This document shows positions 1 to 64,000 of a stretch of DNA of 64,000 bases, in pieces (the first letter of the stretch is position 1; each line of letters opens with the position of its first letter). The DNA comes from Gammaproteobacteria bacterium HGW-Gammaproteobacteria-1. GTDB taxonomy: Bacteria > Pseudomonadota > Gammaproteobacteria > Thiohalomonadales > Thiohalomonadaceae. The position numbers were made by a program, and so were the translations under genes. The notes below the pieces were generated by a model. It was given only the letters and a program-made list of their open reading frames with translations, had not been told where the DNA came from and made no database searches. Where the stretch lies: contig PGZL01000005.1 in NCBI GenBank assembly GCA_002840095.1, positions 248,001 to 312,000 on the forward strand, in the 5' to 3' direction.

Positions 1-87
1 GTTGTTGGTGCTTCCCGTATGCTCGGGGGTTTTATAGATAAACCACCAATCAACCGGAGCTCCTTGCTGATTCTTTGCCTCGATCAT
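1..87 (-). CDS. N-terminal fragment, possible DNase II-like protein (runs off window)
   Basis: An open frame of 29 codons enters from the left edge on the minus strand. It starts at an ATG (85-87) preceded by a good ribosome site (GGGAGG on the minus strand, about 9 bases upstream). The visible peptide contains NQQGAPVDWWFIYKTPE, which resembles the start of DNase II-family proteins, where a G-x-x-VDWW-x-x-YK-x-P segment is typical. This identification is inference from one short segment; the catalytic HxK motifs would lie outside the window. The gene is transcribed away from the gene at 341. Confidence 0.4.
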   Translation of the reverse strand, partial: MIEAKNQQGAPVDWWFIYKTPEHTGSTNN

Positions 88-340
88 CCGAGCTAAACCT
101 CCCTTTCACGAAATTGAAACGTCAATCGTATCAGTTCGGGGAACGGGAGGAGCAAGAGGGGGGTATACGCTATATAACCCATTTTACCCATACCATCTAA
201 TATACTAATATGGTTCAATATGTTGCTTTCGCGCAGGATACCGGTATGGTATTCCGATTAATGGGATTCTCGATTGAAGAATCATCAAGGGCGGACGCAA
301 TCTGGGCGGGAAATACAGCCAGACAGCGGTTAATAAAAAC
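88..340. other. AT-rich divergent intergenic region
   Basis: No gene seen. This spacer separates the minus-strand fragment at 1-87 from the rightward genes starting at 341. It is clearly richer in A and T than its neighbours. A weak promoter-like pair, TTGCTT (223-228) and TATGGT (245-250) with a 16-base spacer, could serve the gene at 341. The short palindrome ATACCGGTAT lies at 238-247. Confidence 0.4.
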
Positions 341-1138
341 ATGTTTCGCTATTTTGGCTTTGGTTCCAATTTGAACATCACCTCACTGCGAGCCAAGGGC
401 GTTGAGCCGGTGGCATCACGACCTGCTGTGTTGCGCGGTTGGCGTCTGCGCTTCAATGTGCGGCACTTCTTCCGCCACGAGGGTGGGGTGGGCAATATCG
501 AGCGTTCCGAAAAGCCCGGCGACAGGGTACTCGGTGTGCTCTACGACTGTCAGGACGAGGCCCTTGCTCCACTGGATGCGATGGAGGCCTGCGGCCACGG
601 TTATGAACGTATTACCGTCGAAGTGAACGCCGATGGTGACCTTATTCCAGCGCTCACCTACGTCGGGATGCCCAGATTCATCGACGACAGTTGCCTGCCG
701 AGCCGCCGCTATCTCAACATAGTACTCAATGGTGCCCGCAGTGCCGGTCTTGACGCCGATTATGTACGGGAGCTCGAGGCACAGCCGGTTCACCAGCCCG
801 AGGACTATCCGCCGTTTACGCCACCGCCCGGCGACTATCCGGTATTCGATGCCACGTCCCTGTCACAACAGCCGCTGTATACAGCGCTCCATGGGGCCGT
901 ATTTGACATGTCTGGGGCACGGCCACAGCACGAATACCTGAAGAGTTTCTTTGGCGGACGGGACATGACGCTGTTTCATCTCAAGCGGCTGGACAGCAGC
1001 GACGGCAATGAGTCTATGGACGATATCCGGTATGGATGCCTCAGCGAGGCCCAATTGCAGTATCTCAACGGCTACCTGAATGAGTATGCCAGAGAGTATC
1101 GCTACGTTGGCCGCTTCGATTACAACAACGAAGATTGA
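341..1138 (+). CDS. gamma-glutamylcyclotransferase-like protein
   Basis: The 265-residue protein opens with YFGFGSN (residues 4-10), the substrate-binding loop of the gamma-glutamylcyclotransferase (GGCT/AIG2-like) fold. Glu82 in the segment DAMEACGHGYER fits the catalytic acid of the family. Family members open gamma-glutamyl amines or glutathione-derived dipeptides to 5-oxoproline. The fold occupies about residues 1-120; the C-terminal 140 residues are an extension I do not recognise. The stop codon lies just before the next gene (start 1150), so the two are probably co-transcribed. The exact substrate cannot be read from sequence. Confidence 0.75.
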   Translation: MFRYFGFGSNLNITSLRAKGVEPVASRPAVLRGWRLRFNVRHFFRHEGGVGNIERSEKPGDRVLGVLYDCQDEALAPLDAMEACGHGYERITVEVNADGDLIPALTYVGMPRFIDDSCLPSRRYLNIVLNGARSAGLDADYVRELEAQPVHQPEDYPPFTPPPGDYPVFDATSLSQQPLYTALHGAVFDMSGARPQHEYLKSFFGGRDMTLFHLKRLDSSDGNESMDDIRYGCLSEAQLQYLNGYLNEYAREYRYVGRFDYNNED

Positions 1139-1149
1139 GGATCACAGCA

Positions 1150-1866
1150 ATGGATCAGTTTCCACCGGCACTATCCCATGGAGCTCTTAAAGAAGTTTTC
1201 CCCGACGTGTTTTTTGTCAGCGGCTCCATGGAGACAGTTCTTCAGGGGATGGACTGGAAGTTCAGCCGTAACATGACCGTGGTACGCGACGGCGCTCGCT
1301 TGATTATCGTTAACAGTGTGCGCCTGAGCGATGAGGGTATGGCCGAACTCGACAAACTTGGCAAGGTGACCGACGTGGTGCGCCTCGGTTCGCTGCACGG
1401 ACGCGACGACCCGTACTACGTGGATCGCTACGGTGCAGAGTACTGGATGATGCCTGGGATGACGCACGAGACAGGCCTGAGGGCAACGCAAACCCTCACC
1501 GCCGAAGGCCCGTTGCCGATTTCCGACGCTTCCGTGTTCGAGTTCCGCACCACCAAAATCCCCGAAGGGATCCTGCGCCTCGACCGCTCACGCGGCATTC
1601 TTATCGCCTGTGATGCCCTGCAGAACTGGCTCACGCCCGATGAGTATTTCTCCGAGTCATCGAAGGAGCTGATGCAGAAAATGGGCTTCTTCACACCGGC
1701 TAATCTCGGTCCGGTCTGGGTCCAGGCTGCCGAACCTGCGGCCGAAGACTTTGCCCATCTCAAGGAAATGCCGTTTAAACACGCCCTGTGCGGTCACGGC
1801 GATCCCCTGACCGACACTGCGTACGAGGACTACTGCGCTACGTTCAAACGCGTGTTCGGCATCTAA
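1150..1866 (+). CDS. conserved protein of unknown function, DUF4336/MBL-like
   Basis: The 238-residue protein starts at ATG 1150, with GAGG at 1137-1140 as the ribosome site. A TTG five codons upstream would overlap the previous stop and is less likely. It has the segments NSVRLSDEGMAELDKLG and GSLHGRDDPYYVDRYGA, which recall DUF4336-type proteins related to the metallo-beta-lactamase fold, but the usual HxHxDH metal site is not visible. The end has a glycine-histidine stretch, ALCGHGDPLTD. No signal peptide is seen, so it is probably cytoplasmic. It lies between the GGCT-like gene and the giant kinase-like gene, with short gaps that suggest one operon. Function unknown. Confidence 0.6.
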   Translation: MDQFPPALSHGALKEVFPDVFFVSGSMETVLQGMDWKFSRNMTVVRDGARLIIVNSVRLSDEGMAELDKLGKVTDVVRLGSLHGRDDPYYVDRYGAEYWMMPGMTHETGLRATQTLTAEGPLPISDASVFEFRTTKIPEGILRLDRSRGILIACDALQNWLTPDEYFSESSKELMQKMGFFTPANLGPVWVQAAEPAAEDFAHLKEMPFKHALCGHGDPLTDTAYEDYCATFKRVFGI

Positions 1867-1890
1867 ATCCCGATTACGTGAGGGGATAAC

Positions 1891-4800
1891 GTGGAAGCGA
1901 CGGGGCTGCATCTGCCCGACTACGCTGTTGGCCCGGCCTTGTACCGGGCCGACGGGCGTGTGGTTTATCGCGCCCGCCGTCGGGCCGATGGCGCCACGGT
2001 CGCAGTAGAGACCCTCGACACCGAATATCCCGAGCGTGAGCAGGTGGCCGGCATCCGTCGCGAGGGGACGATCACCCAGCGCCTGGCCGAGGTCGACGGT
2101 GTCCGCAAGGTGTACGCCGTGTTGCCCCATGGCAGCGGCAACCTTGCCCTGATAGGCGAATTGTATCAGGAGACGCTCGAATCCTACCTTGCTCGCGCGG
2201 GCCGCAGAGGCCTGCCTGTGGCTGAGGTTCTGGACATCGCACTGCGCCTTGTTCGGACTCTGGGGGGGATACATGCCAACGATATCGTGCACAAGGCGCT
2301 GACCCCGGGGCACGTGCTGTACAACGCCGGCAGCGGCGATATCGCCCTGGCCGGTTTCGATATTGCCTCAGAACTGGATCAGGAGCGGCAGGCGGTGCAC
2401 ATGTCGCGGCTCCTGGAGGGCCCGCTGCCGTATATTTCGCCGGAACAGACCGGGCGTATGAATCGCGACCTGGACTACCGTTCCGACTATTACTCCCTTG
2501 GCGTGCTGTTGTTCGAACTGCTGACCGGTCAGCACCCGTTCCAGGCCGATACCCTGCTGGAATGGGTACACAGCCACATCAGCCGTCTGCCGCCTGCACC
2601 GCACGAGATCATCCCAGCGGTACCCGAGGCTGTGTCGGCCATCGTCCTCAAGTTGTTGGCCAAGAGTCCCGAAGAACGTTATCAGAGTGCCGTGGGCTTG
2701 GCGCACGACTTGGCGCACTGTGCCGATCTGCTGGCCGCAGGACGTGAGATCGCCCCCTTTAAGCTGGGCCAAAAGGATGTGGTCCAGAAATTCCTCATCC
2801 CGCAAGGTCTGTACGGGCGAAATCGCGAGCTGCGGGAGCTGCTTGGGCTGTTCGAGCAGGCAGTGGCGGGATACACGAAGTTCTGCCTGGTTCACGGCTA
2901 CTCGGGGGTCGGCAAGTCGGCTCTGATCAACGAAATCGACAGGCCCCTGGTGCGCGAACGAGGTTTCCTGATCCAGGGCAAGTTCGAGCAGTTCCAGCAG
3001 GGCGAGGCATACACCGCCCTCGCTGCTGCCTTGCGTGGACTGGTCCAACAAGTCCTGGCGGAACCGGAAGAGCGGCTATCGCAATGGCGGCAGGCGCTGT
3101 TGGATGCCCTGGCGCCCAACGCACGCCTGGTGGTCGACCTGATACCCGAACTGGAGCTGATCGTCGGCCGCCAGCAGGAAGTGGCCGACCTGCCACCGGC
3201 GGAAGCGCGTAACCGCCTGCACATTGTATTGACCAATTTTCTGCGGGTGTTCGCGGGGGAGGGGCACCCGGTAGTGCTGTTCCTCGACGACCTGCAGTGG
3301 AGCGACGTACCGACGCTGGAACTGTTGCGCCGCCTGGTGACCTCCAGGGAATTGAGCCATCTGTTGTTGATCGGCGCCTATCGCAGCAACGAGGTGGGCG
3401 CGGGGCACCCCCTGCGACTATTGCTGGACGATTTACAGGACCAGAAAAATATCCGCCAGCTTCCCGTCGGTCCTTTGGATCGGAATTCGGTGACACATCT
3501 GGTGGCCGACGCCTTGTTCCGCGAACAGGACGAGGTCAGGCCCCTCGGCGACATGCTCTACGACAAGGCCCAAGGCAATCCCTTCTTCACCATCGAGCTG
3601 CTGCGACAGATCTACAAAGAAGGCGCCCTCACCCCGGCCCCCGACAACGGGCGCTGGAACTGGAACCTGGACGCGATCCGCTGGTCCGGCGTGAGCAGCG
3701 ATGTGGTCGAGTTCATGGTGGAGAACCTGCGGCGGTTGTCGCCCGCGACTCAGCAACTCCTGCAATTGGCGGCCTGTATCGGCGGCACCTTCGATCTGCA
3801 TACGCTTTCCGCGATCTATGGGCGGTCACCGGCGCAGACTGCGGAGGCATTGCTGCCTGCACTTAAGCAGCACACTGTGCTGCCCCTGCATAGCGACTAT
3901 CGTCTTGTAGCTGGGGAGGCGGAGGGCGAGGGTACCGAACCGCTGGCGCTCAATCCGAGCTACCGCTTCCAGCATGATCGTGTGCAGCAGGCCGCATACA
4001 CCCTGATCGACGTCGGGCGATTGCAAGAGGTGCACCTCTCCGTGGGACGCCTGATGCTGCAACATGCCGGTAATACAGTACCGGACGAGCGCCTCATAGA
4101 CATCGTCGGCCATCTCAACGAGGGCCGCCAGCTGATCGACTCCGCCGAGGAGCGGCAACGCCTTGTCGAATTGAACCTGCGAGCGGGTGTACGCGCCAAG
4201 CAATCCACCGCCTATGAGGCGGCACTGAGTTACCTGAACGTAGCGTCAGAACTGTTGCCCGCCGCCCCATGGACGAAGGCGCCGGCGCTGATGCAGGCAC
4301 TGGCGGCGGAAACCCAACAGTGCGCCTACCTCACCGGGCGCACCGAGGAGGCGGAGAAGGGGATCGAGGTGCTGCTGGAACACGCGCACTCGGACCTGAA
4401 GCGCAGCGGCATCCTCGCCACCCGCACCCGGCAGTATGCCACCCTTGGGCGCATGGAGGAGTCCATCATCTCGGCCATCCAGGGGTTGGCGCTGCTGGGT
4501 GTCGATTTCACTGCGCGCCCCGAAGCGGAGAACATCGCTGAGGAGCGACAGCGGGTCGAGGAAAATCTCGGCACACGCCGCATTGCCGATCTGGTGGATG
4601 CGCCGCTGGTGGAGGATAGTGCCACTCTTACCGCGATGCGGCTCTTGATGGAGATATTTCCGGCCGCCTTCCTCTCCGGCAGCGGCAACCTCTTTCCCTA
4701 CCTGGTGCTGAAGGCGGTAAACCTGTCGCTACGCCATGGCAACTGCCCCGAATCCGCCTTCACCTACGCAGCCTACGGCATGCTGTTGTGCGGCGAGCTC

Positions 4801-6975
4801 GACGAGCCGGCGGTCGGTTATCAATACGGCAAGGTCGGACTGGCTATCAACGAGCGCCTGGACGACATCGCACTGCGCGCACGGGTGATCTATGTCTATG
4901 CCATGTTCGTACACCATTGGAGCAATCACTGGTCGAGCCTGACGCCGTGGTTCCGCAAGGGTATCGAAGCAGGCTATCAGTCGGGCGATCTGCTCTACCT
5001 GGCCTATAGCGCACAGGACTGCGTGATTTGGGATCCGACCCTGGATTTGGAAACAGCCCACCGACTGCATGCCGAGAATCTGGAAATCGTGCGTGAATGC
5101 GCCTATCAGGACTCCCTGGACTCGGCCACCCTGTTCCTGCAACTGCAGCGCAACCTGCTCGGTCTCACCAGCTCGCCATGCACACTCAGTGACGACGGCT
5201 TTGACGAGGAACTGTGCCTGGCAGGGATGCGTCAACGCAAGTTCATGACCGGCATCGCCAACTACCATATCTACAGCGCAGAGATATGCCTTCTTTACGG
5301 CAACCACGATCGTGCCCTGGAGCATGTACGCACCCAGGATGGGCTGATCAAGTCGGCGATGTCGTTGCCACAACTGGTTCGCTTCTATATCGTCGCGTTT
5401 CTCACCCTCGCGGCCCAATATCCGGAGATGGATACAGATGAGCAGGTCGCGACACGCGAGCGGCTGGAAGGTGATCTTGCCCGCATGAAGCGTTGGGCCG
5501 ACAACTGCGAAGAAAATTTCCGTCACCTTCAATACATGATGGAAGCGGAGCTGATGCGGCTCGATGGTTGCCATGACGCTGCGCTGGAATGTTACGACAC
5601 CGCCATTGACGCGGCGAAGACGAGCGGATTTCTTCACGATGAAGCAACCGCCTGTGAGCACGCCGCACGGCATCTTCTCGCACTCGGACGGAGGAGGTCT
5701 GCAGAAGGCTACCTGCGAGCTGCACATCGCCTTTATGACCGCTGGGCAGCTCATCGCAAGGTAGCCTTGCTGGAACAGGAATTCCCGGTGCTGCGCGAAC
5801 TGGCGACCGGCGGACGGCTTTCGACAGCATCGCGTGAAGCGGATGATCTGGATTTGGCCTCGGTCATGAAGGCGTCACGGGAGATTTCCGGTGAAATAGT
5901 ACTGGACAAGCTGCTCAAGACAACCATAGACATTTTATTGGAAAACGCCGGCGGACAGTGGGGCTGCCTGGTTGTCCGGCGTGATGGGCGCCTGGTTGTT
6001 GAAGCAGCCAGACTGCCGAAGGACGGCCTGCCGACAGACGGCGTGCCGGGCAACTCTCTGGTTCCGGATGCCGAAGGCGGAAGGGTGCCGCTGCCGGTAA
6101 CCCTTATCAGTCAGGTGCTGCACAGCGGTGAGGCCATGGTGCTCCATAATGCGGCACACGAAGGGCAGTTCGTCCATGACCCGTACATACTCACGTTGCG
6201 GCCGACCTCGGTATTTTGCGTTCCGATCCGGCGGGAGCGTTTCGAGGGAGCCCTGTACATGGAGAACAATCTGGCCAGCGGCGTCTTCACCGAAGAACGT
6301 GTGGAGGTAATACGGCTGCTGGCGGCGCAGGCGTCGGTCGCAATAGAAAATGCACACCTCTACGAGCAGGTACAGGATTACTCCCGAATCCTTGAGGATA
6401 AGGTGGCCGAACGGACCGCACGCCTGGAACAGCTGAACCAGGAGCTGCAAAGCCTGGCTGATCGCGACGGCCTGACAGGTGTCGCCAACCGTCGCCGCGG
6501 TGATACTTATCTTGAAGAGGTATGGACGCGTCTGCGGCGTGAAAAACAACCGCTGTCGGTCATTATGCTCGACGTGGACCACTTCAAGGCCTTCAACGAC
6601 AATTACGGCCATCAGGCTGGCGACGACTGCCTAGTGGCCGTAGCCGAAGCGGTACATGCGCAACTGCTGCGGCCCGCCGACATGGTCGCCCGCTATGGCG
6701 GCGAGGAGTTCATGCTCATCCTGCCCAATACCGACCATGACGGCGCGATTCATGCGGGTGAGAAAATCCGCCGCGCGGTGGAGACACTGGCGATTGAACA
6801 TACACACTCTTCAGTTGGCGACGTGGTCACCGTGAGCCTCGGCACGGCCACCATAGTGCCTGGTGCCGGCAGCGCGGAACATCTGCTGCGTGAGGCGGAT
6901 ATCGCCCTGTACCGGGCCAAGCGGATGGGGCGCAACCAGGTGCATTCCGCCCCTGAGATTCCCGCGATGCAATAA
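1891..6975 (+). CDS. pseudokinase - AAA ATPase - GAF - GGDEF signalling protein
   Basis: This 1694-residue protein (GTG start) has the architecture of the large STPK/predicted-ATPase/GAF family. A kinase-like domain fills about residues 15-280, with the late motifs YISPEQTGR and SDYYSLGVLLFELLTG. An ATPase domain follows, with Walker A at 336-343 (GYSGVGKS) and Walker B around Asp466 (VVLFLDDLQW). Then comes a long helical region (about 700-1310), a GAF domain (about 1320-1490), a short coiled coil and a C-terminal diguanylate cyclase. The cyclase has GGEEF at 1603-1607 and an RxxD inhibitory site five residues before it, so it should make c-di-GMP. The kinase residues look lost: Glu40 stands at the VAIK lysine, Ala136 at the catalytic Asp, and GFD (155-157) replaces DFG. 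Relatives often end in a histidine kinase; here the output is GGDEF. Confidence 0.9.
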   Translation: MEATGLHLPDYAVGPALYRADGRVVYRARRRADGATVAVETLDTEYPEREQVAGIRREGTITQRLAEVDGVRKVYAVLPHGSGNLALIGELYQETLESYLARAGRRGLPVAEVLDIALRLVRTLGGIHANDIVHKALTPGHVLYNAGSGDIALAGFDIASELDQERQAVHMSRLLEGPLPYISPEQTGRMNRDLDYRSDYYSLGVLLFELLTGQHPFQADTLLEWVHSHISRLPPAPHEIIPAVPEAVSAIVLKLLAKSPEERYQSAVGLAHDLAHCADLLAAGREIAPFKLGQKDVVQKFLIPQGLYGRNRELRELLGLFEQAVAGYTKFCLVHGYSGVGKSALINEIDRPLVRERGFLIQGKFEQFQQGEAYTALAAALRGLVQQVLAEPEERLSQWRQALLDALAPNARLVVDLIPELELIVGRQQEVADLPPAEARNRLHIVLTNFLRVFAGEGHPVVLFLDDLQWSDVPTLELLRRLVTSRELSHLLLIGAYRSNEVGAGHPLRLLLDDLQDQKNIRQLPVGPLDRNSVTHLVADALFREQDEVRPLGDMLYDKAQGNPFFTIELLRQIYKEGALTPAPDNGRWNWNLDAIRWSGVSSDVVEFMVENLRRLSPATQQLLQLAACIGGTFDLHTLSAIYGRSPAQTAEALLPALKQHTVLPLHSDYRLVAGEAEGEGTEPLALNPSYRFQHDRVQQAAYTLIDVGRLQEVHLSVGRLMLQHAGNTVPDERLIDIVGHLNEGRQLIDSAEERQRLVELNLRAGVRAKQSTAYEAALSYLNVASELLPAAPWTKAPALMQALAAETQQCAYLTGRTEEAEKGIEVLLEHAHSDLKRSGILATRTRQYATLGRMEESIISAIQGLALLGVDFTARPEAENIAEERQRVEENLGTRRIADLVDAPLVEDSATLTAMRLLMEIFPAAFLSGSGNLFPYLVLKAVNLSLRHGNCPESAFTYAAYGMLLCGELDEPAVGYQYGKVGLAINERLDDIALRARVIYVYAMFVHHWSNHWSSLTPWFRKGIEAGYQSGDLLYLAYSAQDCVIWDPTLDLETAHRLHAENLEIVRECAYQDSLDSATLFLQLQRNLLGLTSSPCTLSDDGFDEELCLAGMRQRKFMTGIANYHIYSAEICLLYGNHDRALEHVRTQDGLIKSAMSLPQLVRFYIVAFLTLAAQYPEMDTDEQVATRERLEGDLARMKRWADNCEENFRHLQYMMEAELMRLDGCHDAALECYDTAIDAAKTSGFLHDEATACEHAARHLLALGRRRSAEGYLRAAHRLYDRWAAHRKVALLEQEFPVLRELATGGRLSTASREADDLDLASVMKASREISGEIVLDKLLKTTIDILLENAGGQWGCLVVRRDGRLVVEAARLPKDGLPTDGVPGNSLVPDAEGGRVPLPVTLISQVLHSGEAMVLHNAAHEGQFVHDPYILTLRPTSVFCVPIRRERFEGALYMENNLASGVFTEERVEVIRLLAAQASVAIENAHLYEQVQDYSRILEDKVAERTARLEQLNQELQSLADRDGLTGVANRRRGDTYLEEVWTRLRREKQPLSVIMLDVDHFKAFNDNYGHQAGDDCLVAVAEAVHAQLLRPADMVARYGGEEFMLILPNTDHDGAIHAGEKIRRAVETLAIEHTHSSVGDVVTVSLGTATIVPGAGSAEHLLREADIALYRAKRMGRNQVHSAPEIPAMQ

Positions 6976-7035
6976 ATATGAGATATCAATCAATCTCCAA
7001 GAAGGACTAAGAACCCAACAACTCAGGAGGAGCAG

Positions 7036-8763
7036 ATGACCACATCGACTTGGAACAAACAACCGGCTACCGGCATATGGAACGCACAAGCCAACTGGAG
7101 CCCTTCCGGCGCCCCCACAGATACGGCGGCTTTTTCGAGTTCATCCCAAACGGAGATCACTTTCTCGCCGATGGACGGGGCCGCGGTGGCAAACGTCGAG
7201 TTTGCCGATGACGCCTCCGCCTATACCTTCACCTTCGGTCCATGCAGCACTCCGGCCCTGACGATTACAGGTCAGGGCGTCACCAATCGTTCCCGAAGCC
7301 AGCAAAGCTTCATCGTCGCTGCCACCAGTAGCGGCTACACGAATCCCCAACTCAAGTTCATCAACTCCGCAACCGCAGGCGGGGATGACATTTTCTACTG
7401 CGCAGGTCCGGAGACGGAGCAGGGCTATGGCGGAGGCGTCATCTGCTTCTGCAATAACGCGACGGCCGGCTCCGCCTCGTTCAAGGTATGGACTGGTGCA
7501 GGTATCCCCCCGAAGCACAATACCGTAGGCGGCGAAATAAGCTTCTGCGACGATACATCGGCAGACAGTGCCCGCTTCATTATCTATGGCAGCCTCGGCA
7601 CCGACGGCGACACCTTCGGCAACGTGGTGTTCCACAACAACGCAACCGCCGCCACCGCCACTTTTACCAATGTCGGCGGAACGGTTTCCGGTGGCGACGG
7701 CGGCAACACACAGTTCTATGGCAACTCGACCGCCGCCTACGGCATCTTCAATAACTGGGGTGGGACCTACAGCAAGGCAAACGGCGGTGACGTTGCATTT
7801 GACGCCACCGCGACCGGGGCGAATGGGAACTATCATAACTACGCAGCCAAGGCTGCCGGTGCCCACGGCGGTGTCACGAGCTTCAATAACAATCCGCCCG
7901 CGATGCCGGCGGCGCAGGGGGCGACCGCGGGAAACGGCTCCTACTTCAACTACGGGGCACGGGATGGCGAACAGGGCGGGGGAGGTCACCTGGAATTCAG
8001 CGCAAGATACGGCTCACCGACGGCGGCAAACGCCTCTATCGTCAACTACGGCAGCGCCGTTGAAAGCAAGTCTAGCGCCGGTCACACGATCTTCTCGATC
8101 AACCTTCCAACCGATTACTATCCGACCGCGGGCAATGCTACGGTCTGGAATCACCCAGGGATAACCGAGGGAGCCGCCGCCGGTTTCACCGAGTTCTCGG
8201 TGTACGGTAGCGGTAACGCAGGCAGCAATGTTCCCAGTGCGGGCGATGGAACATTCTTCAATCTCGGCGGCTACACTCCGAAGGCGTCCGGCGGCTATAC
8301 CGTGTTCTCGGGCGCTTCGAGTGCGGGCAATTCGACATTGATCGCCTATGGCGGAACCCATGGCGGCTATGGCGGAAAAATTGCGTTCTACGATGAATCT
8401 TCCGGTGGAACAGCGAACATCCATCTCTTCGGCAACGGCGAACTGGATATCAGCGATCACACCAATGGATTGACCATAGGAACGCTTGAGTTGACCGGGG
8501 GAATCATCGCCATCCAGCTCGGCAACAACATTACCGGACTCACTGTGTCCGGGGATTTGACCATCAATTCGAGCCATACAACCTTCTGTTTCTGGAAGAA
8601 AGATAAAGGTGGGTTTGCGCTTAACACAGCCTATACGATTCTTACGAACGCCAATCTCTCAGGGTTCAATGCGGAGTTGTTCAACGGAAACAGCATAGAC
8701 GGCGTAGAACCGCAGTTTGCCATCGTCGGCAATACGCTTCAGGTGACCTTTGTGCAACAGTGA
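7036..8763 (+). CDS. beta-strand repeat protein resembling an autotransporter passenger
   Basis: The 575-residue protein has a very strong ribosome site (GGAGGAG just before ATG 7036). It is rich in Gly, Ala, Asn, Thr and Ser. About a dozen imperfect repeats of the type GG-x-x-x-F-x-NNATA-x-x-x-F-x-N-x-G fill residues 100-480, which suggests a parallel beta helix. The N terminus (TGIWNAQANWSPSGAPTDTAAF) and the C terminus (ending LQVTFVQQ) look like those of secreted passenger or PATR-type proteins. No Sec signal peptide, beta-barrel translocator or PEP-CTERM anchor is visible, so how it would be exported is unclear. It follows the giant signalling gene by 60 bases. Confidence 0.65.
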   Translation: MTTSTWNKQPATGIWNAQANWSPSGAPTDTAAFSSSSQTEITFSPMDGAAVANVEFADDASAYTFTFGPCSTPALTITGQGVTNRSRSQQSFIVAATSSGYTNPQLKFINSATAGGDDIFYCAGPETEQGYGGGVICFCNNATAGSASFKVWTGAGIPPKHNTVGGEISFCDDTSADSARFIIYGSLGTDGDTFGNVVFHNNATAATATFTNVGGTVSGGDGGNTQFYGNSTAAYGIFNNWGGTYSKANGGDVAFDATATGANGNYHNYAAKAAGAHGGVTSFNNNPPAMPAAQGATAGNGSYFNYGARDGEQGGGGHLEFSARYGSPTAANASIVNYGSAVESKSSAGHTIFSINLPTDYYPTAGNATVWNHPGITEGAAAGFTEFSVYGSGNAGSNVPSAGDGTFFNLGGYTPKASGGYTVFSGASSAGNSTLIAYGGTHGGYGGKIAFYDESSGGTANIHLFGNGELDISDHTNGLTIGTLELTGGIIAIQLGNNITGLTVSGDLTINSSHTTFCFWKKDKGGFALNTAYTILTNANLSGFNAELFNGNSIDGVEPQFAIVGNTLQVTFVQQ

Positions 8764-8816
8764 ACGATGGTGTGTGCCGTACACCGCGTTTCGAGCTCGG
8801 AATAGTGGAGAGCCTC

Positions 8817-9071
8817 ATGTTAAGACAAATTACCCAAAGCCCTTATCTGAACCTGTTTAGCGGCCTTATTCTATTGGCAACCTCAACTTATGAAATCGCG
8901 TTGACGGTGGATGAGGCATCCTTCGGAATCCGCCATGGGATACTCATTTTTAGCCTCGTCCAAATAGTAAAAGTGATTCCTGAGATCGTTCGTGGTCTGA
9001 CGGAAATCCAGGAGGCGGATGAGATGATGGCGCAGGAGAACGAGCGTTTGGTAGAGCAGGATGCCAGTTGA
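8817..9071 (+). CDS. small membrane protein of unknown function
   Basis: The 84-residue protein starts at ATG 8817, with GGAG at 8808-8811 as the ribosome site. A longer frame reaches back into the preceding stop codon, but the upstream part has no ribosome site. It has one clear hydrophobic segment near the N terminus (LNLFSGLILLATSTYEIAL) and a second around residues 38-55 (HGILIFSLVQIVKVIPEIV), followed by a charged tail rich in Glu. It is likely a small inner-membrane protein. I do not recognise a family. It closes the rightward gene series that begins at 341. Confidence 0.6.
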   Translation: MLRQITQSPYLNLFSGLILLATSTYEIALTVDEASFGIRHGILIFSLVQIVKVIPEIVRGLTEIQEADEMMAQENERLVEQDAS

Positions 9072-9422
9072 TGCGTGAGGGCGAACTGGCCCCACCCGCA
9101 GGGCACGATTGCAGGAAGGGGGATGGATGCTCAGGGATGATATAAATCCATATTTTATCATTTAACATAATATACATTATGCGCAATATTGTACTATGAG
9201 GCGCCGGGCCTTCCCCAAGGCCCCCGCGGACATTCAATGCGCATGTATCTGTTTGAATCAAGGCCATTTTTACGCATTTTTCGCGAGAGTTAGCATTGAT
9301 CGGCAATTCCTCTATAATGCCTGCTCCACACCAGAACGTAAGTCCGTGTCATGGAGTGGCATCTGTTGGATGCTGGCGTGCGATTGACCTAAACCTGCCC
9401 CGGAAAATCCTGTAGCAACGAC
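9072..9422. other. AT-rich intergenic region upstream of cNMP-rhodanese gene
   Basis: No convincing gene is seen in these 351 bases. The central part (9140-9200) is AT-rich and holds the perfect inverted repeat CATAAT-ATAC-ATTATG (9166-9181), with the smaller palindrome CAATATTG next to it. A likely promoter lies at 9290-9318. A 118-codon minus-strand frame across this region has no family resemblance and was not called. Confidence 0.5.
9290..9318 (+). promoter_or_regulatory. candidate sigma-70 promoter for the cNMP/rhodanese gene
   Basis: TTAGCA (9290-9295) and a perfect TATAAT (9313-9318) are separated by 17 bases. Transcription would begin about 100 bases before the start codon at 9423. 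Only the spacing and hexamers support this. Confidence 0.5.
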
Positions 9423-10490
9423 ATGGCTGAAACCAGACAACGGGTCGAATCCCAATACCTTCGGAATTACGTACCGCTTTCCGAACTGACCCAGGACAAT
9501 CTGCAGGAACTGGCGCGCAGCACCTATGTTGAGCAGCTTCCGGCCGGCCGCACGCTGTTCAAGAAAGGCGACGCGGACAATCGTTCCTATTACATTCTCG
9601 GCGGCGAAATCGAGCTGGACGGGGGCGATGCCCCGCCCAAGATCATTGCCGGCGCGACGCCTGCCTCCCGTTTCCCGCTCGATCATCATCGTCCGCGCCA
9701 GGCCACGGCCAAGGCACGCACGCCGGTGTTCTATTTTCAGGTCGACAACAACCACCTGGACCTGCTGCTGACCTGGGGCCAGAACGCCGGCTATATGGTC
9801 GCCGAAATCGACAACGTCGAGGAAACCGCCGACGATGGCGACTGGATGACGCATATGCTGCGCTCCAGCATCTTTCACCGCATTCCCGCCTCGAACATTC
9901 AGGCGGTGTTCATGAAGATGGAACCGAAACCGGTACGTGCCGGCGACGTGGTGATCCGGCAGGGTGACGAGGGTGATTACTACTACTACATCAAGCAGGG
10001 TCGCGTGGCGGTAACCCGCCTCACCAAGACCGGTCAGACCATCAAGCTGGCGGAACTGGAAGCAGGCAGCAGCTTTGGTGAAGAGGCATTGATTTCCGAC
10101 TCCAAGCGCAATGCCAACGTCACCATGCTGACCAACGGCGTCCTGATGCGACTGGCCAAGGCCGACTTCGCCTCGCTGTTGAAAGAGCCGGTATTGCAGA
10201 GCGTCAGCTATGACGAGGCACAAAAGCTGGTGGCGTCCGGCAAGTGCCAGTGGCTGGATGTGCGGCTGGAGAGCGAATACAAAAACGCCTCCCTGCCCGG
10301 CAGCATCAACATACCGCTGTTCATGCTGCGTCTGAAGGCGTCCACCCTCGATCAGGACAAGAAGTACATCGTCTACTGCGATACCGGCCGACGCAGTTCT
10401 TCCGCCGTGTTCCTGCTCACCGAACGCGGTTTCGATGCCTATGTGCTGAAGGACGGCCTGATGGCGATCAAGCCAGGTGCTTCCGCCTGA
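9423..10490 (+). CDS. tandem cNMP-binding domain protein with C-terminal rhodanese domain
   Basis: The 355-residue protein has two cyclic-nucleotide-binding-like domains (about residues 15-125 and 140-250). The second is the better preserved, with GDEGDYYYYIKQGRV and GSSFGEEALIS, the latter being the phosphate-binding cassette region. A rhodanese domain follows (about 255-350). It holds the active-site loop YCDTGRRSS with Cys319, which could carry a persulfide. There is no HTH, so it is not a Crp-type regulator. It converges on an adenylate cyclase gene whose stop lies 10 bases away, suggesting a link between cAMP and sulfur transfer; that link is inference. Confidence 0.85.
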   Translation: MAETRQRVESQYLRNYVPLSELTQDNLQELARSTYVEQLPAGRTLFKKGDADNRSYYILGGEIELDGGDAPPKIIAGATPASRFPLDHHRPRQATAKARTPVFYFQVDNNHLDLLLTWGQNAGYMVAEIDNVEETADDGDWMTHMLRSSIFHRIPASNIQAVFMKMEPKPVRAGDVVIRQGDEGDYYYYIKQGRVAVTRLTKTGQTIKLAELEAGSSFGEEALISDSKRNANVTMLTNGVLMRLAKADFASLLKEPVLQSVSYDEAQKLVASGKCQWLDVRLESEYKNASLPGSINIPLFMLRLKASTLDQDKKYIVYCDTGRRSSSAVFLLTERGFDAYVLKDGLMAIKPGASA

Positions 10491-10500
10491 TCATAGCGCG

Positions 10501-12723
10501 CTACTTCTCGGTACGATCGTAAACACCGTCCCAGTCACCCGCCGGCGGCGTAACGCGCAAGGCGGCAATTCGATCCAGGTACAGTCCGTACAGCGCCACT
10601 TCGGGGTGCCGATCATGCAGTTGCCGGAACAGTGTCTCCGCCTGCTCCCAGCGTTGCTGACGGTAACAGGCCAGTGCCTCATCGTGCTGCGCCAACTCCG
10701 CCAGCAAGATCTCCGCTGCATCAGCGCGGCGGCACAGCGGCTGAAACACATGAATAGCCCGGGCCTTGCCCTTCACCCGGACGAGATCCAGCTCGCGGAA
10801 GACGTAGGCATCGCCCGCCAGGCGGCGGGTCTCCTCCCCCACCACCAGACTGACGCGAAAATACTTGGTGGTGCCTTCCAGGCGTGAGGCAAGGTTGACC
10901 GCGTCACCCAATACGGTATAGGCACGGCGGTATTCGGACCCCATGTCGCCCACGTTCATGATGCCGCTGTTGACGCCGATGCCGATTTCTATTGACGGAA
11001 AACCGGACGCCTGGAATTCCGGCTTCATGCGTTCCACCTCACGCAACATTTCCAGCGCCGCGTCGATGGCATGCACGGCGTGCTGCCGATCCTCCAGCGG
11101 CGCTCCCCAGAAGGCCATCACCATGTCGCCCACATATTTGTCGATGGTGCCGCGGTTATCGAAGATGATGCGGGTCATCGGCGTGAAGAAGTGGTTCAGC
11201 ATCCGTTTCAAGTCGTTGGCGCTGAGCGCCTCGGAGATGGTAGTGAAGCTACGGATATCGGCAAACAGCACCGTCATCTCGCGGCTCTCGCCCTCGAAGC
11301 TGTACTGCTCCGGATTTTCGCTCATCTCCTGCACCAGCTGTGGCGGCACATATTGGCCGAACATCCCCTGCAGATGACGCTTGCCGCGGAACTCGCCGAA
11401 AAATCCGTAGGCCATATTGATCATGGCCAGCACCGCCACCAGCAGCAGTTGCGGCGCCAGTGCCAGGATCAGCCCGTGGCCGGACCACATCCAAAAATTG
11501 AAGGTGATGGCCGCCGCCAGTACCGCCAGGCTGACGACCACCAGCGGCAGCGGCGCCAGCCGCGGAAACAGCAGGGCGAGAGTCAGCCCGACGAGCAGGG
11601 AGAGCAGGAAATCGGCCCCGCTGGCCCAGGCCGGCTCCAGGGGAAAGTTGTTGTCGAGAACGGAGGCGATGATATTGGCATGCACTTCCACCCCGGGGTA
11701 AACCGCCTGGATGGGAGTGGCGCGTAAATCGAACAGACCCTGTGCCGTGGTGCCGATAAGAACGATGGCGTTGTCCAGCTTGCCGGGCGGCAGTTTTTCC
11801 TGCAGGGCGTCGGTCGCCGAAACATAGGAATAGGTACCCCACAGGCCGTGATAAGGGATGATGACGCGGCCTTCACTGTCGGTGGGAATGGCGATGTTTC
11901 CCAGCCATACCGCTTCTAGTATTTCCTGATCGGCGACCAATGCCGTCTGCAACTCCACTTTGGAGGTCATCAGAAACAGGCGCGCCACCTCCAGACCCAG
12001 GGATGGATAAAGGCGGCCGTCGTGCCGCACCACGATAGGGGCACGGCGGATGATTCCGTCCGGATCAGGCTGCAGGGTGAAAAAGCCGCCGAAGTGTGCC
12101 GCCCGCTGCAACACTTCAATGTTCCCCGTATAACTTACGATGTCGGACATCACCAGCCGCGCGACGGCATCCCCCGGCTCCACCTCCAGCGGCCGCGGCA
12201 ATGCGCCGACGGCCTCTTCGCCGCGGGTGTGAAAGATATAACCCAGAACTACCTGGCGATCCTGCAACTTTTCCGCGAATGCGGCGTTGTTGTCGAACAG
12301 AGGGAGATAGTTCCGCAACTGGCGCACCAGGGCGTGGTTGTTGCCTTCCGCCTCGGTCAAGCGCTGCAACACGGTTTCGCCGCTGTTGCGCTCCGGCTCG
12401 GCAAAGACGACATCGAAGCCGACCACCGCGGCGCCCTGCTCGAACAACTGGTCCACCAGCCGCCCCAGCTTGTCGCGCGACCAGGGCCAATGGCCTTCCG
12501 TCTGCAGACTTTTTTCGTCGATGTCGACAATGACGATGCGGGGATCCACATGGCGTTCCGGCAGCATGGCCTTCAGGCGCAGATCGTAGACCAGGGAATC
12601 GAGACGCTGCATCGCCTGCTGCATCAGCGGCATGTCGCTGAACTGCAGCCACATCATGACCAGCACCAGCAGCAGGCCCGTGGCGGTGGGATAAAGCCGT
12701 TTGCGGAAGCTGCCCTGGGCCAT
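10501..12723 (-). CDS. CHASE2-domain class III adenylate cyclase
   Basis: The 740-residue protein has an N-terminal membrane helix (about 12-27), a periplasmic CHASE2 sensor domain (about 40-350), three further membrane segments (about 360-440) and a class III nucleotide cyclase domain (about 475-660). Both metal-binding aspartates are present (Asp489 in FADIRSF and Asp533 in KYVGDMV). Lys529 and the Asp of VLGDAVNLASRLE fit ATP rather than GTP as the substrate. The last 70 residues are helical and TPR-like. The gene follows tatD by 15 bases and faces the cNMP-binding rhodanese gene, a plausible cAMP receptor. The signal sensed by CHASE2 is unknown. Confidence 0.9.
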   Translation of the reverse strand: MAQGSFRKRLYPTATGLLLVLVMMWLQFSDMPLMQQAMQRLDSLVYDLRLKAMLPERHVDPRIVIVDIDEKSLQTEGHWPWSRDKLGRLVDQLFEQGAAVVGFDVVFAEPERNSGETVLQRLTEAEGNNHALVRQLRNYLPLFDNNAAFAEKLQDRQVVLGYIFHTRGEEAVGALPRPLEVEPGDAVARLVMSDIVSYTGNIEVLQRAAHFGGFFTLQPDPDGIIRRAPIVVRHDGRLYPSLGLEVARLFLMTSKVELQTALVADQEILEAVWLGNIAIPTDSEGRVIIPYHGLWGTYSYVSATDALQEKLPPGKLDNAIVLIGTTAQGLFDLRATPIQAVYPGVEVHANIIASVLDNNFPLEPAWASGADFLLSLLVGLTLALLFPRLAPLPLVVVSLAVLAAAITFNFWMWSGHGLILALAPQLLLVAVLAMINMAYGFFGEFRGKRHLQGMFGQYVPPQLVQEMSENPEQYSFEGESREMTVLFADIRSFTTISEALSANDLKRMLNHFFTPMTRIIFDNRGTIDKYVGDMVMAFWGAPLEDRQHAVHAIDAALEMLREVERMKPEFQASGFPSIEIGIGVNSGIMNVGDMGSEYRRAYTVLGDAVNLASRLEGTTKYFRVSLVVGEETRRLAGDAYVFRELDLVRVKGKARAIHVFQPLCRRADAAEILLAELAQHDEALACYRQQRWEQAETLFRQLHDRHPEVALYGLYLDRIAALRVTPPAGDWDGVYDRTEK

Positions 12724-12738
12724 GGCGTCGGGGCCGGG

Positions 12739-13521
12739 CTACGCGAGTCGGAACAGCCGGAAGAAGTTGGCGCTGGTCAATGCAGCGATGGCCTCCACCG
12801 TCGTGCCGCGCACCGTGGCCAGGCGCTCCGCCACGTGGCGCACATAGGCCGGGTAGTTGGGTTTGCCGCGATATGGCATCGGCGCCAGATAGGGCGCGTC
12901 GGTTTCCACCAGCAGGCGATCATCGGGGACACGGGCCGCAACCTCGCGCACCTGCACGGCATTGTTGAAGGTGATGATGCCGGAGAAGGAAATATGAAAG
13001 CCCAGATCCAGTGCCTGCGCCGCGGTGTCCCAGTCGTCGACGAAGCAGTGCATGATGCCGCCGACGGCATCGGCACCTTCTTCGCGCAGAATGCGGATGG
13101 TATCCGCCTGGGCGTCGCGGCTGTGCACCACCAGCGGCTTGTCCACGGCGCGTGCCGCCTGGATGTGACGACGGAAACGCTCGTGCTGCCAGGCCAGGTC
13201 GCCTTCGCTGCGATAGTAGTCGAGACCCGTTTCGCCGATGCCGATGATCTTGGGGGTCTGCGCCGCGGCCACCAGTTCGTCCAGCGACGGCTCGTGGCCC
13301 TCGTCGTCGTTGGGATGCACGCCTACCGTGGCGTAGACATGGGCATGCTGTTGCGCCAGGGCGCGCACCGCGGGAAAGTTTTCCCAGTTGATGCACACGC
13401 ACAGCACGTCGCTCACGCCCTGCTCGCGCGCAGCCGCCAGCACCCCGTCCATCCCGTCGGGATAGGGCGCGAGGTCAAGGCGATCGAGGTGACAGTGGGA
13501 GTCGACGAGGGATAGGGACAT
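12739..13521 (-). CDS. TatD-family metal-dependent hydrolase/DNase (YcfH type)
   Basis: The 260-residue protein starts at ATG 13521; a TTG seven codons upstream is possible but less likely. It begins with VDSHCHLD, the first metal-binding motif of the TatD amidohydrolase-like TIM barrel. GETGLDYYRS, VHSRDA, HCFVDD and ETDAPYLAP supply the other metal and active-site residues. Family members are Mg-dependent 3'-5' exonucleases or DNA-quality-control nucleases. Length is normal. It is part of the minus-strand series tmk-holB-pilZ-tatD, an arrangement well known in gammaproteobacteria. Confidence 0.93.
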   Translation of the reverse strand: MSLSLVDSHCHLDRLDLAPYPDGMDGVLAAAREQGVSDVLCVCINWENFPAVRALAQQHAHVYATVGVHPNDDEGHEPSLDELVAAAQTPKIIGIGETGLDYYRSEGDLAWQHERFRRHIQAARAVDKPLVVHSRDAQADTIRILREEGADAVGGIMHCFVDDWDTAAQALDLGFHISFSGIITFNNAVQVREVAARVPDDRLLVETDAPYLAPMPYRGKPNYPAYVRHVAERLATVRGTTVEAIAALTSANFFRLFRLA

Positions 13522-13568
13522 GGGCACGGTATCAAACAACAAGGCGCGAACCGCCGCGGCGGTTCGGA

Positions 13569-13925
13569 TTACATGGTATGGGTTTGCCGATCCGACTTGA
13601 GGGCGCCCGCCAGATAGGTTTCGATTTTGTTGCGCACGTTGCCGCCGTCCTGTTCGCTGAACTGCACACCGATACCGGCGGCGCGGTTGCCCTGGGCGCC
13701 CTTGGGGGTGATCCAGACGATCTTGCCGGCGACCGGCAGCTTTTCCTTTTCTTCCATCAGGGTGAGCAGCATGAACACTTCATCGCCCAGCGCGTAGTCC
13801 TTGTTGGTGGGGATGAACAGGCCGCCGTTCTTCACGAACGGCATGTAGGCCGCATACAGCGCGCTCTTGTCCTTGATGGTCAGGGAGAGTATGCCCTGCT
13901 TGGCGATGGGTGCCTTCGGCTCCAT
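13569..13925 (-). CDS. pilZ: PilZ domain protein, type IV pilus biogenesis type
   Basis: The 118-residue protein starts at ATG 13925, just downstream of the holB stop, with AAGG as ribosome site. The PilZ fold covers nearly the whole length. The segments GILSLTIKDKSALYAAYMPF and GGLFIPTNKDYALGDEVF match the pilus-type PilZ family encoded beside holB. The RxxxR c-di-GMP-binding motif is not seen at the N terminus, as is usual for this subfamily, so it probably acts by protein contacts in pilus assembly. A longer frame extends upstream into holB and is not needed. Confidence 0.9.
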   Translation of the reverse strand: MEPKAPIAKQGILSLTIKDKSALYAAYMPFVKNGGLFIPTNKDYALGDEVFMLLTLMEEKEKLPVAGKIVWITPKGAQGNRAAGIGVQFSEQDGGNVRNKIETYLAGALKSDRQTHTM

Positions 13926-13932
13926 GATGACC

Positions 13933-14946
13933 TTATCTCGTTGTTGCGGCGCGGCGCGGCGCCTTACCACTCCCACCGCTCCACCCGAGCAGGAGTTCCT
14001 CCAGCAGCAGCTGCGCATTGGGATGACCGCGCGCCAGGCGCAGGGTCTCCAGCAAACGCTCCTGCCTGCGAACCAGTTCGGCTAAGTCTACCCGCTCGGC
14101 CAGGGCTTGCAAACGTTCCTGCAGATCCGGGTTGTCCAATGCCACATCCGGTGCGGCGACCTTGATCCGCGCCATGTCCACATGCCAGCCGTGGAGTGTC
14201 GCCAGGGTTTCCTGCAGCGGCAGTGCCAGCCATTGCGCCGCCAGCGCGACAGGTTCCTGCTGCTGCTCCAGCAGCGCCTCGAAACCGGCAAACAGCTGTT
14301 CACGCCGCTCCATGCCGCCTTCACCCGCCAGCGCCAGCGCGCGCAGCGGCGCACCGCCGCTGACGGCGAGCGCCAGTGCCGCCCGGGACGCATTCCCCAG
14401 CTTCTGTTCCAGCCAGGCCAGGGCGTCGGCACCGGGTTGCGCGGAAAACGGCAGCTGCTGGCAGCGGCTGCGTATGGTCGGCAGCAGCGCCGCCGGCCGT
14501 GCCGTCACGAGCAACAGCAGGGCATCACGCCCCGGCTCTTCCAGCGTCTTCAGCAAGGCGTTGGAGGCGTTGGCGTTCATGCGGTCCGCCGGTTCGATGA
14601 TCACGATGCGCGAACGCCCGTACTGGGGCGTCAGCGCCTGCCAGGTCAGCAGATCGCGGATCTGGCCGATGGTGATCTCCTTGCCCTCCTCCTCCGGCTG
14701 CACCAGGCGGAAATCGGGATGGTTGCCGGCCGCCAGCAGCTGGCAGCCGCGGCATCCGCCACAGGGCAGTCCGGTGTCGGCCGCCGGTTGTTCGCACAAC
14801 AGGGCATGGGCCAGCAGGCGGGCAAAATGGAGCTTGCCCACCCCGGCCGGTCCCCCCAGTTGCAGCGCATGCGGCAGGCGGCCGGCGGCGATGCGCTGCC
14901 GCATCGCCTGCCACTGCGCCTGCTGCCAGGGATAGGGCAGACTCAT
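13933..14946 (-). CDS. holB: DNA polymerase III subunit delta'
   Basis: The 337-residue protein is a clamp-loader AAA+ subunit. It has GPAGVGKLHFARLLA near residues 34-48 and a zinc-binding cluster with CEQPAADTGLPCGGCRGC. The segments IVIIEPADRMNANASNALL and LLKTLEEP are characteristic of delta'. It lies two bases from the tmk stop and overlaps nothing essential in pilZ, so the genes are translated from one message. Its role is loading the beta clamp during replication. Length matches the family. Confidence 0.95.
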   Translation of the reverse strand: MSLPYPWQQAQWQAMRQRIAAGRLPHALQLGGPAGVGKLHFARLLAHALLCEQPAADTGLPCGGCRGCQLLAAGNHPDFRLVQPEEEGKEITIGQIRDLLTWQALTPQYGRSRIVIIEPADRMNANASNALLKTLEEPGRDALLLLVTARPAALLPTIRSRCQQLPFSAQPGADALAWLEQKLGNASRAALALAVSGGAPLRALALAGEGGMERREQLFAGFEALLEQQQEPVALAAQWLALPLQETLATLHGWHVDMARIKVAAPDVALDNPDLQERLQALAERVDLAELVRRQERLLETLRLARGHPNAQLLLEELLLGWSGGSGKAPRRAATTR

Positions 14947-14948
14947 GG

Positions 14949-15593
<645 letters not shown>

Positions 15594-15619
15594 CTAAACA
15601 GGAAAAAACATGAAGGAAT

Positions 15620-15700
15620 CCGCAAATAAACGCGAATGAACGCCAATGCACGTGTGGGTCGCCGGGTCACTCATTTGCGCGTATTTGCGTTCATTTACGG
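15620..15700. repeat. palindromic intergenic repeat (family E)
   Basis: The left arm CCGCAAATAAACGCGAATG and the right arm ending CGTTCATTTACGG are imperfect inverted copies, separated by about 35 bases. Related motifs (cgaatgaacgcc type) appear at the outer end of the element at 54.16-54.36 kb. It lies between tmk and the gene at 15740. Confidence 0.6.
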
Positions 15701-15739
15701 ACACAGAATTCATCGGCGCATGTTAGCACGAAGCGGTGC

Positions 15740-16309
15740 TCAGACGGCGGGGGCGGCCTCCCATTGCGCCAGCAGATCGTTGAGCCCCTTTTTCAGGTTC
15801 TTCACCGCCTCGGGCGCCTCGATATCGACCACCTGTTCGATGACCCACTTGTTGGCGCCGCCGCCCATCACTTCGTCCACGCATTGCCCCAGATAGCGCA
15901 GGGCCTGGTAGCTGGGCTGGCCGTCGGCGAAGCTGAACTCGGCATAGGCATCGAGGCGCTGGTTGACCTTGTCGACAAACCCGGCGCGGTAGTCGCCGGC
16001 ACCGAAATCCTCGGTGAGATTGTCCACCATGGTACGGACCAGGTGCTGCGCCAGCGCCCCCATCAACTGTTGCCGCTGCTCCTCTTCGAGGCGCTCATGT
16101 ACCAGGCGGTCCGCCAGCTGCAGCAGGAATATGGCGAATTCGCCCACCACGGCCAGCAACTGCGCCTGCGAAGCGAAGTTGAAACCGGCGGTGTACATCT
16201 TGTCGGCACGCTCCTGGGCCGCGCGCCAGGTGATGAAGCCCAGCACGCTGGCCAGCTCTTCCGGCGACTTCGGTTTGTCCTTCTTATGCCATTTGCTTTT
16301 GATGCGCAC
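15740..16309 (-). CDS. conserved hypothetical protein near dsr
   Basis: The 189-residue protein has a GTG start at 16309, with GAGGA a few bases upstream on the minus strand. It begins very basic (MRIKSKWHKKDKPKSPEEL) and is otherwise largely helical and acidic, with no signal peptide and no motif I recognise. Segments such as FNFASQAQLLAVVGEFAIFL suggest a soluble helical bundle rather than a membrane protein. It is divergent from the gene at 16416, with about 106 bases between starts, and may share a control region with it. Function unknown. Confidence 0.6.
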   Translation of the reverse strand: MRIKSKWHKKDKPKSPEELASVLGFITWRAAQERADKMYTAGFNFASQAQLLAVVGEFAIFLLQLADRLVHERLEEEQRQQLMGALAQHLVRTMVDNLTEDFGAGDYRAGFVDKVNQRLDAYAEFSFADGQPSYQALRYLGQCVDEVMGGGANKWVIEQVVDIEAPEAVKNLKKGLNDLLAQWEAAPAV

Positions 16310-16415
16310 GCTTGTTCCTCTTCAATATTGCGGTTGGCAGCAGCGGGTGGTCGTGCTAGTTTTGATATTGCCAAGCATTTTACTCAACTACTTTTCAGAA
16401 AACCACAGGCCCGAC

Positions 16416-17459
16416 ATGCGCTCCGATCTTCACACCCTCACTGCGCAGGTGCAACACAACTGCCACATCTCCGATGCCCGCCACGCGCGCAACTATTCGC
16501 TGTGCATCTACCTGCTCAAGATGCGCGAATACTTCCGCTGGGAGAGGGGCTATGGCTACAGCGAACGGCTGCCTGAAAAGGAACTGGGCGACTGGCTGAT
16601 GGAACGGGAGCACCTGTGGGGAGAGATTGAGGAACAGGACTACCACCCCATCGAGCTGGATGCCACGCATTATCCCCCTTTCGAGTCCGAGAGCATCAAC
16701 GACTGCTTGTTGCCCTCGGGCCTGGCCTACAGCGGCGGTTACGGCGGCCTGTCCAAGCCCCATTTCTTTCTCGCCGAACTGCACCAGGTGGAGGAGCGCC
16801 ACGGCCGGCGCATCCTGGTCACCGGCAAGGAATATGCCCGTGACCTCACCGCCCCACCGGCCATGACGCTCAATGGCGAGGTGTATGTGCGGCGCGAGTC
16901 ACTGCGCCGCATGCTGTGGGAGAAGATCGAGGAGTGGCGCTGGCACCGGCACGACAACGCCATGGCCCGCGCCATCGCCTTTTACCCGGTGGACAGCGCG
17001 CTTGAATCCGCCCTGGACAGCATGACGGAGACCGAGACTGAGGCGGTGATCCTGCACGAACTGGGCGAGGTCGAGGCCGGCCTCCTGTTCGGCCCGGCCT
17101 GGGAACGCATGCTGAACGCCTTGTGGCATACCCGGGCGGAGCTGGCGGCGCGCGCGGTACGTGACCACCTGGCCGATACCCTGGTGACGCTGCCCACCCT
17201 GCTGCGGGAGCAGCGCGTCGCCTCGCTGCACTTCTACTTCGCCAACCTGAGCGGCATGCGCCAGGCCCTGTTTCCGTCGCTGCAGGCGGCCTACCGCCAC
17301 TGGCAAGAGCACGGCAGCCTGGTACAGCTGGAAGAGTACGTGGATCGCGGCCAGGAACACTGGCATGAAGTGGGCGAGCGCCTGTTGCGCGCCTACGGAG
17401 AAAACGACAACGGCGCGGCTGAGCGCCTGGACGGCCTGCTGGACGAAATCAACCTGTAA
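16416..17459 (+). CDS. conserved protein of unknown function (Sfum_1244-like; possible DsrS candidate)
   Basis: The 347-residue protein is predicted from ATG 16416. The open frame extends further upstream, but that part overlaps the divergent gene. The N terminus holds VQHNCHISDARHARNYSLC and YLLKMREYFRWERG, a Cys/His-containing, well-ordered region. From memory this resembles the uncharacterised Sfum_1244-type family often found in sulfur bacteria. It is soluble and acidic. No gene after dsrR here resembles dsrS, which closes the Allochromatium dsr operon. This protein, of about 40 kDa and close to dsr, is a candidate, but only size and location support that. Confidence 0.65.
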   Translation: MRSDLHTLTAQVQHNCHISDARHARNYSLCIYLLKMREYFRWERGYGYSERLPEKELGDWLMEREHLWGEIEEQDYHPIELDATHYPPFESESINDCLLPSGLAYSGGYGGLSKPHFFLAELHQVEERHGRRILVTGKEYARDLTAPPAMTLNGEVYVRRESLRRMLWEKIEEWRWHRHDNAMARAIAFYPVDSALESALDSMTETETEAVILHELGEVEAGLLFGPAWERMLNALWHTRAELAARAVRDHLADTLVTLPTLLREQRVASLHFYFANLSGMRQALFPSLQAAYRHWQEHGSLVQLEEYVDRGQEHWHEVGERLLRAYGENDNGAAERLDGLLDEINL

Positions 17460-17463
17460 AACG

Positions 17464-17489
17464 ACGACGCCCGCGGCTGCGGGCGTCGT
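17464..17489. terminator. bidirectional hairpin terminator between convergent genes
   Basis: A perfect 11-base-pair stem (ACGACGCCCGC, 17464-17474, with 17479-17489) with a GGCT loop lies between convergent genes. On the minus strand it is followed by CGTTTTA, giving a short U tract for the DsrC-like gene. Confidence 0.75.
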
Positions 17490-17506
17490 TGCGGTGCGCG
17501 GAACGA

Positions 17507-17845
17507 TTAATAACCGCCCTTGCGGCGGCTCTCCGGCAGGCCGGCAATCTTGCCTGCCTGCTTGGAGGGCTGCATCGGGAACAGCTCGTACAGGTCCTTG
17601 GACTGCACCGGGGTACCCCACTTGTCGGACATCGCCTTGACGATGTTGCGATCGTTGGGCTGGTTGCCGCCGTTGTTGATGTACTCGTCGCGCAGGAAAT
17701 TGATCAGGTCCCAGGACTTCTCGGTCAGGGTCACGCTCTCGCTGGCGGCGATGGCCTTGGCCACATCCTCGTTCCAGTCTTCGATATTTTCCAGATAACC
17801 GTTGGCATTGGTAGCAATGGTCGTGCCGTTCACTTCGTAAGCCAT
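17507..17845 (-). CDS. DsrC/TusE-family protein lacking both C-terminal cysteines (RspA-like)
   Basis: The 112-residue protein clearly aligns with DsrC: it shares GYLENIEDWNEDVA, SWDLINFLRDEY and DLYELFPMQPSKQAGKIAGLP with the true DsrC at 23662. True DsrC ends in two redox cysteines, and TusE keeps the last one. Here the arm reads KQAGKIAGLPESRRKGGY, and the whole protein contains no cysteine. It therefore cannot carry sulfur as a persulfide or trisulfide. Cys-less DsrC homologues have been named RspA and proposed to be regulatory (from memory). It is the last gene of the operon divergent from dsr, 45 bases after the Cas6-like gene, with its own strong ribosome site (GGAGAG). Confidence 0.9.
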   Translation of the reverse strand: MAYEVNGTTIATNANGYLENIEDWNEDVAKAIAASESVTLTEKSWDLINFLRDEYINNGGNQPNDRNIVKAMSDKWGTPVQSKDLYELFPMQPSKQAGKIAGLPESRRKGGY

Positions 17846-17890
17846 ACTGCTCTCTCCTTCAAGTTGTTTCTAGATTTAAGACGTAACTTG

Positions 17891-18568
17891 TTATTCAGAA
17901 TTAACTTTATTAATTGATTTGTGCGCTATAAACAGGCCGCAACCCAGTGCGCGATGGGGCCCCAGTCCCCGCTGCTGCAGGGTTACGGCATCCTCGGGCG
18001 GCAGGTCGGCAACCATCAGGCTGCGCACAAAAATCGGCCCCTCCGGGGTTTCAAAGTGGTGCGGTATACCCGCCAGCACCTTCTTGAACCGCAGTCCCAT
18101 GGCGCGCATCTCCTGCACGGCCTCGGCCACGAACTGCTCCTCGTCCTGTCCTTCGGGCGCCGCAATATAGCGGGAGTACAACGTGGCTGCGGGGCTGAGA
18201 TGCACCACGCGAGCCTCGCCCACCACCATGGCATTGCCGGCGATATCGAGGGTCTGTCCCGTCAGGGCACGCGCATTTTCCACTCTATCCCGGGCCAGAC
18301 GCAAGACGAGAGGCGTGCGGCGTGACAGATAGAGCAGGTCGGCCGCCCCCGAAGGGCGCTCCCAGCCGTTGCCGGAATCGGCCACGTGTATCAGGTGCAG
18401 GCCGTCACTGGGCTCGTCCCCGAACCAGGGCAGCGCGCGGCGCACCGCCATGGCCAGAGGATAGGCGTGATCCACCGGCAGGGTACGGCAATCAATGCTG
18501 AACGCCAGATCGACCACGTCGTCCGGGACGGTGTAGGCCTTGTTCTGTATGTCCTCTTGCCAATACAT
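17891..18568 (-). CDS. Cas6/Cmx6-like (RAMP superfamily) protein, stand-alone
   Basis: The 225-residue protein matches the Cmx6 (type I-MYXAN Cas6) pattern as I remember it. It has DLAFSIDCRTLPVDHAYPLA at the N terminus, RRTPLVLRLARDRV and VVHLSPAATLYSRYI in the middle, and the glycine-rich loop LGPHRALGCGLFIAHKS at the end. Cas6 proteins cut CRISPR-repeat RNA; His34 lies where a catalytic histidine could be. No CRISPR array or other cas gene occurs in this window. Only three bases separate its start from the stop of the preceding gene, implying translational coupling. Between a gene of unknown function and a DsrC paralogue, it is more likely tied to sulfur metabolism than to defence; that is inference. 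Confidence 0.75.
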   Translation of the reverse strand: MYWQEDIQNKAYTVPDDVVDLAFSIDCRTLPVDHAYPLAMAVRRALPWFGDEPSDGLHLIHVADSGNGWERPSGAADLLYLSRRTPLVLRLARDRVENARALTGQTLDIAGNAMVVGEARVVHLSPAATLYSRYIAAPEGQDEEQFVAEAVQEMRAMGLRFKKVLAGIPHHFETPEGPIFVRSLMVADLPPEDAVTLQQRGLGPHRALGCGLFIAHKSINKVNSE

Positions 18569-18571
18569 GGC

Positions 18572-19288
18572 TTAGTCGCTCGGCAACTGGTCGCGCAGGG
18601 TATCGCGATCGAACCACCAGCTATCGGGTACCAGCACATCCAGCACCTTGCCCAGGCGCGGCAGAACCTTGGCGGGATCATTGAGCTCCAGCCGTTCCAC
18701 CCAGAAGTCGAAGATATCCTTGTTGTCCACCACTTCGCTGTGCTTCTTGGCCACTTCGGCCAGCATCCCGGCGGTAAAGAACTTGAGATCCTCCCGCTGC
18801 TTGCCGGTGGCGCGCAGCTCCACCAGATAGGCCGCCGCCGCCGCCGGGATGGCAGCTGCATCGGCCTTGGGCGGGGTCTCCTGCACCAGATGCTTGAGCA
18901 TCAGCACCGAAAGTTCGGGGTCGATGGGATAGGTAACGGCAAGCCACACACCGTGAGCCAGGGCCTTGATGGCATCGTCCCGCTCACACTGATAGATGAT
19001 GTCGCAGCCCTGCACCGCCTGCTCCCACAACCGGGCCTCCAACGCCTGCCGGAAACTGTCATGGCCCAGCTGCCAGGCCTCCTCGCCGCGTTCCAGGTCG
19101 AGCAGTATGTAGCCGATGTCATTGCGCAGGGTCAGACGCTGGGCCAGCGGCGCCGTGGCCGGGAGCTGCGCCAGTTCGGCCTCAAGCTGCGCCAGGCGGG
19201 CTTCTTCGGGCTGGCGCGGGCGGACGGCGTCGGAGGCGCATTCCGCCTCGCCCTGAACGGCTTCGTTTTCCAGTTGCAGATATTTCAC
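18572..19288 (-). CDS. conserved hypothetical protein in dsr-divergent operon
   Basis: The 238-residue protein starts at GTG 19288, with AGGA 8 bases upstream. It is acidic and helical. A coiled-coil-like N terminus (residues 20-45) is followed by segments such as LTLRNDIGYILLDLERGEEAW that resemble TPR-like helical hairpins. The C terminus is rich in Trp, Asp and Pro (VLVPDSWWFDRDTL). No signal peptide, membrane segment or catalytic motif was recognised. It is translated just ahead of, and probably coupled to, the Cas6-like gene, and follows a 59-residue protein by 36 bases. It could be a scaffold or partner for the Cas6-like protein. Function unknown. Confidence 0.65.
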   Translation of the reverse strand: MKYLQLENEAVQGEAECASDAVRPRQPEEARLAQLEAELAQLPATAPLAQRLTLRNDIGYILLDLERGEEAWQLGHDSFRQALEARLWEQAVQGCDIIYQCERDDAIKALAHGVWLAVTYPIDPELSVLMLKHLVQETPPKADAAAIPAAAAAYLVELRATGKQREDLKFFTAGMLAEVAKKHSEVVDNKDIFDFWVERLELNDPAKVLPRLGKVLDVLVPDSWWFDRDTLRDQLPSD

Positions 19289-19324
19289 GCGATAATCCTG
19301 TAATTGAGCGGAGGTAGACCGGGG

Positions 19325-19504
19325 TCAGGAGGTAAACGCGGCCTCGAGCCGGTCTTCCCAGTTTTCCGGCGTGTTCTCATAGGTCGGCTTGACGTCGATA
19401 CGGAAAAACATCTCGCCCCTGGCCCGCTGGCGCACCATCTCCACAAGATCTTCAAAGTCGTCCAGCTGCGGATTCTGGATCATGATTTCACTCAGATAAA
19501 GCAT
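19325..19504 (-). CDS. 59-residue conserved-looking small protein, first gene of dsr-divergent operon
   Basis: A 59-codon frame runs from ATG 19504 to TGA 19325, with GGAAGAG just upstream as ribosome site. The peptide starts MLYLSEIMIQNPQLDDFEDL and ends ENWEDRLEAAFTS. It is acidic and free of Cys. It fills the space before the 238-residue gene (36-base gap) and has the GC pattern of a coding frame. It is the first gene transcribed away from dsrA. I know no family for it. Confidence 0.55.
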   Translation of the reverse strand: MLYLSEIMIQNPQLDDFEDLVEMVRQRARGEMFFRIDVKPTYENTPENWEDRLEAAFTS

Positions 19505-19763
19505 CTCTTCCCTCGCCGTGCCGATGGCCCCTGGAACAGGCAGGCACTATATATGTGTGGCGCCCCCGCATCCTTCAAGCCCCGCGGTCTGAGCGGGTGG
19601 CCGTCGGTACGGGAAAATAGTTAAGATAATCGCTATGTATTGATATTGAACCCGATGCAGGGCCGGCGAACAAGCCGCCATTTGCGATGCAGCTCACACC
19701 CGGAACCGCGATCAGCCCGTAGCAGGCCCGTTACACTCAACATTATATGTGCCTCGTAATATA

Positions 19764-19777
19764 TTGATTATTATCAT
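19764..19777. promoter_or_regulatory. FNR/ANR-like box
   Basis: TTGAT-TATT-ATCAT matches the FNR consensus TTGAT-N4-ATCAA at nine of ten fixed positions. It lies in the AT-rich core, about 285 bases before dsrA and about 260 before the leftward operon, so it could control either direction. Binding is inferred from sequence only. Confidence 0.5.
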
Positions 19778-19851
19778 AATAATAATGTTTTTATAGACTT
19801 ATAAGCCATATTCCATAGATATTTTGTATATCCCATTCAGGATAGCTCCAT

Positions 19852-19867
19852 CCCCCCCCTCCCCCCC
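19852..19867. repeat. C8-T-C7 homopolymer tract in the dsr leader
   Basis: Eight C residues, one T and seven C residues in a row form a strongly asymmetric tract about 195 bases upstream of dsrA. The minus strand is G7-A-G8, able in principle to form a quadruplex. Such runs change length by slippage. Confidence 0.8.
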
Positions 19868-19961
19868 ATCGGAAGGATACTTTGCTTCATAATGAACTTC
19901 TAAACTTCGCGCCATGTTGAAAAGGACCGTGTGGTTTCGTCCTCTTCAGACAGGTAGTTGT

Positions 19962-19989
19962 GCCCGGCGACGAATGTGCGGCGTCGGGC
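19962..19989 (+). promoter_or_regulatory. hairpin in the dsrA leader
   Basis: GCCCGGCG pairs with CGTCGGGC (one G-T pair) around a 12-base loop, 72 bases before the dsrA start. There is no following T tract, so it is not a simple terminator. It may affect message stability or processing. Confidence 0.4.
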
Positions 19990-20061
19990 CAGATGGGCGG
20001 TCAAGGTACCTATCCTCCGGCCACCCCGAAACCCAACAGATCTCTGACGGGAGAATGACTA

Positions 20062-21318
20062 ATGGCTACTAAGATGCATAACACCCCGATGCTGGACCAG
20101 CTGGAGAGCGGCCCGTGGCCGTCCTTCGTTACCGGCCTGAAGCGCCTGGCTAACGACGAGGGCAAGCCCTACGCCGATATGATGAAGGACCTGCTCGGTC
20201 AGCTGGAAACCTCCTACACCACCCGTAAGGGCTACTGGAAGGGCGGTACCGTTGGCGTGGTCGGTTACGGCGGCGGCGTCATTCCCCGCTTCACCGAGCT
20301 GCTGGACGAGAACAAGAAGCCCCTGTTCCCGAAGGCTGCCGAGTTCCACACCCTGCGTATCATGCCGCCCGCCGGCATGCACTACACCACCGACATCATG
20401 CGCAAGTTCTGCGACGTGTGGGACAAGTACGGCTCCGGCCTGATTGCCTTCCACGGCCAGTCCGGCGACATCATGTTCCAGGGCTGCACCACCGAGAACG
20501 TCCAGCCGGCGTTCGACGAAATGAATGAAATGGGCTTCGACCTGGGTGGCGCCGGCCCCGCCGTGCGTACCGGCATGTCCTGCGTCGGTGCCGCTCGCTG
20601 CGAGCACTCCTGCGCCAACGAGCAGCGCATTCACCGCACCCTGGTGAACCGCTTCCTCGACGACATGCACCGCCCGGCCCTGCCGTACAAGTTCAAGTTC
20701 AAGGTTTCCGGCTGCCCCAACGACTGCATGAACTCCATCCAGCGCGCTGACCTGGCCACCATCGGCACCTGGCGCGACGACATGAAGGTCGACCAGGCCG
20801 AAGTGAAGAACTTCGTCAACGCCAAAGGCCGCAAGTACGTCATCGACAACGTCATCACCCGTTGCCCGACCCAGGCCCTGAGCCTGAACGACGACGACAC
20901 CCTGGCTGTCGACAACAAGAACTGCGTCCGCTGCATGCACTGCATCAACGTCATGACCAAGGCGCTGTCCCCCGGCGACGACAAGGGCGTAACCCTGCTG
21001 GTGGGCGGCAAGCGCACTCTGAAGATCGGCGACCTGATGGGCACCGTCGTGGTTCCCTTCATGAAGCTCGAGACCGACGAGGACTACGAAGCTCTGGAAG
21101 AGCTGGCCGGCAACATGATCGACTTCTTCGCCGAAAACGCCCTGGAACACGAGCGTACCGGTGAGATGATCGAGCGTATCGGCCTGGTCAACTTCCTCGA
21201 AGGTATCGGCGTCGAAATCGATCCCAACATGATCACCAACCCGCGTATGAACCCGTACGTGCGTATGGATGGCTGGGACGACGAGGCCCAGAAGTGGTTC
21301 GAGCGTAAGGCTGGCTAA
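20062..21318 (+). CDS. dsrA: reverse dissimilatory sulfite reductase, alpha subunit
   Basis: The 418-residue protein is DsrA. With DsrB it forms the cytoplasmic alpha2-beta2 siroheme enzyme, which in sulfur oxidizers oxidizes DsrC-bound sulfur toward sulfite. The siroheme-coupled [4Fe-4S] cysteines are Cys174, Cys180, Cys218 and Cys222 (spacing x5, x37, x3). A ferredoxin-like domain inserted near residues 280-310 has NCVRCMHCINVM. The oxidative direction is inferred from dsrEFH and dsrL in the same operon, which sulfate reducers usually lack in this form. Codon use is very restricted, as in highly expressed genes. GGGAGA precedes the ATG. Confidence 0.98.
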   Translation: MATKMHNTPMLDQLESGPWPSFVTGLKRLANDEGKPYADMMKDLLGQLETSYTTRKGYWKGGTVGVVGYGGGVIPRFTELLDENKKPLFPKAAEFHTLRIMPPAGMHYTTDIMRKFCDVWDKYGSGLIAFHGQSGDIMFQGCTTENVQPAFDEMNEMGFDLGGAGPAVRTGMSCVGAARCEHSCANEQRIHRTLVNRFLDDMHRPALPYKFKFKVSGCPNDCMNSIQRADLATIGTWRDDMKVDQAEVKNFVNAKGRKYVIDNVITRCPTQALSLNDDDTLAVDNKNCVRCMHCINVMTKALSPGDDKGVTLLVGGKRTLKIGDLMGTVVVPFMKLETDEDYEALEELAGNMIDFFAENALEHERTGEMIERIGLVNFLEGIGVEIDPNMITNPRMNPYVRMDGWDDEAQKWFERKAG

Positions 21319-21339
21319 CAGATCAGTCCCATAGCGACG

Positions 21340-21371
21340 GCGGGGCGTCCCGGGCAACCGGTACGCCCCGC
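21340..21371 (+). promoter_or_regulatory. strong hairpin between dsrA and dsrB
   Basis: A perfect nine-base-pair stem (GCGGGGCGT, 21340-21348, with 21363-21371) continues, after one mismatch, as CCGG/CCGG closed by a GCAA tetraloop of the GNRA type. No T tract follows, so it is better read as a stability or processing element than as a terminator. Confidence 0.7.
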
Positions 21372-21414
21372 AAACTAAATAACGACGAATTTCTGAGTGT
21401 AATTGGAGGTAATT

Positions 21415-22485
21415 ATGTCTGCACCTCGCATGCCCATCGAGAGTGGTGTACCGGATCCGTTCCCGTATATGCACCCCACGCTGAAGAAGAACTTCGGCCA
21501 GTGGAAGTATCACGATCGTCCGCGCCCCGGCGTTCTGCACCACGTCGCCAAGACCGGTGAGGAAGTCTGGACCGTGCGCGCCGGTACCCAGCGCCAGATG
21601 GACACCTACACCATCCGCAAGCTGATGGACATCGCCGACCAGTTCGCTGACGGCTATGTGCGCTTCACCATCCGTTCCAACATCGAGTACATGGTTACCG
21701 ACGAGAAGAAGGTCCAGCCGCTGATCGACAAGCTGCAGGCCGAAGGCTTCCCCGTCGGCGGCACCGGCAACTCCGTGTCCATGATCTCCCACACCCAGGG
21801 CTGGCTGCACTGCGACATCCCCGGCACCGACGCCTCCGGCGCCGTGAAGGCCCTGATGGATGAGCTGTACCACGAGTTCACCCACGAAGAGATGCCGAAC
21901 CGCGTGCGCATGACCACCTCCTGCTGCCAGATCAACTGCGGCGGCCAGGGTGACATCGCCATCAACATCCAGCACACCAAGCCGCCCAAGATCAACCATG
22001 ACCTGGTGGCCAACGTGTGTGAGCGTCCGTCCGTTGTGGCCCGTTGCCCGGTAGCGGCCATCCGCCCGGCCATGGTCAACGGCAAGCCCTCGCTGGAAGT
22101 CGACGAGAAGAAGTGCATCTGCTGCGGCGCCTGCTTCCCGCCCTGCCCGCCGATGCAGATCAACGATCCGGAGCACTCCAAGCTGGCCATCTGGGTCGGC
22201 GGCAAGAACTCCAACGCCCGTTCCAAGCCGACCTTCCACAAGCTGGTCGCCGCTGGTATCCCCAACAACCCGCCGCGCTGGCCTGAAGCCGCCGCTGTGG
22301 TGAAGAACATCCTGGGTGCCTACAAGAAGGATGCCAAGGACTACGAGCGTATGAACGAGTGGATCGACCGTATCGGTTGGCCGCGCTTCTTCGAGCTGAC
22401 CGGCCTGCCGTTCACCAAGTACCACATCGACAACTGGCGTGGTGGCCGCGTGAACCTCAACGCCTCTGCTCACATCCGCTTCTGA
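21415..22485 (+). CDS. dsrB: reverse dissimilatory sulfite reductase, beta subunit
   Basis: The 356-residue protein starts at ATG 21415, with GGAGGT at 21405-21410. DsrB supplies the catalytic siroheme of the sulfite reductase. The siroheme/FeS region has TTSCCQINCGGQGD and later CERPSVVARCP. The inserted ferredoxin domain carries KCICCGACFPPCPPM. Length and motifs match other oxidative-type DsrB. It follows dsrA after a 96-base gap that holds a stable hairpin, and precedes dsrE by 24 bases. Confidence 0.98.
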   Translation: MSAPRMPIESGVPDPFPYMHPTLKKNFGQWKYHDRPRPGVLHHVAKTGEEVWTVRAGTQRQMDTYTIRKLMDIADQFADGYVRFTIRSNIEYMVTDEKKVQPLIDKLQAEGFPVGGTGNSVSMISHTQGWLHCDIPGTDASGAVKALMDELYHEFTHEEMPNRVRMTTSCCQINCGGQGDIAINIQHTKPPKINHDLVANVCERPSVVARCPVAAIRPAMVNGKPSLEVDEKKCICCGACFPPCPPMQINDPEHSKLAIWVGGKNSNARSKPTFHKLVAAGIPNNPPRWPEAAAVVKNILGAYKKDAKDYERMNEWIDRIGWPRFFELTGLPFTKYHIDNWRGGRVNLNASAHIRF

Positions 22486-22509
22486 TAAACGGATAAAAGG
22501 AAGAGGTCC

Positions 22510-22902
22510 ATGAAGTTTACGATTCAGGTTAACGAAGGCCCGTACACTCATCAGGCATCTGATACGGCGTACAACTTCGCCACCGCAGCGCTGGCGGCAG
22601 GACACGAAATCTATCGCGTGTTCTTCTATCACGACGGCGTCAACAACGCGACCCGTCTGACCACTCCGCCGCAGGATGATCGCAACGTGATCAACCGCTG
22701 GAGTGAGCTGGCTGCCAAGCACAGCCTCGATCTCGTTGTATGCGTAGCCGCGGCCCAGCGCCGCGGCATCGCTGACGCCGATGAGGCCCGGCGCAATGGC
22801 AAGAACGCCGACAACATCGCTCCCGGTTTCCGGATCTCCGGTCTGGGCCAGCTGATCGAGGGCGGTATTCAAGCCGATCGCCTCGTCGTGTTTGGCGATT
22901 GA
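22510..22902 (+). CDS. dsrE: sulfurtransferase subunit DsrE
   Basis: The 130-residue protein is the catalytic subunit of the DsrE2F2H2 sulfur-transfer complex, which receives sulfane sulfur (from TusA in known systems) and hands it to DsrC. Cys78 in DLVVCVAAAQRRG is at the same number as the essential cysteine of Allochromatium DsrE. The end, GLGQLIEGGIQADRLVVFGD, is typical. AGGAAGAGG precedes the ATG. The presence of dsrEFH is a genomic marker of sulfur oxidation. Confidence 0.97.
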   Translation: MKFTIQVNEGPYTHQASDTAYNFATAALAAGHEIYRVFFYHDGVNNATRLTTPPQDDRNVINRWSELAAKHSLDLVVCVAAAQRRGIADADEARRNGKNADNIAPGFRISGLGQLIEGGIQADRLVVFGD

Positions 22903-22918
22903 TACGGGAGAGAGTGTG

Positions 22919-23308
22919 ATGAGTGACGAAGAAATGATGGAAGGCGGCGTGCAGAAGAAGTTCTGCTATGTGAACCGCACGGCTCCGTACGGTACGGTTT
23001 ACGCGCTGGAAGCTTTGGAAGTGGTGCTGATCGGCGCCGCCTTCGAGCAGGACGTCTCCGTAGTCTTTATGGACGACGGCGTATTCCAGCTCGCCAAGGG
23101 GCAGGATACCGCCGGTATCGGCATGAAGAACTTCTCCCCCACCTACCGTGCGCTCGAGATGTACGACGTTGAAAAACTGTACGTCTCCAAGGAGTCGCTG
23201 GAAGAGCGTGGCCTGAGCGAAGACGACCTGCTGGTGGACGTCGAAGTGAAGACCGCGGCTGAAATCCGCGACCTTATGGAAGAGCAGGACGTGCTCCTGA
23301 CCTTTTAA
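22919..23308 (+). CDS. dsrF: sulfurtransferase complex subunit DsrF
   Basis: The 129-residue protein starts at ATG 22919 (ribosome site GGGAGAG). It has the DsrE/F fold, with APYGTVYALEALEVVLIGAAF and a long acidic C-terminal half. The only cysteine, in KKFCYVNRT, is in the N-terminal strand and not at the DsrE active position, in line with DsrF being structural in the hexamer. It follows dsrE by 16 bases and precedes dsrH by 14. Confidence 0.97.
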   Translation: MSDEEMMEGGVQKKFCYVNRTAPYGTVYALEALEVVLIGAAFEQDVSVVFMDDGVFQLAKGQDTAGIGMKNFSPTYRALEMYDVEKLYVSKESLEERGLSEDDLLVDVEVKTAAEIRDLMEEQDVLLTF

Positions 23309-23322
23309 CCGGGGAAGACGAA

Positions 23323-23622
23323 ATGCTGCATACCGTAAATAAGTCGCCGTTTCAGAAGAACACCTTTGAAAGCTGCATCAAGCACGCTGCAAAAGGCAGC
23401 GCCGTCCTGTTGATCGAGGATGGCGTCTACGCTGCACTGAAGGGCACCTCCGTGTCCGCCGAAGTGCAGCAGGCCATGGGTGATATCACCTTTTACGCCC
23501 TGGAGCCGGATGTTAATGCTCGTGGTCTGAAGGGCAAAGTGATGGATGGTGTCAATCTGGTCGATTACGCCGGGTTTGTTGACCTGACCGTCAAGTTTGA
23601 TCGTGTTCAATCCTGGCTGTAA
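23323..23622 (+). CDS. dsrH: sulfurtransferase complex subunit DsrH
   Basis: The 99-residue protein is the smallest subunit of DsrEFH. The conserved cysteine is Cys18 in TFESCIKHA (Cys20 in Allochromatium numbering, from memory). The typical segments VLLIEDGVYAAL and VNLVDYAGFVDLTV are present. It acts with DsrE and DsrF in the cytoplasm. dsrC follows after 39 bases. Confidence 0.97.
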   Translation: MLHTVNKSPFQKNTFESCIKHAAKGSAVLLIEDGVYAALKGTSVSAEVQQAMGDITFYALEPDVNARGLKGKVMDGVNLVDYAGFVDLTVKFDRVQSWL

Positions 23623-23661
23623 GCCTATTCATTCAATCCAACTGATTGAGGAGATAATGTC

Positions 23662-23997
23662 ATGGGTACTATGACTGCTGGTGGTAAGACTGTAGAAGTC
23701 GATGAGGAAGGTTACCTGGTCAACATCAACGACTGGAACCGCGATATCGCTGTGGAGCTGGCCAAGTCCGAGAACGTCGAGATGACCGACTCCCACTGGG
23801 AAGTTATCGACTTCCTGCGCGAGTACTACAACGAGTACCAGATCGCTCCCGCTGTCCGCGTTCTGACCAAGGCCATCGGCAAGAAGCTTGGCCCTGAGAA
23901 GGGCAACAGCAAGTACCTGTACGAGCTGTTCCCGTACGGTCCCGCCAAGCAGGCCTGTAAGATCGGTGGCCTGCCGAAGCCGACCGGCTGCATCTAA
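23662..23997 (+). CDS. dsrC: sulfur-carrier protein DsrC
   Basis: The 111-residue protein is a true DsrC. Its flexible C-terminal arm KQACKIGGLPKPTGCI holds both redox cysteines, Cys99 and Cys110. They carry the sulfur as persulfide or trisulfide between DsrEFH, DsrAB and DsrMKJOP. A strong GAGGAGA ribosome site precedes the ATG. A hairpin followed by T residues lies just after the stop, so dsrC may be expressed above the downstream genes. Compare the Cys-less paralogue at 17507. Confidence 0.98.
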   Translation: MGTMTAGGKTVEVDEEGYLVNINDWNRDIAVELAKSENVEMTDSHWEVIDFLREYYNEYQIAPAVRVLTKAIGKKLGPEKGNSKYLYELFPYGPAKQACKIGGLPKPTGCI

Positions 23998-24007
23998 GTT
24001 GCGCCCT

Positions 24008-24035
24008 GGGGGGCGCTTGCGCCCCCCACCCTTTT
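24008..24035 (+). terminator. terminator-like hairpin (attenuator) between dsrC and dsrM
   Basis: GGGGGGCG (24008-24015) pairs with CGCCCCCC (24020-24027) around a CTTG loop, followed by ACCCTTTT. The T run is short, so partial termination is likely. This would favour dsrABEFHC over the membrane-complex genes. Confidence 0.65.
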
Positions 24036-24061
24036 CAATTCTCTAGCGAGGGTCGATACGA

Positions 24062-24790
24062 ATGTCGTTCCTGACAGTGCTCTACGCACTCTTGTTCTAT
24101 ACCGCCACGGCGTTATTCATCGTCGGCCTGGCCTACAAGATTCGCCAGTACGCCACGACGCCCGCACCGCTCAAGATTCCCACCACACCTGCGCCGACCA
24201 CTACCAGTGGCGTGGTGTTGCGCATGGCCCGCGAGGTCGTGCTGTTTGAAAGCCTGTTCAAGGGCACCAAGTGGACCTGGCTTTTCGGTTGGATGTTCCA
24301 TGTATCCCTGGCCCTGGTTATCCTGCGCCACTTCCGCTATTTCCAGGAGCCGGTCTGGGGGATCATCACCTTCATCCAGCCGTTCGGCATGTACGCCGGC
24401 TTCTTCATGGTCCTGGGCCTGCTCGGTCTGTGGGCGCGCCGCATCTTCGTCGAGCGCATCCGCTATATCAGCGGGCCATCCGACCACCTGATGCTCGCCC
24501 TGCTGGTCGGCATCGGCGCCTCCGGCCTGATGATGAAGTTCGTCAAGCACACGGACATCGTTTCGGTAAAGGCCTTCTTCCTCGGCCTGATGCGCTTCGA
24601 TCTGCAACCCCTGCCCGCCGATGCGCCGCTGCTGGTACACCTCGGTCTGGTTGCCGCGTTGCTCATCATCTTTCCTTTCAGCAAGCTGCTGCATGCCCCC
24701 GGGGTATTCTTCAGCCCGAGCCGCAACCAGGTCGATAACCCGCGTGAACGCCGCCATCTGGCGCCGTGGGCCGCCGAGCTGGACAAGTAA
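24062..24790 (+). CDS. dsrM: DsrM, membrane cytochrome b subunit of DsrMKJOP
   Basis: The 242-residue protein is a NarI-like integral membrane cytochrome b with about five to six membrane helices; the first covers about residues 3-25. Histidines in the helices (for example VSLALVILRHFRYF and MLALLVGIGASGLMMKFVKH) are candidate heme ligands. It passes electrons between DsrK and the quinone pool. The start lies 64 bases after dsrC, beyond the attenuator-like hairpin. Length is that of the short DsrM form. Confidence 0.96.
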   Translation: MSFLTVLYALLFYTATALFIVGLAYKIRQYATTPAPLKIPTTPAPTTTSGVVLRMAREVVLFESLFKGTKWTWLFGWMFHVSLALVILRHFRYFQEPVWGIITFIQPFGMYAGFFMVLGLLGLWARRIFVERIRYISGPSDHLMLALLVGIGASGLMMKFVKHTDIVSVKAFFLGLMRFDLQPLPADAPLLVHLGLVAALLIIFPFSKLLHAPGVFFSPSRNQVDNPRERRHLAPWAAELDK

Positions 24791-24827
24791 CCGAACTTTA
24801 GCGCTTTGAACGTATAAGGAGAAACGC

Positions 24828-26396
24828 GTGGCTGCAGCCAAGTTTGACACGCCGAACATGCGGGAGTACCCGAGCATTCCTGCCCTCCAGCCGGATGCGA
24901 CGGCGCACCTGAAGTCTTACCTTGCGGCGCCGGATCACAACACCTTCCTCGGTTTCCCCGGGGAGTTGGTGGAAAACTGGCAGGAAAAGGCCATCGAGAA
25001 GATGGGCGACCTGCTGGGCAAATATCGCGGCTTCCGCGTGTATATGGATGCCTGCGTCAAGTGCGGCTCCTGCACCGACAAGTGCCACTACTTCCAGGGT
25101 ACCTCCGACCCGAAGAACATGCCGGTGGCGCGCCAGGATCTCCTGCGCAGCGTCTATCGCCGCCATTTCACCTTCGCCGGCAAGTACATCCCCTGGCTGG
25201 TCGGCGCCCGCGACCTGACCCGCGAAGTGCTGGACGAATGGTACAGCTACTTCCATCAGTGCTCGCAGTGCCGCCGTTGCTCGGTGTTCTGCCCCTACGG
25301 CATCGACACCGCCGAAGTTTCCATGGCCGCCCGCGAAATCATGGACTCCATCGGCTACGGCCAGAAGTACTGCAACGAGATCCTCGGCAAGGTGCAGAAG
25401 ATCGGCAACAACCTGGGCCTGCCCGGCCCGGCGCTGGAAGCCACGCTGGAGGAGTTCGCGGAAGAGATTTCCGATGAAACCGGCTGCGACGTGAAGATCC
25501 CGCTGGACGTGGAAGGCGCCGACGTGCTGCTGATCACCCCGTCCGCCGATTTCTTCGCCGAGCCGCACATCGACGGCCTGATGGGTTATGCCAAGGTGTT
25601 CCACGCCGCCGGCATCAGCTGGACCCTGTCCACCTATGCCTCGGAAGCGGCCAACTTCTCCATGTTCATCGGTTCCTACTCGAACATGAAGAAAGTCGCC
25701 GAGCGCATCCGCAAAGCCGCCATCGACCTCAAGGTCAAGCGCATCATCGTCGGCGAGTGCGGCCATGCCTGGCGTGTGGCGTACAGCTTCTGGAATACGC
25801 TGACCGGCGTCGGTTCCGGCGCTGACGACCCGTATGCACTGCAGTTGCAGAAGCAGCTGGATCACAGCTACCCGATCCCGCAGCACATCTGCGAGTTCAC
25901 CTGGGACCTGATCCAGCAGGACAAGCTCACCTTCGACAAGTCCCAGAACGATCACCGCACGGTGACCTTCCACGACTCGTGCAATGTGGCGCGTGCGACC
26001 CGCATGGGTACCGAGCCGGGCGGCCAATTCGATATCCCGCGCAACGTCATCAAGGCGGTGTGCAACAACTATGTCGACATGGATCCCGACACCATCCGCG
26101 AAGTGACTTACTGCTGCGGCGGTGGCGGCGGCCTGCTGACCGACGATTTGATGGAACTCCGTGTCAAGGGCGCCCTGCCCCGCATGGAGGCCCTCAAGAG
26201 AGTGATTGACGAAGACAAGGTTAATGCCATGGCGGCGATCTGTGCCATCTGCAAGGCGCAGTTCAGCAAGATCATGCCGTATTACGGCATCCCCATGGAC
26301 ACCATCGTCAGCCTCCACCAGCTGGTGAAGGACGCAATCATTCTTCCGGGGCAAGGGGAAGAAGAAGCGGAGCCGGCGGCAGAGGCCTCCGAGTAA
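24828..26396 (+). CDS. dsrK: DsrK, HdrD-like iron-sulfur subunit of DsrMKJOP
   Basis: The 522-residue cytoplasmic protein (GTG start, AAGGAG upstream) resembles the catalytic subunit HdrD of heterodisulfide reductase. Two [4Fe-4S] motifs lie near residues 76 (CVKCGSCTDKCHYF) and 145 (CSQCRRCSVFCPYG). A CCG-type domain supplies VGECGHAWR, FHDSCNVARATR and TYCCGGGGGLL for the noncubane catalytic cluster. It is the proposed site of DsrC disulfide or trisulfide chemistry. The C terminus is a short acidic Glu/Ala tail. Confidence 0.97.
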   Translation: MAAAKFDTPNMREYPSIPALQPDATAHLKSYLAAPDHNTFLGFPGELVENWQEKAIEKMGDLLGKYRGFRVYMDACVKCGSCTDKCHYFQGTSDPKNMPVARQDLLRSVYRRHFTFAGKYIPWLVGARDLTREVLDEWYSYFHQCSQCRRCSVFCPYGIDTAEVSMAAREIMDSIGYGQKYCNEILGKVQKIGNNLGLPGPALEATLEEFAEEISDETGCDVKIPLDVEGADVLLITPSADFFAEPHIDGLMGYAKVFHAAGISWTLSTYASEAANFSMFIGSYSNMKKVAERIRKAAIDLKVKRIIVGECGHAWRVAYSFWNTLTGVGSGADDPYALQLQKQLDHSYPIPQHICEFTWDLIQQDKLTFDKSQNDHRTVTFHDSCNVARATRMGTEPGGQFDIPRNVIKAVCNNYVDMDPDTIREVTYCCGGGGGLLTDDLMELRVKGALPRMEALKRVIDEDKVNAMAAICAICKAQFSKIMPYYGIPMDTIVSLHQLVKDAIILPGQGEEEAEPAAEASE

Positions 26397-26411
26397 AAAA
26401 TTCACATCCCG

Positions 26412-26430
26412 CGGTGAAACCGTTTCACCG
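26412..26430 (+). promoter_or_regulatory. hairpin between dsrK and dsrL
   Basis: CGGTGAAA (26412-26419) pairs perfectly with TTTCACCG (26423-26430) around CCG, and three more C-G pairs follow after one mismatch. No T tract follows. It sits just before the dsrL ribosome site. Confidence 0.6.
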
Positions 26431-26465
26431 GGGGGAGACAAGGCTACAGGCATAGGAGATTGAAA

Positions 26466-28454
26466 ATGGCAACTTCTAGCGACGACATGAAGAAAAGCTT
26501 TACCTACCGCCGCTACAAGGACGGTGACAGCAGGCACCTTCCTTTCTCCCAGGAAATCTGGCAGGCGAGCTGGACCCACAAGTGTCCGACCTACGTGCAC
26601 CGCACCCCGCCCTGCCAGGGTAGCTGCCCCTCCGGTCACGAAATCCGCGGCTGGCTGGACATCGTGCGCGGCATCGAGAAGCCGACTGCCGGCATGACCA
26701 TGCAGGAGTACGCCTTCCGCCGCAACACCAATGCCAACCCGTTCCCGGCCATCATGGGCCGTGTCTGCCCGGCGCCCTGCGAAGACGGCTGCAACCGCAA
26801 CCAGGTGGACGACCACGTCGGCATCAACTCCGTCGAGCAGTACATCGGTGACCAGGCCCTGGCCAACTGCTACAAGTTCGAAGCCGGTGCCGACAGCGGC
26901 AAGAAAGTCGCCGTCATCGGTGGCGGCCCGGCCGGCCTCGCCGCCGCCTACCAGCTGCGCCGCAAGGGTCACGCCGTGACCGTGTTCGAGCAGAAGGAAC
27001 AGCTGGGCGGCATGATGCGCTACGGCATTCCCGGCTACCGTACCCCGCGCGACGTGCTGGACGGTGAAATCAACCGTATCGTCGAGATGGGCGTCACCAT
27101 CAAGACCGGCGTGAAGATCGGCAAGGACATCACCGTCGAGCAGCTGGCCAAGGATTTCAACGCCGTGCTGTTCGCCATGGGTGCCTGGTCCGGCCGCAGC
27201 CTGCCGATCCCCGGTGCCGACGCCGTCAACTGCATCACCGGCGTCGCCTTCCTGGCCGCCTTCAACGAAGGCCGCCTGAAGCACGTCAGCGGCAAGGTCG
27301 TGGTCATTGGCGGTGGTGACACCTCCATCGACGTCGCCTCCGTCGCCCGCCGTCTCGGCCACATCACCGTCGAGAACGAAAAGGACCGTCCGGAGCACGT
27401 CATCATCAACCAGACCGCCCACGACGTGGCCATGACCGCCAACCGTCAGGGCGCCGACGTCATGCTGATGTCCCGCTCCCCGATCAGCAAGATGCCGGCT
27501 GCACAGCACGAAATCGAAGATGCCACCCGTGAAGGCGTGGAAATCGCCGGCCAGCTGAGCCCGGTGGAAGTGATCAAGGGTGCCGACGGCCGTGCCACCG
27601 CCCTGCGCGTGGTCAAGCTGGAAGAAGACGGCAAGACCCCCATCGCCGGCTCCGAGTACGACATTCCGTGCGAACTGATCGTCGCCGCCATCGGCCAGAC
27701 CGGTGACGTGGCCGGTTTCGAAGGCTTCGCCAACGACAAGGGCCTGATCGGTGCCGACAAGCACTTCCAGGTTCCCGGCAAGCCCGGCTTCTTCGCCTGT
27801 GGCGACATCGTGCGTCCGCACCTGCTGACCACCGCCATCGGCCAGGCCTCCATCGCCGTGGAAAGCATCGAGCACTACCTGAACAATGAAGAGTTCGCGC
27901 ACCGCCCGAAGGTGGACGTGCACCACTTCAACCTGATGGAAAAGCTGATGGAAACCGGCCTGCAGCCCGAGCATTTCGAAGCGGCTGCCAAGGATGCCAT
28001 CGAGAAGGCTGAAGGCTTCGCCAAGGATATCGACCGCGGTCTGCGCGGTACCTCCGACGCCAAGTTCGCGGTGCACAACTACGAAGACCGCTCCTTCGCC
28101 GAAATCATCCCGGCCGACGAGCTGTTCCTGGGGCACTTCAACTACACCCCGCGCAACAAGCGTGACCACGTCATGGTCAACGCCGACGAAGTTCTGGGCC
28201 ACTTCCAGGAGCGTCTGGTTGCGCTGGACGAAAAGCAGGTGGTGGACGAGGCCAAGCGCTGCATGAGCTGCGGCATGTGCTTCGAGTGCGACAACTGCGT
28301 GGTGTTCTGCCCGCAGACCGCGGTGAAGCGCGTTCCGGCCAAGGAGAAGACCACCGGCCGTTACGTTTACACCGACTACTCGATGTGCATCGGTTGCCAC
28401 ATCTGCGCTGATGTGTGTCCGACCGGCTACATCCAGATGGGTATGGGCGACTAA
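26466..28454 (+). CDS. dsrL: DsrL, NAD(P)H-linked FAD/iron-sulfur oxidoreductase
   Basis: The 662-residue protein starts at ATG 26466 after TAGGAG; a TTG two codons upstream is less likely. It is related to the small subunit of glutamate synthase. The N-terminal iron-sulfur region has PPCQGSCPSGHEIRGW. The FAD-binding GGGPAGLAAAYQL is near residue 152 and a second Rossmann motif, IGGGDTSIDVAS, near 282. Two C-terminal [4Fe-4S] motifs follow: CMSCGMCFECDNCVVFCP near 599 and CIGCHICADVCPTGY near 641. In oxidizers it takes electrons from DsrAB and reduces NAD(P)+. Codon bias is as strong as in dsrAB. Confidence 0.97.
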   Translation: MATSSDDMKKSFTYRRYKDGDSRHLPFSQEIWQASWTHKCPTYVHRTPPCQGSCPSGHEIRGWLDIVRGIEKPTAGMTMQEYAFRRNTNANPFPAIMGRVCPAPCEDGCNRNQVDDHVGINSVEQYIGDQALANCYKFEAGADSGKKVAVIGGGPAGLAAAYQLRRKGHAVTVFEQKEQLGGMMRYGIPGYRTPRDVLDGEINRIVEMGVTIKTGVKIGKDITVEQLAKDFNAVLFAMGAWSGRSLPIPGADAVNCITGVAFLAAFNEGRLKHVSGKVVVIGGGDTSIDVASVARRLGHITVENEKDRPEHVIINQTAHDVAMTANRQGADVMLMSRSPISKMPAAQHEIEDATREGVEIAGQLSPVEVIKGADGRATALRVVKLEEDGKTPIAGSEYDIPCELIVAAIGQTGDVAGFEGFANDKGLIGADKHFQVPGKPGFFACGDIVRPHLLTTAIGQASIAVESIEHYLNNEEFAHRPKVDVHHFNLMEKLMETGLQPEHFEAAAKDAIEKAEGFAKDIDRGLRGTSDAKFAVHNYEDRSFAEIIPADELFLGHFNYTPRNKRDHVMVNADEVLGHFQERLVALDEKQVVDEAKRCMSCGMCFECDNCVVFCPQTAVKRVPAKEKTTGRYVYTDYSMCIGCHICADVCPTGYIQMGMGD

Positions 28455-28465
28455 GGGTGAACCCG

Positions 28466-28963
28466 ATGAAGCGTTTATTGCAGCTTCTCTCCATGGCGGT
28501 GCTGGCGCTGACTCTGTCGGCGCCGGCCCTCGCCGGCGAAGGTGGGCGGACTCCCCTGCCCACCATTCCCGCGGCCAAGGGCGACCAGTGCGTGGAAGAC
28601 ACGGCGGATATGCGTCGTAATCACATGAAGTATCTGAAGCACCATCGCGACGAGACCATGCATCAGGGCATCCGTACCGAAAAGTACAGCCTGAAGCAGT
28701 GTCTGGAATGCCACGTTCCGGCGGAAGGCAGCATGGCCGCCGGCGGCAAGGAAAGCGAAGGCCACTTCTGCGTCAACTGCCACGTCTATGCCGGCGTGAC
28801 CCTTGACTGCTTCGAATGCCACGCCACCAAGCCGGAAACCACCGCGCAGTTCCATCCGCTGGTAAGCCCGGCAGCCATGAAGGCGGAACGTCCCGACTCC
28901 AACGGACTGCTCAATCGTCTGGTTGGCGTTACAGAGAACAAGACAGGTGTTGCCCATGAGTGA
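28466..28963 (+). CDS. dsrJ: DsrJ, periplasmic triheme cytochrome c
   Basis: The 165-residue protein starts at ATG 28466 (a GTG three codons earlier is possible). The signal peptide ends at ALA-GE near residue 23. Three heme-binding CxxCH motifs lie at 79-83, 102-106 and 115-119. Cys42 is an extra cysteine that could provide the unusual His/Cys heme ligation known for DsrJ. It works with DsrO on the periplasmic side of DsrMKJOP. Its end overlaps the start of dsrO by eight bases, so the two are translationally coupled. Confidence 0.97.
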   Translation: MKRLLQLLSMAVLALTLSAPALAGEGGRTPLPTIPAAKGDQCVEDTADMRRNHMKYLKHHRDETMHQGIRTEKYSLKQCLECHVPAEGSMAAGGKESEGHFCVNCHVYAGVTLDCFECHATKPETTAQFHPLVSPAAMKAERPDSNGLLNRLVGVTENKTGVAHE

Positions 28964-29711
28964 ACACAAGCAACCGGATCTGGCTCGCCGTGAGTTGCTC
29001 GGCCGCGGTGCCGCCATAGCGGCCGCCGGCGTGACGCTGGCGCCCGGCGTCATGCTCTACGGCGTGGCCCAGGCCAAGCCGGCCGACGAGCCGGTAAGCA
29101 GCAAGGTACGCTGGGGCATGCTGGTGGACACCACCAAGTGCAGCAGCGGCTGCAATGCCTGCGTCGAGGCCTGCGACAAGGAACACGGCCTGGGCAACGA
29201 ACAGCACAGCCGCGACGGCCAGCGCACCCAGTACATCCGCAAGGTCGAGTTGCGCCACAAGTTCACCGGCGCCACTCACTCGCTGCCGGTGATGTGCCAG
29301 CACTGCGAAACCCCGCCCTGCGTGGACGTCTGCCCCACCGGCGCGTCCTTCAAGCGCGCCGACGGCATCGTGCTGGTGGACCGCCACATCTGCATCGGCT
29401 GCCGCTACTGCATGATGGCCTGCCCCTACAAGGCACGCTCATTCGTGCACGAGGCTCTGACCGACCAGCGTCCGCACACGCCGCGCGGCAAGGGTTGCGT
29501 CGAGTCCTGCACCCTGTGCGTGCACCGCGTCGACGAAGGCCGCGAACCCGCTTGCGTCGAGGCCTGTGCCGCCGACGGCAGCCGCGCGATCATCTTCGGT
29601 GACCTGAACGACCCCAATAGCGAAATCGCCCAGCGCGTTAAGACCTATGCCAGCAGCGAGATTCGCGCTGACCTCGGTCTCAACACCGGCGTCCGCTATC
29701 AGGGCATTTAA
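28956..29711 (+). CDS. dsrO: DsrO, Tat-exported iron-sulfur subunit
   Basis: The 251-residue protein starts at ATG 28956, inside the dsrJ end. The N terminus has the twin-arginine signal ARRELLGRGAAIAAAG, so the folded protein is exported. The ferredoxin-like part has four cysteine clusters typical of the DmsB/NrfC family: CSSGCNACVEAC, CQHCETPPCVDVCP, CIGCRYCMMACP and CTLCVHRVDEG. It connects DsrJ hemes with DsrP in the membrane. Length is normal. Confidence 0.97.
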   Translation: MSEHKQPDLARRELLGRGAAIAAAGVTLAPGVMLYGVAQAKPADEPVSSKVRWGMLVDTTKCSSGCNACVEACDKEHGLGNEQHSRDGQRTQYIRKVELRHKFTGATHSLPVMCQHCETPPCVDVCPTGASFKRADGIVLVDRHICIGCRYCMMACPYKARSFVHEALTDQRPHTPRGKGCVESCTLCVHRVDEGREPACVEACAADGSRAIIFGDLNDPNSEIAQRVKTYASSEIRADLGLNTGVRYQGI

Positions 29712-29731
29712 CGGGATGGTGAACTTCTAGC

Positions 29732-30934
29732 ATGAAAAAAACACAATTCATGGAGATCGGAGGCGGCAAGGGCTTTTACGGCCTGCTCGCCCTCTTGGGT
29801 GCCGTCATCGTGGCCGGCCTGGGTGCGTTCTTCTATATGGAACACACCGGCCACTGGGTAACGGGGATGGACAACCAGATCGTGTGGGGCGCCCCGCACG
29901 TCTTCGCCATCTTCCTCATCGTCGCTGCATCCGGTGCGCTCAACGTGGCTTCCATCGGCACGGTGTTCGGCAAGAAGATGTACCAGCCGCTGGCGCGGAT
30001 GTCCGCCCTGCTGGCCATCGCGCTGCTCATCGGCGGCCTGACGGTGCTGGTGCTGGATCTGGGTCGCCCGGATCGCCTCATCGTGGCGATGACCCACTAC
30101 AACTTCAAGTCGATCTTCGCCTGGAACATCATCCTGTATAACGGCTTCCTCGCCCTGGTCGCCGTGTACATCTGGACGATGCTGGATCCCACGGTGAAGA
30201 AGTTCTACAAGATGGCCGGTTTCGCCGCCTTCGTCTGGCGTCTGATCCTGACCACCGGTACCGGCTCCATCTTCGGCTGGCTGGTGGCCCGGCAGGCCTA
30301 CGACGCGGCCATCTTCGCGCCGATGTTCATCGTCATGTCCTTCTCCTTCGGCCTGGCGATTTTCCTGCTGGTGACGATGGCCACCTACAACTGGACCAAT
30401 CGCCCGCTGGGCGATGCGGTGATCCGCCGTCTGAAGAACCTGCTCGGCGTGTTCGTCGCCGGCGTGCTGTTCTTCGTGGCGGTCTATCACCTGAGCAACC
30501 TCTACGCCACCGAGCATCACGGCGTGCAGGCCTTCATCCTGCGCGACGGCGGCGTGTTCACCCAGGCGTTCTGGTTCGGCCAGATCCTGCTGGGCAGCCT
30601 GCTGCCGCTGGCCCTGCTCTACCATCCGGCCACCGGCGGTTCGCGCTTCTGGATCGGCATCGCCTCCGCGCTGATCATCGTCGGCGGCTTCGCCCAGCTG
30701 TTCGTGATCCTCATCGGCGGTCAGGCCTACCCGCTGGTGATGTTCCCCGGCTACGAGGTAGCCAGCAGCTTCCATGACGGCGTGATCAACAGCTACAGCC
30801 CGAGCCTGCCCGAGCTGGTGCTGGGCTTCTCCGGCATCGGCGTCGCCATGGCGATGATGGTGGTCGGCATGAAGGTGCTGCGTCTGGCCCCGGCCAGCCT
30901 GGCGGACGAAGTGGCTGATCCGCATCACAAGTAA
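29732..30934 (+). CDS. dsrP: DsrP, NrfD-like membrane quinone-interacting subunit
   Basis: The 400-residue protein has about ten hydrophobic helices (for example GLLALLGAVIVAGLGAFFYM at the N terminus) and the NrfD/PsrC fold. It anchors DsrO and DsrJ and exchanges electrons with quinone. It is the last gene of dsrMKLJOP. A palindromic repeat and a strong hairpin follow, so transcription may partly stop here. Confidence 0.97.
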   Translation: MKKTQFMEIGGGKGFYGLLALLGAVIVAGLGAFFYMEHTGHWVTGMDNQIVWGAPHVFAIFLIVAASGALNVASIGTVFGKKMYQPLARMSALLAIALLIGGLTVLVLDLGRPDRLIVAMTHYNFKSIFAWNIILYNGFLALVAVYIWTMLDPTVKKFYKMAGFAAFVWRLILTTGTGSIFGWLVARQAYDAAIFAPMFIVMSFSFGLAIFLLVTMATYNWTNRPLGDAVIRRLKNLLGVFVAGVLFFVAVYHLSNLYATEHHGVQAFILRDGGVFTQAFWFGQILLGSLLPLALLYHPATGGSRFWIGIASALIIVGGFAQLFVILIGGQAYPLVMFPGYEVASSFHDGVINSYSPSLPELVLGFSGIGVAMAMMVVGMKVLRLAPASLADEVADPHHK

Positions 30935-30943
30935 CGGAAGGAG

Positions 30944-31014
30944 GTAGGAGCCGAGTCCCCACCGCGAACAGCGTTGGACTCGCTCCCGCCTTCGCCCGCG
31001 GAGTGGGCTCCTAC
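30944..31014. repeat. palindromic intergenic repeat (family B, gtaggagc type)
   Basis: GTAGGAGCC at the left and GGGCTCCTAC at the right form the ends of an inverted repeat with further short pairs inside. Related copies lie at 45963-46033 and 53183-53261, and partial copies near 44911 and 61605. Confidence 0.75.
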
Positions 31015-31035
31015 CGCAATACGTCCGGTGATCAT

Positions 31036-31063
31036 GCCAATGCCCCTTTCCAGGGGCATTGGC
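31036..31063 (+). terminator. hairpin terminator after dsrP
   Basis: A perfect 11-base-pair stem, GCCAATGCCCC with GGGGCATTGGC, closes a six-base loop and is followed by GTTTC. It would end or weaken dsr transcription before the gene at 31200. The T tract is short. Confidence 0.65.
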
Positions 31064-31199
31064 GTTTCTGACGGGGCAAAAACCTGGTGCCGCAACAGTG
31101 GTAAAATCGCGGCCCTGCCCCTATAACGGCTGTATTGCGTACTCAGGCCCGCTCCGCCCCCGGCGGGCAGTGACCATCCCAACTTCGAGGTGACCGGGC

Positions 31200-32201
31200 A
31201 TGACCCAAGAACATCCGTTTGCACAATACGTCCGCATACTCGGCAAGGGCCGCAACGGTTCCCGCGGTCTTGCCGCCGAGGAGGCCTATGAGGCCTTCCG
31301 CCTGATCATGAGCGACCAGGTCGAGCCCATCCAGCTCGGCGCCTTTCTGATGCTGATGCGCGTCAAGGAAGAGACTCCGGAAGAAGTCGCCGCCGCGGTG
31401 CGCGCCATCCGCGAGTCCCTGACCGTTCCCGCCAACGCTCCCAAAGTGGACCTGGACTGGTCCAGCTACGCAGGCAAGAAGCGCCAGCTGCCCTGGTACC
31501 TGCTGTCCACCCTGCTGCTGGCCGAAAGCGGCGTGCGCATCTTCATGCACGGCGCCAGTGGCCACACCGCCGGCCGCATCTACACCAAGGAAGTGCTGCC
31601 CCGGCTCGGGGTCCCCGTCGCACGCAGCTTCGACGAGGCCTGCCGCCAGATCGAAAGCGGCAACTTCGCCTATCTCGACCTCGAATACCTGAGCCCCAAG
31701 CTGCACCAGATCATCGAAATGCGCCCCCTGCTGGGCCTGCGCTCGCCGGTGCACACCATCGCCCGCATGCTCAACCCCCTCGACGCTCCCTGCGCCATGC
31801 AGAGCGTGTTCCACCCCGGCTACCGCGACATCCATCAGGAAGCCGGCAAGCTGCTGGAGCAGCCGCATATGGCGGTGATCAAGGGCGAAGGCGGCGAGAT
31901 CGAACGCAACCCCGATATCGCCTGCCTGGTACGCCTGGTGCGTGAAGGCGAAATGTCCGAGGAAGAGTGGCCGCCGATGTTCGACAAGCGCCACATTCGC
32001 CAGGACGACCTGGAGGTGGGCCATCTGATGCAGGTGTGGGACGGCAGCCGCGAGGACGAGTACGGCATCGGCGCCGTCGTCGGCACCGTGGCGGTCACCC
32101 TCTACACCATGGGCCGCGCCAGGGACCGCGACGAGGCCGAGGCCCAGGCCCTGGCCATGTGGCAGAACCGCAACAAGAACCGCTTCCGCGCCGCCGCCTG
32201 A
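31200..32201 (+). CDS. TrpD2/YbiB-like phosphoribosyltransferase-fold protein
   Basis: The 333-residue protein has the anthranilate phosphoribosyltransferase fold. The N-terminal helical domain (GSRGLAAEEAYEAFRLIMSD) is followed by a core with FMHGASGHTAGRIYTKE where the PRPP-binding glycine loop would be, and AVIKGEGGEIERNP in the middle. It is the YbiB/TrpD2 kind, annotated as a glycosyltransferase family protein, and not the tryptophan enzyme. YbiB proteins bind nucleic acid; enzyme activity is doubtful. It lies between dsrP and dsrN with a five-base gap to dsrN. Its role in sulfur oxidation is unknown. Confidence 0.85.
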   Translation: MTQEHPFAQYVRILGKGRNGSRGLAAEEAYEAFRLIMSDQVEPIQLGAFLMLMRVKEETPEEVAAAVRAIRESLTVPANAPKVDLDWSSYAGKKRQLPWYLLSTLLLAESGVRIFMHGASGHTAGRIYTKEVLPRLGVPVARSFDEACRQIESGNFAYLDLEYLSPKLHQIIEMRPLLGLRSPVHTIARMLNPLDAPCAMQSVFHPGYRDIHQEAGKLLEQPHMAVIKGEGGEIERNPDIACLVRLVREGEMSEEEWPPMFDKRHIRQDDLEVGHLMQVWDGSREDEYGIGAVVGTVAVTLYTMGRARDRDEAEAQALAMWQNRNKNRFRAAA

Positions 32202-32206
32202 TCCCC

Positions 32207-33544
32207 ATGGCCCGTCTGCTCATCAGCGCCGCGCACAAGTCCTCCGGGAAGACCACCATCACCCTGGGACTGTGCGCGGCCCTGCGCCGGCGCGGCCTGG
32301 CCGTGCAGCCCTTCAAGAAGGGGCCGGATTACATCGACCCCATGTGGCTGAGCCGGGCGGCGGCCCGGCCCTGCCACAACCTGGATTTCCAGACCCAGCG
32401 CGAGACGGAAATCCGCGATACCTTCACCCGCTACCCCGCCGACGTGCGCATCATCGAAGGCAACATGGGGCTGTTCGACAGCATCGACGTCGAGGGCCGC
32501 CACAGCAACGCCGCCCTCGCCGCCCTGCTGCAGACGCCGGTGGTCCTGGTGGTCAACGTGCTGGGTATGACCCGCAGCGTGGTCCCCATCATTCTGGGCT
32601 ATCAGCATTTCGACCCGTCCATCCGCATCGCCGGCGTGATCCTCAACAGCGTGGCGGGCAAACGCCACGAGGAACGCCTGCGCGAGGTGTTCGCGCGCTA
32701 TATCGACATTCCGCTCCTCGGCTGCATCCACCGCGACCCGAAACTGGCCATTTCGGAGCGCCATCTGGGCCTGGTGCCCAGCAACGAGGCCGTCGAGGTC
32801 GACACCAAGCTGGACTATATCGCCGCGGCCATCGAGCGGCAGGTGGACCTGGAACAGTTGATGGCCATCGCCCGCAGCGCCCCGGCGCTCCCCGCTGCCT
32901 TGGGCGCCACAGCGCCCGTCCCTTCCCGCCACAGCGGGGTACGCATCGGGATCGCCCGCGATGCGGCCTTCGGCTTCTACTACCCCGGCGATCTGGAGCG
33001 ACTGCAGGAGGCCGGCGCCGAGTTCATCGGCGGCGGCTTCCCCGAGACCCACATGGCCGCCCTGGAGGCCAACGCCGGCCTGCGGCAGGAAATCCACGCC
33101 GCCATCGAGGCCGGCCTGCCTGCCTACGCCGAATGCGGCGGCCTGATGTACCTGTCCCGCTCCATCCGCTGGGGCGAAAAGAGCTGCGCCATGGTCGGCG
33201 TCATTCCCGGCGACATCGTGATGTACGAAAAGCCCCAGGGGCGCGGCTACGTGCAGCTACGGGAAACCGGCCACAATCCCTGGCCGGGCGCAGGGGCACC
33301 GGCGGAGTTTTTTGCCCACGAATTCCACTATTCGATGTTGGAAAACCTCTCCCCCGGACTTACTTATGCCTATGACATGCTACGCGGCACCGGCGTAGAC
33401 GGCCGCCACGACGGCATCGTATACCGGAATCTGGTCGCCAATTATGTCCACCTGCGCGATGTGGAGGGATATCACTGGACGCGTCGTTTCGTGGACTTTG
33501 TACGGCTGTGCAGTCGCCGGCAGCGTGAAGCCGGCATCGCATGA
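32207..33544 (+). CDS. dsrN: DsrN, cobyrinate a,c-diamide synthase-like siroheme amidase
   Basis: The 445-residue protein starts at ATG 32207; the open frame continues upstream into the preceding gene. It is of the CbiA/CobB family. The P-loop HKSSGKTT is at residues 10-17 and the glutaminase domain has the nucleophile Cys310 in AECGGLMYLS. In dsr operons it makes siroheme amide, the cofactor of DsrAB. The segment GFYYPGDLERLQEAGAEF marks the start of the amidotransferase half. Length matches the family. Confidence 0.95.
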   Translation: MARLLISAAHKSSGKTTITLGLCAALRRRGLAVQPFKKGPDYIDPMWLSRAAARPCHNLDFQTQRETEIRDTFTRYPADVRIIEGNMGLFDSIDVEGRHSNAALAALLQTPVVLVVNVLGMTRSVVPIILGYQHFDPSIRIAGVILNSVAGKRHEERLREVFARYIDIPLLGCIHRDPKLAISERHLGLVPSNEAVEVDTKLDYIAAAIERQVDLEQLMAIARSAPALPAALGATAPVPSRHSGVRIGIARDAAFGFYYPGDLERLQEAGAEFIGGGFPETHMAALEANAGLRQEIHAAIEAGLPAYAECGGLMYLSRSIRWGEKSCAMVGVIPGDIVMYEKPQGRGYVQLRETGHNPWPGAGAPAEFFAHEFHYSMLENLSPGLTYAYDMLRGTGVDGRHDGIVYRNLVANYVHLRDVEGYHWTRRFVDFVRLCSRRQREAGIA

Positions 33545-33581
33545 ACCGTGTTTTTGAACCTCAACTGAAAAGGTCAGCATT

Positions 33582-33947
33582 ATGATTACAGTGACTCCGG
33601 AAGCCGCCAAACAGATCCAGATGGCTGCCGCACAGGGCGGGATGGAAGGCCTGTCCCTGCGTCTGGCCGCCCGTCCCGGCGCCCACGGCGGCCTCGAATA
33701 CGGCATGGGCTTCGACAACTCCCACGACGAAGATCTCTCCTTCAACTGCGAGGGCGTCAGCGTGGTGTTCGAGCCCCAGTACGGCCCGCTGCTGAACGGC
33801 ACCACCATCGACTATGTCGAGATGGAGCCCGGCCAGTTCCACTTCATCTTCATGAATCCCAACGATACCGGCGGCGGCTGTGGCAGCGGCGGCGGTGGTG
33901 GTGGTTGCGGTTCGGGCGGCTGCGGTTCAGGCGGCTGCTCCAGCTGA
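33582..33947 (+). CDS. dsrR: DsrR, IscA-like protein with Gly/Cys-rich tail
   Basis: The 121-residue protein has the A-type scaffold fold (IscA/HesB). In Allochromatium DsrR the iron-sulfur ligands are missing and the protein acts in control of dsr expression. Here the first IscA cysteine (near residue 35) is likewise absent (RPGAHGGLEYG). After NPNDTGGG, however, comes a 20-residue tail of only Gly, Ser and Cys holding Cys100, Cys109, Cys114 and Cys119. Cys56 is the only other cysteine. The tail starts where IscA has its CxC motif. It is preceded by AAAGG and follows dsrN by 37 bases. Confidence 0.92.
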   Translation: MITVTPEAAKQIQMAAAQGGMEGLSLRLAARPGAHGGLEYGMGFDNSHDEDLSFNCEGVSVVFEPQYGPLLNGTTIDYVEMEPGQFHFIFMNPNDTGGGCGSGGGGGGCGSGGCGSGGCSS

Positions 33948-34153
33948 GGGAGCCCTGTCGAACACCGTCGGCAGCCTCCCGGCCGGGGACGGTAGCGGGC
34001 TCTGTCCGCTACAGCCCCGGCCAGGCCAGGCCAGGCCATTGTTTCGCCGGCGCTATTGGCAAACGCCCTCTCCAGGTTCATGGCTGCCGCCAGTTGGTGT
34101 AATATGGCCGGTCTATGACGCGATAAACCGGAGCCGGGACAGCGCCCCACCTT

Positions 34154-35806
34154 ATGCGTAAAGCTGAAGATATCCAGGATGCCGAACGCCTGCAGGGACT
34201 TGCAACCTGGATGCTGCCGCCCGCCCCCGACTGGCGGCGCAAGCTGGCCGCCTATCGCCGCCACCACCTGCTGCCTCCCATCCTGGGCCTGCTCCTCAGT
34301 CTCGCCCTGCTCGCGCTGACCAGCTACCTGGCCTGGCAGCAGCAAGCCTATTCCACCTGGCTGTTTGCCCTGCAACTCACCGCAGTGACTACCGCCCTCG
34401 GCTGCGGCGCCCTGTTGCTGCTGGGCATCCAACGCCAATTGGTCGATCCCTTTGCCCAGCTGCGCGACTGGGCGACGCGGGTACGCAACGGCAACGTTGC
34501 CGCCCGCCTGCCCCAGGACAGCCACGGCGAGTTCGGCGAACTGGCCTACGACCTCAACCATCTGGGCAGCTCGCTGCAGTCGCTGTCGCAGAACCTGGAG
34601 GCCGAAGTCCGGCGCCAGACCGAACACATCGCCCAGAAGACCCATTCCCTGCAGGTGCTGTACGACGTCGCCGCCAGCCTCAATGCCTCGCGCGACCTCA
34701 AGGACCTGCTCACCCGCTTTCTCTACACCATGCGCGACATCGTCAACGCCAAGGCCGGCACCGTGCGCCTGCTCATCGACGACGACCAGATGGAACTGGT
34801 GGCCAGCATCGGCCTGGACGACGAAGTGGTGGCGCATGAGCGCATCGTGCCGGTCAAACGCTGCCTGTGCGGCAATGCCGTGGACGAAGGCGAGGTGCTG
34901 TTCCAGCAGGACCTGCTCCCCTGCCAGCAGTTCGTCGGTCGCCCGCTGCTGATGCACAGCAACCTGGGCATGATTGCCGTGCCGCTGCAATACCGCGGCA
35001 AGAACCTGGGCGTGTACAACCTGTTCATCGACAAGTCCGAGTTCGAGGCACGGGACGAGGTCAAGGCGCTGTTCACCAGCATCGGCCGCCACCTCGGCAT
35101 GGCCATCGAAAAGGCCCGCCTCGACTCCGAATCCAAGCGCCTCTCCATCATGCAGGAGCGCAACACTCTGGCCCACGAACTGCACGACTCACTGGCGCAA
35201 ACCCTGGCCTCGCTGCGCTTCCAGGTGAGCATGCTGCCCTCCACCCTGAGCGAGGAAGGCACGGCGGCGGCCAGCCGCGAAATCGAGCAGATCAAGAACG
35301 GCCTCGACGAAGCCTATACCGAGCTGCGCGAACTGCTGGCCCATTTCCGCGCCCCCATCGACGCCCGCGGCCTATTGCCGGCCATCGAGGACATGGTGAG
35401 CCAGTTCCGCAAGCAGACCGGGATCCACACCTTCCTGCAGAAGGAGTGGGACTCGACCCGCCTGCCCGCCAACCTGGAGATGCAGGTGCTGCGCATCGTG
35501 CAGGAATCGCTGGCCAACATCCGCAAGCACAGCCACGCGCAGAACGTGCGTATCATGCTGCGCTGCAATGCCGAAGGCCATTACCGCGTCCTCATCGAGG
35601 ACGACGGCGTCGGCATGCGCGAACCGGCCTTCTCCGGCCACCCCGGCGAACACATCGGCCTGTCGATCATGCAGGAACGCGCCCGTTACCTGGGCGGAGA
35701 ACTACGTATCGAGAGCGAGGAAGGCGAAGGTACCCGAGTGGTACTGACCTTCCGCTATCCCGACCCGAAGCACAACAAAGAACAACAACGGTTTGCCCTC
35801 ATATAA
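34154..35806 (+). CDS. NarX-like histidine kinase with HAMP and GAF domains
   Basis: The 550-residue protein has two membrane helices (about residues 40-62 and 71-93) with almost no periplasmic loop between them, then HAMP (about 95-150). A GAF domain (about 180-325) and a HisKA_3 domain with phospho-acceptor His344 in HELHDSLAQTL follow. The ATPase domain has QESLANIRKHSHA and EDDGVGM. The GAF carries Cys237, Cys239 (CLCG) and Cys257, possible redox or metal ligands. There is no nitrate-sensor P-box. It is followed directly by its regulator. It sits 206 bases after dsrR, so control of sulfur genes is plausible but unproven. Confidence 0.92.
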   Translation: MRKAEDIQDAERLQGLATWMLPPAPDWRRKLAAYRRHHLLPPILGLLLSLALLALTSYLAWQQQAYSTWLFALQLTAVTTALGCGALLLLGIQRQLVDPFAQLRDWATRVRNGNVAARLPQDSHGEFGELAYDLNHLGSSLQSLSQNLEAEVRRQTEHIAQKTHSLQVLYDVAASLNASRDLKDLLTRFLYTMRDIVNAKAGTVRLLIDDDQMELVASIGLDDEVVAHERIVPVKRCLCGNAVDEGEVLFQQDLLPCQQFVGRPLLMHSNLGMIAVPLQYRGKNLGVYNLFIDKSEFEARDEVKALFTSIGRHLGMAIEKARLDSESKRLSIMQERNTLAHELHDSLAQTLASLRFQVSMLPSTLSEEGTAAASREIEQIKNGLDEAYTELRELLAHFRAPIDARGLLPAIEDMVSQFRKQTGIHTFLQKEWDSTRLPANLEMQVLRIVQESLANIRKHSHAQNVRIMLRCNAEGHYRVLIEDDGVGMREPAFSGHPGEHIGLSIMQERARYLGGELRIESEEGEGTRVVLTFRYPDPKHNKEQQRFALI

Positions 35807-35811
35807 CGACC

Positions 35812-36465
35812 ATGCGCGTATTGCTCGTAGACGATCACACCCTGTTCCGCAGCGGCCTCGAAACCCTGCTGGAGCGTCACAACATAGAAGTGGTCGCCGC
35901 CACCGGCGACGGCCGCGACGGCATGCGCCTCGCGCTGGAAATCCAGCCCGACATCGTCCTGCTCGACATGCGCATGCCCGACATGAACGGCCTGGAGGTG
36001 CTGCGCGCCCTGCGCGCCGCCGGCATGAAGACGCCCATCGTGATGCTGACCACCAGCAACGAGGAGCGCGATCTGGTGGAGTGCCTGCGCAACGGCGCGC
36101 AGGGTTATCTGCTCAAGGACATGGAACCGGGCGAACTGGTCAATGCCCTGCGCGACATCCAGTCCGGACGCACGGTGGTGGCCCCCGAACTGGCCGGTGT
36201 GCTGGCGCGCGTGGTGCAGGGCGAGAGTGTCGAACCGGAGCGGCAGGAAACCCCCTTCTCCGAACTCACGCCGCGCGAGCTGGAGATCCTTTGCCTGCTG
36301 GCAGAAGGCCAGAGCAACAAGGTCATTGCCCGCAATCTCGGCATCTCCGACGGCACCGTCAAACTCCACGTCAAGGCCGTGCTGCGTAAACTCAATGTCC
36401 ACTCCCGCGTCGAAGCCGCGGTCATGGCGGTGGAACAGAATCTCTGTCAGAAGGAATTAGGATGA
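35812..36465 (+). CDS. NarL/LuxR-type response regulator
   Basis: The 217-residue protein starts at ATG 35812, five bases after the kinase stop. The receiver domain has Asp52 (LLDMRMPD) as phosphorylation site, with acid pair VDDH and the lysine in YLLKD. The C-terminal LuxR HTH has LTPRELEILCLLAEGQSNKV. It is the partner of the kinase at 34154. Its stop overlaps the start of the CsiV-like gene (ATGA). Its targets are not known; the neighbouring dsr operon is an obvious candidate. Confidence 0.94.
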   Translation: MRVLLVDDHTLFRSGLETLLERHNIEVVAATGDGRDGMRLALEIQPDIVLLDMRMPDMNGLEVLRALRAAGMKTPIVMLTTSNEERDLVECLRNGAQGYLLKDMEPGELVNALRDIQSGRTVVAPELAGVLARVVQGESVEPERQETPFSELTPRELEILCLLAEGQSNKVIARNLGISDGTVKLHVKAVLRKLNVHSRVEAAVMAVEQNLCQKELG

Positions 36466-37265
36466 GACTGCTCAGGCTGTTAGTGCTGATGCTGTGCGGC
36501 ACGGCCGCGGCGCCGCTGTCGGCGGCGGATACCTGGTATGAAGTGGAGTTGATCGTCGTCGCCCAGCGCAATCCCGACGCCGGCAGTGAAATCTGGCCGG
36601 CGCATCAGCCCCTACCCGCCGGCATGGACACGGCTCTTCCCGTTCCCCTTGCGGGACAGGCCAGCACCGATCCCCGACTTGCGCCCCTGCCGCCGGAGAA
36701 CTACCGCCTGCTGGCCGAGGCGGAACGCATTGCGACCGATGCCAACTATGAGTTGCTGCTGCACACCGGCTGGCGTCAGGCCGGCCTGGCCCGTGAACAA
36801 TCGATTCCGCTGCGCCTGTATGCGGTCACGACGGATGTCGCAGCCGCGACGGAGGACACTGTCGTCGATTCCGTCGCGCCTGCCGGCGACGTCCAGGCGG
36901 CAACGGAAAATGTGCGCCCGCGCCTGGACGGCACCCTGCGCCTGATCCTTGCCCGCTACCTGCATCTGGAGACGGATCTGCAGTATCGCGCGGCCGGCGA
37001 TGCGACGCCGCCGGCAGACAACGGCTTTTTCTCCCTGTCCGACGCCGCACCGGCAGAACAGCCCGTCTACCGCATGAATGAGTCGCGCCGCATGCGCAGC
37101 CGCGAAGTGCATTACCTGGATCATCCGATGTTCGGCGTGATCGCCCTGGTCACGCCCTATGAACCGCCTGCACCGGCAATTGCCCCGGTTCCGGCGGCCA
37201 AGCCTGCGGCGGCTCCGGCCACAGCACCGGCCGGCGGCGCCACGGGTACCATCAAGCGGAATTAA
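36462..37265 (+). CDS. CsiV-like periplasmic protein
   Basis: The 267-residue protein has a Sec signal peptide (cleavage near PLSA-ADTW) and the CsiV-type start DTWYEVELIVVAQRNP with SEIWP and later ENYRLLAEAERI. CsiV in Escherichia-like and Vibrio systems binds LpoA/PBP1A and affects cell shape; relatives are common in gammaproteobacteria. The tail is Pro/Ala-rich. It is translationally coupled to the response regulator. Family assignment from motifs; function in this organism inferred. Confidence 0.75.
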   Translation: MRLLRLLVLMLCGTAAAPLSAADTWYEVELIVVAQRNPDAGSEIWPAHQPLPAGMDTALPVPLAGQASTDPRLAPLPPENYRLLAEAERIATDANYELLLHTGWRQAGLAREQSIPLRLYAVTTDVAAATEDTVVDSVAPAGDVQAATENVRPRLDGTLRLILARYLHLETDLQYRAAGDATPPADNGFFSLSDAAPAEQPVYRMNESRRMRSREVHYLDHPMFGVIALVTPYEPPAPAIAPVPAAKPAAAPATAPAGGATGTIKRN

Positions 37266-37366
37266 CGAGTTTCGAGTTTCGAGTTTCGAGTTTCGAGTCA
37301 TAAAAAAACCGACGCCCTTGCGGGTGCCGGTTTTTTTTCGAAACTCAAAACCCGAAACTCGAAACT
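37266..37366. repeat. GAGTTTC tandem/inverted repeat around a terminator (family F)
   Basis: Four to five direct copies of CGAGTTT (37266-37297) are mirrored by GAAACTC copies at 37339-37366. The whole region can fold on itself. It separates the convergent genes at 36462 and 37372. Confidence 0.8.
37302..37338. terminator. bidirectional terminator
   Basis: AAAAAAACC-GACGCCC, a TTG loop, and GGGTGCC-GGTTTTTTTT form an imperfect stem with an A run on one side and a T run on the other. It can end transcription of both convergent genes. Confidence 0.8.
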
Positions 37367-37371
37367 GATTT

Positions 37372-38124
<753 letters not shown>

Positions 38125-38138
38125 TTAATACCTGTTTG

Positions 38139-38208
38139 TCGCGGAGCCGCAGAGGCGCGGAGATATCTTCTACAGAAAAAACCTCTGTGTCTCCACGCCT
38201 CTGCGGCA
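38139..38208. repeat. palindromic intergenic repeat (family A, CGCAGAG type)
   Basis: Arms GCGGAGCCGCAGAGGCG and CGCCTCTGCGGC form an imperfect inverted repeat around about 30 bases, between hpt and mtnP. It is one of six copies in the window. Confidence 0.85.
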
Positions 38209-38220
38209 ATGATGTTTTGC

Positions 38221-38772
38221 TTACATGCCCTTGACGGCAAAGATGCCCGGAGCATTGCGCAGGTAGTCCTTGTAGTCCATGCCGTAGCCGAAGACGTATC
38301 GGTCCTCGACGACAAGTCCGACGAAATCGGCCTTGAGCCCGTTCTTGCGATCATGCTCCTTCTCCACCAGTACCGCGCTGTAAACCTCGCGGGCTCCCTG
38401 CGCGCGCAGATCGTCCAGGATGGCCTTGAGCGTGACGCCTTCGTCGAGTATGTCGTCCACCACCAGCACGACACGGTCCTGCACTGCCATGCGCGGACGT
38501 GCCAGCCAGTTCAGCGCGCCGCCGCAGGTTTCGCCGCAATAACGGGTGGCATGGACGTAGTCGATCTGCAACGGGAATGCCAGATGGGTAAGCAACTGGC
38601 CCATGGGTATCACGGCGCCGGTCATTACGCACAACACCAGCGGATTGGCCTCTTTCAGGCGTACGGTGATTTCGCCGGCCATGCGCACAATGGCGGCCTC
38701 GACCTGCTCCTGGGTATGCAGGCAGTCCGCTTCACGGTAGATCTGCTCGACATGCTCCGGTGTGACTGACAT
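38221..38772 (-). CDS. hpt: hypoxanthine-guanine phosphoribosyltransferase
   Basis: The 183-residue protein has the PRPP-binding motif VVLVVDDILDEGVTL, preceded by ALNWLARPRM, and the C-terminal YVFGYGMDYKDYLRNAPGI. It transfers ribose-5-phosphate to hypoxanthine or guanine and is cytoplasmic. It lies upstream of the methylthioinosine phosphorylase on the same strand, so both probably work in the same salvage route (hypoxanthine released by one, used by the other). Length is normal. Confidence 0.92.
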   Translation of the reverse strand: MSVTPEHVEQIYREADCLHTQEQVEAAIVRMAGEITVRLKEANPLVLCVMTGAVIPMGQLLTHLAFPLQIDYVHATRYCGETCGGALNWLARPRMAVQDRVVLVVDDILDEGVTLKAILDDLRAQGAREVYSAVLVEKEHDRKNGLKADFVGLVVEDRYVFGYGMDYKDYLRNAPGIFAVKGM

Positions 38773-38810
38773 AGCTGCTCCTGCTCGCGAATTGAAGAAT
38801 AGGGATCCGG

Positions 38811-39926
38811 TTACACAGTGCCCGCGTCCGCCGGCGGTTGCAGGCGCACTCCCTCGGGAACGTGCAAAGTCGAGGTGGGAAAGGCGATCTCGGCACCGTG
38901 CCGGCCGATGATATCGACCACCTTGAGCAGCACATCCTGCTTCACTTCATGGTACCGCACCCAGTTGGTGGTTCTGGTGAAGGTGTAGATAAAGAAATCC
39001 AGGGACGACGGGGCAAAGCTGTTGAAGTTCACGATCAGGGTCTGCGTCGCATCGATGTCCGGGTGGGCCTCGAGCATGGCGCGCACGTCGGCGATGATCG
39101 CCGCCATCCGCCCTGCATCGTCATAGCGGATGCCGATGGATTCGTAGATGCGCCGATGGCTCATGCGCGAGGGATTCTCCACCGCAATGCTGGAGAAGGT
39201 GGCGTTGGGCACATACAGCGGGCGCTTGTCGAAGGTACGGATCACGGTCAGGCGCCAGCCCACCTGCTCCACCGTGCCTTCGATATTGCGATCGGGCGAA
39301 CGGATCCAGTCGCCCACGGCGAATGGCCGGTCGAGGTAGATCATCAGGCCGCCGAAGAAATTGGCCAGCAGATCCTTGGCGGCGAAACCGACGGCAATGC
39401 CGCCGATACCGCCGAAGGCGAGTATGCCGGAGATGTTGAAGCCCAGGGTCTGCAAAGCCATCAGCGTCGCCGTGATGCCGACCGATACGCGCAGCAGCTT
39501 GCCGATGGCGTCCACGGTGGTGGTGTCCACGTTGCGGCCGGCGGCGGCGGCAGTGGCCAGGATGTCCTGCTCCATGTTGCGGATGAAACGGAACAGGAAC
39601 CAGCTGAGTGCCACAATCACGCCGAGACTGCGCACGGGTTCGGCGGCCTCGAACACCAGTACGTCGGTACGCTTGCCGAGGATATCGGCGGCGAAGGTGA
39701 TGCCCACCACCCAAATCAGCAGTGTCAACGGCTGCCGCATCGACTCGACGAAGATATGGTCCCAATGGCGGCTGGTTTGCAGCAGCTTTGCGTGCAGATG
39801 CTTCAGCAGGCGTTTCTGGAAAAAGTCCAGCAGCAGGGTGACAAACACCACGACGAACACCTGGCTCACCACGAACCAGGTGCCGTCACTGCCGCCCATG
39901 CGGCTCCAGATGCTTGCGAAGTCCAT
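38811..39926 (-). CDS. MscS-family mechanosensitive channel
   Basis: The 371-residue protein has four to five membrane helices in the first 200 residues. The pore-lining/beta segment is LGFNISGILAFGGIGGIAVGFAAKDLLANFFGGLMIYLDRP in outline, typical of MscS. The C-terminal cytoplasmic domain follows. It releases solutes on hypo-osmotic shock. The extra N-terminal helices mark it as the longer YbdG/YnaI-like class. It starts 14 bases from the nagZ stop and is probably co-transcribed with it. Confidence 0.92.
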   Translation of the reverse strand: MDFASIWSRMGGSDGTWFVVSQVFVVVFVTLLLDFFQKRLLKHLHAKLLQTSRHWDHIFVESMRQPLTLLIWVVGITFAADILGKRTDVLVFEAAEPVRSLGVIVALSWFLFRFIRNMEQDILATAAAAGRNVDTTTVDAIGKLLRVSVGITATLMALQTLGFNISGILAFGGIGGIAVGFAAKDLLANFFGGLMIYLDRPFAVGDWIRSPDRNIEGTVEQVGWRLTVIRTFDKRPLYVPNATFSSIAVENPSRMSHRRIYESIGIRYDDAGRMAAIIADVRAMLEAHPDIDATQTLIVNFNSFAPSSLDFFIYTFTRTTNWVRYHEVKQDVLLKVVDIIGRHGAEIAFPTSTLHVPEGVRLQPPADAGTV

Positions 39927-39940
39927 AGCGTCCCCCGGAT

Positions 39941-40987
39941 TCAGAAATCGAACTCCATGGTCGGGTCCTCGGCCAGCCGCTCCACCGCCGCCACCGCCTG
40001 ATGCCAGTGGGGATCGTGGTGCAACGACTCCCAGCTCACGGCATGGCGGCCGTGCATGCGCGCCAGGCGCGTGTGCAGCACCGGGTCGTGACGCGGCTTG
40101 AAGCCGTCGAGCACGGCTTCGGCACCCGCCCGGTTGTTGCAGACCAGCACCATATCACAGCCGGCATCCACCGCCGCCGCGGCGCGTGCGGCGTAGTCAC
40201 CGGCACAGGCCGCGCCTTCCATACTGAGATCGTCGCTGAAGATGACCCCCTGGAAGCCGAGGCGGCGGCGCAATACCTCGCCCAGCCAGAAGCGGGAGAA
40301 ACCGGCGGGCTGCGGATCGACCTGCGCATAGATCACGTGGGCCGGCATGATGCCGGCCAGACCATAACTTATCATGCGCTCGAACGGCACCAGATCCTCG
40401 GCATGGATATCCTCGTAGCGGCGCTCGTCCACCGGCAGAGCGACGTGCGAATCCGCTTCCACCGCACCGTGGCCGGGGAAGTGCTTGCCGGTGGCGGCCA
40501 TGCCGGCATGACGCATGCCCAGCATATAGCTGTGCGCCAGTTCGGTCACGATGTCCGCGCTGGTGTGGAAGGCGCGATCGCCGATGACGCGGCTGACGCC
40601 GCGATCCACATCCAGCACCGGTGCAAAACTGAAATCGACGCCGACTGCGCGCAACTCGCTGGCCATCACCCAGCCCGCCGCCTCGGCCAGCCTGCGGGCA
40701 CGGCGCGGATCATGGCCATGGATATCGCCGAACACCCGTGCCGGCGGCAACGGGGTAAAACCGCTGCGGAAGCGCTGCACCCGCCCGCCCTCGTGATCCA
40801 CGGCTACCAGCAGGCGCGGCTCACGCAGGGCGTGTACCTCGCGCAGCAATGCGCTCAGTTGCTCCGGCGACTCGTAGTTGCGGGTAAACAGAATCAGGCC
40901 ACCCACCAGCGGATGACGCAGTAATTCACGTTCCTCCGGCAACAGCGCGGTGCCCTGCAGGTCCAGCATTACCGGGCCTAACGACAT
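39941..40987 (-). CDS. nagZ: beta-N-acetylhexosaminidase (family 3)
   Basis: The 348-residue protein starts at ATG 40987, with GGAG seven bases before; a longer frame exists but has no ribosome site. It is a cytoplasmic glycoside hydrolase of family 3 that removes GlcNAc from recycled anhydromuropeptides. Family signatures are [26 protein letters not shown] (catalytic Asp-His dyad) and [12 protein letters not shown] (nucleophile Asp). Length matches NagZ. Confidence 0.95.
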
Positions 40988-41051
40988 GCGGCAAACTCCA
41001 TCAATGAAATACAGGCGGCGTGACTGCACCAAGCCGTCACGCCGTGTTGGT

Positions 41052-41504
41052 TTACAGCGGCAGATCCTTGATCACATCCACGATCACATGGGTGGAGCCG
41101 TCCATCAATACGATATCTGTGCCGACCTCCAGGCGAACGTATCCCTTCGGCAGGGGCGACAGCTGGCGATCGAGTTCCGGCGGCAGGTTGCGTCCCTCCA
41201 GCCCCGGCGGCAGCTTGCCGTTTTTCTGCACCTGCTTTTGCAGCCCGGGCGGCAGCTGTTCGCGCTTGGCCAGCCCCGGCGGCATTTGTTTTTCCTTCTT
41301 CTTGTTCTTGGACTTGTCCTGGCTGCGGGCGTGGTAGTAGTCGCGGATGCGCTGGCGATCACGATCGTTGAAGGCTACTTCAATGCGGGTATTTTCGTCC
41401 TGCACCACCACACGTCCGGAACTGCGCTCCGGATTTGCAACGCAACCGGCGGTCGTCACCAGAACGAGTGCCGCGCAGCTCACAACCAACGATCTGTATT
41501 TCAT
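41052..41504 (-). CDS. lipoprotein of unknown function with LPPGL repeats
   Basis: The 150-residue protein starts at ATG 41504. It has a lipoprotein signal peptide with Cys21 in the lipobox VTTAGC, then a basic linker (KSKNKKKEK) and three to four repeats around LPPGL ([23 protein letters not shown]). A C-terminal domain includes [18 protein letters not shown]. Such LPPGL proteins are widespread in proteobacterial envelopes, but I know no activity. It is the gene after an L,D-transpeptidase, so a cell-wall role is possible. Confidence 0.7.
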
Positions 41505-42010
41505 ATTGTATTGACTCCCGATTGTTCCGCGATCAACACGCGGGTTCCGGCCGCCACCTGATCGAACAGCGCAATGATATCGGCATTGCGCATGCGGATA
41601 CAGCCGTGCGAGCCCGGCTGCCCCAGCAGCATGTCGTCCGGTGTGCCGTGGATGTATATGTAGCGGCGCATGGTATCCACCGGGCCGAGACGGTTGCGGC
41701 CGCGCTCCAGGCCCGACAACCACAGGATACGGGTCAGGATCCAGTCGCGCTCCGGCGCCGCGGCGCGCAGCTCCGGCGTGAGTATCTCGCCGGTGGGACG
41801 GCGGCCGACGAACACCGTATCCGGCACGCAGCCGGCGCCGATGCGGGCACGGATCACGTGCCAGCCGCGCGGCGTGCAGCCGCTGCCGTTCTCTTCGCCC
41901 GGGCCGTTGGCGGCGGTGGACACCGCCACGTCCATCACCACGACATCTCCGCGCAACAGGCGCAGGCGCTGCCGGGCGATGTCCACTTCAATCCACGGTT
42001 CCGCGTTCAT
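41501..42010 (-). CDS. L,D-transpeptidase (YkuD domain), no signal peptide visible
   Basis: The 169-residue protein starts at ATG 42010. The open frame extends further, but there it overlaps the CYTH gene out of family. The YkuD catalytic motif has His121 and Cys137 in YIHGTPDDMLLG and SHGCIRM. Such enzymes crosslink peptidoglycan stems. A signal peptide is not seen at this start. Its start overlaps the end of the CYTH gene by 23 bases and its end overlaps the lipoprotein start (ATGA-like), so three genes are tightly coupled. Confidence 0.85.
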   Translation of the reverse strand: MNAEPWIEVDIARQRLRLLRGDVVVMDVAVSTAANGPGEENGSGCTPRGWHVIRARIGAGCVPDTVFVGRRPTGEILTPELRAAAPERDWILTRILWLSGLERGRNRLGPVDTMRRYIYIHGTPDDMLLGQPGSHGCIRMRNADIIALFDQVAAGTRVLIAEQSGVNTI

Positions 42011-42482
42011 CCGCCGTCCAGTTCGCATAGGGGTGCCTGACCAGGCAGACATTGTAATAGCGCGCCTCGCCGGACACCTCGCGCCCGGCCCAGGGCGGCA
42101 GTTGCAGCGGCGCATCCTCGGACTCCAGTTCCACCTCGGCCACCACCAGCCCGACGTTGTCGCCCTCGAACACGTCCACCTCCCACACCCGGCCGGCGTG
42201 CGGGACGTGATAGCGCGTCTTTTCGATGAGCGGTTTTTCGCACAGCCCGTCGAGCAGCGCGACGGCATCGGCCATGGGAATCGGGTATTCGTATTCCTGG
42301 CGCGTCACGCCCAGGGTGGCGCTCTTGATGTTGAGCCGGGCCACCTCGCCCTCGATGCGCACCCGCACCGAGGCACGCTCCGAACCGGGCAGATAGCCCT
42401 GGCGATAGGCCGTCCCGGCATCGGCCGCGGCCCGCCAGCCGGTGCCGGTCACGAGAAATTTGCGCTCTATTTCTGTCGCCAT
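41988..42482 (-). CDS. CYTH-domain protein (triphosphate tunnel metalloenzyme)
   Basis: The 164-residue protein starts at ATG 42482. It opens with the EIERKF signature (residues 4-9, ExExK) that defines CYTH proteins and contains the charged tunnel strands (RVRIEGEVARLNIKS, TRQEYEYPIP, VVAEVELESEDAP). Such enzymes hydrolyse inorganic triphosphate or related substrates with a divalent metal. Its end overlaps the L,D-transpeptidase start by 23 bases. The divergent quinone-oxidoreductase gene lies 113 bases away. Confidence 0.92.
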   Translation of the reverse strand: MATEIERKFLVTGTGWRAAADAGTAYRQGYLPGSERASVRVRIEGEVARLNIKSATLGVTRQEYEYPIPMADAVALLDGLCEKPLIEKTRYHVPHAGRVWEVDVFEGDNVGLVVAEVELESEDAPLQLPPWAGREVSGEARYYNVCLVRHPYANWTADERGTVD

Positions 42483-42595
42483 CGGGAAATCCCTTAGTTG
42501 CAGGATGCGATGGTAGGGCATCCCTTGCGTATTGTGTATGCCGCGCGTCTATCCGGCTATAGTGTCCGCAGATCGACGCACACTCAGAGGACGCC

Positions 42596-43594
42596 ATGAA
42601 AGCCATCCTGATGACCGCCCCCGGCGGACCGGACGTGCTGCAATACACCGACATCCCCGTGCCGTCCCTGAGCGGCGCCCACGACATGCTGGTGCGCCTC
42701 AAGGCCGCCGGCGTCAATCCGGTGGACACCAAGCTGCGCGGCAAAGGCACCTACTACCCCGGGCAGATGCCCGCCATACTCGGCTGCGACGGCGCCGGCA
42801 TGATCGAGGCCGTCGGTCCTGCGGTCAGCCGCTTCAAACCCGGCGACGCCGTGTATTTCTGCAACGGCGGTATCGGCGGCCACCCCGGCAATTACGCAGA
42901 ATACGCCGTAGTGGACGAAGCCTGGGCCGCCGCCAAGCCTGCCGCCCTCAGCTTTGCCGAAGCGGCCGCCGCCCCCCTGGTGCTGATCACCGCCTGGGAG
43001 GCTCTGCACGACCGCGCCCGCATGCAAGCGGGACAAACCGTGCTGGTCCATGCCGGCGCCGGCGGTGTCGGCCACGTGGCGATCCAGCTGGCCTGCGCCG
43101 CGGGCTGCCAGGTGATCACCACCGTCAGCAGTGGAATAAAAGCACAATTTGTAAGAGAATTGGCCGCCGTCAGCGCCATCGACTACCGCAGCGAGGACCT
43201 GGCCGAGGCGGTGCGCGCCTGGAGCGGCGGCGACGGCGTGGACATCGCCTTCGATACCGTGGGCGGCGCGGTGTTCGAACAGAGCTTCGCCGCCGTGCGT
43301 CCCTACGGCGATTTGGTGACCCTGCTGCAACCGGATGCCGGCGTCAACTGGAAACTCGCCCGCATGCGCAACCTGCGCATCAGTCTCGAACTGATGCTCT
43401 CGCCCATGTACTACGGCTGGGACGCGGCACAGGCCCATCAGGCGGACATCCTGCGCCAGTGCGCCGCGCTGTTCGACGCCGGCAAGCTGCGCATCCACCT
43501 GAGCCATGTGCTGCCGCTGAGCCAGGCGGCTGAAGCGCACCGCCTGCTCGAACAGGGCGGCACGCAGGGAAAAATTGTCTTGACCATGGAGTGA
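42596..43594 (+). CDS. zinc-independent quinone oxidoreductase (MDR family)
   Basis: The 332-residue protein has the medium-chain dehydrogenase fold. The N-terminal GroES-like part (about 1-130) lacks the zinc cysteines; the Rossmann fold has VLVHAGAGGVGHVAIQLA. It probably reduces quinones or enals with NADPH. The start (ATG 42596) is preceded by GAGG. It is divergent from the CYTH gene and 42 bases ahead of a GGDEF gene. The physiological substrate is unknown. Confidence 0.88.
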   Translation: MKAILMTAPGGPDVLQYTDIPVPSLSGAHDMLVRLKAAGVNPVDTKLRGKGTYYPGQMPAILGCDGAGMIEAVGPAVSRFKPGDAVYFCNGGIGGHPGNYAEYAVVDEAWAAAKPAALSFAEAAAAPLVLITAWEALHDRARMQAGQTVLVHAGAGGVGHVAIQLACAAGCQVITTVSSGIKAQFVRELAAVSAIDYRSEDLAEAVRAWSGGDGVDIAFDTVGGAVFEQSFAAVRPYGDLVTLLQPDAGVNWKLARMRNLRISLELMLSPMYYGWDAAQAHQADILRQCAALFDAGKLRIHLSHVLPLSQAAEAHRLLEQGGTQGKIVLTME

Positions 43595-43636
43595 TTCGTT
43601 ACGCTGACTGGATGTCGGCAGGAAATACCGGCCTAT

Positions 43637-44545
43637 ATGAGCAATCGCATCAACAGTCAGATTCACTACAACGTCTTCACCCTGTTGCAACAGCTCGACA
43701 GCGGCGTCATGAACCACTTCGCCTGGCTGCGCGACCTGCATCGCGCCATGATCTGCCAGGAATTCGACAGCGACTCCCCCAATCTCCTGCATGACGCCCA
43801 CTGCCACTGCAAGTTCGGACGCTGGTACGAAGCCAACCAGCCCGAAGGGCTGCTCGACTCCACCCTGTTCCGTGAGATCGGCGTACTGCACAAGGAAATG
43901 CACGATGCCGCCCGCGAGATGCTGCAGGAACAGATCGACCTGCAAAAGGTTCATCCCGGCGTCTACACCCGTTTCATGGACAGTGCCATCCACTTCAAGG
44001 TGGCGGTGCGGCAGTTCCAGGCCAACCTGATCGAGCGGGTCTGCGTGGTGGATCAGCTCACCGGCGCCTGGAACCGTCACGTCATGTACTACAAGTTGGG
44101 CCAGGAGCAGGAACGTCTCAACCGCAACGGCGGACACTGTTGCTTTTGCATGGTGGATATCGACCGTTTCAAGGATGTCAACGACACCTATGGCCACCAG
44201 ATCGGCGACATGGTACTGCGCAGGGTGGCGGAAATCCTCTCTGCCTCGCTGCGCAAATACGACACCATCTTCCGCTACGGCGGCGAGGAGTTCCTGCTCT
44301 GCCTGCCGGCGGCCGACGAACCGGAGGCGTCGCTGCTGCTGGAACGCCTGCGGGCAGACATCGAGGAAACCCCGATCCACGTCAACGGCCACGCCGAGCC
44401 ATTGCGCGTAACCGCCTCCTTCGGCGTCGCCTGCCTGAGCAGCGGACGCGACATCGAGGAAGTCATTGCCGAGGCCGATCACGCATTGATGTGGGCCAAA
44501 TCCGACGGCCGCAACTGCGTCCGCATCTGGGCCGACGGGCTGTGA
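43637..44545 (+). CDS. CZB-domain diguanylate cyclase (DgcZ-like)
   Basis: The 302-residue protein has an N-terminal chemoreceptor zinc-binding domain with the four ligands His27, Cys58, His85 and His89 (HFAWL, CKFGRWY, LHKEMH), spaced as in Escherichia coli DgcZ. The C-terminal GGDEF domain has GGEEF, DRFKDVNDTYGH and the I-site RKYD five residues before GGEEF. It should make c-di-GMP and may be inhibited by zinc. The stop overlaps the start of a cupin gene (TGATG). The similarity of size (296 in E. coli) supports the assignment. Confidence 0.9.
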   Translation: MSNRINSQIHYNVFTLLQQLDSGVMNHFAWLRDLHRAMICQEFDSDSPNLLHDAHCHCKFGRWYEANQPEGLLDSTLFREIGVLHKEMHDAAREMLQEQIDLQKVHPGVYTRFMDSAIHFKVAVRQFQANLIERVCVVDQLTGAWNRHVMYYKLGQEQERLNRNGGHCCFCMVDIDRFKDVNDTYGHQIGDMVLRRVAEILSASLRKYDTIFRYGGEEFLLCLPAADEPEASLLLERLRADIEETPIHVNGHAEPLRVTASFGVACLSSGRDIEEVIAEADHALMWAKSDGRNCVRIWADGL

Positions 44546-44907
44546 TGCACCCCCGCAGCCAACGCACCGGCGTCGTCGCCTACATCACCCGCGACGGCTC
44601 AGAAATTCGCGAGCTGATGCATCCGGCCGTGCACGGCAACCAGAACCAGAGCCTGGCCGAAGCCACCGTCCTGCCCGGCCAGACCACCGCCCTGCACCGC
44701 CACCTGCACAGCGAGGAGCTGTACCACATCACCTCCGGCCAGGGCCTGATGCGCCTAGGCGACGAGGAGTTCACCATCGTCCCCGGCGACACCGTCTGCA
44801 TCCCGCCCGGCACACCCCATGCCGTCAGCAACACCGGCAGCGAGCCACTGCACATTCTCTGCTGCTGCGCCCCGCCCTACAGCCACGAAGACACCGAACT
44901 GCTCTGA
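44545..44907 (+). CDS. small cupin protein
   Basis: The 120-residue protein is a single cupin barrel. The metal-binding first motif is TALHRHLHSEELYHITSGQG and the second GDTVCIPPGTPHAVSNTG. Such proteins are often mannose-6-phosphate isomerase-like or sensor cupins. Its start overlaps the stop of the DgcZ-like gene, implying translational coupling, but no direct functional link is known. No signal peptide. Substrate unknown. Confidence 0.88.
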   Translation: MHPRSQRTGVVAYITRDGSEIRELMHPAVHGNQNQSLAEATVLPGQTTALHRHLHSEELYHITSGQGLMRLGDEEFTIVPGDTVCIPPGTPHAVSNTGSEPLHILCCCAPPYSHEDTELL

Positions 44908-44995
44908 CACGTAGGAGCGAATCGCATTCACGAGGAATTTTTCCCTACTAGGCACTGCACTATACTGCGCCCCTGAACCCCAACCGGGAAATATC

Positions 44996-45931
44996 GTGCG
45001 CATCCTGCTCGCTCCGATGGAAGGCGTCATCGACGCCCCCATGCGCCAACTGCTCACCGCCCTCGGCGGCTACGATGCCTGCGTCACCGAATTCCTGCGC
45101 CTGAGCGACGGCGAACTGCCCGAACGCACCTACCGCAAACACTGTCCCGAACTGGCCCGCGGCAGCCGTACCGCCAGCGGCACCCCGGTCATCCTGCAAC
45201 TGCTCGGCAGCGAACCCGAACTGCTGGCTATGAGCGCGCAGCGCGCCGTCGAACTGGGGGCCACCGCCATCGACCTCAACTTCGGCTGCCCCTCCCGCTT
45301 CGTCAATCGCAAGGCCGGCGGCGCCGCGCTGCTGAAGGAGCCGCAGCTCATGGCGCAAATCGTCTCTGCCGTGCGCCATGCCCTATCGGGCGACATTCCC
45401 GTCTCCGCCAAGATGCGCCTCGGCTACGATGCTCCGGATAACGCCGTCGACATTGCCCTCGCCCTGCAGGAAGCCGGCGCCGACCTTCTCACTGTCCACG
45501 CCCGCACCCGCGCCGACGGCTACCGCGCCCCCGCCCGCTGGGAGTGGCTGCGCCCCGTCAACGAGGCGTTAAAGATTCCGCTGATCGCCAACGGTGACAT
45601 CAACAGCGTCGACGACTGGCGCCGCTGCCACGAGATCAGCGGCTGCCAACACGTCATGCTCGGCCGCGGCGCCCTCATGCAACCCGACCTCGCCCTGCAA
45701 CTGCGTGCCTGGCACCAAGGCCGCGAGATCGAGGCCATGGAGTGGCCCGACATCCGCCCCCTGCTGCCCCGCCTGCTGCAACACTACGCCCCCGGCACCC
45801 GCGGGCTCAGCGCGCGAATCAAGCAGTGGCTGGGGATGCTACGACAGAGACACGCAGGGGCTGATTCGATGTTTACTCAGATACGACCTATGCAGGATAT
45901 GGACTGCATATTCGCGGCGTTGGTCGGGTGA
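44996..45931 (+). CDS. dusC: tRNA-dihydrouridine synthase C
   Basis: The 311-residue protein (GTG start at 44996) reduces uridine to dihydrouridine in tRNA, using FMN and NADPH. Family signatures are LLAPMEGVIDAPMRQLL, NFGCPSRFVNRKAGGAALL (catalytic cysteine) and TVHARTRADGYRAP. The DusC subgroup (U16) is suggested by MEGVIDAPMR and RKAGGAALL. A possible -10 element, TATACT (44961-44966), lies in the short upstream gap. Confidence 0.92.
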   Translation: MRILLAPMEGVIDAPMRQLLTALGGYDACVTEFLRLSDGELPERTYRKHCPELARGSRTASGTPVILQLLGSEPELLAMSAQRAVELGATAIDLNFGCPSRFVNRKAGGAALLKEPQLMAQIVSAVRHALSGDIPVSAKMRLGYDAPDNAVDIALALQEAGADLLTVHARTRADGYRAPARWEWLRPVNEALKIPLIANGDINSVDDWRRCHEISGCQHVMLGRGALMQPDLALQLRAWHQGREIEAMEWPDIRPLLPRLLQHYAPGTRGLSARIKQWLGMLRQRHAGADSMFTQIRPMQDMDCIFAALVG

Positions 45932-45962
45932 TGTGCGTTTCAGCCCGATGCGCGCCATGCAT

Positions 45963-46033
45963 GTAGGAGCGCCTCCGGCGCGATACAGCGCTCGGGCGGG
46001 GCATGCATCCTATCGCGGCAGAGCCGCTCCTAC
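45963..46033. repeat. palindromic intergenic repeat (family B)
   Basis: GTAGGAGCGCC at the left and GCCGCTCCTAC at the right are the ends of an inverted repeat between dusC and rlmD, of the same type as at 30944. Confidence 0.75.
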
Positions 46034-46082
46034 GGAGTCCTTCGCCACCGCGCTGTCGGACTGAGGCCCGACCCACAGCTGA

Positions 46083-47435
46083 TTATTTCCCTCTGACGAA
46101 CAGCGCAATCGACTCCACGTGCGCGGTGTGTGGAAACATGTCCATCACCCCCGCCTGCACCAGCCGGTAGCCGTATTCGTTGACCAGTATCCCCGCATCC
46201 CGCGCCAGTGTGGACGGGTTGCACGACACATAGACGATGCGGCCCACCTTCATCTTCGCGATGTGCGCCAGCGTCTCCTGCGCACCGGAGCGCGGCGGGT
46301 CTATCAGCACCTTGTCGAAGCCCTGCTTCCACCACGGCGAGTGCTCCAGATCTCCGGCAAGGTCGGCGGCGTGGAGCTGTACGTTGGTCAATGCATTCTC
46401 CGCGGCGTTGGCGCGGGCACGCTCCACCAACTTGGCCTCACCTTCCACGCCCACCACCTCGGCGCAGCGGCGCGCCAGCGGCAGGGTGAAATTGCCCAGG
46501 CCGCAGAACAGGTCGAGCACGCGGTCTTCCGGCTGGAGGTCGAGCAGCTCGATGGCGCGGTCTATCATCTGGCGGTTGATGTCGGTGTTGACCTGGGTGA
46601 AGTCGCCGGGCTTGAAGCCGAAGCTGACGTCGTAATTGCCCAGCACGTAGCGCAGCTGAATGTGCTCCGGCCACAGCGGGATCAACGAATCGGGGCCGCC
46701 CGGTTGCAGGTAGATGTGAACGCCGTGTTCGATGGCGAAGGCCTTCACCTGCGCCCTGTCCTCGTCGCTCAGCTCGGCCATATTGCGCAGGGCCAAGGCG
46801 GTCTGGGTGTCGTCCACCGCCACCTCTATCTGCACGATTTTGTCATACACCGACAGCGAGGCAATCATCGCGCCCAGCGCCTCGATGCGCTCGCCCACGC
46901 TGGGGTGCAATACCTCGCAGCGGATCAGCTCGGCCAGGAACGGACTGCTGCGCTCGCGAAAGCCCACCAGCACCTTTTCCTTCCTGGGCACGTACTTGAC
47001 GCCGAGGCGCGCCTTGCGCCGGTAGCCCCAGTACGGACCGAGCAGCGGCGGCAGGACCTCTTTCGGCTGTACCTTGCCGATGTGTTTGAAATCGTCCAGC
47101 AACACCTTCTGCTTGTAGGCAATCTGCGTCTCGGGGGCGAGATGCTGCATGGCGCAGCCGCCGCAGACGTTGAAGTGCGGACAGCGCGGCGCGATGCGCT
47201 CGGGCGAGGCCGTGATGATATTCAGCACAACCCCTTCGTCGAAGTTGCGGTGGATGGCACTGTAGGTGAATTCCACCTCCTCGCCCGGCAGCGCTCCGGT
47301 GACGAACACGGTTTTGCCGTCGACACGGCCGACGCCACGGCCCTCGTGATTCAGGTTGTCGATGGTGATGCGCACCGGTGCGGTGGGCAGAGGCTTTCTT
47401 TTACGTCGGGACATATCAGGTCTCGGGGCATTCAC
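46083..47435 (-). CDS. rlmD: 23S rRNA (uracil-1939-C5)-methyltransferase
   Basis: The 450-residue protein has an N-terminal TRAM domain (about 15-75). The iron-sulfur cysteines Cys85, Cys91 and Cys94 lie in CPHFNVCGGCAM. The SAM-binding part has LDLFCGLGNFTLPLA and the catalytic cysteine is in VYVSCNPSTLARD. RlmD methylates 23S rRNA with SAM. The start could be the Met at residue 8; the ribosome site is unclear. Length fits. Confidence 0.94.
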   Translation of the reverse strand: MNAPRPDMSRRKRKPLPTAPVRITIDNLNHEGRGVGRVDGKTVFVTGALPGEEVEFTYSAIHRNFDEGVVLNIITASPERIAPRCPHFNVCGGCAMQHLAPETQIAYKQKVLLDDFKHIGKVQPKEVLPPLLGPYWGYRRKARLGVKYVPRKEKVLVGFRERSSPFLAELIRCEVLHPSVGERIEALGAMIASLSVYDKIVQIEVAVDDTQTALALRNMAELSDEDRAQVKAFAIEHGVHIYLQPGGPDSLIPLWPEHIQLRYVLGNYDVSFGFKPGDFTQVNTDINRQMIDRAIELLDLQPEDRVLDLFCGLGNFTLPLARRCAEVVGVEGEAKLVERARANAAENALTNVQLHAADLAGDLEHSPWWKQGFDKVLIDPPRSGAQETLAHIAKMKVGRIVYVSCNPSTLARDAGILVNEYGYRLVQAGVMDMFPHTAHVESIALFVRGK

Positions 47436-47467
47436 TTCGCAGCCACGACAAAACGAAAACCCAATCC

Positions 47468-47531
47468 GTCGCGGAGACGCGGAGCCGCAGAGAATTCAAG
47501 TCATTATCTCTGCGTCTTTGCGTCTCTGCGA
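47468..47531. repeat. palindromic intergenic repeat (family A)
   Basis: Arms CGTCGCGGAGACGCGGAG and the inverse CGTCTCTGCGAC lie between the rlmD start and the exonuclease stop. Confidence 0.8.
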
Positions 47532-47573
47532 CAAGGGGTTTGAGGTTTGTGTCGTTGCGATGCAAGGAGTTGG

Positions 47574-48344
47574 TCAGTCTTTCCAGTTGGCCAGAAACTC
47601 GCTGAAGTGCGGCTTGTTCTCTTTGCCGAGATAGTCGCGCACGCGCCGGCACTCGGCGTCGTACTCGCCCGCGGTGAGACGACCGCGCATCAGCTCGAAG
47701 CGCAGGTACACCAGGAAGGTGTTGAGCACGTCGGTTTCGCAATAGTTGCGGATACCTGCGATGTCGCCCGCCTGGTAGGCATCCCACACCTTGTCGCCGC
47801 TCATGCCCATCTTGCCGGGGAAACCAAGCATGGTCGCGATCTCATCCAGCGGGGCATTGGCGCGCGCCTGGTAGCCCGCCAGCACATCCATCAAATCGGT
47901 GTGGCGATTGTGATAGCGGCTCAGGTAGTTGTTCCAGCGGAAGCTCTGATCCTCATCGCCGGTCTCCCAGTAACGCGGCGCTTGAATCCCGTGCAGCAGG
48001 GCGCGGTAATGCAGTACCGGCAGGTCGAAGCCGCCGCCGTTCCACGACACCAGGGTGGGCGTGAAGCGATCGAGGCCGTCGAAGAAGCGCTGCACGATCT
48101 CCTTCTCGTCGGCGCCCTCCTCGCCCAGCGACCAGACCTTGATGTCGTCACGCGAGCGCAGCACCACCGAAATGGCGACGATGCGCTGCAGGTGCAGGCG
48201 CAGGAAGTCGTTGCCGGTCTCCTGGCGCCGCTTGTGGAACATCACGTTGGCGACGTCGTGGTCGTCCAGCCCGTCCAGTCCGTGCAGGCGCCGGCCGCTG
48301 GCCACATCGGGCACCGTCTCGATATCGAATACCAGTACGTTCAT
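47574..48344 (-). CDS. PolB-type 3'-5' exonuclease (DNA_pol_B_exo2 family)
   Basis: The 256-residue protein starts at ATG 48344 (Met5 of a slightly longer frame). It has the DEDD exonuclease motifs: FDIETVPD, SWNGGGFDLPVL and YCETDVLNTF. This is the family of predicted exonucleases related to the proofreading domain of DNA polymerase II. Its role in DNA repair or RNA processing is not known. It lies between rlmD and cysM on the same strand but is bounded on both sides by family A repeats. Confidence 0.9.
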   Translation of the reverse strand: MNVLVFDIETVPDVASGRRLHGLDGLDDHDVANVMFHKRRQETGNDFLRLHLQRIVAISVVLRSRDDIKVWSLGEEGADEKEIVQRFFDGLDRFTPTLVSWNGGGFDLPVLHYRALLHGIQAPRYWETGDEDQSFRWNNYLSRYHNRHTDLMDVLAGYQARANAPLDEIATMLGFPGKMGMSGDKVWDAYQAGDIAGIRNYCETDVLNTFLVYLRFELMRGRLTAGEYDAECRRVRDYLGKENKPHFSEFLANWKD

Positions 48345-48361
48345 GGAAAAATCCAAAATCT

Positions 48362-48446
48362 AACGCAGAGACGCGGAGGCGCAGAGGACGCAGAAAAATC
48401 GGAAGTAACTCCTCTGCGAACTCTGCGCCTCCGCGCCTCTGCGTTG
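48362..48446. repeat. palindromic intergenic repeat (family A)
   Basis: AACGCAGAGACGCGGAGGCG and its inverse GCGCCTCCGCGCCTCTGCGTT form nearly perfect 20-base arms around about 40 bases, the best-preserved copy of the family. It lies between the exonuclease gene and cysM. Confidence 0.9.
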
Positions 48447-48460
48447 GGTTATATCGGTTC

Positions 48461-49351
48461 TCACGCCGGGAACACACCGGTGGACAGGTAGCGGTCGCCG
48501 CGGTCGCAGATGATGCCGACGATGACGGCATTCTCCACTTCCTGCGACAGCTGCAGCATGGCGGCCACGGCGCCGCCGGAGGACACGCCGGCGAAGATGC
48601 CCTCGCGCGCCGCCAGGGCGCGGGTGGTCTCCTCCGCCGCCTGCTGGCCGATGTCGATGGTGCGATCGACGCGCGAGGCCTCGAAGATGGTGGGCAGGTA
48701 TTCCGGCGTCCAGCGGCGGATGCCGGGGATGCTGGCGCCCTCCGCCGGCTGCACGCCGACGATCTGGATGGCCGTGTTCTGTTCCTTGAGGTAGCGCGAG
48801 GTGCCCATGATGGTGCCGGTGGTGCCCATGGCACTGACGAAGTGGGTCACCTGGCCGTGGGTGTCGCGCCAGATCTCGGGGCCGGTGCCCTCGTAGTGGG
48901 CCTGGGGATTGTCCGGATTGCCGAACTGGTTCAGCACGATGCCCTTGCCTTCCCGCGCCATCTGGTCGGCCAGGTCGCGTGCGCCCTCCATGCTGGCTTC
49001 CTTGGACACCAGCACCAGTTCGGCGCCGAAGGCCGCCATGGCCGAGCGGCGTTCCACGCTCATGTTGTCCGGCATGATCAGGACCATGCGGTAGCCTTTG
49101 ATGGCGGCGGCCATGGCCAGGGCGATGCCGGTGTTGCCGCTGGTGGCCTCGATGATGGTGTCGCCGGGCCTGATCTGGCCGCGGGCTTCGGCCCGCTGGA
49201 TCATGGACAGCGCCGGGCGATCCTTGACCGAGCCGGCCGGATTATTGCCCTCCAGCTTGACCAGCAGGGTGTTGGAGGTATCGCCCGGCAGGCGCTGCAG
49301 GCGCACCAGGGGCGTGTTGCCGACAAAGGATTCCAGTGTGGGGTATGGCAT
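48461..49351 (-). CDS. cysM: cysteine synthase B
   Basis: The 296-residue protein is a PLP enzyme that makes cysteine from O-acetylserine and sulfide (or thiosulfate, as in CysM). The PLP lysine is Lys43 in NPAGSVKDRPA. EATSGNTGIALAMA and a C-terminal SGG motif complete the site. The shorter length and the sequence SAMGTTGTIMGTSRYL favour CysM over CysK. Thiosulfate use is a family inference. It uses reduced sulfur and sits in a sulfur-oxidizer genome, but it is a normal biosynthetic gene. Confidence 0.94.
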   Translation of the reverse strand: MPYPTLESFVGNTPLVRLQRLPGDTSNTLLVKLEGNNPAGSVKDRPALSMIQRAEARGQIRPGDTIIEATSGNTGIALAMAAAIKGYRMVLIMPDNMSVERRSAMAAFGAELVLVSKEASMEGARDLADQMAREGKGIVLNQFGNPDNPQAHYEGTGPEIWRDTHGQVTHFVSAMGTTGTIMGTSRYLKEQNTAIQIVGVQPAEGASIPGIRRWTPEYLPTIFEASRVDRTIDIGQQAAEETTRALAAREGIFAGVSSGGAVAAMLQLSQEVENAVIVGIICDRGDRYLSTGVFPA

Positions 49352-49471
49352 AAAAGTGAGTTAACCCGGGTAATCGCTGTGGTTTATCGCGGATTATAAA
49401 TCAAAGCTTGCCAGCGCCGCTGATTTCATTACACTTTGAGGACAGGCCACCCAGGGAGAGGAGGATTGGGC

Positions 49472-49807
49472 ATGAACGCAGTGATGAAGGTTATCGACAA
49501 GGATTTGGCCTTGCAACGCGCCGGCGGCAACGCCCAGCTGGCCGCAGAGTTGTTCACCATGCTCCTGCGGGAACTCCCGCAGCAACGCGCGGGCATCGAG
49601 GCCGCCCTGGCCGCCGGTGACTACCCCGCCCTGCAACATCTCGTCCACAAGCTCAACGGTTCGGCCACCTATTGCGGCGTCCCCGCGCTCAAGGCCGCCG
49701 CCGACAGCCTGGAGTCCGCCCTCAAGCGCGGCGAAACGGGCGTTGCCGTCAGCGGCGTGGCCACCATCGTGGAAGAAATCGAGCGGGTCCTGCGCCAAGC
49801 CGCCTGA
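49472..49807 (+). CDS. stand-alone Hpt phosphotransfer protein
   Basis: The 111-residue protein starts at ATG 49472 with a strong GAGAGGAGG site. It is a single Hpt domain; His59 in LVHKLNGSATYCGV is the phospho-acceptor. Such proteins carry phosphoryl groups between hybrid kinases and regulators. No hybrid kinase is encoded in the window, so its partner is elsewhere. It is divergent from cysM. Confidence 0.85.
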   Translation: MNAVMKVIDKDLALQRAGGNAQLAAELFTMLLRELPQQRAGIEAALAAGDYPALQHLVHKLNGSATYCGVPALKAAADSLESALKRGETGVAVSGVATIVEEIERVLRQAA

Positions 49808-49821
49808 ATACAAAACCATTC

Positions 49822-49888
49822 TGCCGCAGAGGCGCGGAGACGCAGAGATCAGAAAAGGTTTTTCTCCATCTCTCCGCGCCTCTGCGAC
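49822..49888. repeat. palindromic intergenic repeat (family A)
   Basis: GCCGCAGAGGCGCGGAGACG and its inverse CTCCGCGCCTCTGCG lie between the convergent Hpt and aldolase genes. A T-run (ggttttttttacg) follows the right arm, so this copy may act as terminator for the Hpt gene. Confidence 0.85.
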
Positions 49889-49898
49889 ATGGTTTTTT

Positions 49899-50948
49899 TT
49901 ACGCGATATCGATTTCCTGCGCCAGATAGACGTCCTGTATGGCGTTTAGCAGCGCCACCCCGTCCTTGATGGGCTTCTGGAAGGCCTTGCGGCCCGAGAT
50001 CAGCCCCATGCCCCCCGCCCGCTTGTTGATCACCGCGGTACGCACCGCCTGATGCAGGTCGTCCTTGCCGGAAGCGCCGCCGGAATTGATCATCCCCGCG
50101 CGCCCCATATAGCAGTTGGCCACCTGGTACCGCACCAGATCGATGGGGTGATCGGTGGTCAGGGTGTCGTACACCTTGGGATGGGTCTTGCCGAACTTGA
50201 GGGCGTTGTAACCGCCGTTGTTGGTCGCCAGCTTCTGCTTGACGATGTCGGCGTTGATGGTGACCGCCAGATGATTGCCCTGGCCCGTAAGGTCGGCGCT
50301 TTCGTGGTAGTCGGTGTCACCCACTTTGAAAGCGCTGTTGCGCAGATAGGCCCACAACACCGTCACCATGCCCAGCTCATGGGCCAGCGCAAAGGCCTCG
50401 CTGATCTCCATCACCTGGCGGCGCGATTCGGACGATCCGAAGTAGATGGTGGCCCCCACCGCCACCGCCCCCAGCTCGAAGGCCTGCTGCACCGAGGCGA
50501 ACAGGGTCTGATCGTGCATGACGGGATAGGTCAGCATTTCGTTGTGGTTGATCTTCACCAGGAAGGGAATCTTGTGGGCGTAGCGGCGCGCCACCGAACC
50601 GAGCACACCCAGGGTCGAAGCCACCGCATTGCAGCCGCCCTCGATGGCCAGCCGCGGGATGTTGTCCGGATCGAAGAACATGGGGTTGGGGGCGAACGAA
50701 GCCCCGGCGGAATGCTCCACCCCCTGGTCCACCGGCAGAATGGACAGGTAACCAGTACCGGCGAGGCGGCCGGTGTTGAACAGCAGCTGCATGTTGCGCA
50801 GCACCGCGGGCGGACGATCCTTGATGGCCACCACCCGATCCACGTAATCCGGCCCCGGCACCTGCAGCATGTCCTTGGGTATGCCACTGCACTTGTGTCC
50901 CAGCAGATACTCGGCCTCGTTGCCCAGCTGTGCGATTACATCACTCAT
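49899..50948 (-). CDS. class I fructose-bisphosphate aldolase, DhnA/archaeal type
   Basis: The 349-residue protein belongs to the DhnA-like class I aldolases. Signatures include [28 protein letters not shown] and [10 protein letters not shown]-like [15 protein letters not shown], with [12 protein letters not shown] at the phosphate site. The enzyme cleaves or forms fructose-1,6-bisphosphate in glycolysis, gluconeogenesis or the Calvin cycle. In an autotroph it could act in carbon fixation. Length is normal for the bacterial group. Its start faces the L,D-transpeptidase gene at 51077. Confidence 0.92.
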
Positions 50949-51076
50949 TTGCCGCCCTCCTTGTCCCGTTCATGAATGTCCCACAAGCATAGGCTGTACA
51001 CGCCGAATTGCCCGCGGGTTGACCTCGATCCCATCTTCGATAAACTGTGTGCACCTTCGGCCCGACTGAACTACGC

Positions 51077-51859
51077 ATGCCCGGAAAACTGACAGCACTC
51101 CTTGCCCTGTTCTTGTTCATTGCCCTGCCCGCCCACGCCGGACAGGGTGCGGGTGCCGAACCCGCCGCCGCAAAAACCTGGCGTCTCGCCACCATCTCCG
51201 CCGTCCGCGAGGCCCCCGCGGGCCGCATTGCCGATATCTGGAACCCCGACACCCTGTTCACCGCGCGACAGGTCGACGACGACTGGCTGCGCATCAGCGG
51301 CCACTTTCCCGGCGACACCTGGCAACCGCTGCCGCAGCCGCTGTGGGTCCCGCGCCACTATGCCAGCCTGGTGGTCACCGCACCGGCCGAACCGGTGCGC
51401 ACGGGGCCGGAGCGCTATATCGTCGTCAACAAGCGTGACTTCCGCCTGCAGGTCTTCGAGCGCCGCCCGGGCGGCGACGAAATCATCTACCAGACCACCA
51501 TCGCCCTCGGCATGGACGATTGCAAACCCAAGGAACTGGGCGGCCGCTGCTACTACACCGAGCCCGGCGAGTACGCGGTGCGCTGGAAGGTGCACGATCC
51601 CCAGGGCATCGAGTGGTGCATCCCCAAATACATGGAAAATGAATACGCCGAGGACATCGCCAACGGCCAGCGCTGCTTCCGCGGCGCCATCGGCACCCAT
51701 GCCCTCAACATCGGCAAGAGCTACGCCATCCACGGCACCAGTCGCCCCGATCTGCTGGGCCAGCGCGTGTCGCGCGGCTGCGTCCGCGCCGCCAACAAAG
51801 ATATGCGCACCATCTATACGCTGATGGACGTCGGCGACAAAGTCACCATCACCGAGTAA
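51077..51859 (+). CDS. secreted L,D-transpeptidase
   Basis: The 260-residue protein has a Sec signal peptide (LTALLALFLFIALPAHA-GQ) and a YkuD domain with the motif HGTSRPDLLGQRVSRGCVR, Cys235 being the nucleophile. It acts in the periplasm on peptidoglycan. The segment RYIVVNKRDFRLQVFERR is the usual start of the domain. ATG 51077 was chosen because the signal peptide begins there. It is the second YkuD enzyme of the window, the first being at 41501. Confidence 0.92.
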   Translation: MPGKLTALLALFLFIALPAHAGQGAGAEPAAAKTWRLATISAVREAPAGRIADIWNPDTLFTARQVDDDWLRISGHFPGDTWQPLPQPLWVPRHYASLVVTAPAEPVRTGPERYIVVNKRDFRLQVFERRPGGDEIIYQTTIALGMDDCKPKELGGRCYYTEPGEYAVRWKVHDPQGIEWCIPKYMENEYAEDIANGQRCFRGAIGTHALNIGKSYAIHGTSRPDLLGQRVSRGCVRAANKDMRTIYTLMDVGDKVTITE

Positions 51860-51913
51860 GCCCGCGCCCCTTGCCCACCCTGCATGCCGCCGGGCATGAT
51901 AGGGCGCATCACG

Positions 51914-53170
51914 ATGGCGGAATCCCCCCACGGCATGGAGCAGAACATCAAAAAAGTGAACGTCAGCCAGCTGCGGCCCGGCATGTACGTCCACGACCTC
52001 AACTGCGGCTGGATGGATCACCCCTTTCTGGCGAACCGCTTCCAGATCAATGACCTGGACACCATAAAGCGCATCGCCGAGATGGGAGTCAAGGAGCTGT
52101 ACATCGACACCGGCAAGGGCGCGGATGTGGGTTCCGCCCAAACGCGGGAAGAGGTCATTGCCGACCTGCAACAGCGCCTGCAACGGGTAGGTACGGAGCC
52201 GTCCACCGCCGCCCCGCCCAAGGTCAGCGCACGGGAGGAGCGGGTATACGCGGAACGGGTGGAGCGCGAGGCCTCGCGCCTGGTCACCAACATCATGCAG
52301 GACGTGCGCCTCGGCAAGCAGATCGAGGCCGAACGGGTCAACCACGTGGTGGACGGCATGGTCTCGTCCATTTTCCGCAACCCCCACGCCCTGATGAGCC
52401 TGGGGCGCATCCGTGAGATGGACAAGTACACCTTCGAGCACTCGGTCAGCGTCGGCGTGCTGATGATTTCCTTTGCCAAGGAACTGGGACTGGAGCGCAG
52501 CATCATTCAGGAGATCGGCGTCGGCGCCCTGCTGCACGACATCGGCAAGATCAAGACGCCGGACAACATCCTCAACAAGCCGGGCAAGCTCACCGATGAC
52601 GAATTCGCCATCATGCGCCAGCATGTGGTGTACAGCCGCGAGGTGCTGGAGCAGACCCAGGGCGTCAGTCCCACCGCCCTGGCCGTCGCCGCCCAGCACC
52701 ATGAGCGCTACGACGGCAGCGGTTATCCGCTCAAGCTGAAGGGGGACGAAATCAGCCGCTACGGCCAGATGGCGGCCATCGTCGACGTGTACGACGCCAT
52801 TTCCGCCGACCGCTGCTACCGCAAGGGCGAGGAGCCGACCATCGTCCTGCGCAGGCTGCTGGAGTGGAGCAAGTTCCACTTCAACGAGGCGCTGGTGCAC
52901 CAGTTCATCCGCTGCGTGGGCATTTACCCGGTAGGCACCCTGGTGCGGCTGGAGAGCGGGCGGCTGGCCATCGTGCTGGAAGAAGGCGAGAAAGGTCCGC
53001 TGTTGCCGCAGGTGCGCGTGGTCTACGACGCCAACAAGCGCCAGTTCATCACGCCGCGCGACATCGACCTGTCCAATCCCACGGCACGCAGCGGCGACGA
53101 TCGTATCGTCAACTGCGAGTCGGCGGAGAAATACGGCATCAAGGTGCCGGTGTTCATGGATTCACACTGA
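51914..53170 (+). CDS. HD-GYP c-di-GMP phosphodiesterase with DUF3391
   Basis: The 418-residue protein has an N-terminal DUF3391 domain (VNVSQLRPGMYVHDLNCGWMDHPF) and an HD-GYP domain. The catalytic His208-Asp209 pair lies in LLHDIGKIKTPD and HHERYDGSGYP is the GYP loop. It should hydrolyse c-di-GMP. ATG 51914 is a reasonable start; a Met at residue 8 is also possible. With the GGDEF genes at 1891 and 43637 and the PilZ gene it forms part of the c-di-GMP set in this segment. Confidence 0.93.
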   Translation: MAESPHGMEQNIKKVNVSQLRPGMYVHDLNCGWMDHPFLANRFQINDLDTIKRIAEMGVKELYIDTGKGADVGSAQTREEVIADLQQRLQRVGTEPSTAAPPKVSAREERVYAERVEREASRLVTNIMQDVRLGKQIEAERVNHVVDGMVSSIFRNPHALMSLGRIREMDKYTFEHSVSVGVLMISFAKELGLERSIIQEIGVGALLHDIGKIKTPDNILNKPGKLTDDEFAIMRQHVVYSREVLEQTQGVSPTALAVAAQHHERYDGSGYPLKLKGDEISRYGQMAAIVDVYDAISADRCYRKGEEPTIVLRRLLEWSKFHFNEALVHQFIRCVGIYPVGTLVRLESGRLAIVLEEGEKGPLLPQVRVVYDANKRQFITPRDIDLSNPTARSGDDRIVNCESAEKYGIKVPVFMDSH

Positions 53171-53182
53171 ACCTTGCATTAC

Positions 53183-53261
53183 CCGGTAGGAACGAATCGT
53201 ATTCGCGACCTCGCCGGCTTCGTCTGTGGCAATCATCGCGAATACGATTCGCTCCTACCGG
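53183..53261. repeat. palindromic intergenic repeat (family B)
   Basis: CCGGTAGGAACGAATCGTAT and its inverse ATACGATTCGCTCCTACCGG form near-perfect 20-base arms around about 38 bases. Confidence 0.85.
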
Positions 53262-53274
53262 TGCAATTTCACAC

Positions 53275-53342
53275 GTAGGGTGCGCACTGCGCACCAATGC
53301 CGATATCGGGCGAAGGCTGATGGTGCGCAATGCGCACCCTAC
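53275..53342. repeat. palindromic intergenic repeat (family C), overlaps rsmJ stop
   Basis: GTAGGGTGCGCACTGCGCAC at the left is the inverse of GTGCGCAATGCGCACCCTAC at the right (one mismatch). The right end contributes the stop codon of rsmJ (53339-53341). Confidence 0.85.
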
Positions 53343-54100
53343 TGTGCCAGCGCCTTGAGCACATACACGTCGAAACGGTGATTCTTGGTGGCGATGCTCA
53401 GCGTGGGCTTGCGCCCCGCCATGGGCTCGGCATAATCCGGCCGCTTCACCACCACCCGCTGCCGTGCCGCCGCCAGCGCCGCCGGCAACAGGACATCGGC
53501 GTCCGGATCCTCCCCCACCACTTCGCGGAACAGGCGCATCTCCTTCTTTACCAGCGCCGATTTGCGCCGGTGCGGATACATCGGATCGAGATACACCACA
53601 TCGGGCCGCTCTACTTCCTCCAGCTGCGCCATGAGCTGTGCCGCATTGCCGCACAACAGCTGCATGCGCGCCGTGATCGGCGCGACCTCGGCGTCCTGCT
53701 GCGCCCGCGCCAGCCCATCCTCCAGCAGGGCCGCCACCACCGGCGAACGCTCGATGAGGGTTACCGGACAGCCCAGGCTGGCCAGCACGAAGGCATCACG
53801 GCCGAGACCGGCGGTGGCATCCAACACGCTCGGTGTGGCGCCCTTCTTCAACCCGACCGCCTTTGCAATCTCCTGACCGCGGCCACCGCCGAAGCGGCGC
53901 CGGTGGCCTACGGCGCCGCCGACGAAATCCACGTACACCGGACCTTCACTGTGCAGGGCGCGCAGTTCCAGACGCTCGGCGGTCAGAACCAGCCGCGGCT
54001 CCTCACCCGGCTCGCCTTCCCCCCGGGCAAACCCCCAGCGCACGGCCAGATCGGCGGCGCGCCCTTCGAGTGCGTGATCGGTGCAATACAGACGTGTCAT
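53339..54100 (-). CDS. rsmJ: 16S rRNA (guanine-1516-N2)-methyltransferase
   Basis: The 253-residue protein starts at ATG 54100; an upstream Met without ribosome site was not used. SAM-binding [18 protein letters not shown] and catalytic [11 protein letters not shown] (the DPPY-like motif of RsmJ) are clear. It methylates 16S rRNA. Its stop codon lies inside a palindromic repeat, so the C terminus may have been set by insertion of that repeat; the sequence ends YVLKALAQ, which still looks normal. Confidence 0.92.
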
Positions 54101-54426
54101 AACAGGTATGGGCAATAATCCTGAACGCGGCAATAGCGTCTGTCATCAACGCTAATGGGGGCAAAGTTGAAGACCTTCATTCTCGCCAAGACGCCAAGAC
54201 GCCAAGACGCCAAGACAAAGCAGCTAAACACATCAGTCGAATCTCGCCAAGCACGCCAAGAAAAAACCATTGCACCCGGCACAATCGGTCTGCGCCTTGC
54301 TTGCGGTTTTCTTGGCGTGCTTGGCGTCTTGGCGAGAATGAAGGTCTTTAATTTTGCGTCCATTCGTGTTCATTGGCGGACGGCGGCACCGAGTAATAAG
54401 TCTTCACACTCCCGGCGAATTCGCGC
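54101..54426. other. intergenic region occupied mostly by a MITE-like repeat
   Basis: No gene is believed real here. Apart from the inverted-repeat element at 54161-54357, a short related motif (CATTCGTGTTCATTGGCGG) at 54362-54380 and the downstream end of the LysR gene, nothing was seen. Open frames across it consist of GACGCCAA repeat codons. Confidence 0.7.
54161..54357. mobile_element. 197-base MITE-like element with 38-base terminal inverted repeats (family D)
   Basis: The left end 54161-54198 and the right end 54320-54357 are inverted copies matching at 36 of 38 bases. Inside are tandem GCCAAGAC octamers and a second inverted pair (GCACGCCAAG/CTTGGCGTGC). There is no transposase, so it would be non-autonomous. 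No clear target duplication was identified. Confidence 0.65.
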
Positions 54427-55422
54427 CTACAGGATGTCCGCCGGCACGGCACCCGGCGGGCGGTTGGGATCCGGCGGCTCGTCGCCCATGACGCCATGCT
54501 CCGCACCTTCGCTGACGAAGACCCTGTCCATGATGTCGATGAAGCGCTTCGCCTGGGGCGACAGAAAGCGCCCCTTGCGCAGCACGATGCCGTAGGTGCG
54601 GCGGGGAAAATACTGGCTCAACGGGATCTGCGCCAGGCGCTCCTCGCCGGTGAGGCAGACGTCGGTGACGATGGAAATCCCCAGCCCCAGCTCGACGTAC
54701 TTCTTGATCACTTCCCAGCCGCCGGCCTCCAGCGCCACGTTGTAGTTCAGGTTGTGCTGCTGGAATACCAGGTCGACGATGCGCCAGGTGGACAGATGGC
54801 GCGGCGGCAGGATCAGGCCGTAGGGACTGATGTCGGCCAGGCGCAGGTTCTGCTTCTTGGCCAGGGGATGGTCCAGGGAGGTGATCAGGGTCGGGTCGTA
54901 GGTCACCACCGGGCGGTAGCTGATGTCGTCCGGCACCTCCAGCATGGAGCCGACGGCGAAGTCCACCTCGTCGGCGCGCAGCATGGCCAGGCCGTCGCGA
55001 CCGGTGACGTTGTGCAGCTTGAGGCGAATGTGGGGATAGGCCTCGGCAAACAGCTTCATGGGCTCCGGCAGGATATAGAGGATGGTCGACTCCCCGGCGG
55101 CGATGTTCAGCTCGCCCGACTCCAGCACGCCGAACTGGGCGGCGAAGGTCTCGTGCAGTTTGTCGATGCCCTCCACCAGCGGCTCCGCCAGCTTGTACAG
55201 GGTCTCCCCCTCCGGCGTCATCTTGATGTGCGGCCCGCGCCGCTCGAACAGGGTGATGCCGAACTCCCGCTCCAGTGCCTGGATCTGCAGGGACACCGAA
55301 GGCTGGCTCAGAAACAGCGATTCCGCCGCCAGGGTGATGCTGCCGGTACGGGCGGTATGGCAGAAGGCGCGCAACTGTTTGAGGCGATTCTGCTTGTAAT
55401 AAAGATTGGGCAGGGACGTCAT
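54427..55422 (-). CDS. LysR-family transcriptional regulator
   Basis: The 331-residue protein has an N-terminal HTH (about residues 15-75) with FCHTARTGSITLAAESLFLSQ and SVSLQIQALEREFGITLFERRG. The LysR substrate domain follows. The relative TGSITLAAESLFLSQPSVS style recalls CysB-like regulators, but the ligand is not known. The last 25 residues are Pro-rich. It is divergent from rnfB and the PFOR gene, so it is the best candidate for their control. Autoregulation from the shared region would be typical. Confidence 0.88.
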   Translation of the reverse strand: MTSLPNLYYKQNRLKQLRAFCHTARTGSITLAAESLFLSQPSVSLQIQALEREFGITLFERRGPHIKMTPEGETLYKLAEPLVEGIDKLHETFAAQFGVLESGELNIAAGESTILYILPEPMKLFAEAYPHIRLKLHNVTGRDGLAMLRADEVDFAVGSMLEVPDDISYRPVVTYDPTLITSLDHPLAKKQNLRLADISPYGLILPPRHLSTWRIVDLVFQQHNLNYNVALEAGGWEVIKKYVELGLGISIVTDVCLTGEERLAQIPLSQYFPRRTYGIVLRKGRFLSPQAKRFIDIMDRVFVSEGAEHGVMGDEPPDPNRPPGAVPADIL

Positions 55423-55589
55423 GGCCGGACCTCATTATTAACTAGCCCAATATTGAGCATTGAAATAATTACCGCGTCAAATACATGAAACAAATTTAGA
55501 CTTCGTTCTCATACAGGGAATGTGGTTATTTGTTGACTATTTTTGTACGGATTTAGATTCAGTATTAGTTCGTTTAGAGGGTAGATGCG
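55423..55589. promoter_or_regulatory. divergent promoter region of LysR gene and rnf-PFOR cluster
   Basis: ATTATT (from 55434) and AAATAAT (to about 55470) flank CAATATTGAGCATTG, a dyad in the style of LysR operators. TTGACT at 55533-55538 is a good -35 for rnfB; the best -10 nearby is TAGATT at 55554-55559 with a short 15-base gap. Assignment is from sequence only. Confidence 0.4.
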
Positions 55590-56465
55590 TTGAGCCCTAT
55601 TTTACACATTGCAGCGGCAGGCGGCTTCATGGCGGCACTGGGGGTGGCCCTGGCCGTCCTGCTCGCCGTGGCCAGCCGCCGGCTCTATGTGTACGAGGAC
55701 CCGCGCATCGACGAGGTGGAGGACATGCTGCCCCACTCCAACTGCGGCGCCTGCGGTACGCCGGGCTGCCGCCAGTTCGCCGAAATGCTGATCAAGGGCG
55801 AAGTGGAACCGGGCCAGTGCACCGTGAACTCCGCCGCGGCCAACCAGGAAGTGGCCGATTTCCTCGGCGTGGATGTGGGCGACATCGAAAAGCAGGTGGC
55901 GCGCCTGGCCTGCGCCGGCGGCGCCCACGTGGCCAGGACCCGCGCCCGCTACGCCGGCATGCAGTCCTGCCGCGCCGCCAGCCTGGTGTCCGGCGGCGGC
56001 AAGGGCTGCACCTGGGGCTGCCTGGGCCTGGCCGATTGCGAGGTGGTGTGCGACTTCGACGCCATCACCATGAACGGCCACAGCCTGCCGGTGGTGGATG
56101 CGGACAAGTGCACCGCCTGCGGCGACTGCGTCGAGGTCTGCCCCAAGGGGCTGTTCTCCCTCCAGCCGGTGAGCCGCCGCCTGTGGGTGGCGTGCAGGAA
56201 CCGCCAGCCCGGCGACGAGGCGGAACTGGAATGCGACGTGGCCTGCACCGCCTGCGCCCGCTGTTCCGCCGACGCGCCGGAGGGCCTGATCAGCATGCAG
56301 AACGAACTGGCCGTGATTGATTACAGCAAGAACGCCCTGGCCTCGCGCATCGCCATCGAGCGCTGCCCGACCGGGGCCATCGTCTGGCTGGACGACAAGA
56401 GCGGGCCGCAGCGCGGCCGCGACGCAAAGAAAGTGGTACGCCAGGAAGCGCTGCCGATCGGTTGA
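55590..56465 (+). CDS. rnfB: RnfB, electron-transport complex iron-sulfur subunit
   Basis: The 291-residue protein starts at TTG 55590 with GAGGG nine bases before; the ATG at 55584 runs into a stop at once, which supports the TTG. An N-terminal membrane helix (about 8-28) is followed by a Fe-S domain with NCGACGTPGCRQF and then ferredoxin domains with CTACGDCVEVCPKGLF and CTACARC. It is longer than the E. coli protein (about 190), like RnfB of anaerobes. It passes electrons between ferredoxin and the RNF core. No rnfA is seen in the window. Confidence 0.94.
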   Translation: MSPILHIAAAGGFMAALGVALAVLLAVASRRLYVYEDPRIDEVEDMLPHSNCGACGTPGCRQFAEMLIKGEVEPGQCTVNSAAANQEVADFLGVDVGDIEKQVARLACAGGAHVARTRARYAGMQSCRAASLVSGGGKGCTWGCLGLADCEVVCDFDAITMNGHSLPVVDADKCTACGDCVEVCPKGLFSLQPVSRRLWVACRNRQPGDEAELECDVACTACARCSADAPEGLISMQNELAVIDYSKNALASRIAIERCPTGAIVWLDDKSGPQRGRDAKKVVRQEALPIG

Positions 56466-56480
56466 TGAAAACACATGTTT

Positions 56481-56612
56481 GCCGCAGAGACGCAGAGGAC
56501 GCTGAGTGGTTGAAGGTTGACAGTTCGGAGCGTTATTCCGGCGCGCCAGCCTAACGGTGACGCAACGGCCAGATGTCATAGATATCTCTGCGTACTCCGC
56601 GTCTCTGCGGCA
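56481..56612. repeat. palindromic intergenic repeat (family A) with inserted spacer
   Basis: GCCGCAGAGACGCAGAGGACG and its inverse CTGCGTACTCCGCGTCTCTGCGGC are separated by about 80 unrelated bases, longer than in the other copies. It lies between rnfB and the PFOR gene. Confidence 0.8.
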
Positions 56613-56675
56613 AAGTTTTTTTGTGGTGAAGATGCCTCAGCGTCACAGGCAATCAGATCAGTGAGGGTGAACGAG

Positions 56676-61601
<4,926 letters not shown>

Positions 61602-61735
61602 TGGTGCAGGAGCCGAGTCCTCTCGGCGAACAGCGGCCCGGCCGCAATGAAGGAGTTTTGTTTTAACGGGTGTGCGAAACGCATCCGGCGGAAATTCCGC
61701 AAACAACAGTTTCTTTCGGTGCTCCCTCCGAGAAG

Positions 61736-61772
61736 TTGTCCCTCCCCGTCTTGGGGAGGGAATTTTTTTCGG
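61736..61772 (+). terminator. rho-independent terminator after PFOR gene
   Basis: CCCTCCCC and GGGGAGGG pair around GTCTT (about 61740-61760) and are followed by AATTTTTTTC. This would end the rnfB-PFOR transcript before rnfC. Confidence 0.8.
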
Positions 61773-61798
61773 ACCGACCGAGAAACATCAAAGATTCC

Positions 61799-61930
61799 AA
61801 CGCGGAGACGCAGAGACGCAGAGGTCACGGAGAAAACAAATGTACAGGTCACTGAACATTCGCCCATCCGGTCCCGTCACCTGGCGCTCGGAAAACTCTG
61901 CGTTCTCTGCGTCTCTGCGCCTCTGCGTTG
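61799..61930. repeat. palindromic intergenic repeat (family A) with inserted spacer
   Basis: AACGCGGAGACGCAGAGACG and its inverse CGTCTCTGCGCCTCTGCGTT are separated by about 80 bases. It lies just before rnfC. Confidence 0.8.
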
Positions 61931-61958
61931 AGATGTTCAGTTACGGGGCCAACACGCG

Positions 61959-63299
61959 ATGACACTGTTACGCTGGTTCGGACGGAAGACCTTCTCCCAC
62001 GGGGTCCATCCGCAGGCGCACAAGGAGGATACGGCGGACAAGCCGATCCGCCGCCTGCCGTTCGCCCCGCGCATGATCGTGCCCCTGGCCCAGCATCTGG
62101 GCAAGCCGTCGCGCCCCATCGTCCGCGTGGGTGAAGAGGTCGGTCGCGGCCAGCTCATCGCCGAGGCCGACGGCTTCATGTCCGTGCCGCAGCATGCACC
62201 CGCCACCGGCGTGGTGGAGGCCATCACCCTGATGCCCAGCGCGCAGGGGCCGCGCGTGCCGTCCATCATCATCAGGGTCTACGAGGCCTCCAACCAGGAA
62301 GTGCTGTGGCGCACGCCGCGTGATGTCGCCGCACTGACACCGGAACAAATCGTTCAGGCGGTGCAGGACACCGGCTTGGTGGGCCTGGGCGGTGCCGCCT
62401 TCCCCTCCCACGTCAAGCTCAAGGTGCCGGCGGGCGCCGTCATCGACACCCTGCTGGTCAACGGCTGCGAGTGCGAACCTTATCTCACCACCGATCACCG
62501 CGTGATGGTGGAACAGGGACGCGACCTGATCCGCGGCACCCAGCTGGCCATGCGCGTGGTCGGCGCGAAGCAGGCGATCATCGGCATAGAAGACAACAAG
62601 CCCGATGCCATCGCCGCCATACGCGCCCATCTGCCGGCCGACGGCAGCATCCGCGTCGAGGCGGTGGAAACAAAGTATCCGCAGGGCGCGGAGAAAATGC
62701 TGATTTCCTCGCTGCTCGGCCGCGAGGTCCCCTCCGGCGGCCTGCCTGCGCAGATTGGCGTGGTGGTCAACAACGTCGGCACCCTCACCGCCCTGGGCAA
62801 GCTGCTGCCGCGCGGCGAAGGGCTCATCGAGCGCGTCATCACCGTGGCCGGTCCCGGCGTGAAGAAGCCGGGCAACTATCTGGTGCCCATCGGCACGCCG
62901 CTGCGCTTCCTGCTGGAGTACGTTGGCTTCAACGGCCGGGAGCAGGAGGTGATCCTGGGCGGGCCGATGATGGGCAACGCGGTATCTTCACTGGATGTGC
63001 CGGTCACCAAGGGCAGCTCCGGCGTGCTGGTGCTGTCCAGCAGCGAGATCAGCGCCGAGACCCGCCGCATCCACCCCTGCATCAAGTGCGGCAAGTGCGT
63101 GGCGGCCTGCCCCATGCACCTCAATCCCACCCAGCTTGGCCTGCTCGCGGCCAAGCGCGAGTACGACGCCATGGCGGAGCGCTTCCACCTCAAGGACTGC
63201 ATCGAGTGCGGCTGCTGCAGCTTCGTCTGCCCCTCATCCATTCCCCTGGTGCAGTACTTCCGCATCGCCAAGTCCATCCTGCGCGAGCGAGCGGCATGA
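61959..63299 (+). CDS. rnfC: RnfC, NADH-binding subunit of the RNF complex
   Basis: The 446-residue protein has the flavin/NADH-binding region GLVGLGGAAFPSHVKL and NGCECEPYLTTDHR, and two C-terminal [4Fe-4S] motifs, CIKCGKCVAACPMHL and CIECGCCSFVCPSSIP. It is a peripheral membrane subunit that exchanges electrons with NAD+. Its stop overlaps the rnfD start (ATGA). It is shorter than E. coli RnfC because the long C-terminal repeats are absent. A terminator upstream suggests its own promoter. Confidence 0.95.
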   Translation: MTLLRWFGRKTFSHGVHPQAHKEDTADKPIRRLPFAPRMIVPLAQHLGKPSRPIVRVGEEVGRGQLIAEADGFMSVPQHAPATGVVEAITLMPSAQGPRVPSIIIRVYEASNQEVLWRTPRDVAALTPEQIVQAVQDTGLVGLGGAAFPSHVKLKVPAGAVIDTLLVNGCECEPYLTTDHRVMVEQGRDLIRGTQLAMRVVGAKQAIIGIEDNKPDAIAAIRAHLPADGSIRVEAVETKYPQGAEKMLISSLLGREVPSGGLPAQIGVVVNNVGTLTALGKLLPRGEGLIERVITVAGPGVKKPGNYLVPIGTPLRFLLEYVGFNGREQEVILGGPMMGNAVSSLDVPVTKGSSGVLVLSSSEISAETRRIHPCIKCGKCVAACPMHLNPTQLGLLAAKREYDAMAERFHLKDCIECGCCSFVCPSSIPLVQYFRIAKSILRERAA

Positions 63300-64000
63300 A
63301 ACAGCAAATCGAACTGCGCACTTCGCCGCACGTCAAGGCGGCGCATACGGTGGAGCAGATCATGCGCAACGTGGTCTATGCGCTGCTGCCCATCGCCGCC
63401 TTTGCCGTGTGGCAGTTCGGCATCAGCGCCCTGGCCCTGATTCTCGTCGTCACCGCCAGCTGTCTCGGTACGGAATACGCCTTCTCGCGCAGCGCAGGAC
63501 GCGGCAACACCCTGAGCGACTGGAGCGCCGCCATCACCGGCCTGCTGTTGGCCCTGACCCTGCCGCCGGGCTTTCCGCTGTGGATGGGCGCGGTGGCCGG
63601 CTTCATCGCCATCGCCCTGGGCAAGACCCTGTTCGGCGGCCTGGGCTACAACGTATTCAACCCGGCCCTGGTCGGCCGCGCCTTCGTGCAGGCCGCCTTC
63701 CCGGTGGCCATCACCACCTGGACGCCGGCCGGTCTGCCGGGGCGCTTCATGGAGTTCATCCCCTCCACCCTCGCCCTGCCCTTCATGACGCCGGCACCGG
63801 TCGCTGAATGGAGCCGGCAGCAGGTGGACAGCTTCAGCGGCGCCACGCCGCTGGCGCAGTGGAAATTCGAGGGCGTGGTGACCAGCACCAGCGAGCTGTT
63901 CACCGGCATGGTGGCCGGTTCCGCCGGCGAGACCTCGGCCCTGCTGATCCTGCTGTGCGGTGCCTACCTGGCGGCGCGGCGCATGATGGACTGGCGCATC
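63296..64000 (+). CDS. rnfD: RnfD, membrane subunit of the RNF complex (runs off window)
   Basis: The first 235 residues are visible. ATG 63296 overlaps the rnfC stop. The N terminus reads MKQQIELRTSPHVKAAHTVEQIM, typical of RnfD, followed by several membrane helices. The SGATPL segment (near residue 182) contains the threonine that carries covalently bound FMN in this family. RnfD with RnfG and RnfABE couples Fd:NAD+ electron transfer to an ion gradient. The rest lies outside the window. Confidence 0.95.
   Translation, partial: MKQQIELRTSPHVKAAHTVEQIMRNVVYALLPIAAFAVWQFGISALALILVVTASCLGTEYAFSRSAGRGNTLSDWSAAITGLLLALTLPPGFPLWMGAVAGFIAIALGKTLFGGLGYNVFNPALVGRAFVQAAFPVAITTWTPAGLPGRFMEFIPSTLALPFMTPAPVAEWSRQQVDSFSGATPLAQWKFEGVVTSTSELFTGMVAGSAGETSALLILLCGAYLAARRMMDWRI

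Follow-up and report, generated by a model that had tools for sequence, protein, structure and literature searches.

Cas6 proteins are the RNases that trim CRISPR RNAs, cleaving hairpin or repeat RNA in a metal-independent way. On cyanobacterial plasmids, the CRISPR-linked Cas6 gene is followed by cas3, cas8/cmx and cas5, whereas the Cas6 gene described here is accompanied by dsr and DsrC genes. Post-transcriptional control of dsr is known from A. vinosum, where it is exerted by DsrR, an IscA-like protein. Our gene lies in a 64-kb window of Gammaproteobacteria bacterium HGW-Gammaproteobacteria-1 (the whole stretch of DNA that was analysed), and its neighbours are dsr, a DsrC paralogue and two genes that we call P238 and p59; no other cas gene is among them, and the neighbourhood typical of type I-MYXAN is missing. 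In the open-access literature, to which our search was confined, no report of a link between Cas6 and dsr was found, and the papers containing both cas6 and dsr terms deal with regular CRISPR systems or mention cas6 and dsr in separate places. The protein described here is recognized as a Cas6-family member from its sequence, its active site and its predicted fold, yet its context and its module are not those of CRISPR.

The 225-residue product is certainly a member of the Cas6 family. It matches PF09559 (Cas6) over positions 1-191 of 191 (E 6.7e-59, 199.5 bits, cutoff 26.7), TIGR02807 (Cas6/Cmx6) over positions 3-196 of 197 (120.8 bits, cutoff 98.85) and the PADLOC Cas6 profile (E 2e-56). The motifs TLPVDHAYPLA, HLSPAATLYSRYI and GPHRALGCGLF all fall within its open reading frame, and the two features that mark the family, a histidine near helix 1 and a C-terminal G-rich loop, are both present. 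An AlphaFold model built with 57 homologues (mean pLDDT 88.7) shows the tandem ferredoxin-like RAMP fold of Cas6. Its top match among solved structures is 8fcj_B, a Cas6 from a type I-B CAST (Z 24.3; rmsd 2.1 for 198 aligned residues), and this CAST Cas6 is also the only PDB match by sequence. The next structural matches are Cas6 chains of Pyrococcus, Thermus and others, with many Cas6 chains at Z 9-16. The preliminary description had recognized the Cmx6-type pattern and named a profile search and a structure prediction as checks, and its assignment is borne out by both, with a clear RAMP/Cas6 match in each.

His34, which had been proposed as the catalytic residue, is found in 135/135 dsr-type Cas6 sequences, as are Arg84, Gly201 and Gly211, while Arg133 and Lys217 are almost invariant. 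Within the genus, the dN/dS of the gene is 0.09-0.22, indicating purifying selection. The invariant residues and the low dN/dS together argue for a retained biochemical activity. Because it sits where helix 1 begins, a place known from other Cas6 proteins, His34 may serve as the general base, and the fold and the invariant histidine suggest that the protein acts on RNA.

Table 1. Features of the Cas6 operon and the adjoining dsr locus (positions within the window).
Feature	Position	Strand	Description and evidence
DUF6866 gene	16494..17459	+	Convergent with the DsrC paralogue; often retained near the module
DsrC-family paralogue	17507..17845	-	No Cys, C-terminus RRKGGY; PF04358 2e-32, TIGR03342 3.7e-27
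Cas6-family gene	17891..18568	-	225 aa, ATG start; PF09559 / TIGR02807, presumed catalytic His34, G-rich loop GLGPHRALGCGLF
P238	18572..19288	-	238 aa, all-helical, TPR-like; partner gene in many loci; AlphaFold pLDDT 87.7
p59	19325..19504	-	59-aa conserved protein, first gene of the operon; tblastn, dN/dS
dsrA upstream element	19829..19906	+	nhmmer and MAFFT over about 36 loci; putative functional element
Palindrome TATCCCATTCAGGATA	19829-19844	+	Part of the dsrA upstream element
Related second site CCCATCGGAAGGATA	19865-19879	+	Part of the dsrA upstream element
-10-like box CTAAACT	19900-19906	+	Part of the dsrA upstream element
Hairpin directly 3' of the -10-like box	19911..19955	+	Folding; presumed 5' end of dsr mRNA
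dsrABEFHCMKLJOPN cluster	20062..33544	+	ORFs, synteny across relatives, dsrA also by TIGR02064; divergent from the Cas6 operon
Hairpin, dsrA-dsrB gap	21340..21371	+	Mean z -2.0, 62 operons with the module
Hairpin, dsrC-dsrM gap	24008..24027	+	Mean z -2.4, 59 operons

The minus-strand operon runs from p59 through P238 and Cas6 to the DsrC paralogue (Table 1). The gene order first described, with a 3-base gap between the 238-residue gene and Cas6, a cysteine-less DsrC paralogue behind Cas6 and dsr divergent from the operon, was confirmed; p59, which also lies on the minus strand, had been missed. The p59 gene was detected by tblastn in more than 100 related loci (E down to 4e-35), and within the genus its dN/dS of 0.01-0.04 indicates very strong purifying selection; it has no match in Pfam or NCBIfam. 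Proteins of its sequence type (MLYLSEIMIQ...DTPENWEDRLEAAFTS) precede P238 or Cas6 in most loci. P238 likewise belongs to no family in Pfam or NCBIfam. Its model gave no Foldseek match with E <= 0.001 (best E 7.5e-3), and a second structural comparison gave Z values of up to 13.6 to helical repeats of the TPR/26S type, which is within the chance range for such repeats, so that no fold match of P238 stands out. In loci lacking P238, a gamma-butyrobetaine-dioxygenase-like Fe/2OG gene often stands between dsrA and the p59-Cas6 pair (e.g., L089:6816-7778, L105, L110 and L062), and p59 is mostly retained in these loci.

The product behind Cas6 lacks the two C-terminal cysteines of DsrC proper, which ends in PTGCI. 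The terminus KGGY is kept at almost every locus; a small number of sequences in our tally end in TGC, and these we read as canonical DsrC copies that the search picked up. Cysteine-less DsrC paralogues go by the name RspA in the literature. The conserved module thus consists of p59, P238 or the dioxygenase-like protein, Cas6, and a DsrC paralogue without the two C-terminal cysteines.

The distribution of the gene follows that of dsr. Among 369 gammaproteobacterial genomes drawn evenly from the class, PF09559 was present in 118 and DsrA in 119, with both in 111, one only in 7 and 8, respectively, and neither in 243. The Fisher p of 7e-75 for this co-occurrence overstates independence, as the counts ignore shared ancestry, yet the Cas6 gene spans 86 genera in the sample. 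In 82 genomes Cas6 and dsrA lie within 6 kb of each other, and all 82 pairs are divergent. Cas1, present in 135 of the 369 genomes, showed no association with PF09559 (p 0.13). In a sample across the phylum, the four Gammaproteobacteria with dsrA were exactly the four with PF09559, and 48 dsrA-bearing genomes from other classes lacked it. The association is therefore specific to Gammaproteobacteria in these samples, and the absence of Cas6 from those 48 genomes implies that it is not essential to Dsr chemistry. Nearly all dsr-bearing sulfur-oxidizing gammaproteobacteria carry the Cas6-family protein, usually beside dsr.

Closer relatives show the same picture. In the family of the host, PF09559 is present in 17 of 20 genomes. 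Of the remaining three, G002 and G016 have no dsrA either, and G010 does carry it. When named genomes were scanned with a profile, 386 relatives emerged, of which the 80 best come from sulfur oxidizers and gammaproteobacterial MAGs (among them Thiodiazotropha, Sedimenticola, Thiomargarita, Parabeggiatoa, Thioploca, Thioalkalivibrio denitrificans, Acidiferrobacterales and Muproteobacteria); most of these 80 have the DsrC paralogue behind cas6, and 63 have dsrA or dsrB on the fetched stretch. The gene is also kept in five genomes of 1.0-1.1 Mb (94-99% complete) that lack Cas1, and in the two whose loci were fetched it lies beside dsrA and is accompanied by the DsrC paralogue. Linkage is broken in a few genomes (G009, G010, G012, G128, G229 and G342). 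While several seemingly dsrA-only genomes are explained by contig ends near dsrA (L160-L162, L258), G010 and G229 have long sequence upstream of dsrA without Cas6 and are real local exceptions. The preliminary description had left to a survey whether the gene follows dsr or CRISPR arrays; in relatives it tracks dsr, and is not tied to arrays. Neither of the two outcomes named there as refuting came about, and the interpretation given there is supported in part. The recruitment of a Cas6-type protein to the dsr locus, as then suggested, is strongly supported by the co-occurrence, the divergent linkage and the independence from Cas1.

Candidate RNA substrates were sought at the locus. The consensus upstream of dsrA, derived from about 36 loci, comprises TATCCC-N4/5-GGATA, a related second site and a -10-like box CTAAAMT. 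The palindrome and the second site, which stand in tandem, look like operator DNA. According to a published report, DsrC binds to DNA in front of dsr (PMC5944118). As the mark of a genome-wide regulon the TATCCC-GGATA palindrome was rejected: it recurs exactly at only one further place in the host, where a gene read as glycogen phosphorylase begins; the second site is missing there, and the match was judged to be chance. The hairpin that follows the -10-like box varies in sequence but retains its pairing; at offsets 0 to +20 the mean z is about -1.1, with most other leader windows at about 0. Apart from the gaps listed in Table 1, the dsr gaps mostly contain no strong conserved hairpin. No known RNA family scored above threshold at the locus, and a sub-threshold match inside dsrB was judged to be chance. 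Within the Cas6 operon, no autoregulatory hairpin is conserved except behind the DsrC paralogue, where the hairpins are probably terminators; the short P238-Cas6 gap is also low (z -2.4, 19 gaps testable).

As a control we used 30 dsr operons of Cas6-less genomes, 5 of the reverse type and 25 with a lower-scoring DsrA. The dsrA-dsrB hairpin was present in 5/5 of the reverse-type operons (z -1.6 to -4.5) and mostly absent in the other 25; it does not, therefore, need Cas6. The intergenic hairpins were accordingly dropped as a Cas6-specific signature and are kept as candidate sites; being a feature of reverse dsr operons, they cannot alone identify the target of Cas6. Among the strong hairpins of the window (21340-21371 and 24008-24027) and of loci L222-L226, the one between dsrA and dsrB is oddly placed, since the products of these two genes are expected in equal amounts.

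We posit that a Cas6-family protein left CRISPR, joined the reverse-dsr locus of Gammaproteobacteria and may now serve as a domesticated RNA endonuclease whose substrate is dsr mRNA and whose sensing or adaptor parts would be the DsrC paralogue, p59 and P238; we assign this reading a probability of roughly 0.45. The protein would still bind RNA hairpins and probably cut at the hairpin base with His34. Its substrate would be the dsr mRNA, at the 5' hairpin or at the hairpins after dsrA and dsrC, and cleavage would determine the proportions of the dsrA, dsrEFH and dsrC messages. The DsrC paralogue, which has no C-terminal cysteines to carry sulfur, might signal the state of the sulfur relay to the RNase, and p59 and P238 might be adaptors. 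The fully specified version, in which a CRISPR-independent Cas6 cleaves hairpins of the polycistronic dsr mRNA under the control of a DsrC-like protein that lacks the C-terminal cysteines and reads the sulfur relay, we regard as rather unlikely. We counted in favour of the mechanism the Cas6 profiles and fold, the invariant residues including His34, the motifs shared with CRISPR-linked I-MYXAN Cas6, the dsrA linkage, the independence from Cas1, the retention in small genomes, the purifying selection, the separate branch of the dsr-linked proteins (support 100/99), the conserved hairpins, the DNA binding of DsrC and the transcript levels of A. vinosum, where dsrEFH and dsrC are reported to be more abundant than dsrA (PMC3397948, citing Grimm 2010). 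This imbalance fits differential processing, but would also fit internal promoters. Against the mechanism we counted the hairpin in Cas6-less operons, the 48 dsrA-bearing genomes without the gene, the operator-like palindromes and the exceptions to linkage.

The likeliest alternative is an RNA-binding regulator that no longer cuts, but holds a dsr mRNA hairpin and, jointly with the DsrC paralogue, governs how the message is translated or how stable it is. Cas6 proteins often remain bound to their own product, the Cas6 fold binds hairpins, and the dsr linkage speaks for this reading as well; moreover, a dsr-specific A(D/E)SGNGWxRP insert and a C-terminal PHK suggest an altered surface. Had catalysis been lost, however, a histidine invariant in all 135 sequences would be unexpected, and we consider such a regulator possible but doubtful.

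An active Cas6-type RNase might also have another substrate, such as a small RNA, a tRNA or the messages of other sulfur genes, and owe its link to dsr to being needed only during sulfur oxidation. This would agree with the persistence of the gene away from dsrA in G009 and G012 and with candidate dsr hairpins that are not specific to Cas6; the divergent orientation of all 82 neighbouring pairs, and the near absence of the gene outside the sampled dsr-bearing Gammaproteobacteria, speak against it and make it unlikely. In G009 (L025:1121-1792), the dsr-type Cas6 lies away from dsr, without a DsrC paralogue and with dsrA elsewhere in the genome, and has GreB-like and NYN-domain-like genes nearby (identities read by eye). 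A role in protein-protein contacts of sulfur trafficking only, for example in holding the DsrC paralogue, with the RNA-binding fold as a relic, could explain why a DsrC-family protein is the constant neighbour; given that the histidine and the G-rich RNA-binding loop are conserved across the family, we find it improbable.

No CRISPR-like array was found within the window, in agreement with what was first noted for it, and in a genome-wide profile search of the host Cas1 gave no match at all and Cas3 none above cutoff. Across 1.66 Mb of related loci there was no CRISPR array either; the four repeats flagged (in L060, L076, L093 and L098) were rejected as tandem repeats without unique spacers. 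That the protein is an ordinary CRISPR Cas6 serving arrays elsewhere in the genome in trans, as its profile similarity and NCBI family name might suggest, is largely refuted and highly improbable in view of the host's lack of Cas1 and of above-cutoff Cas3, the array-free loci, the independence from Cas1 in the class sample and the retention in genomes of about 1.0-1.1 Mb lacking Cas1.

One Cas6 lineage thus tracks sulfur oxidation over 86 sampled genera and persists in genomes of about 1 Mb without Cas1. If the domesticated-RNase reading is true, a CRISPR RNase has been taken over for core metabolism; on its fully specified version, most gammaproteobacterial sulfur oxidizers, including lineages with reduced genomes, would possess a direct control loop from sulfur to RNA. 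The finding points to a possibly overlooked regulatory layer in a main bacterial sulfur-oxidation route of vents, sediments and oxygen-minimum zones. The NCBI family model annotates the dsr-linked Cas6 as a CRISPR protein; in such genomes, a 'cas6' annotation is no evidence of CRISPR.

Compared with known systems, DsrR of A. vinosum offers a precedent for post-transcriptional control of dsr, although it is unrelated to Cas6. The DsrC / TusE family shares PF04358 and TIGR03342 with the paralogue of the window, which differs by the absence of cysteines, a conserved KGGY C-terminus and a fixed place behind cas6. The Cas6 of the type I-B CAST system (PDB 8fcj; 24% identity) belongs to a transposon Cascade and has Asn at the position of His34 in the dsr-linked family. 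In Gloeobacter morelensis, a plasmid-borne Cas6 of the PF09559 type (L188:2974-3765) adjoins a PAPS-reductase-family gene and a cupin gene, with no cas gene on the short stretch shown, and may represent another non-CRISPR context. The Cas6/Cmx6 of type I-MYXAN (e.g., on plasmid pSYLB of Synechocystis PCC 6714) is of the same protein family and predicted fold as the dsr-linked Cas6, with which it has about 22-30% identity. Both carry the DH motif with the presumed catalytic His and the GxGxxxxxGCG loop, and the His and the G-rich loop also occur in seven cyanobacterial plasmid homologues. The A(D/E)SGNGWxRP segment and the C-terminal PHK, in contrast, are missing from the I-MYXAN proteins and present in the dsr-linked Cas6, whose members form one side of a branch of their own.
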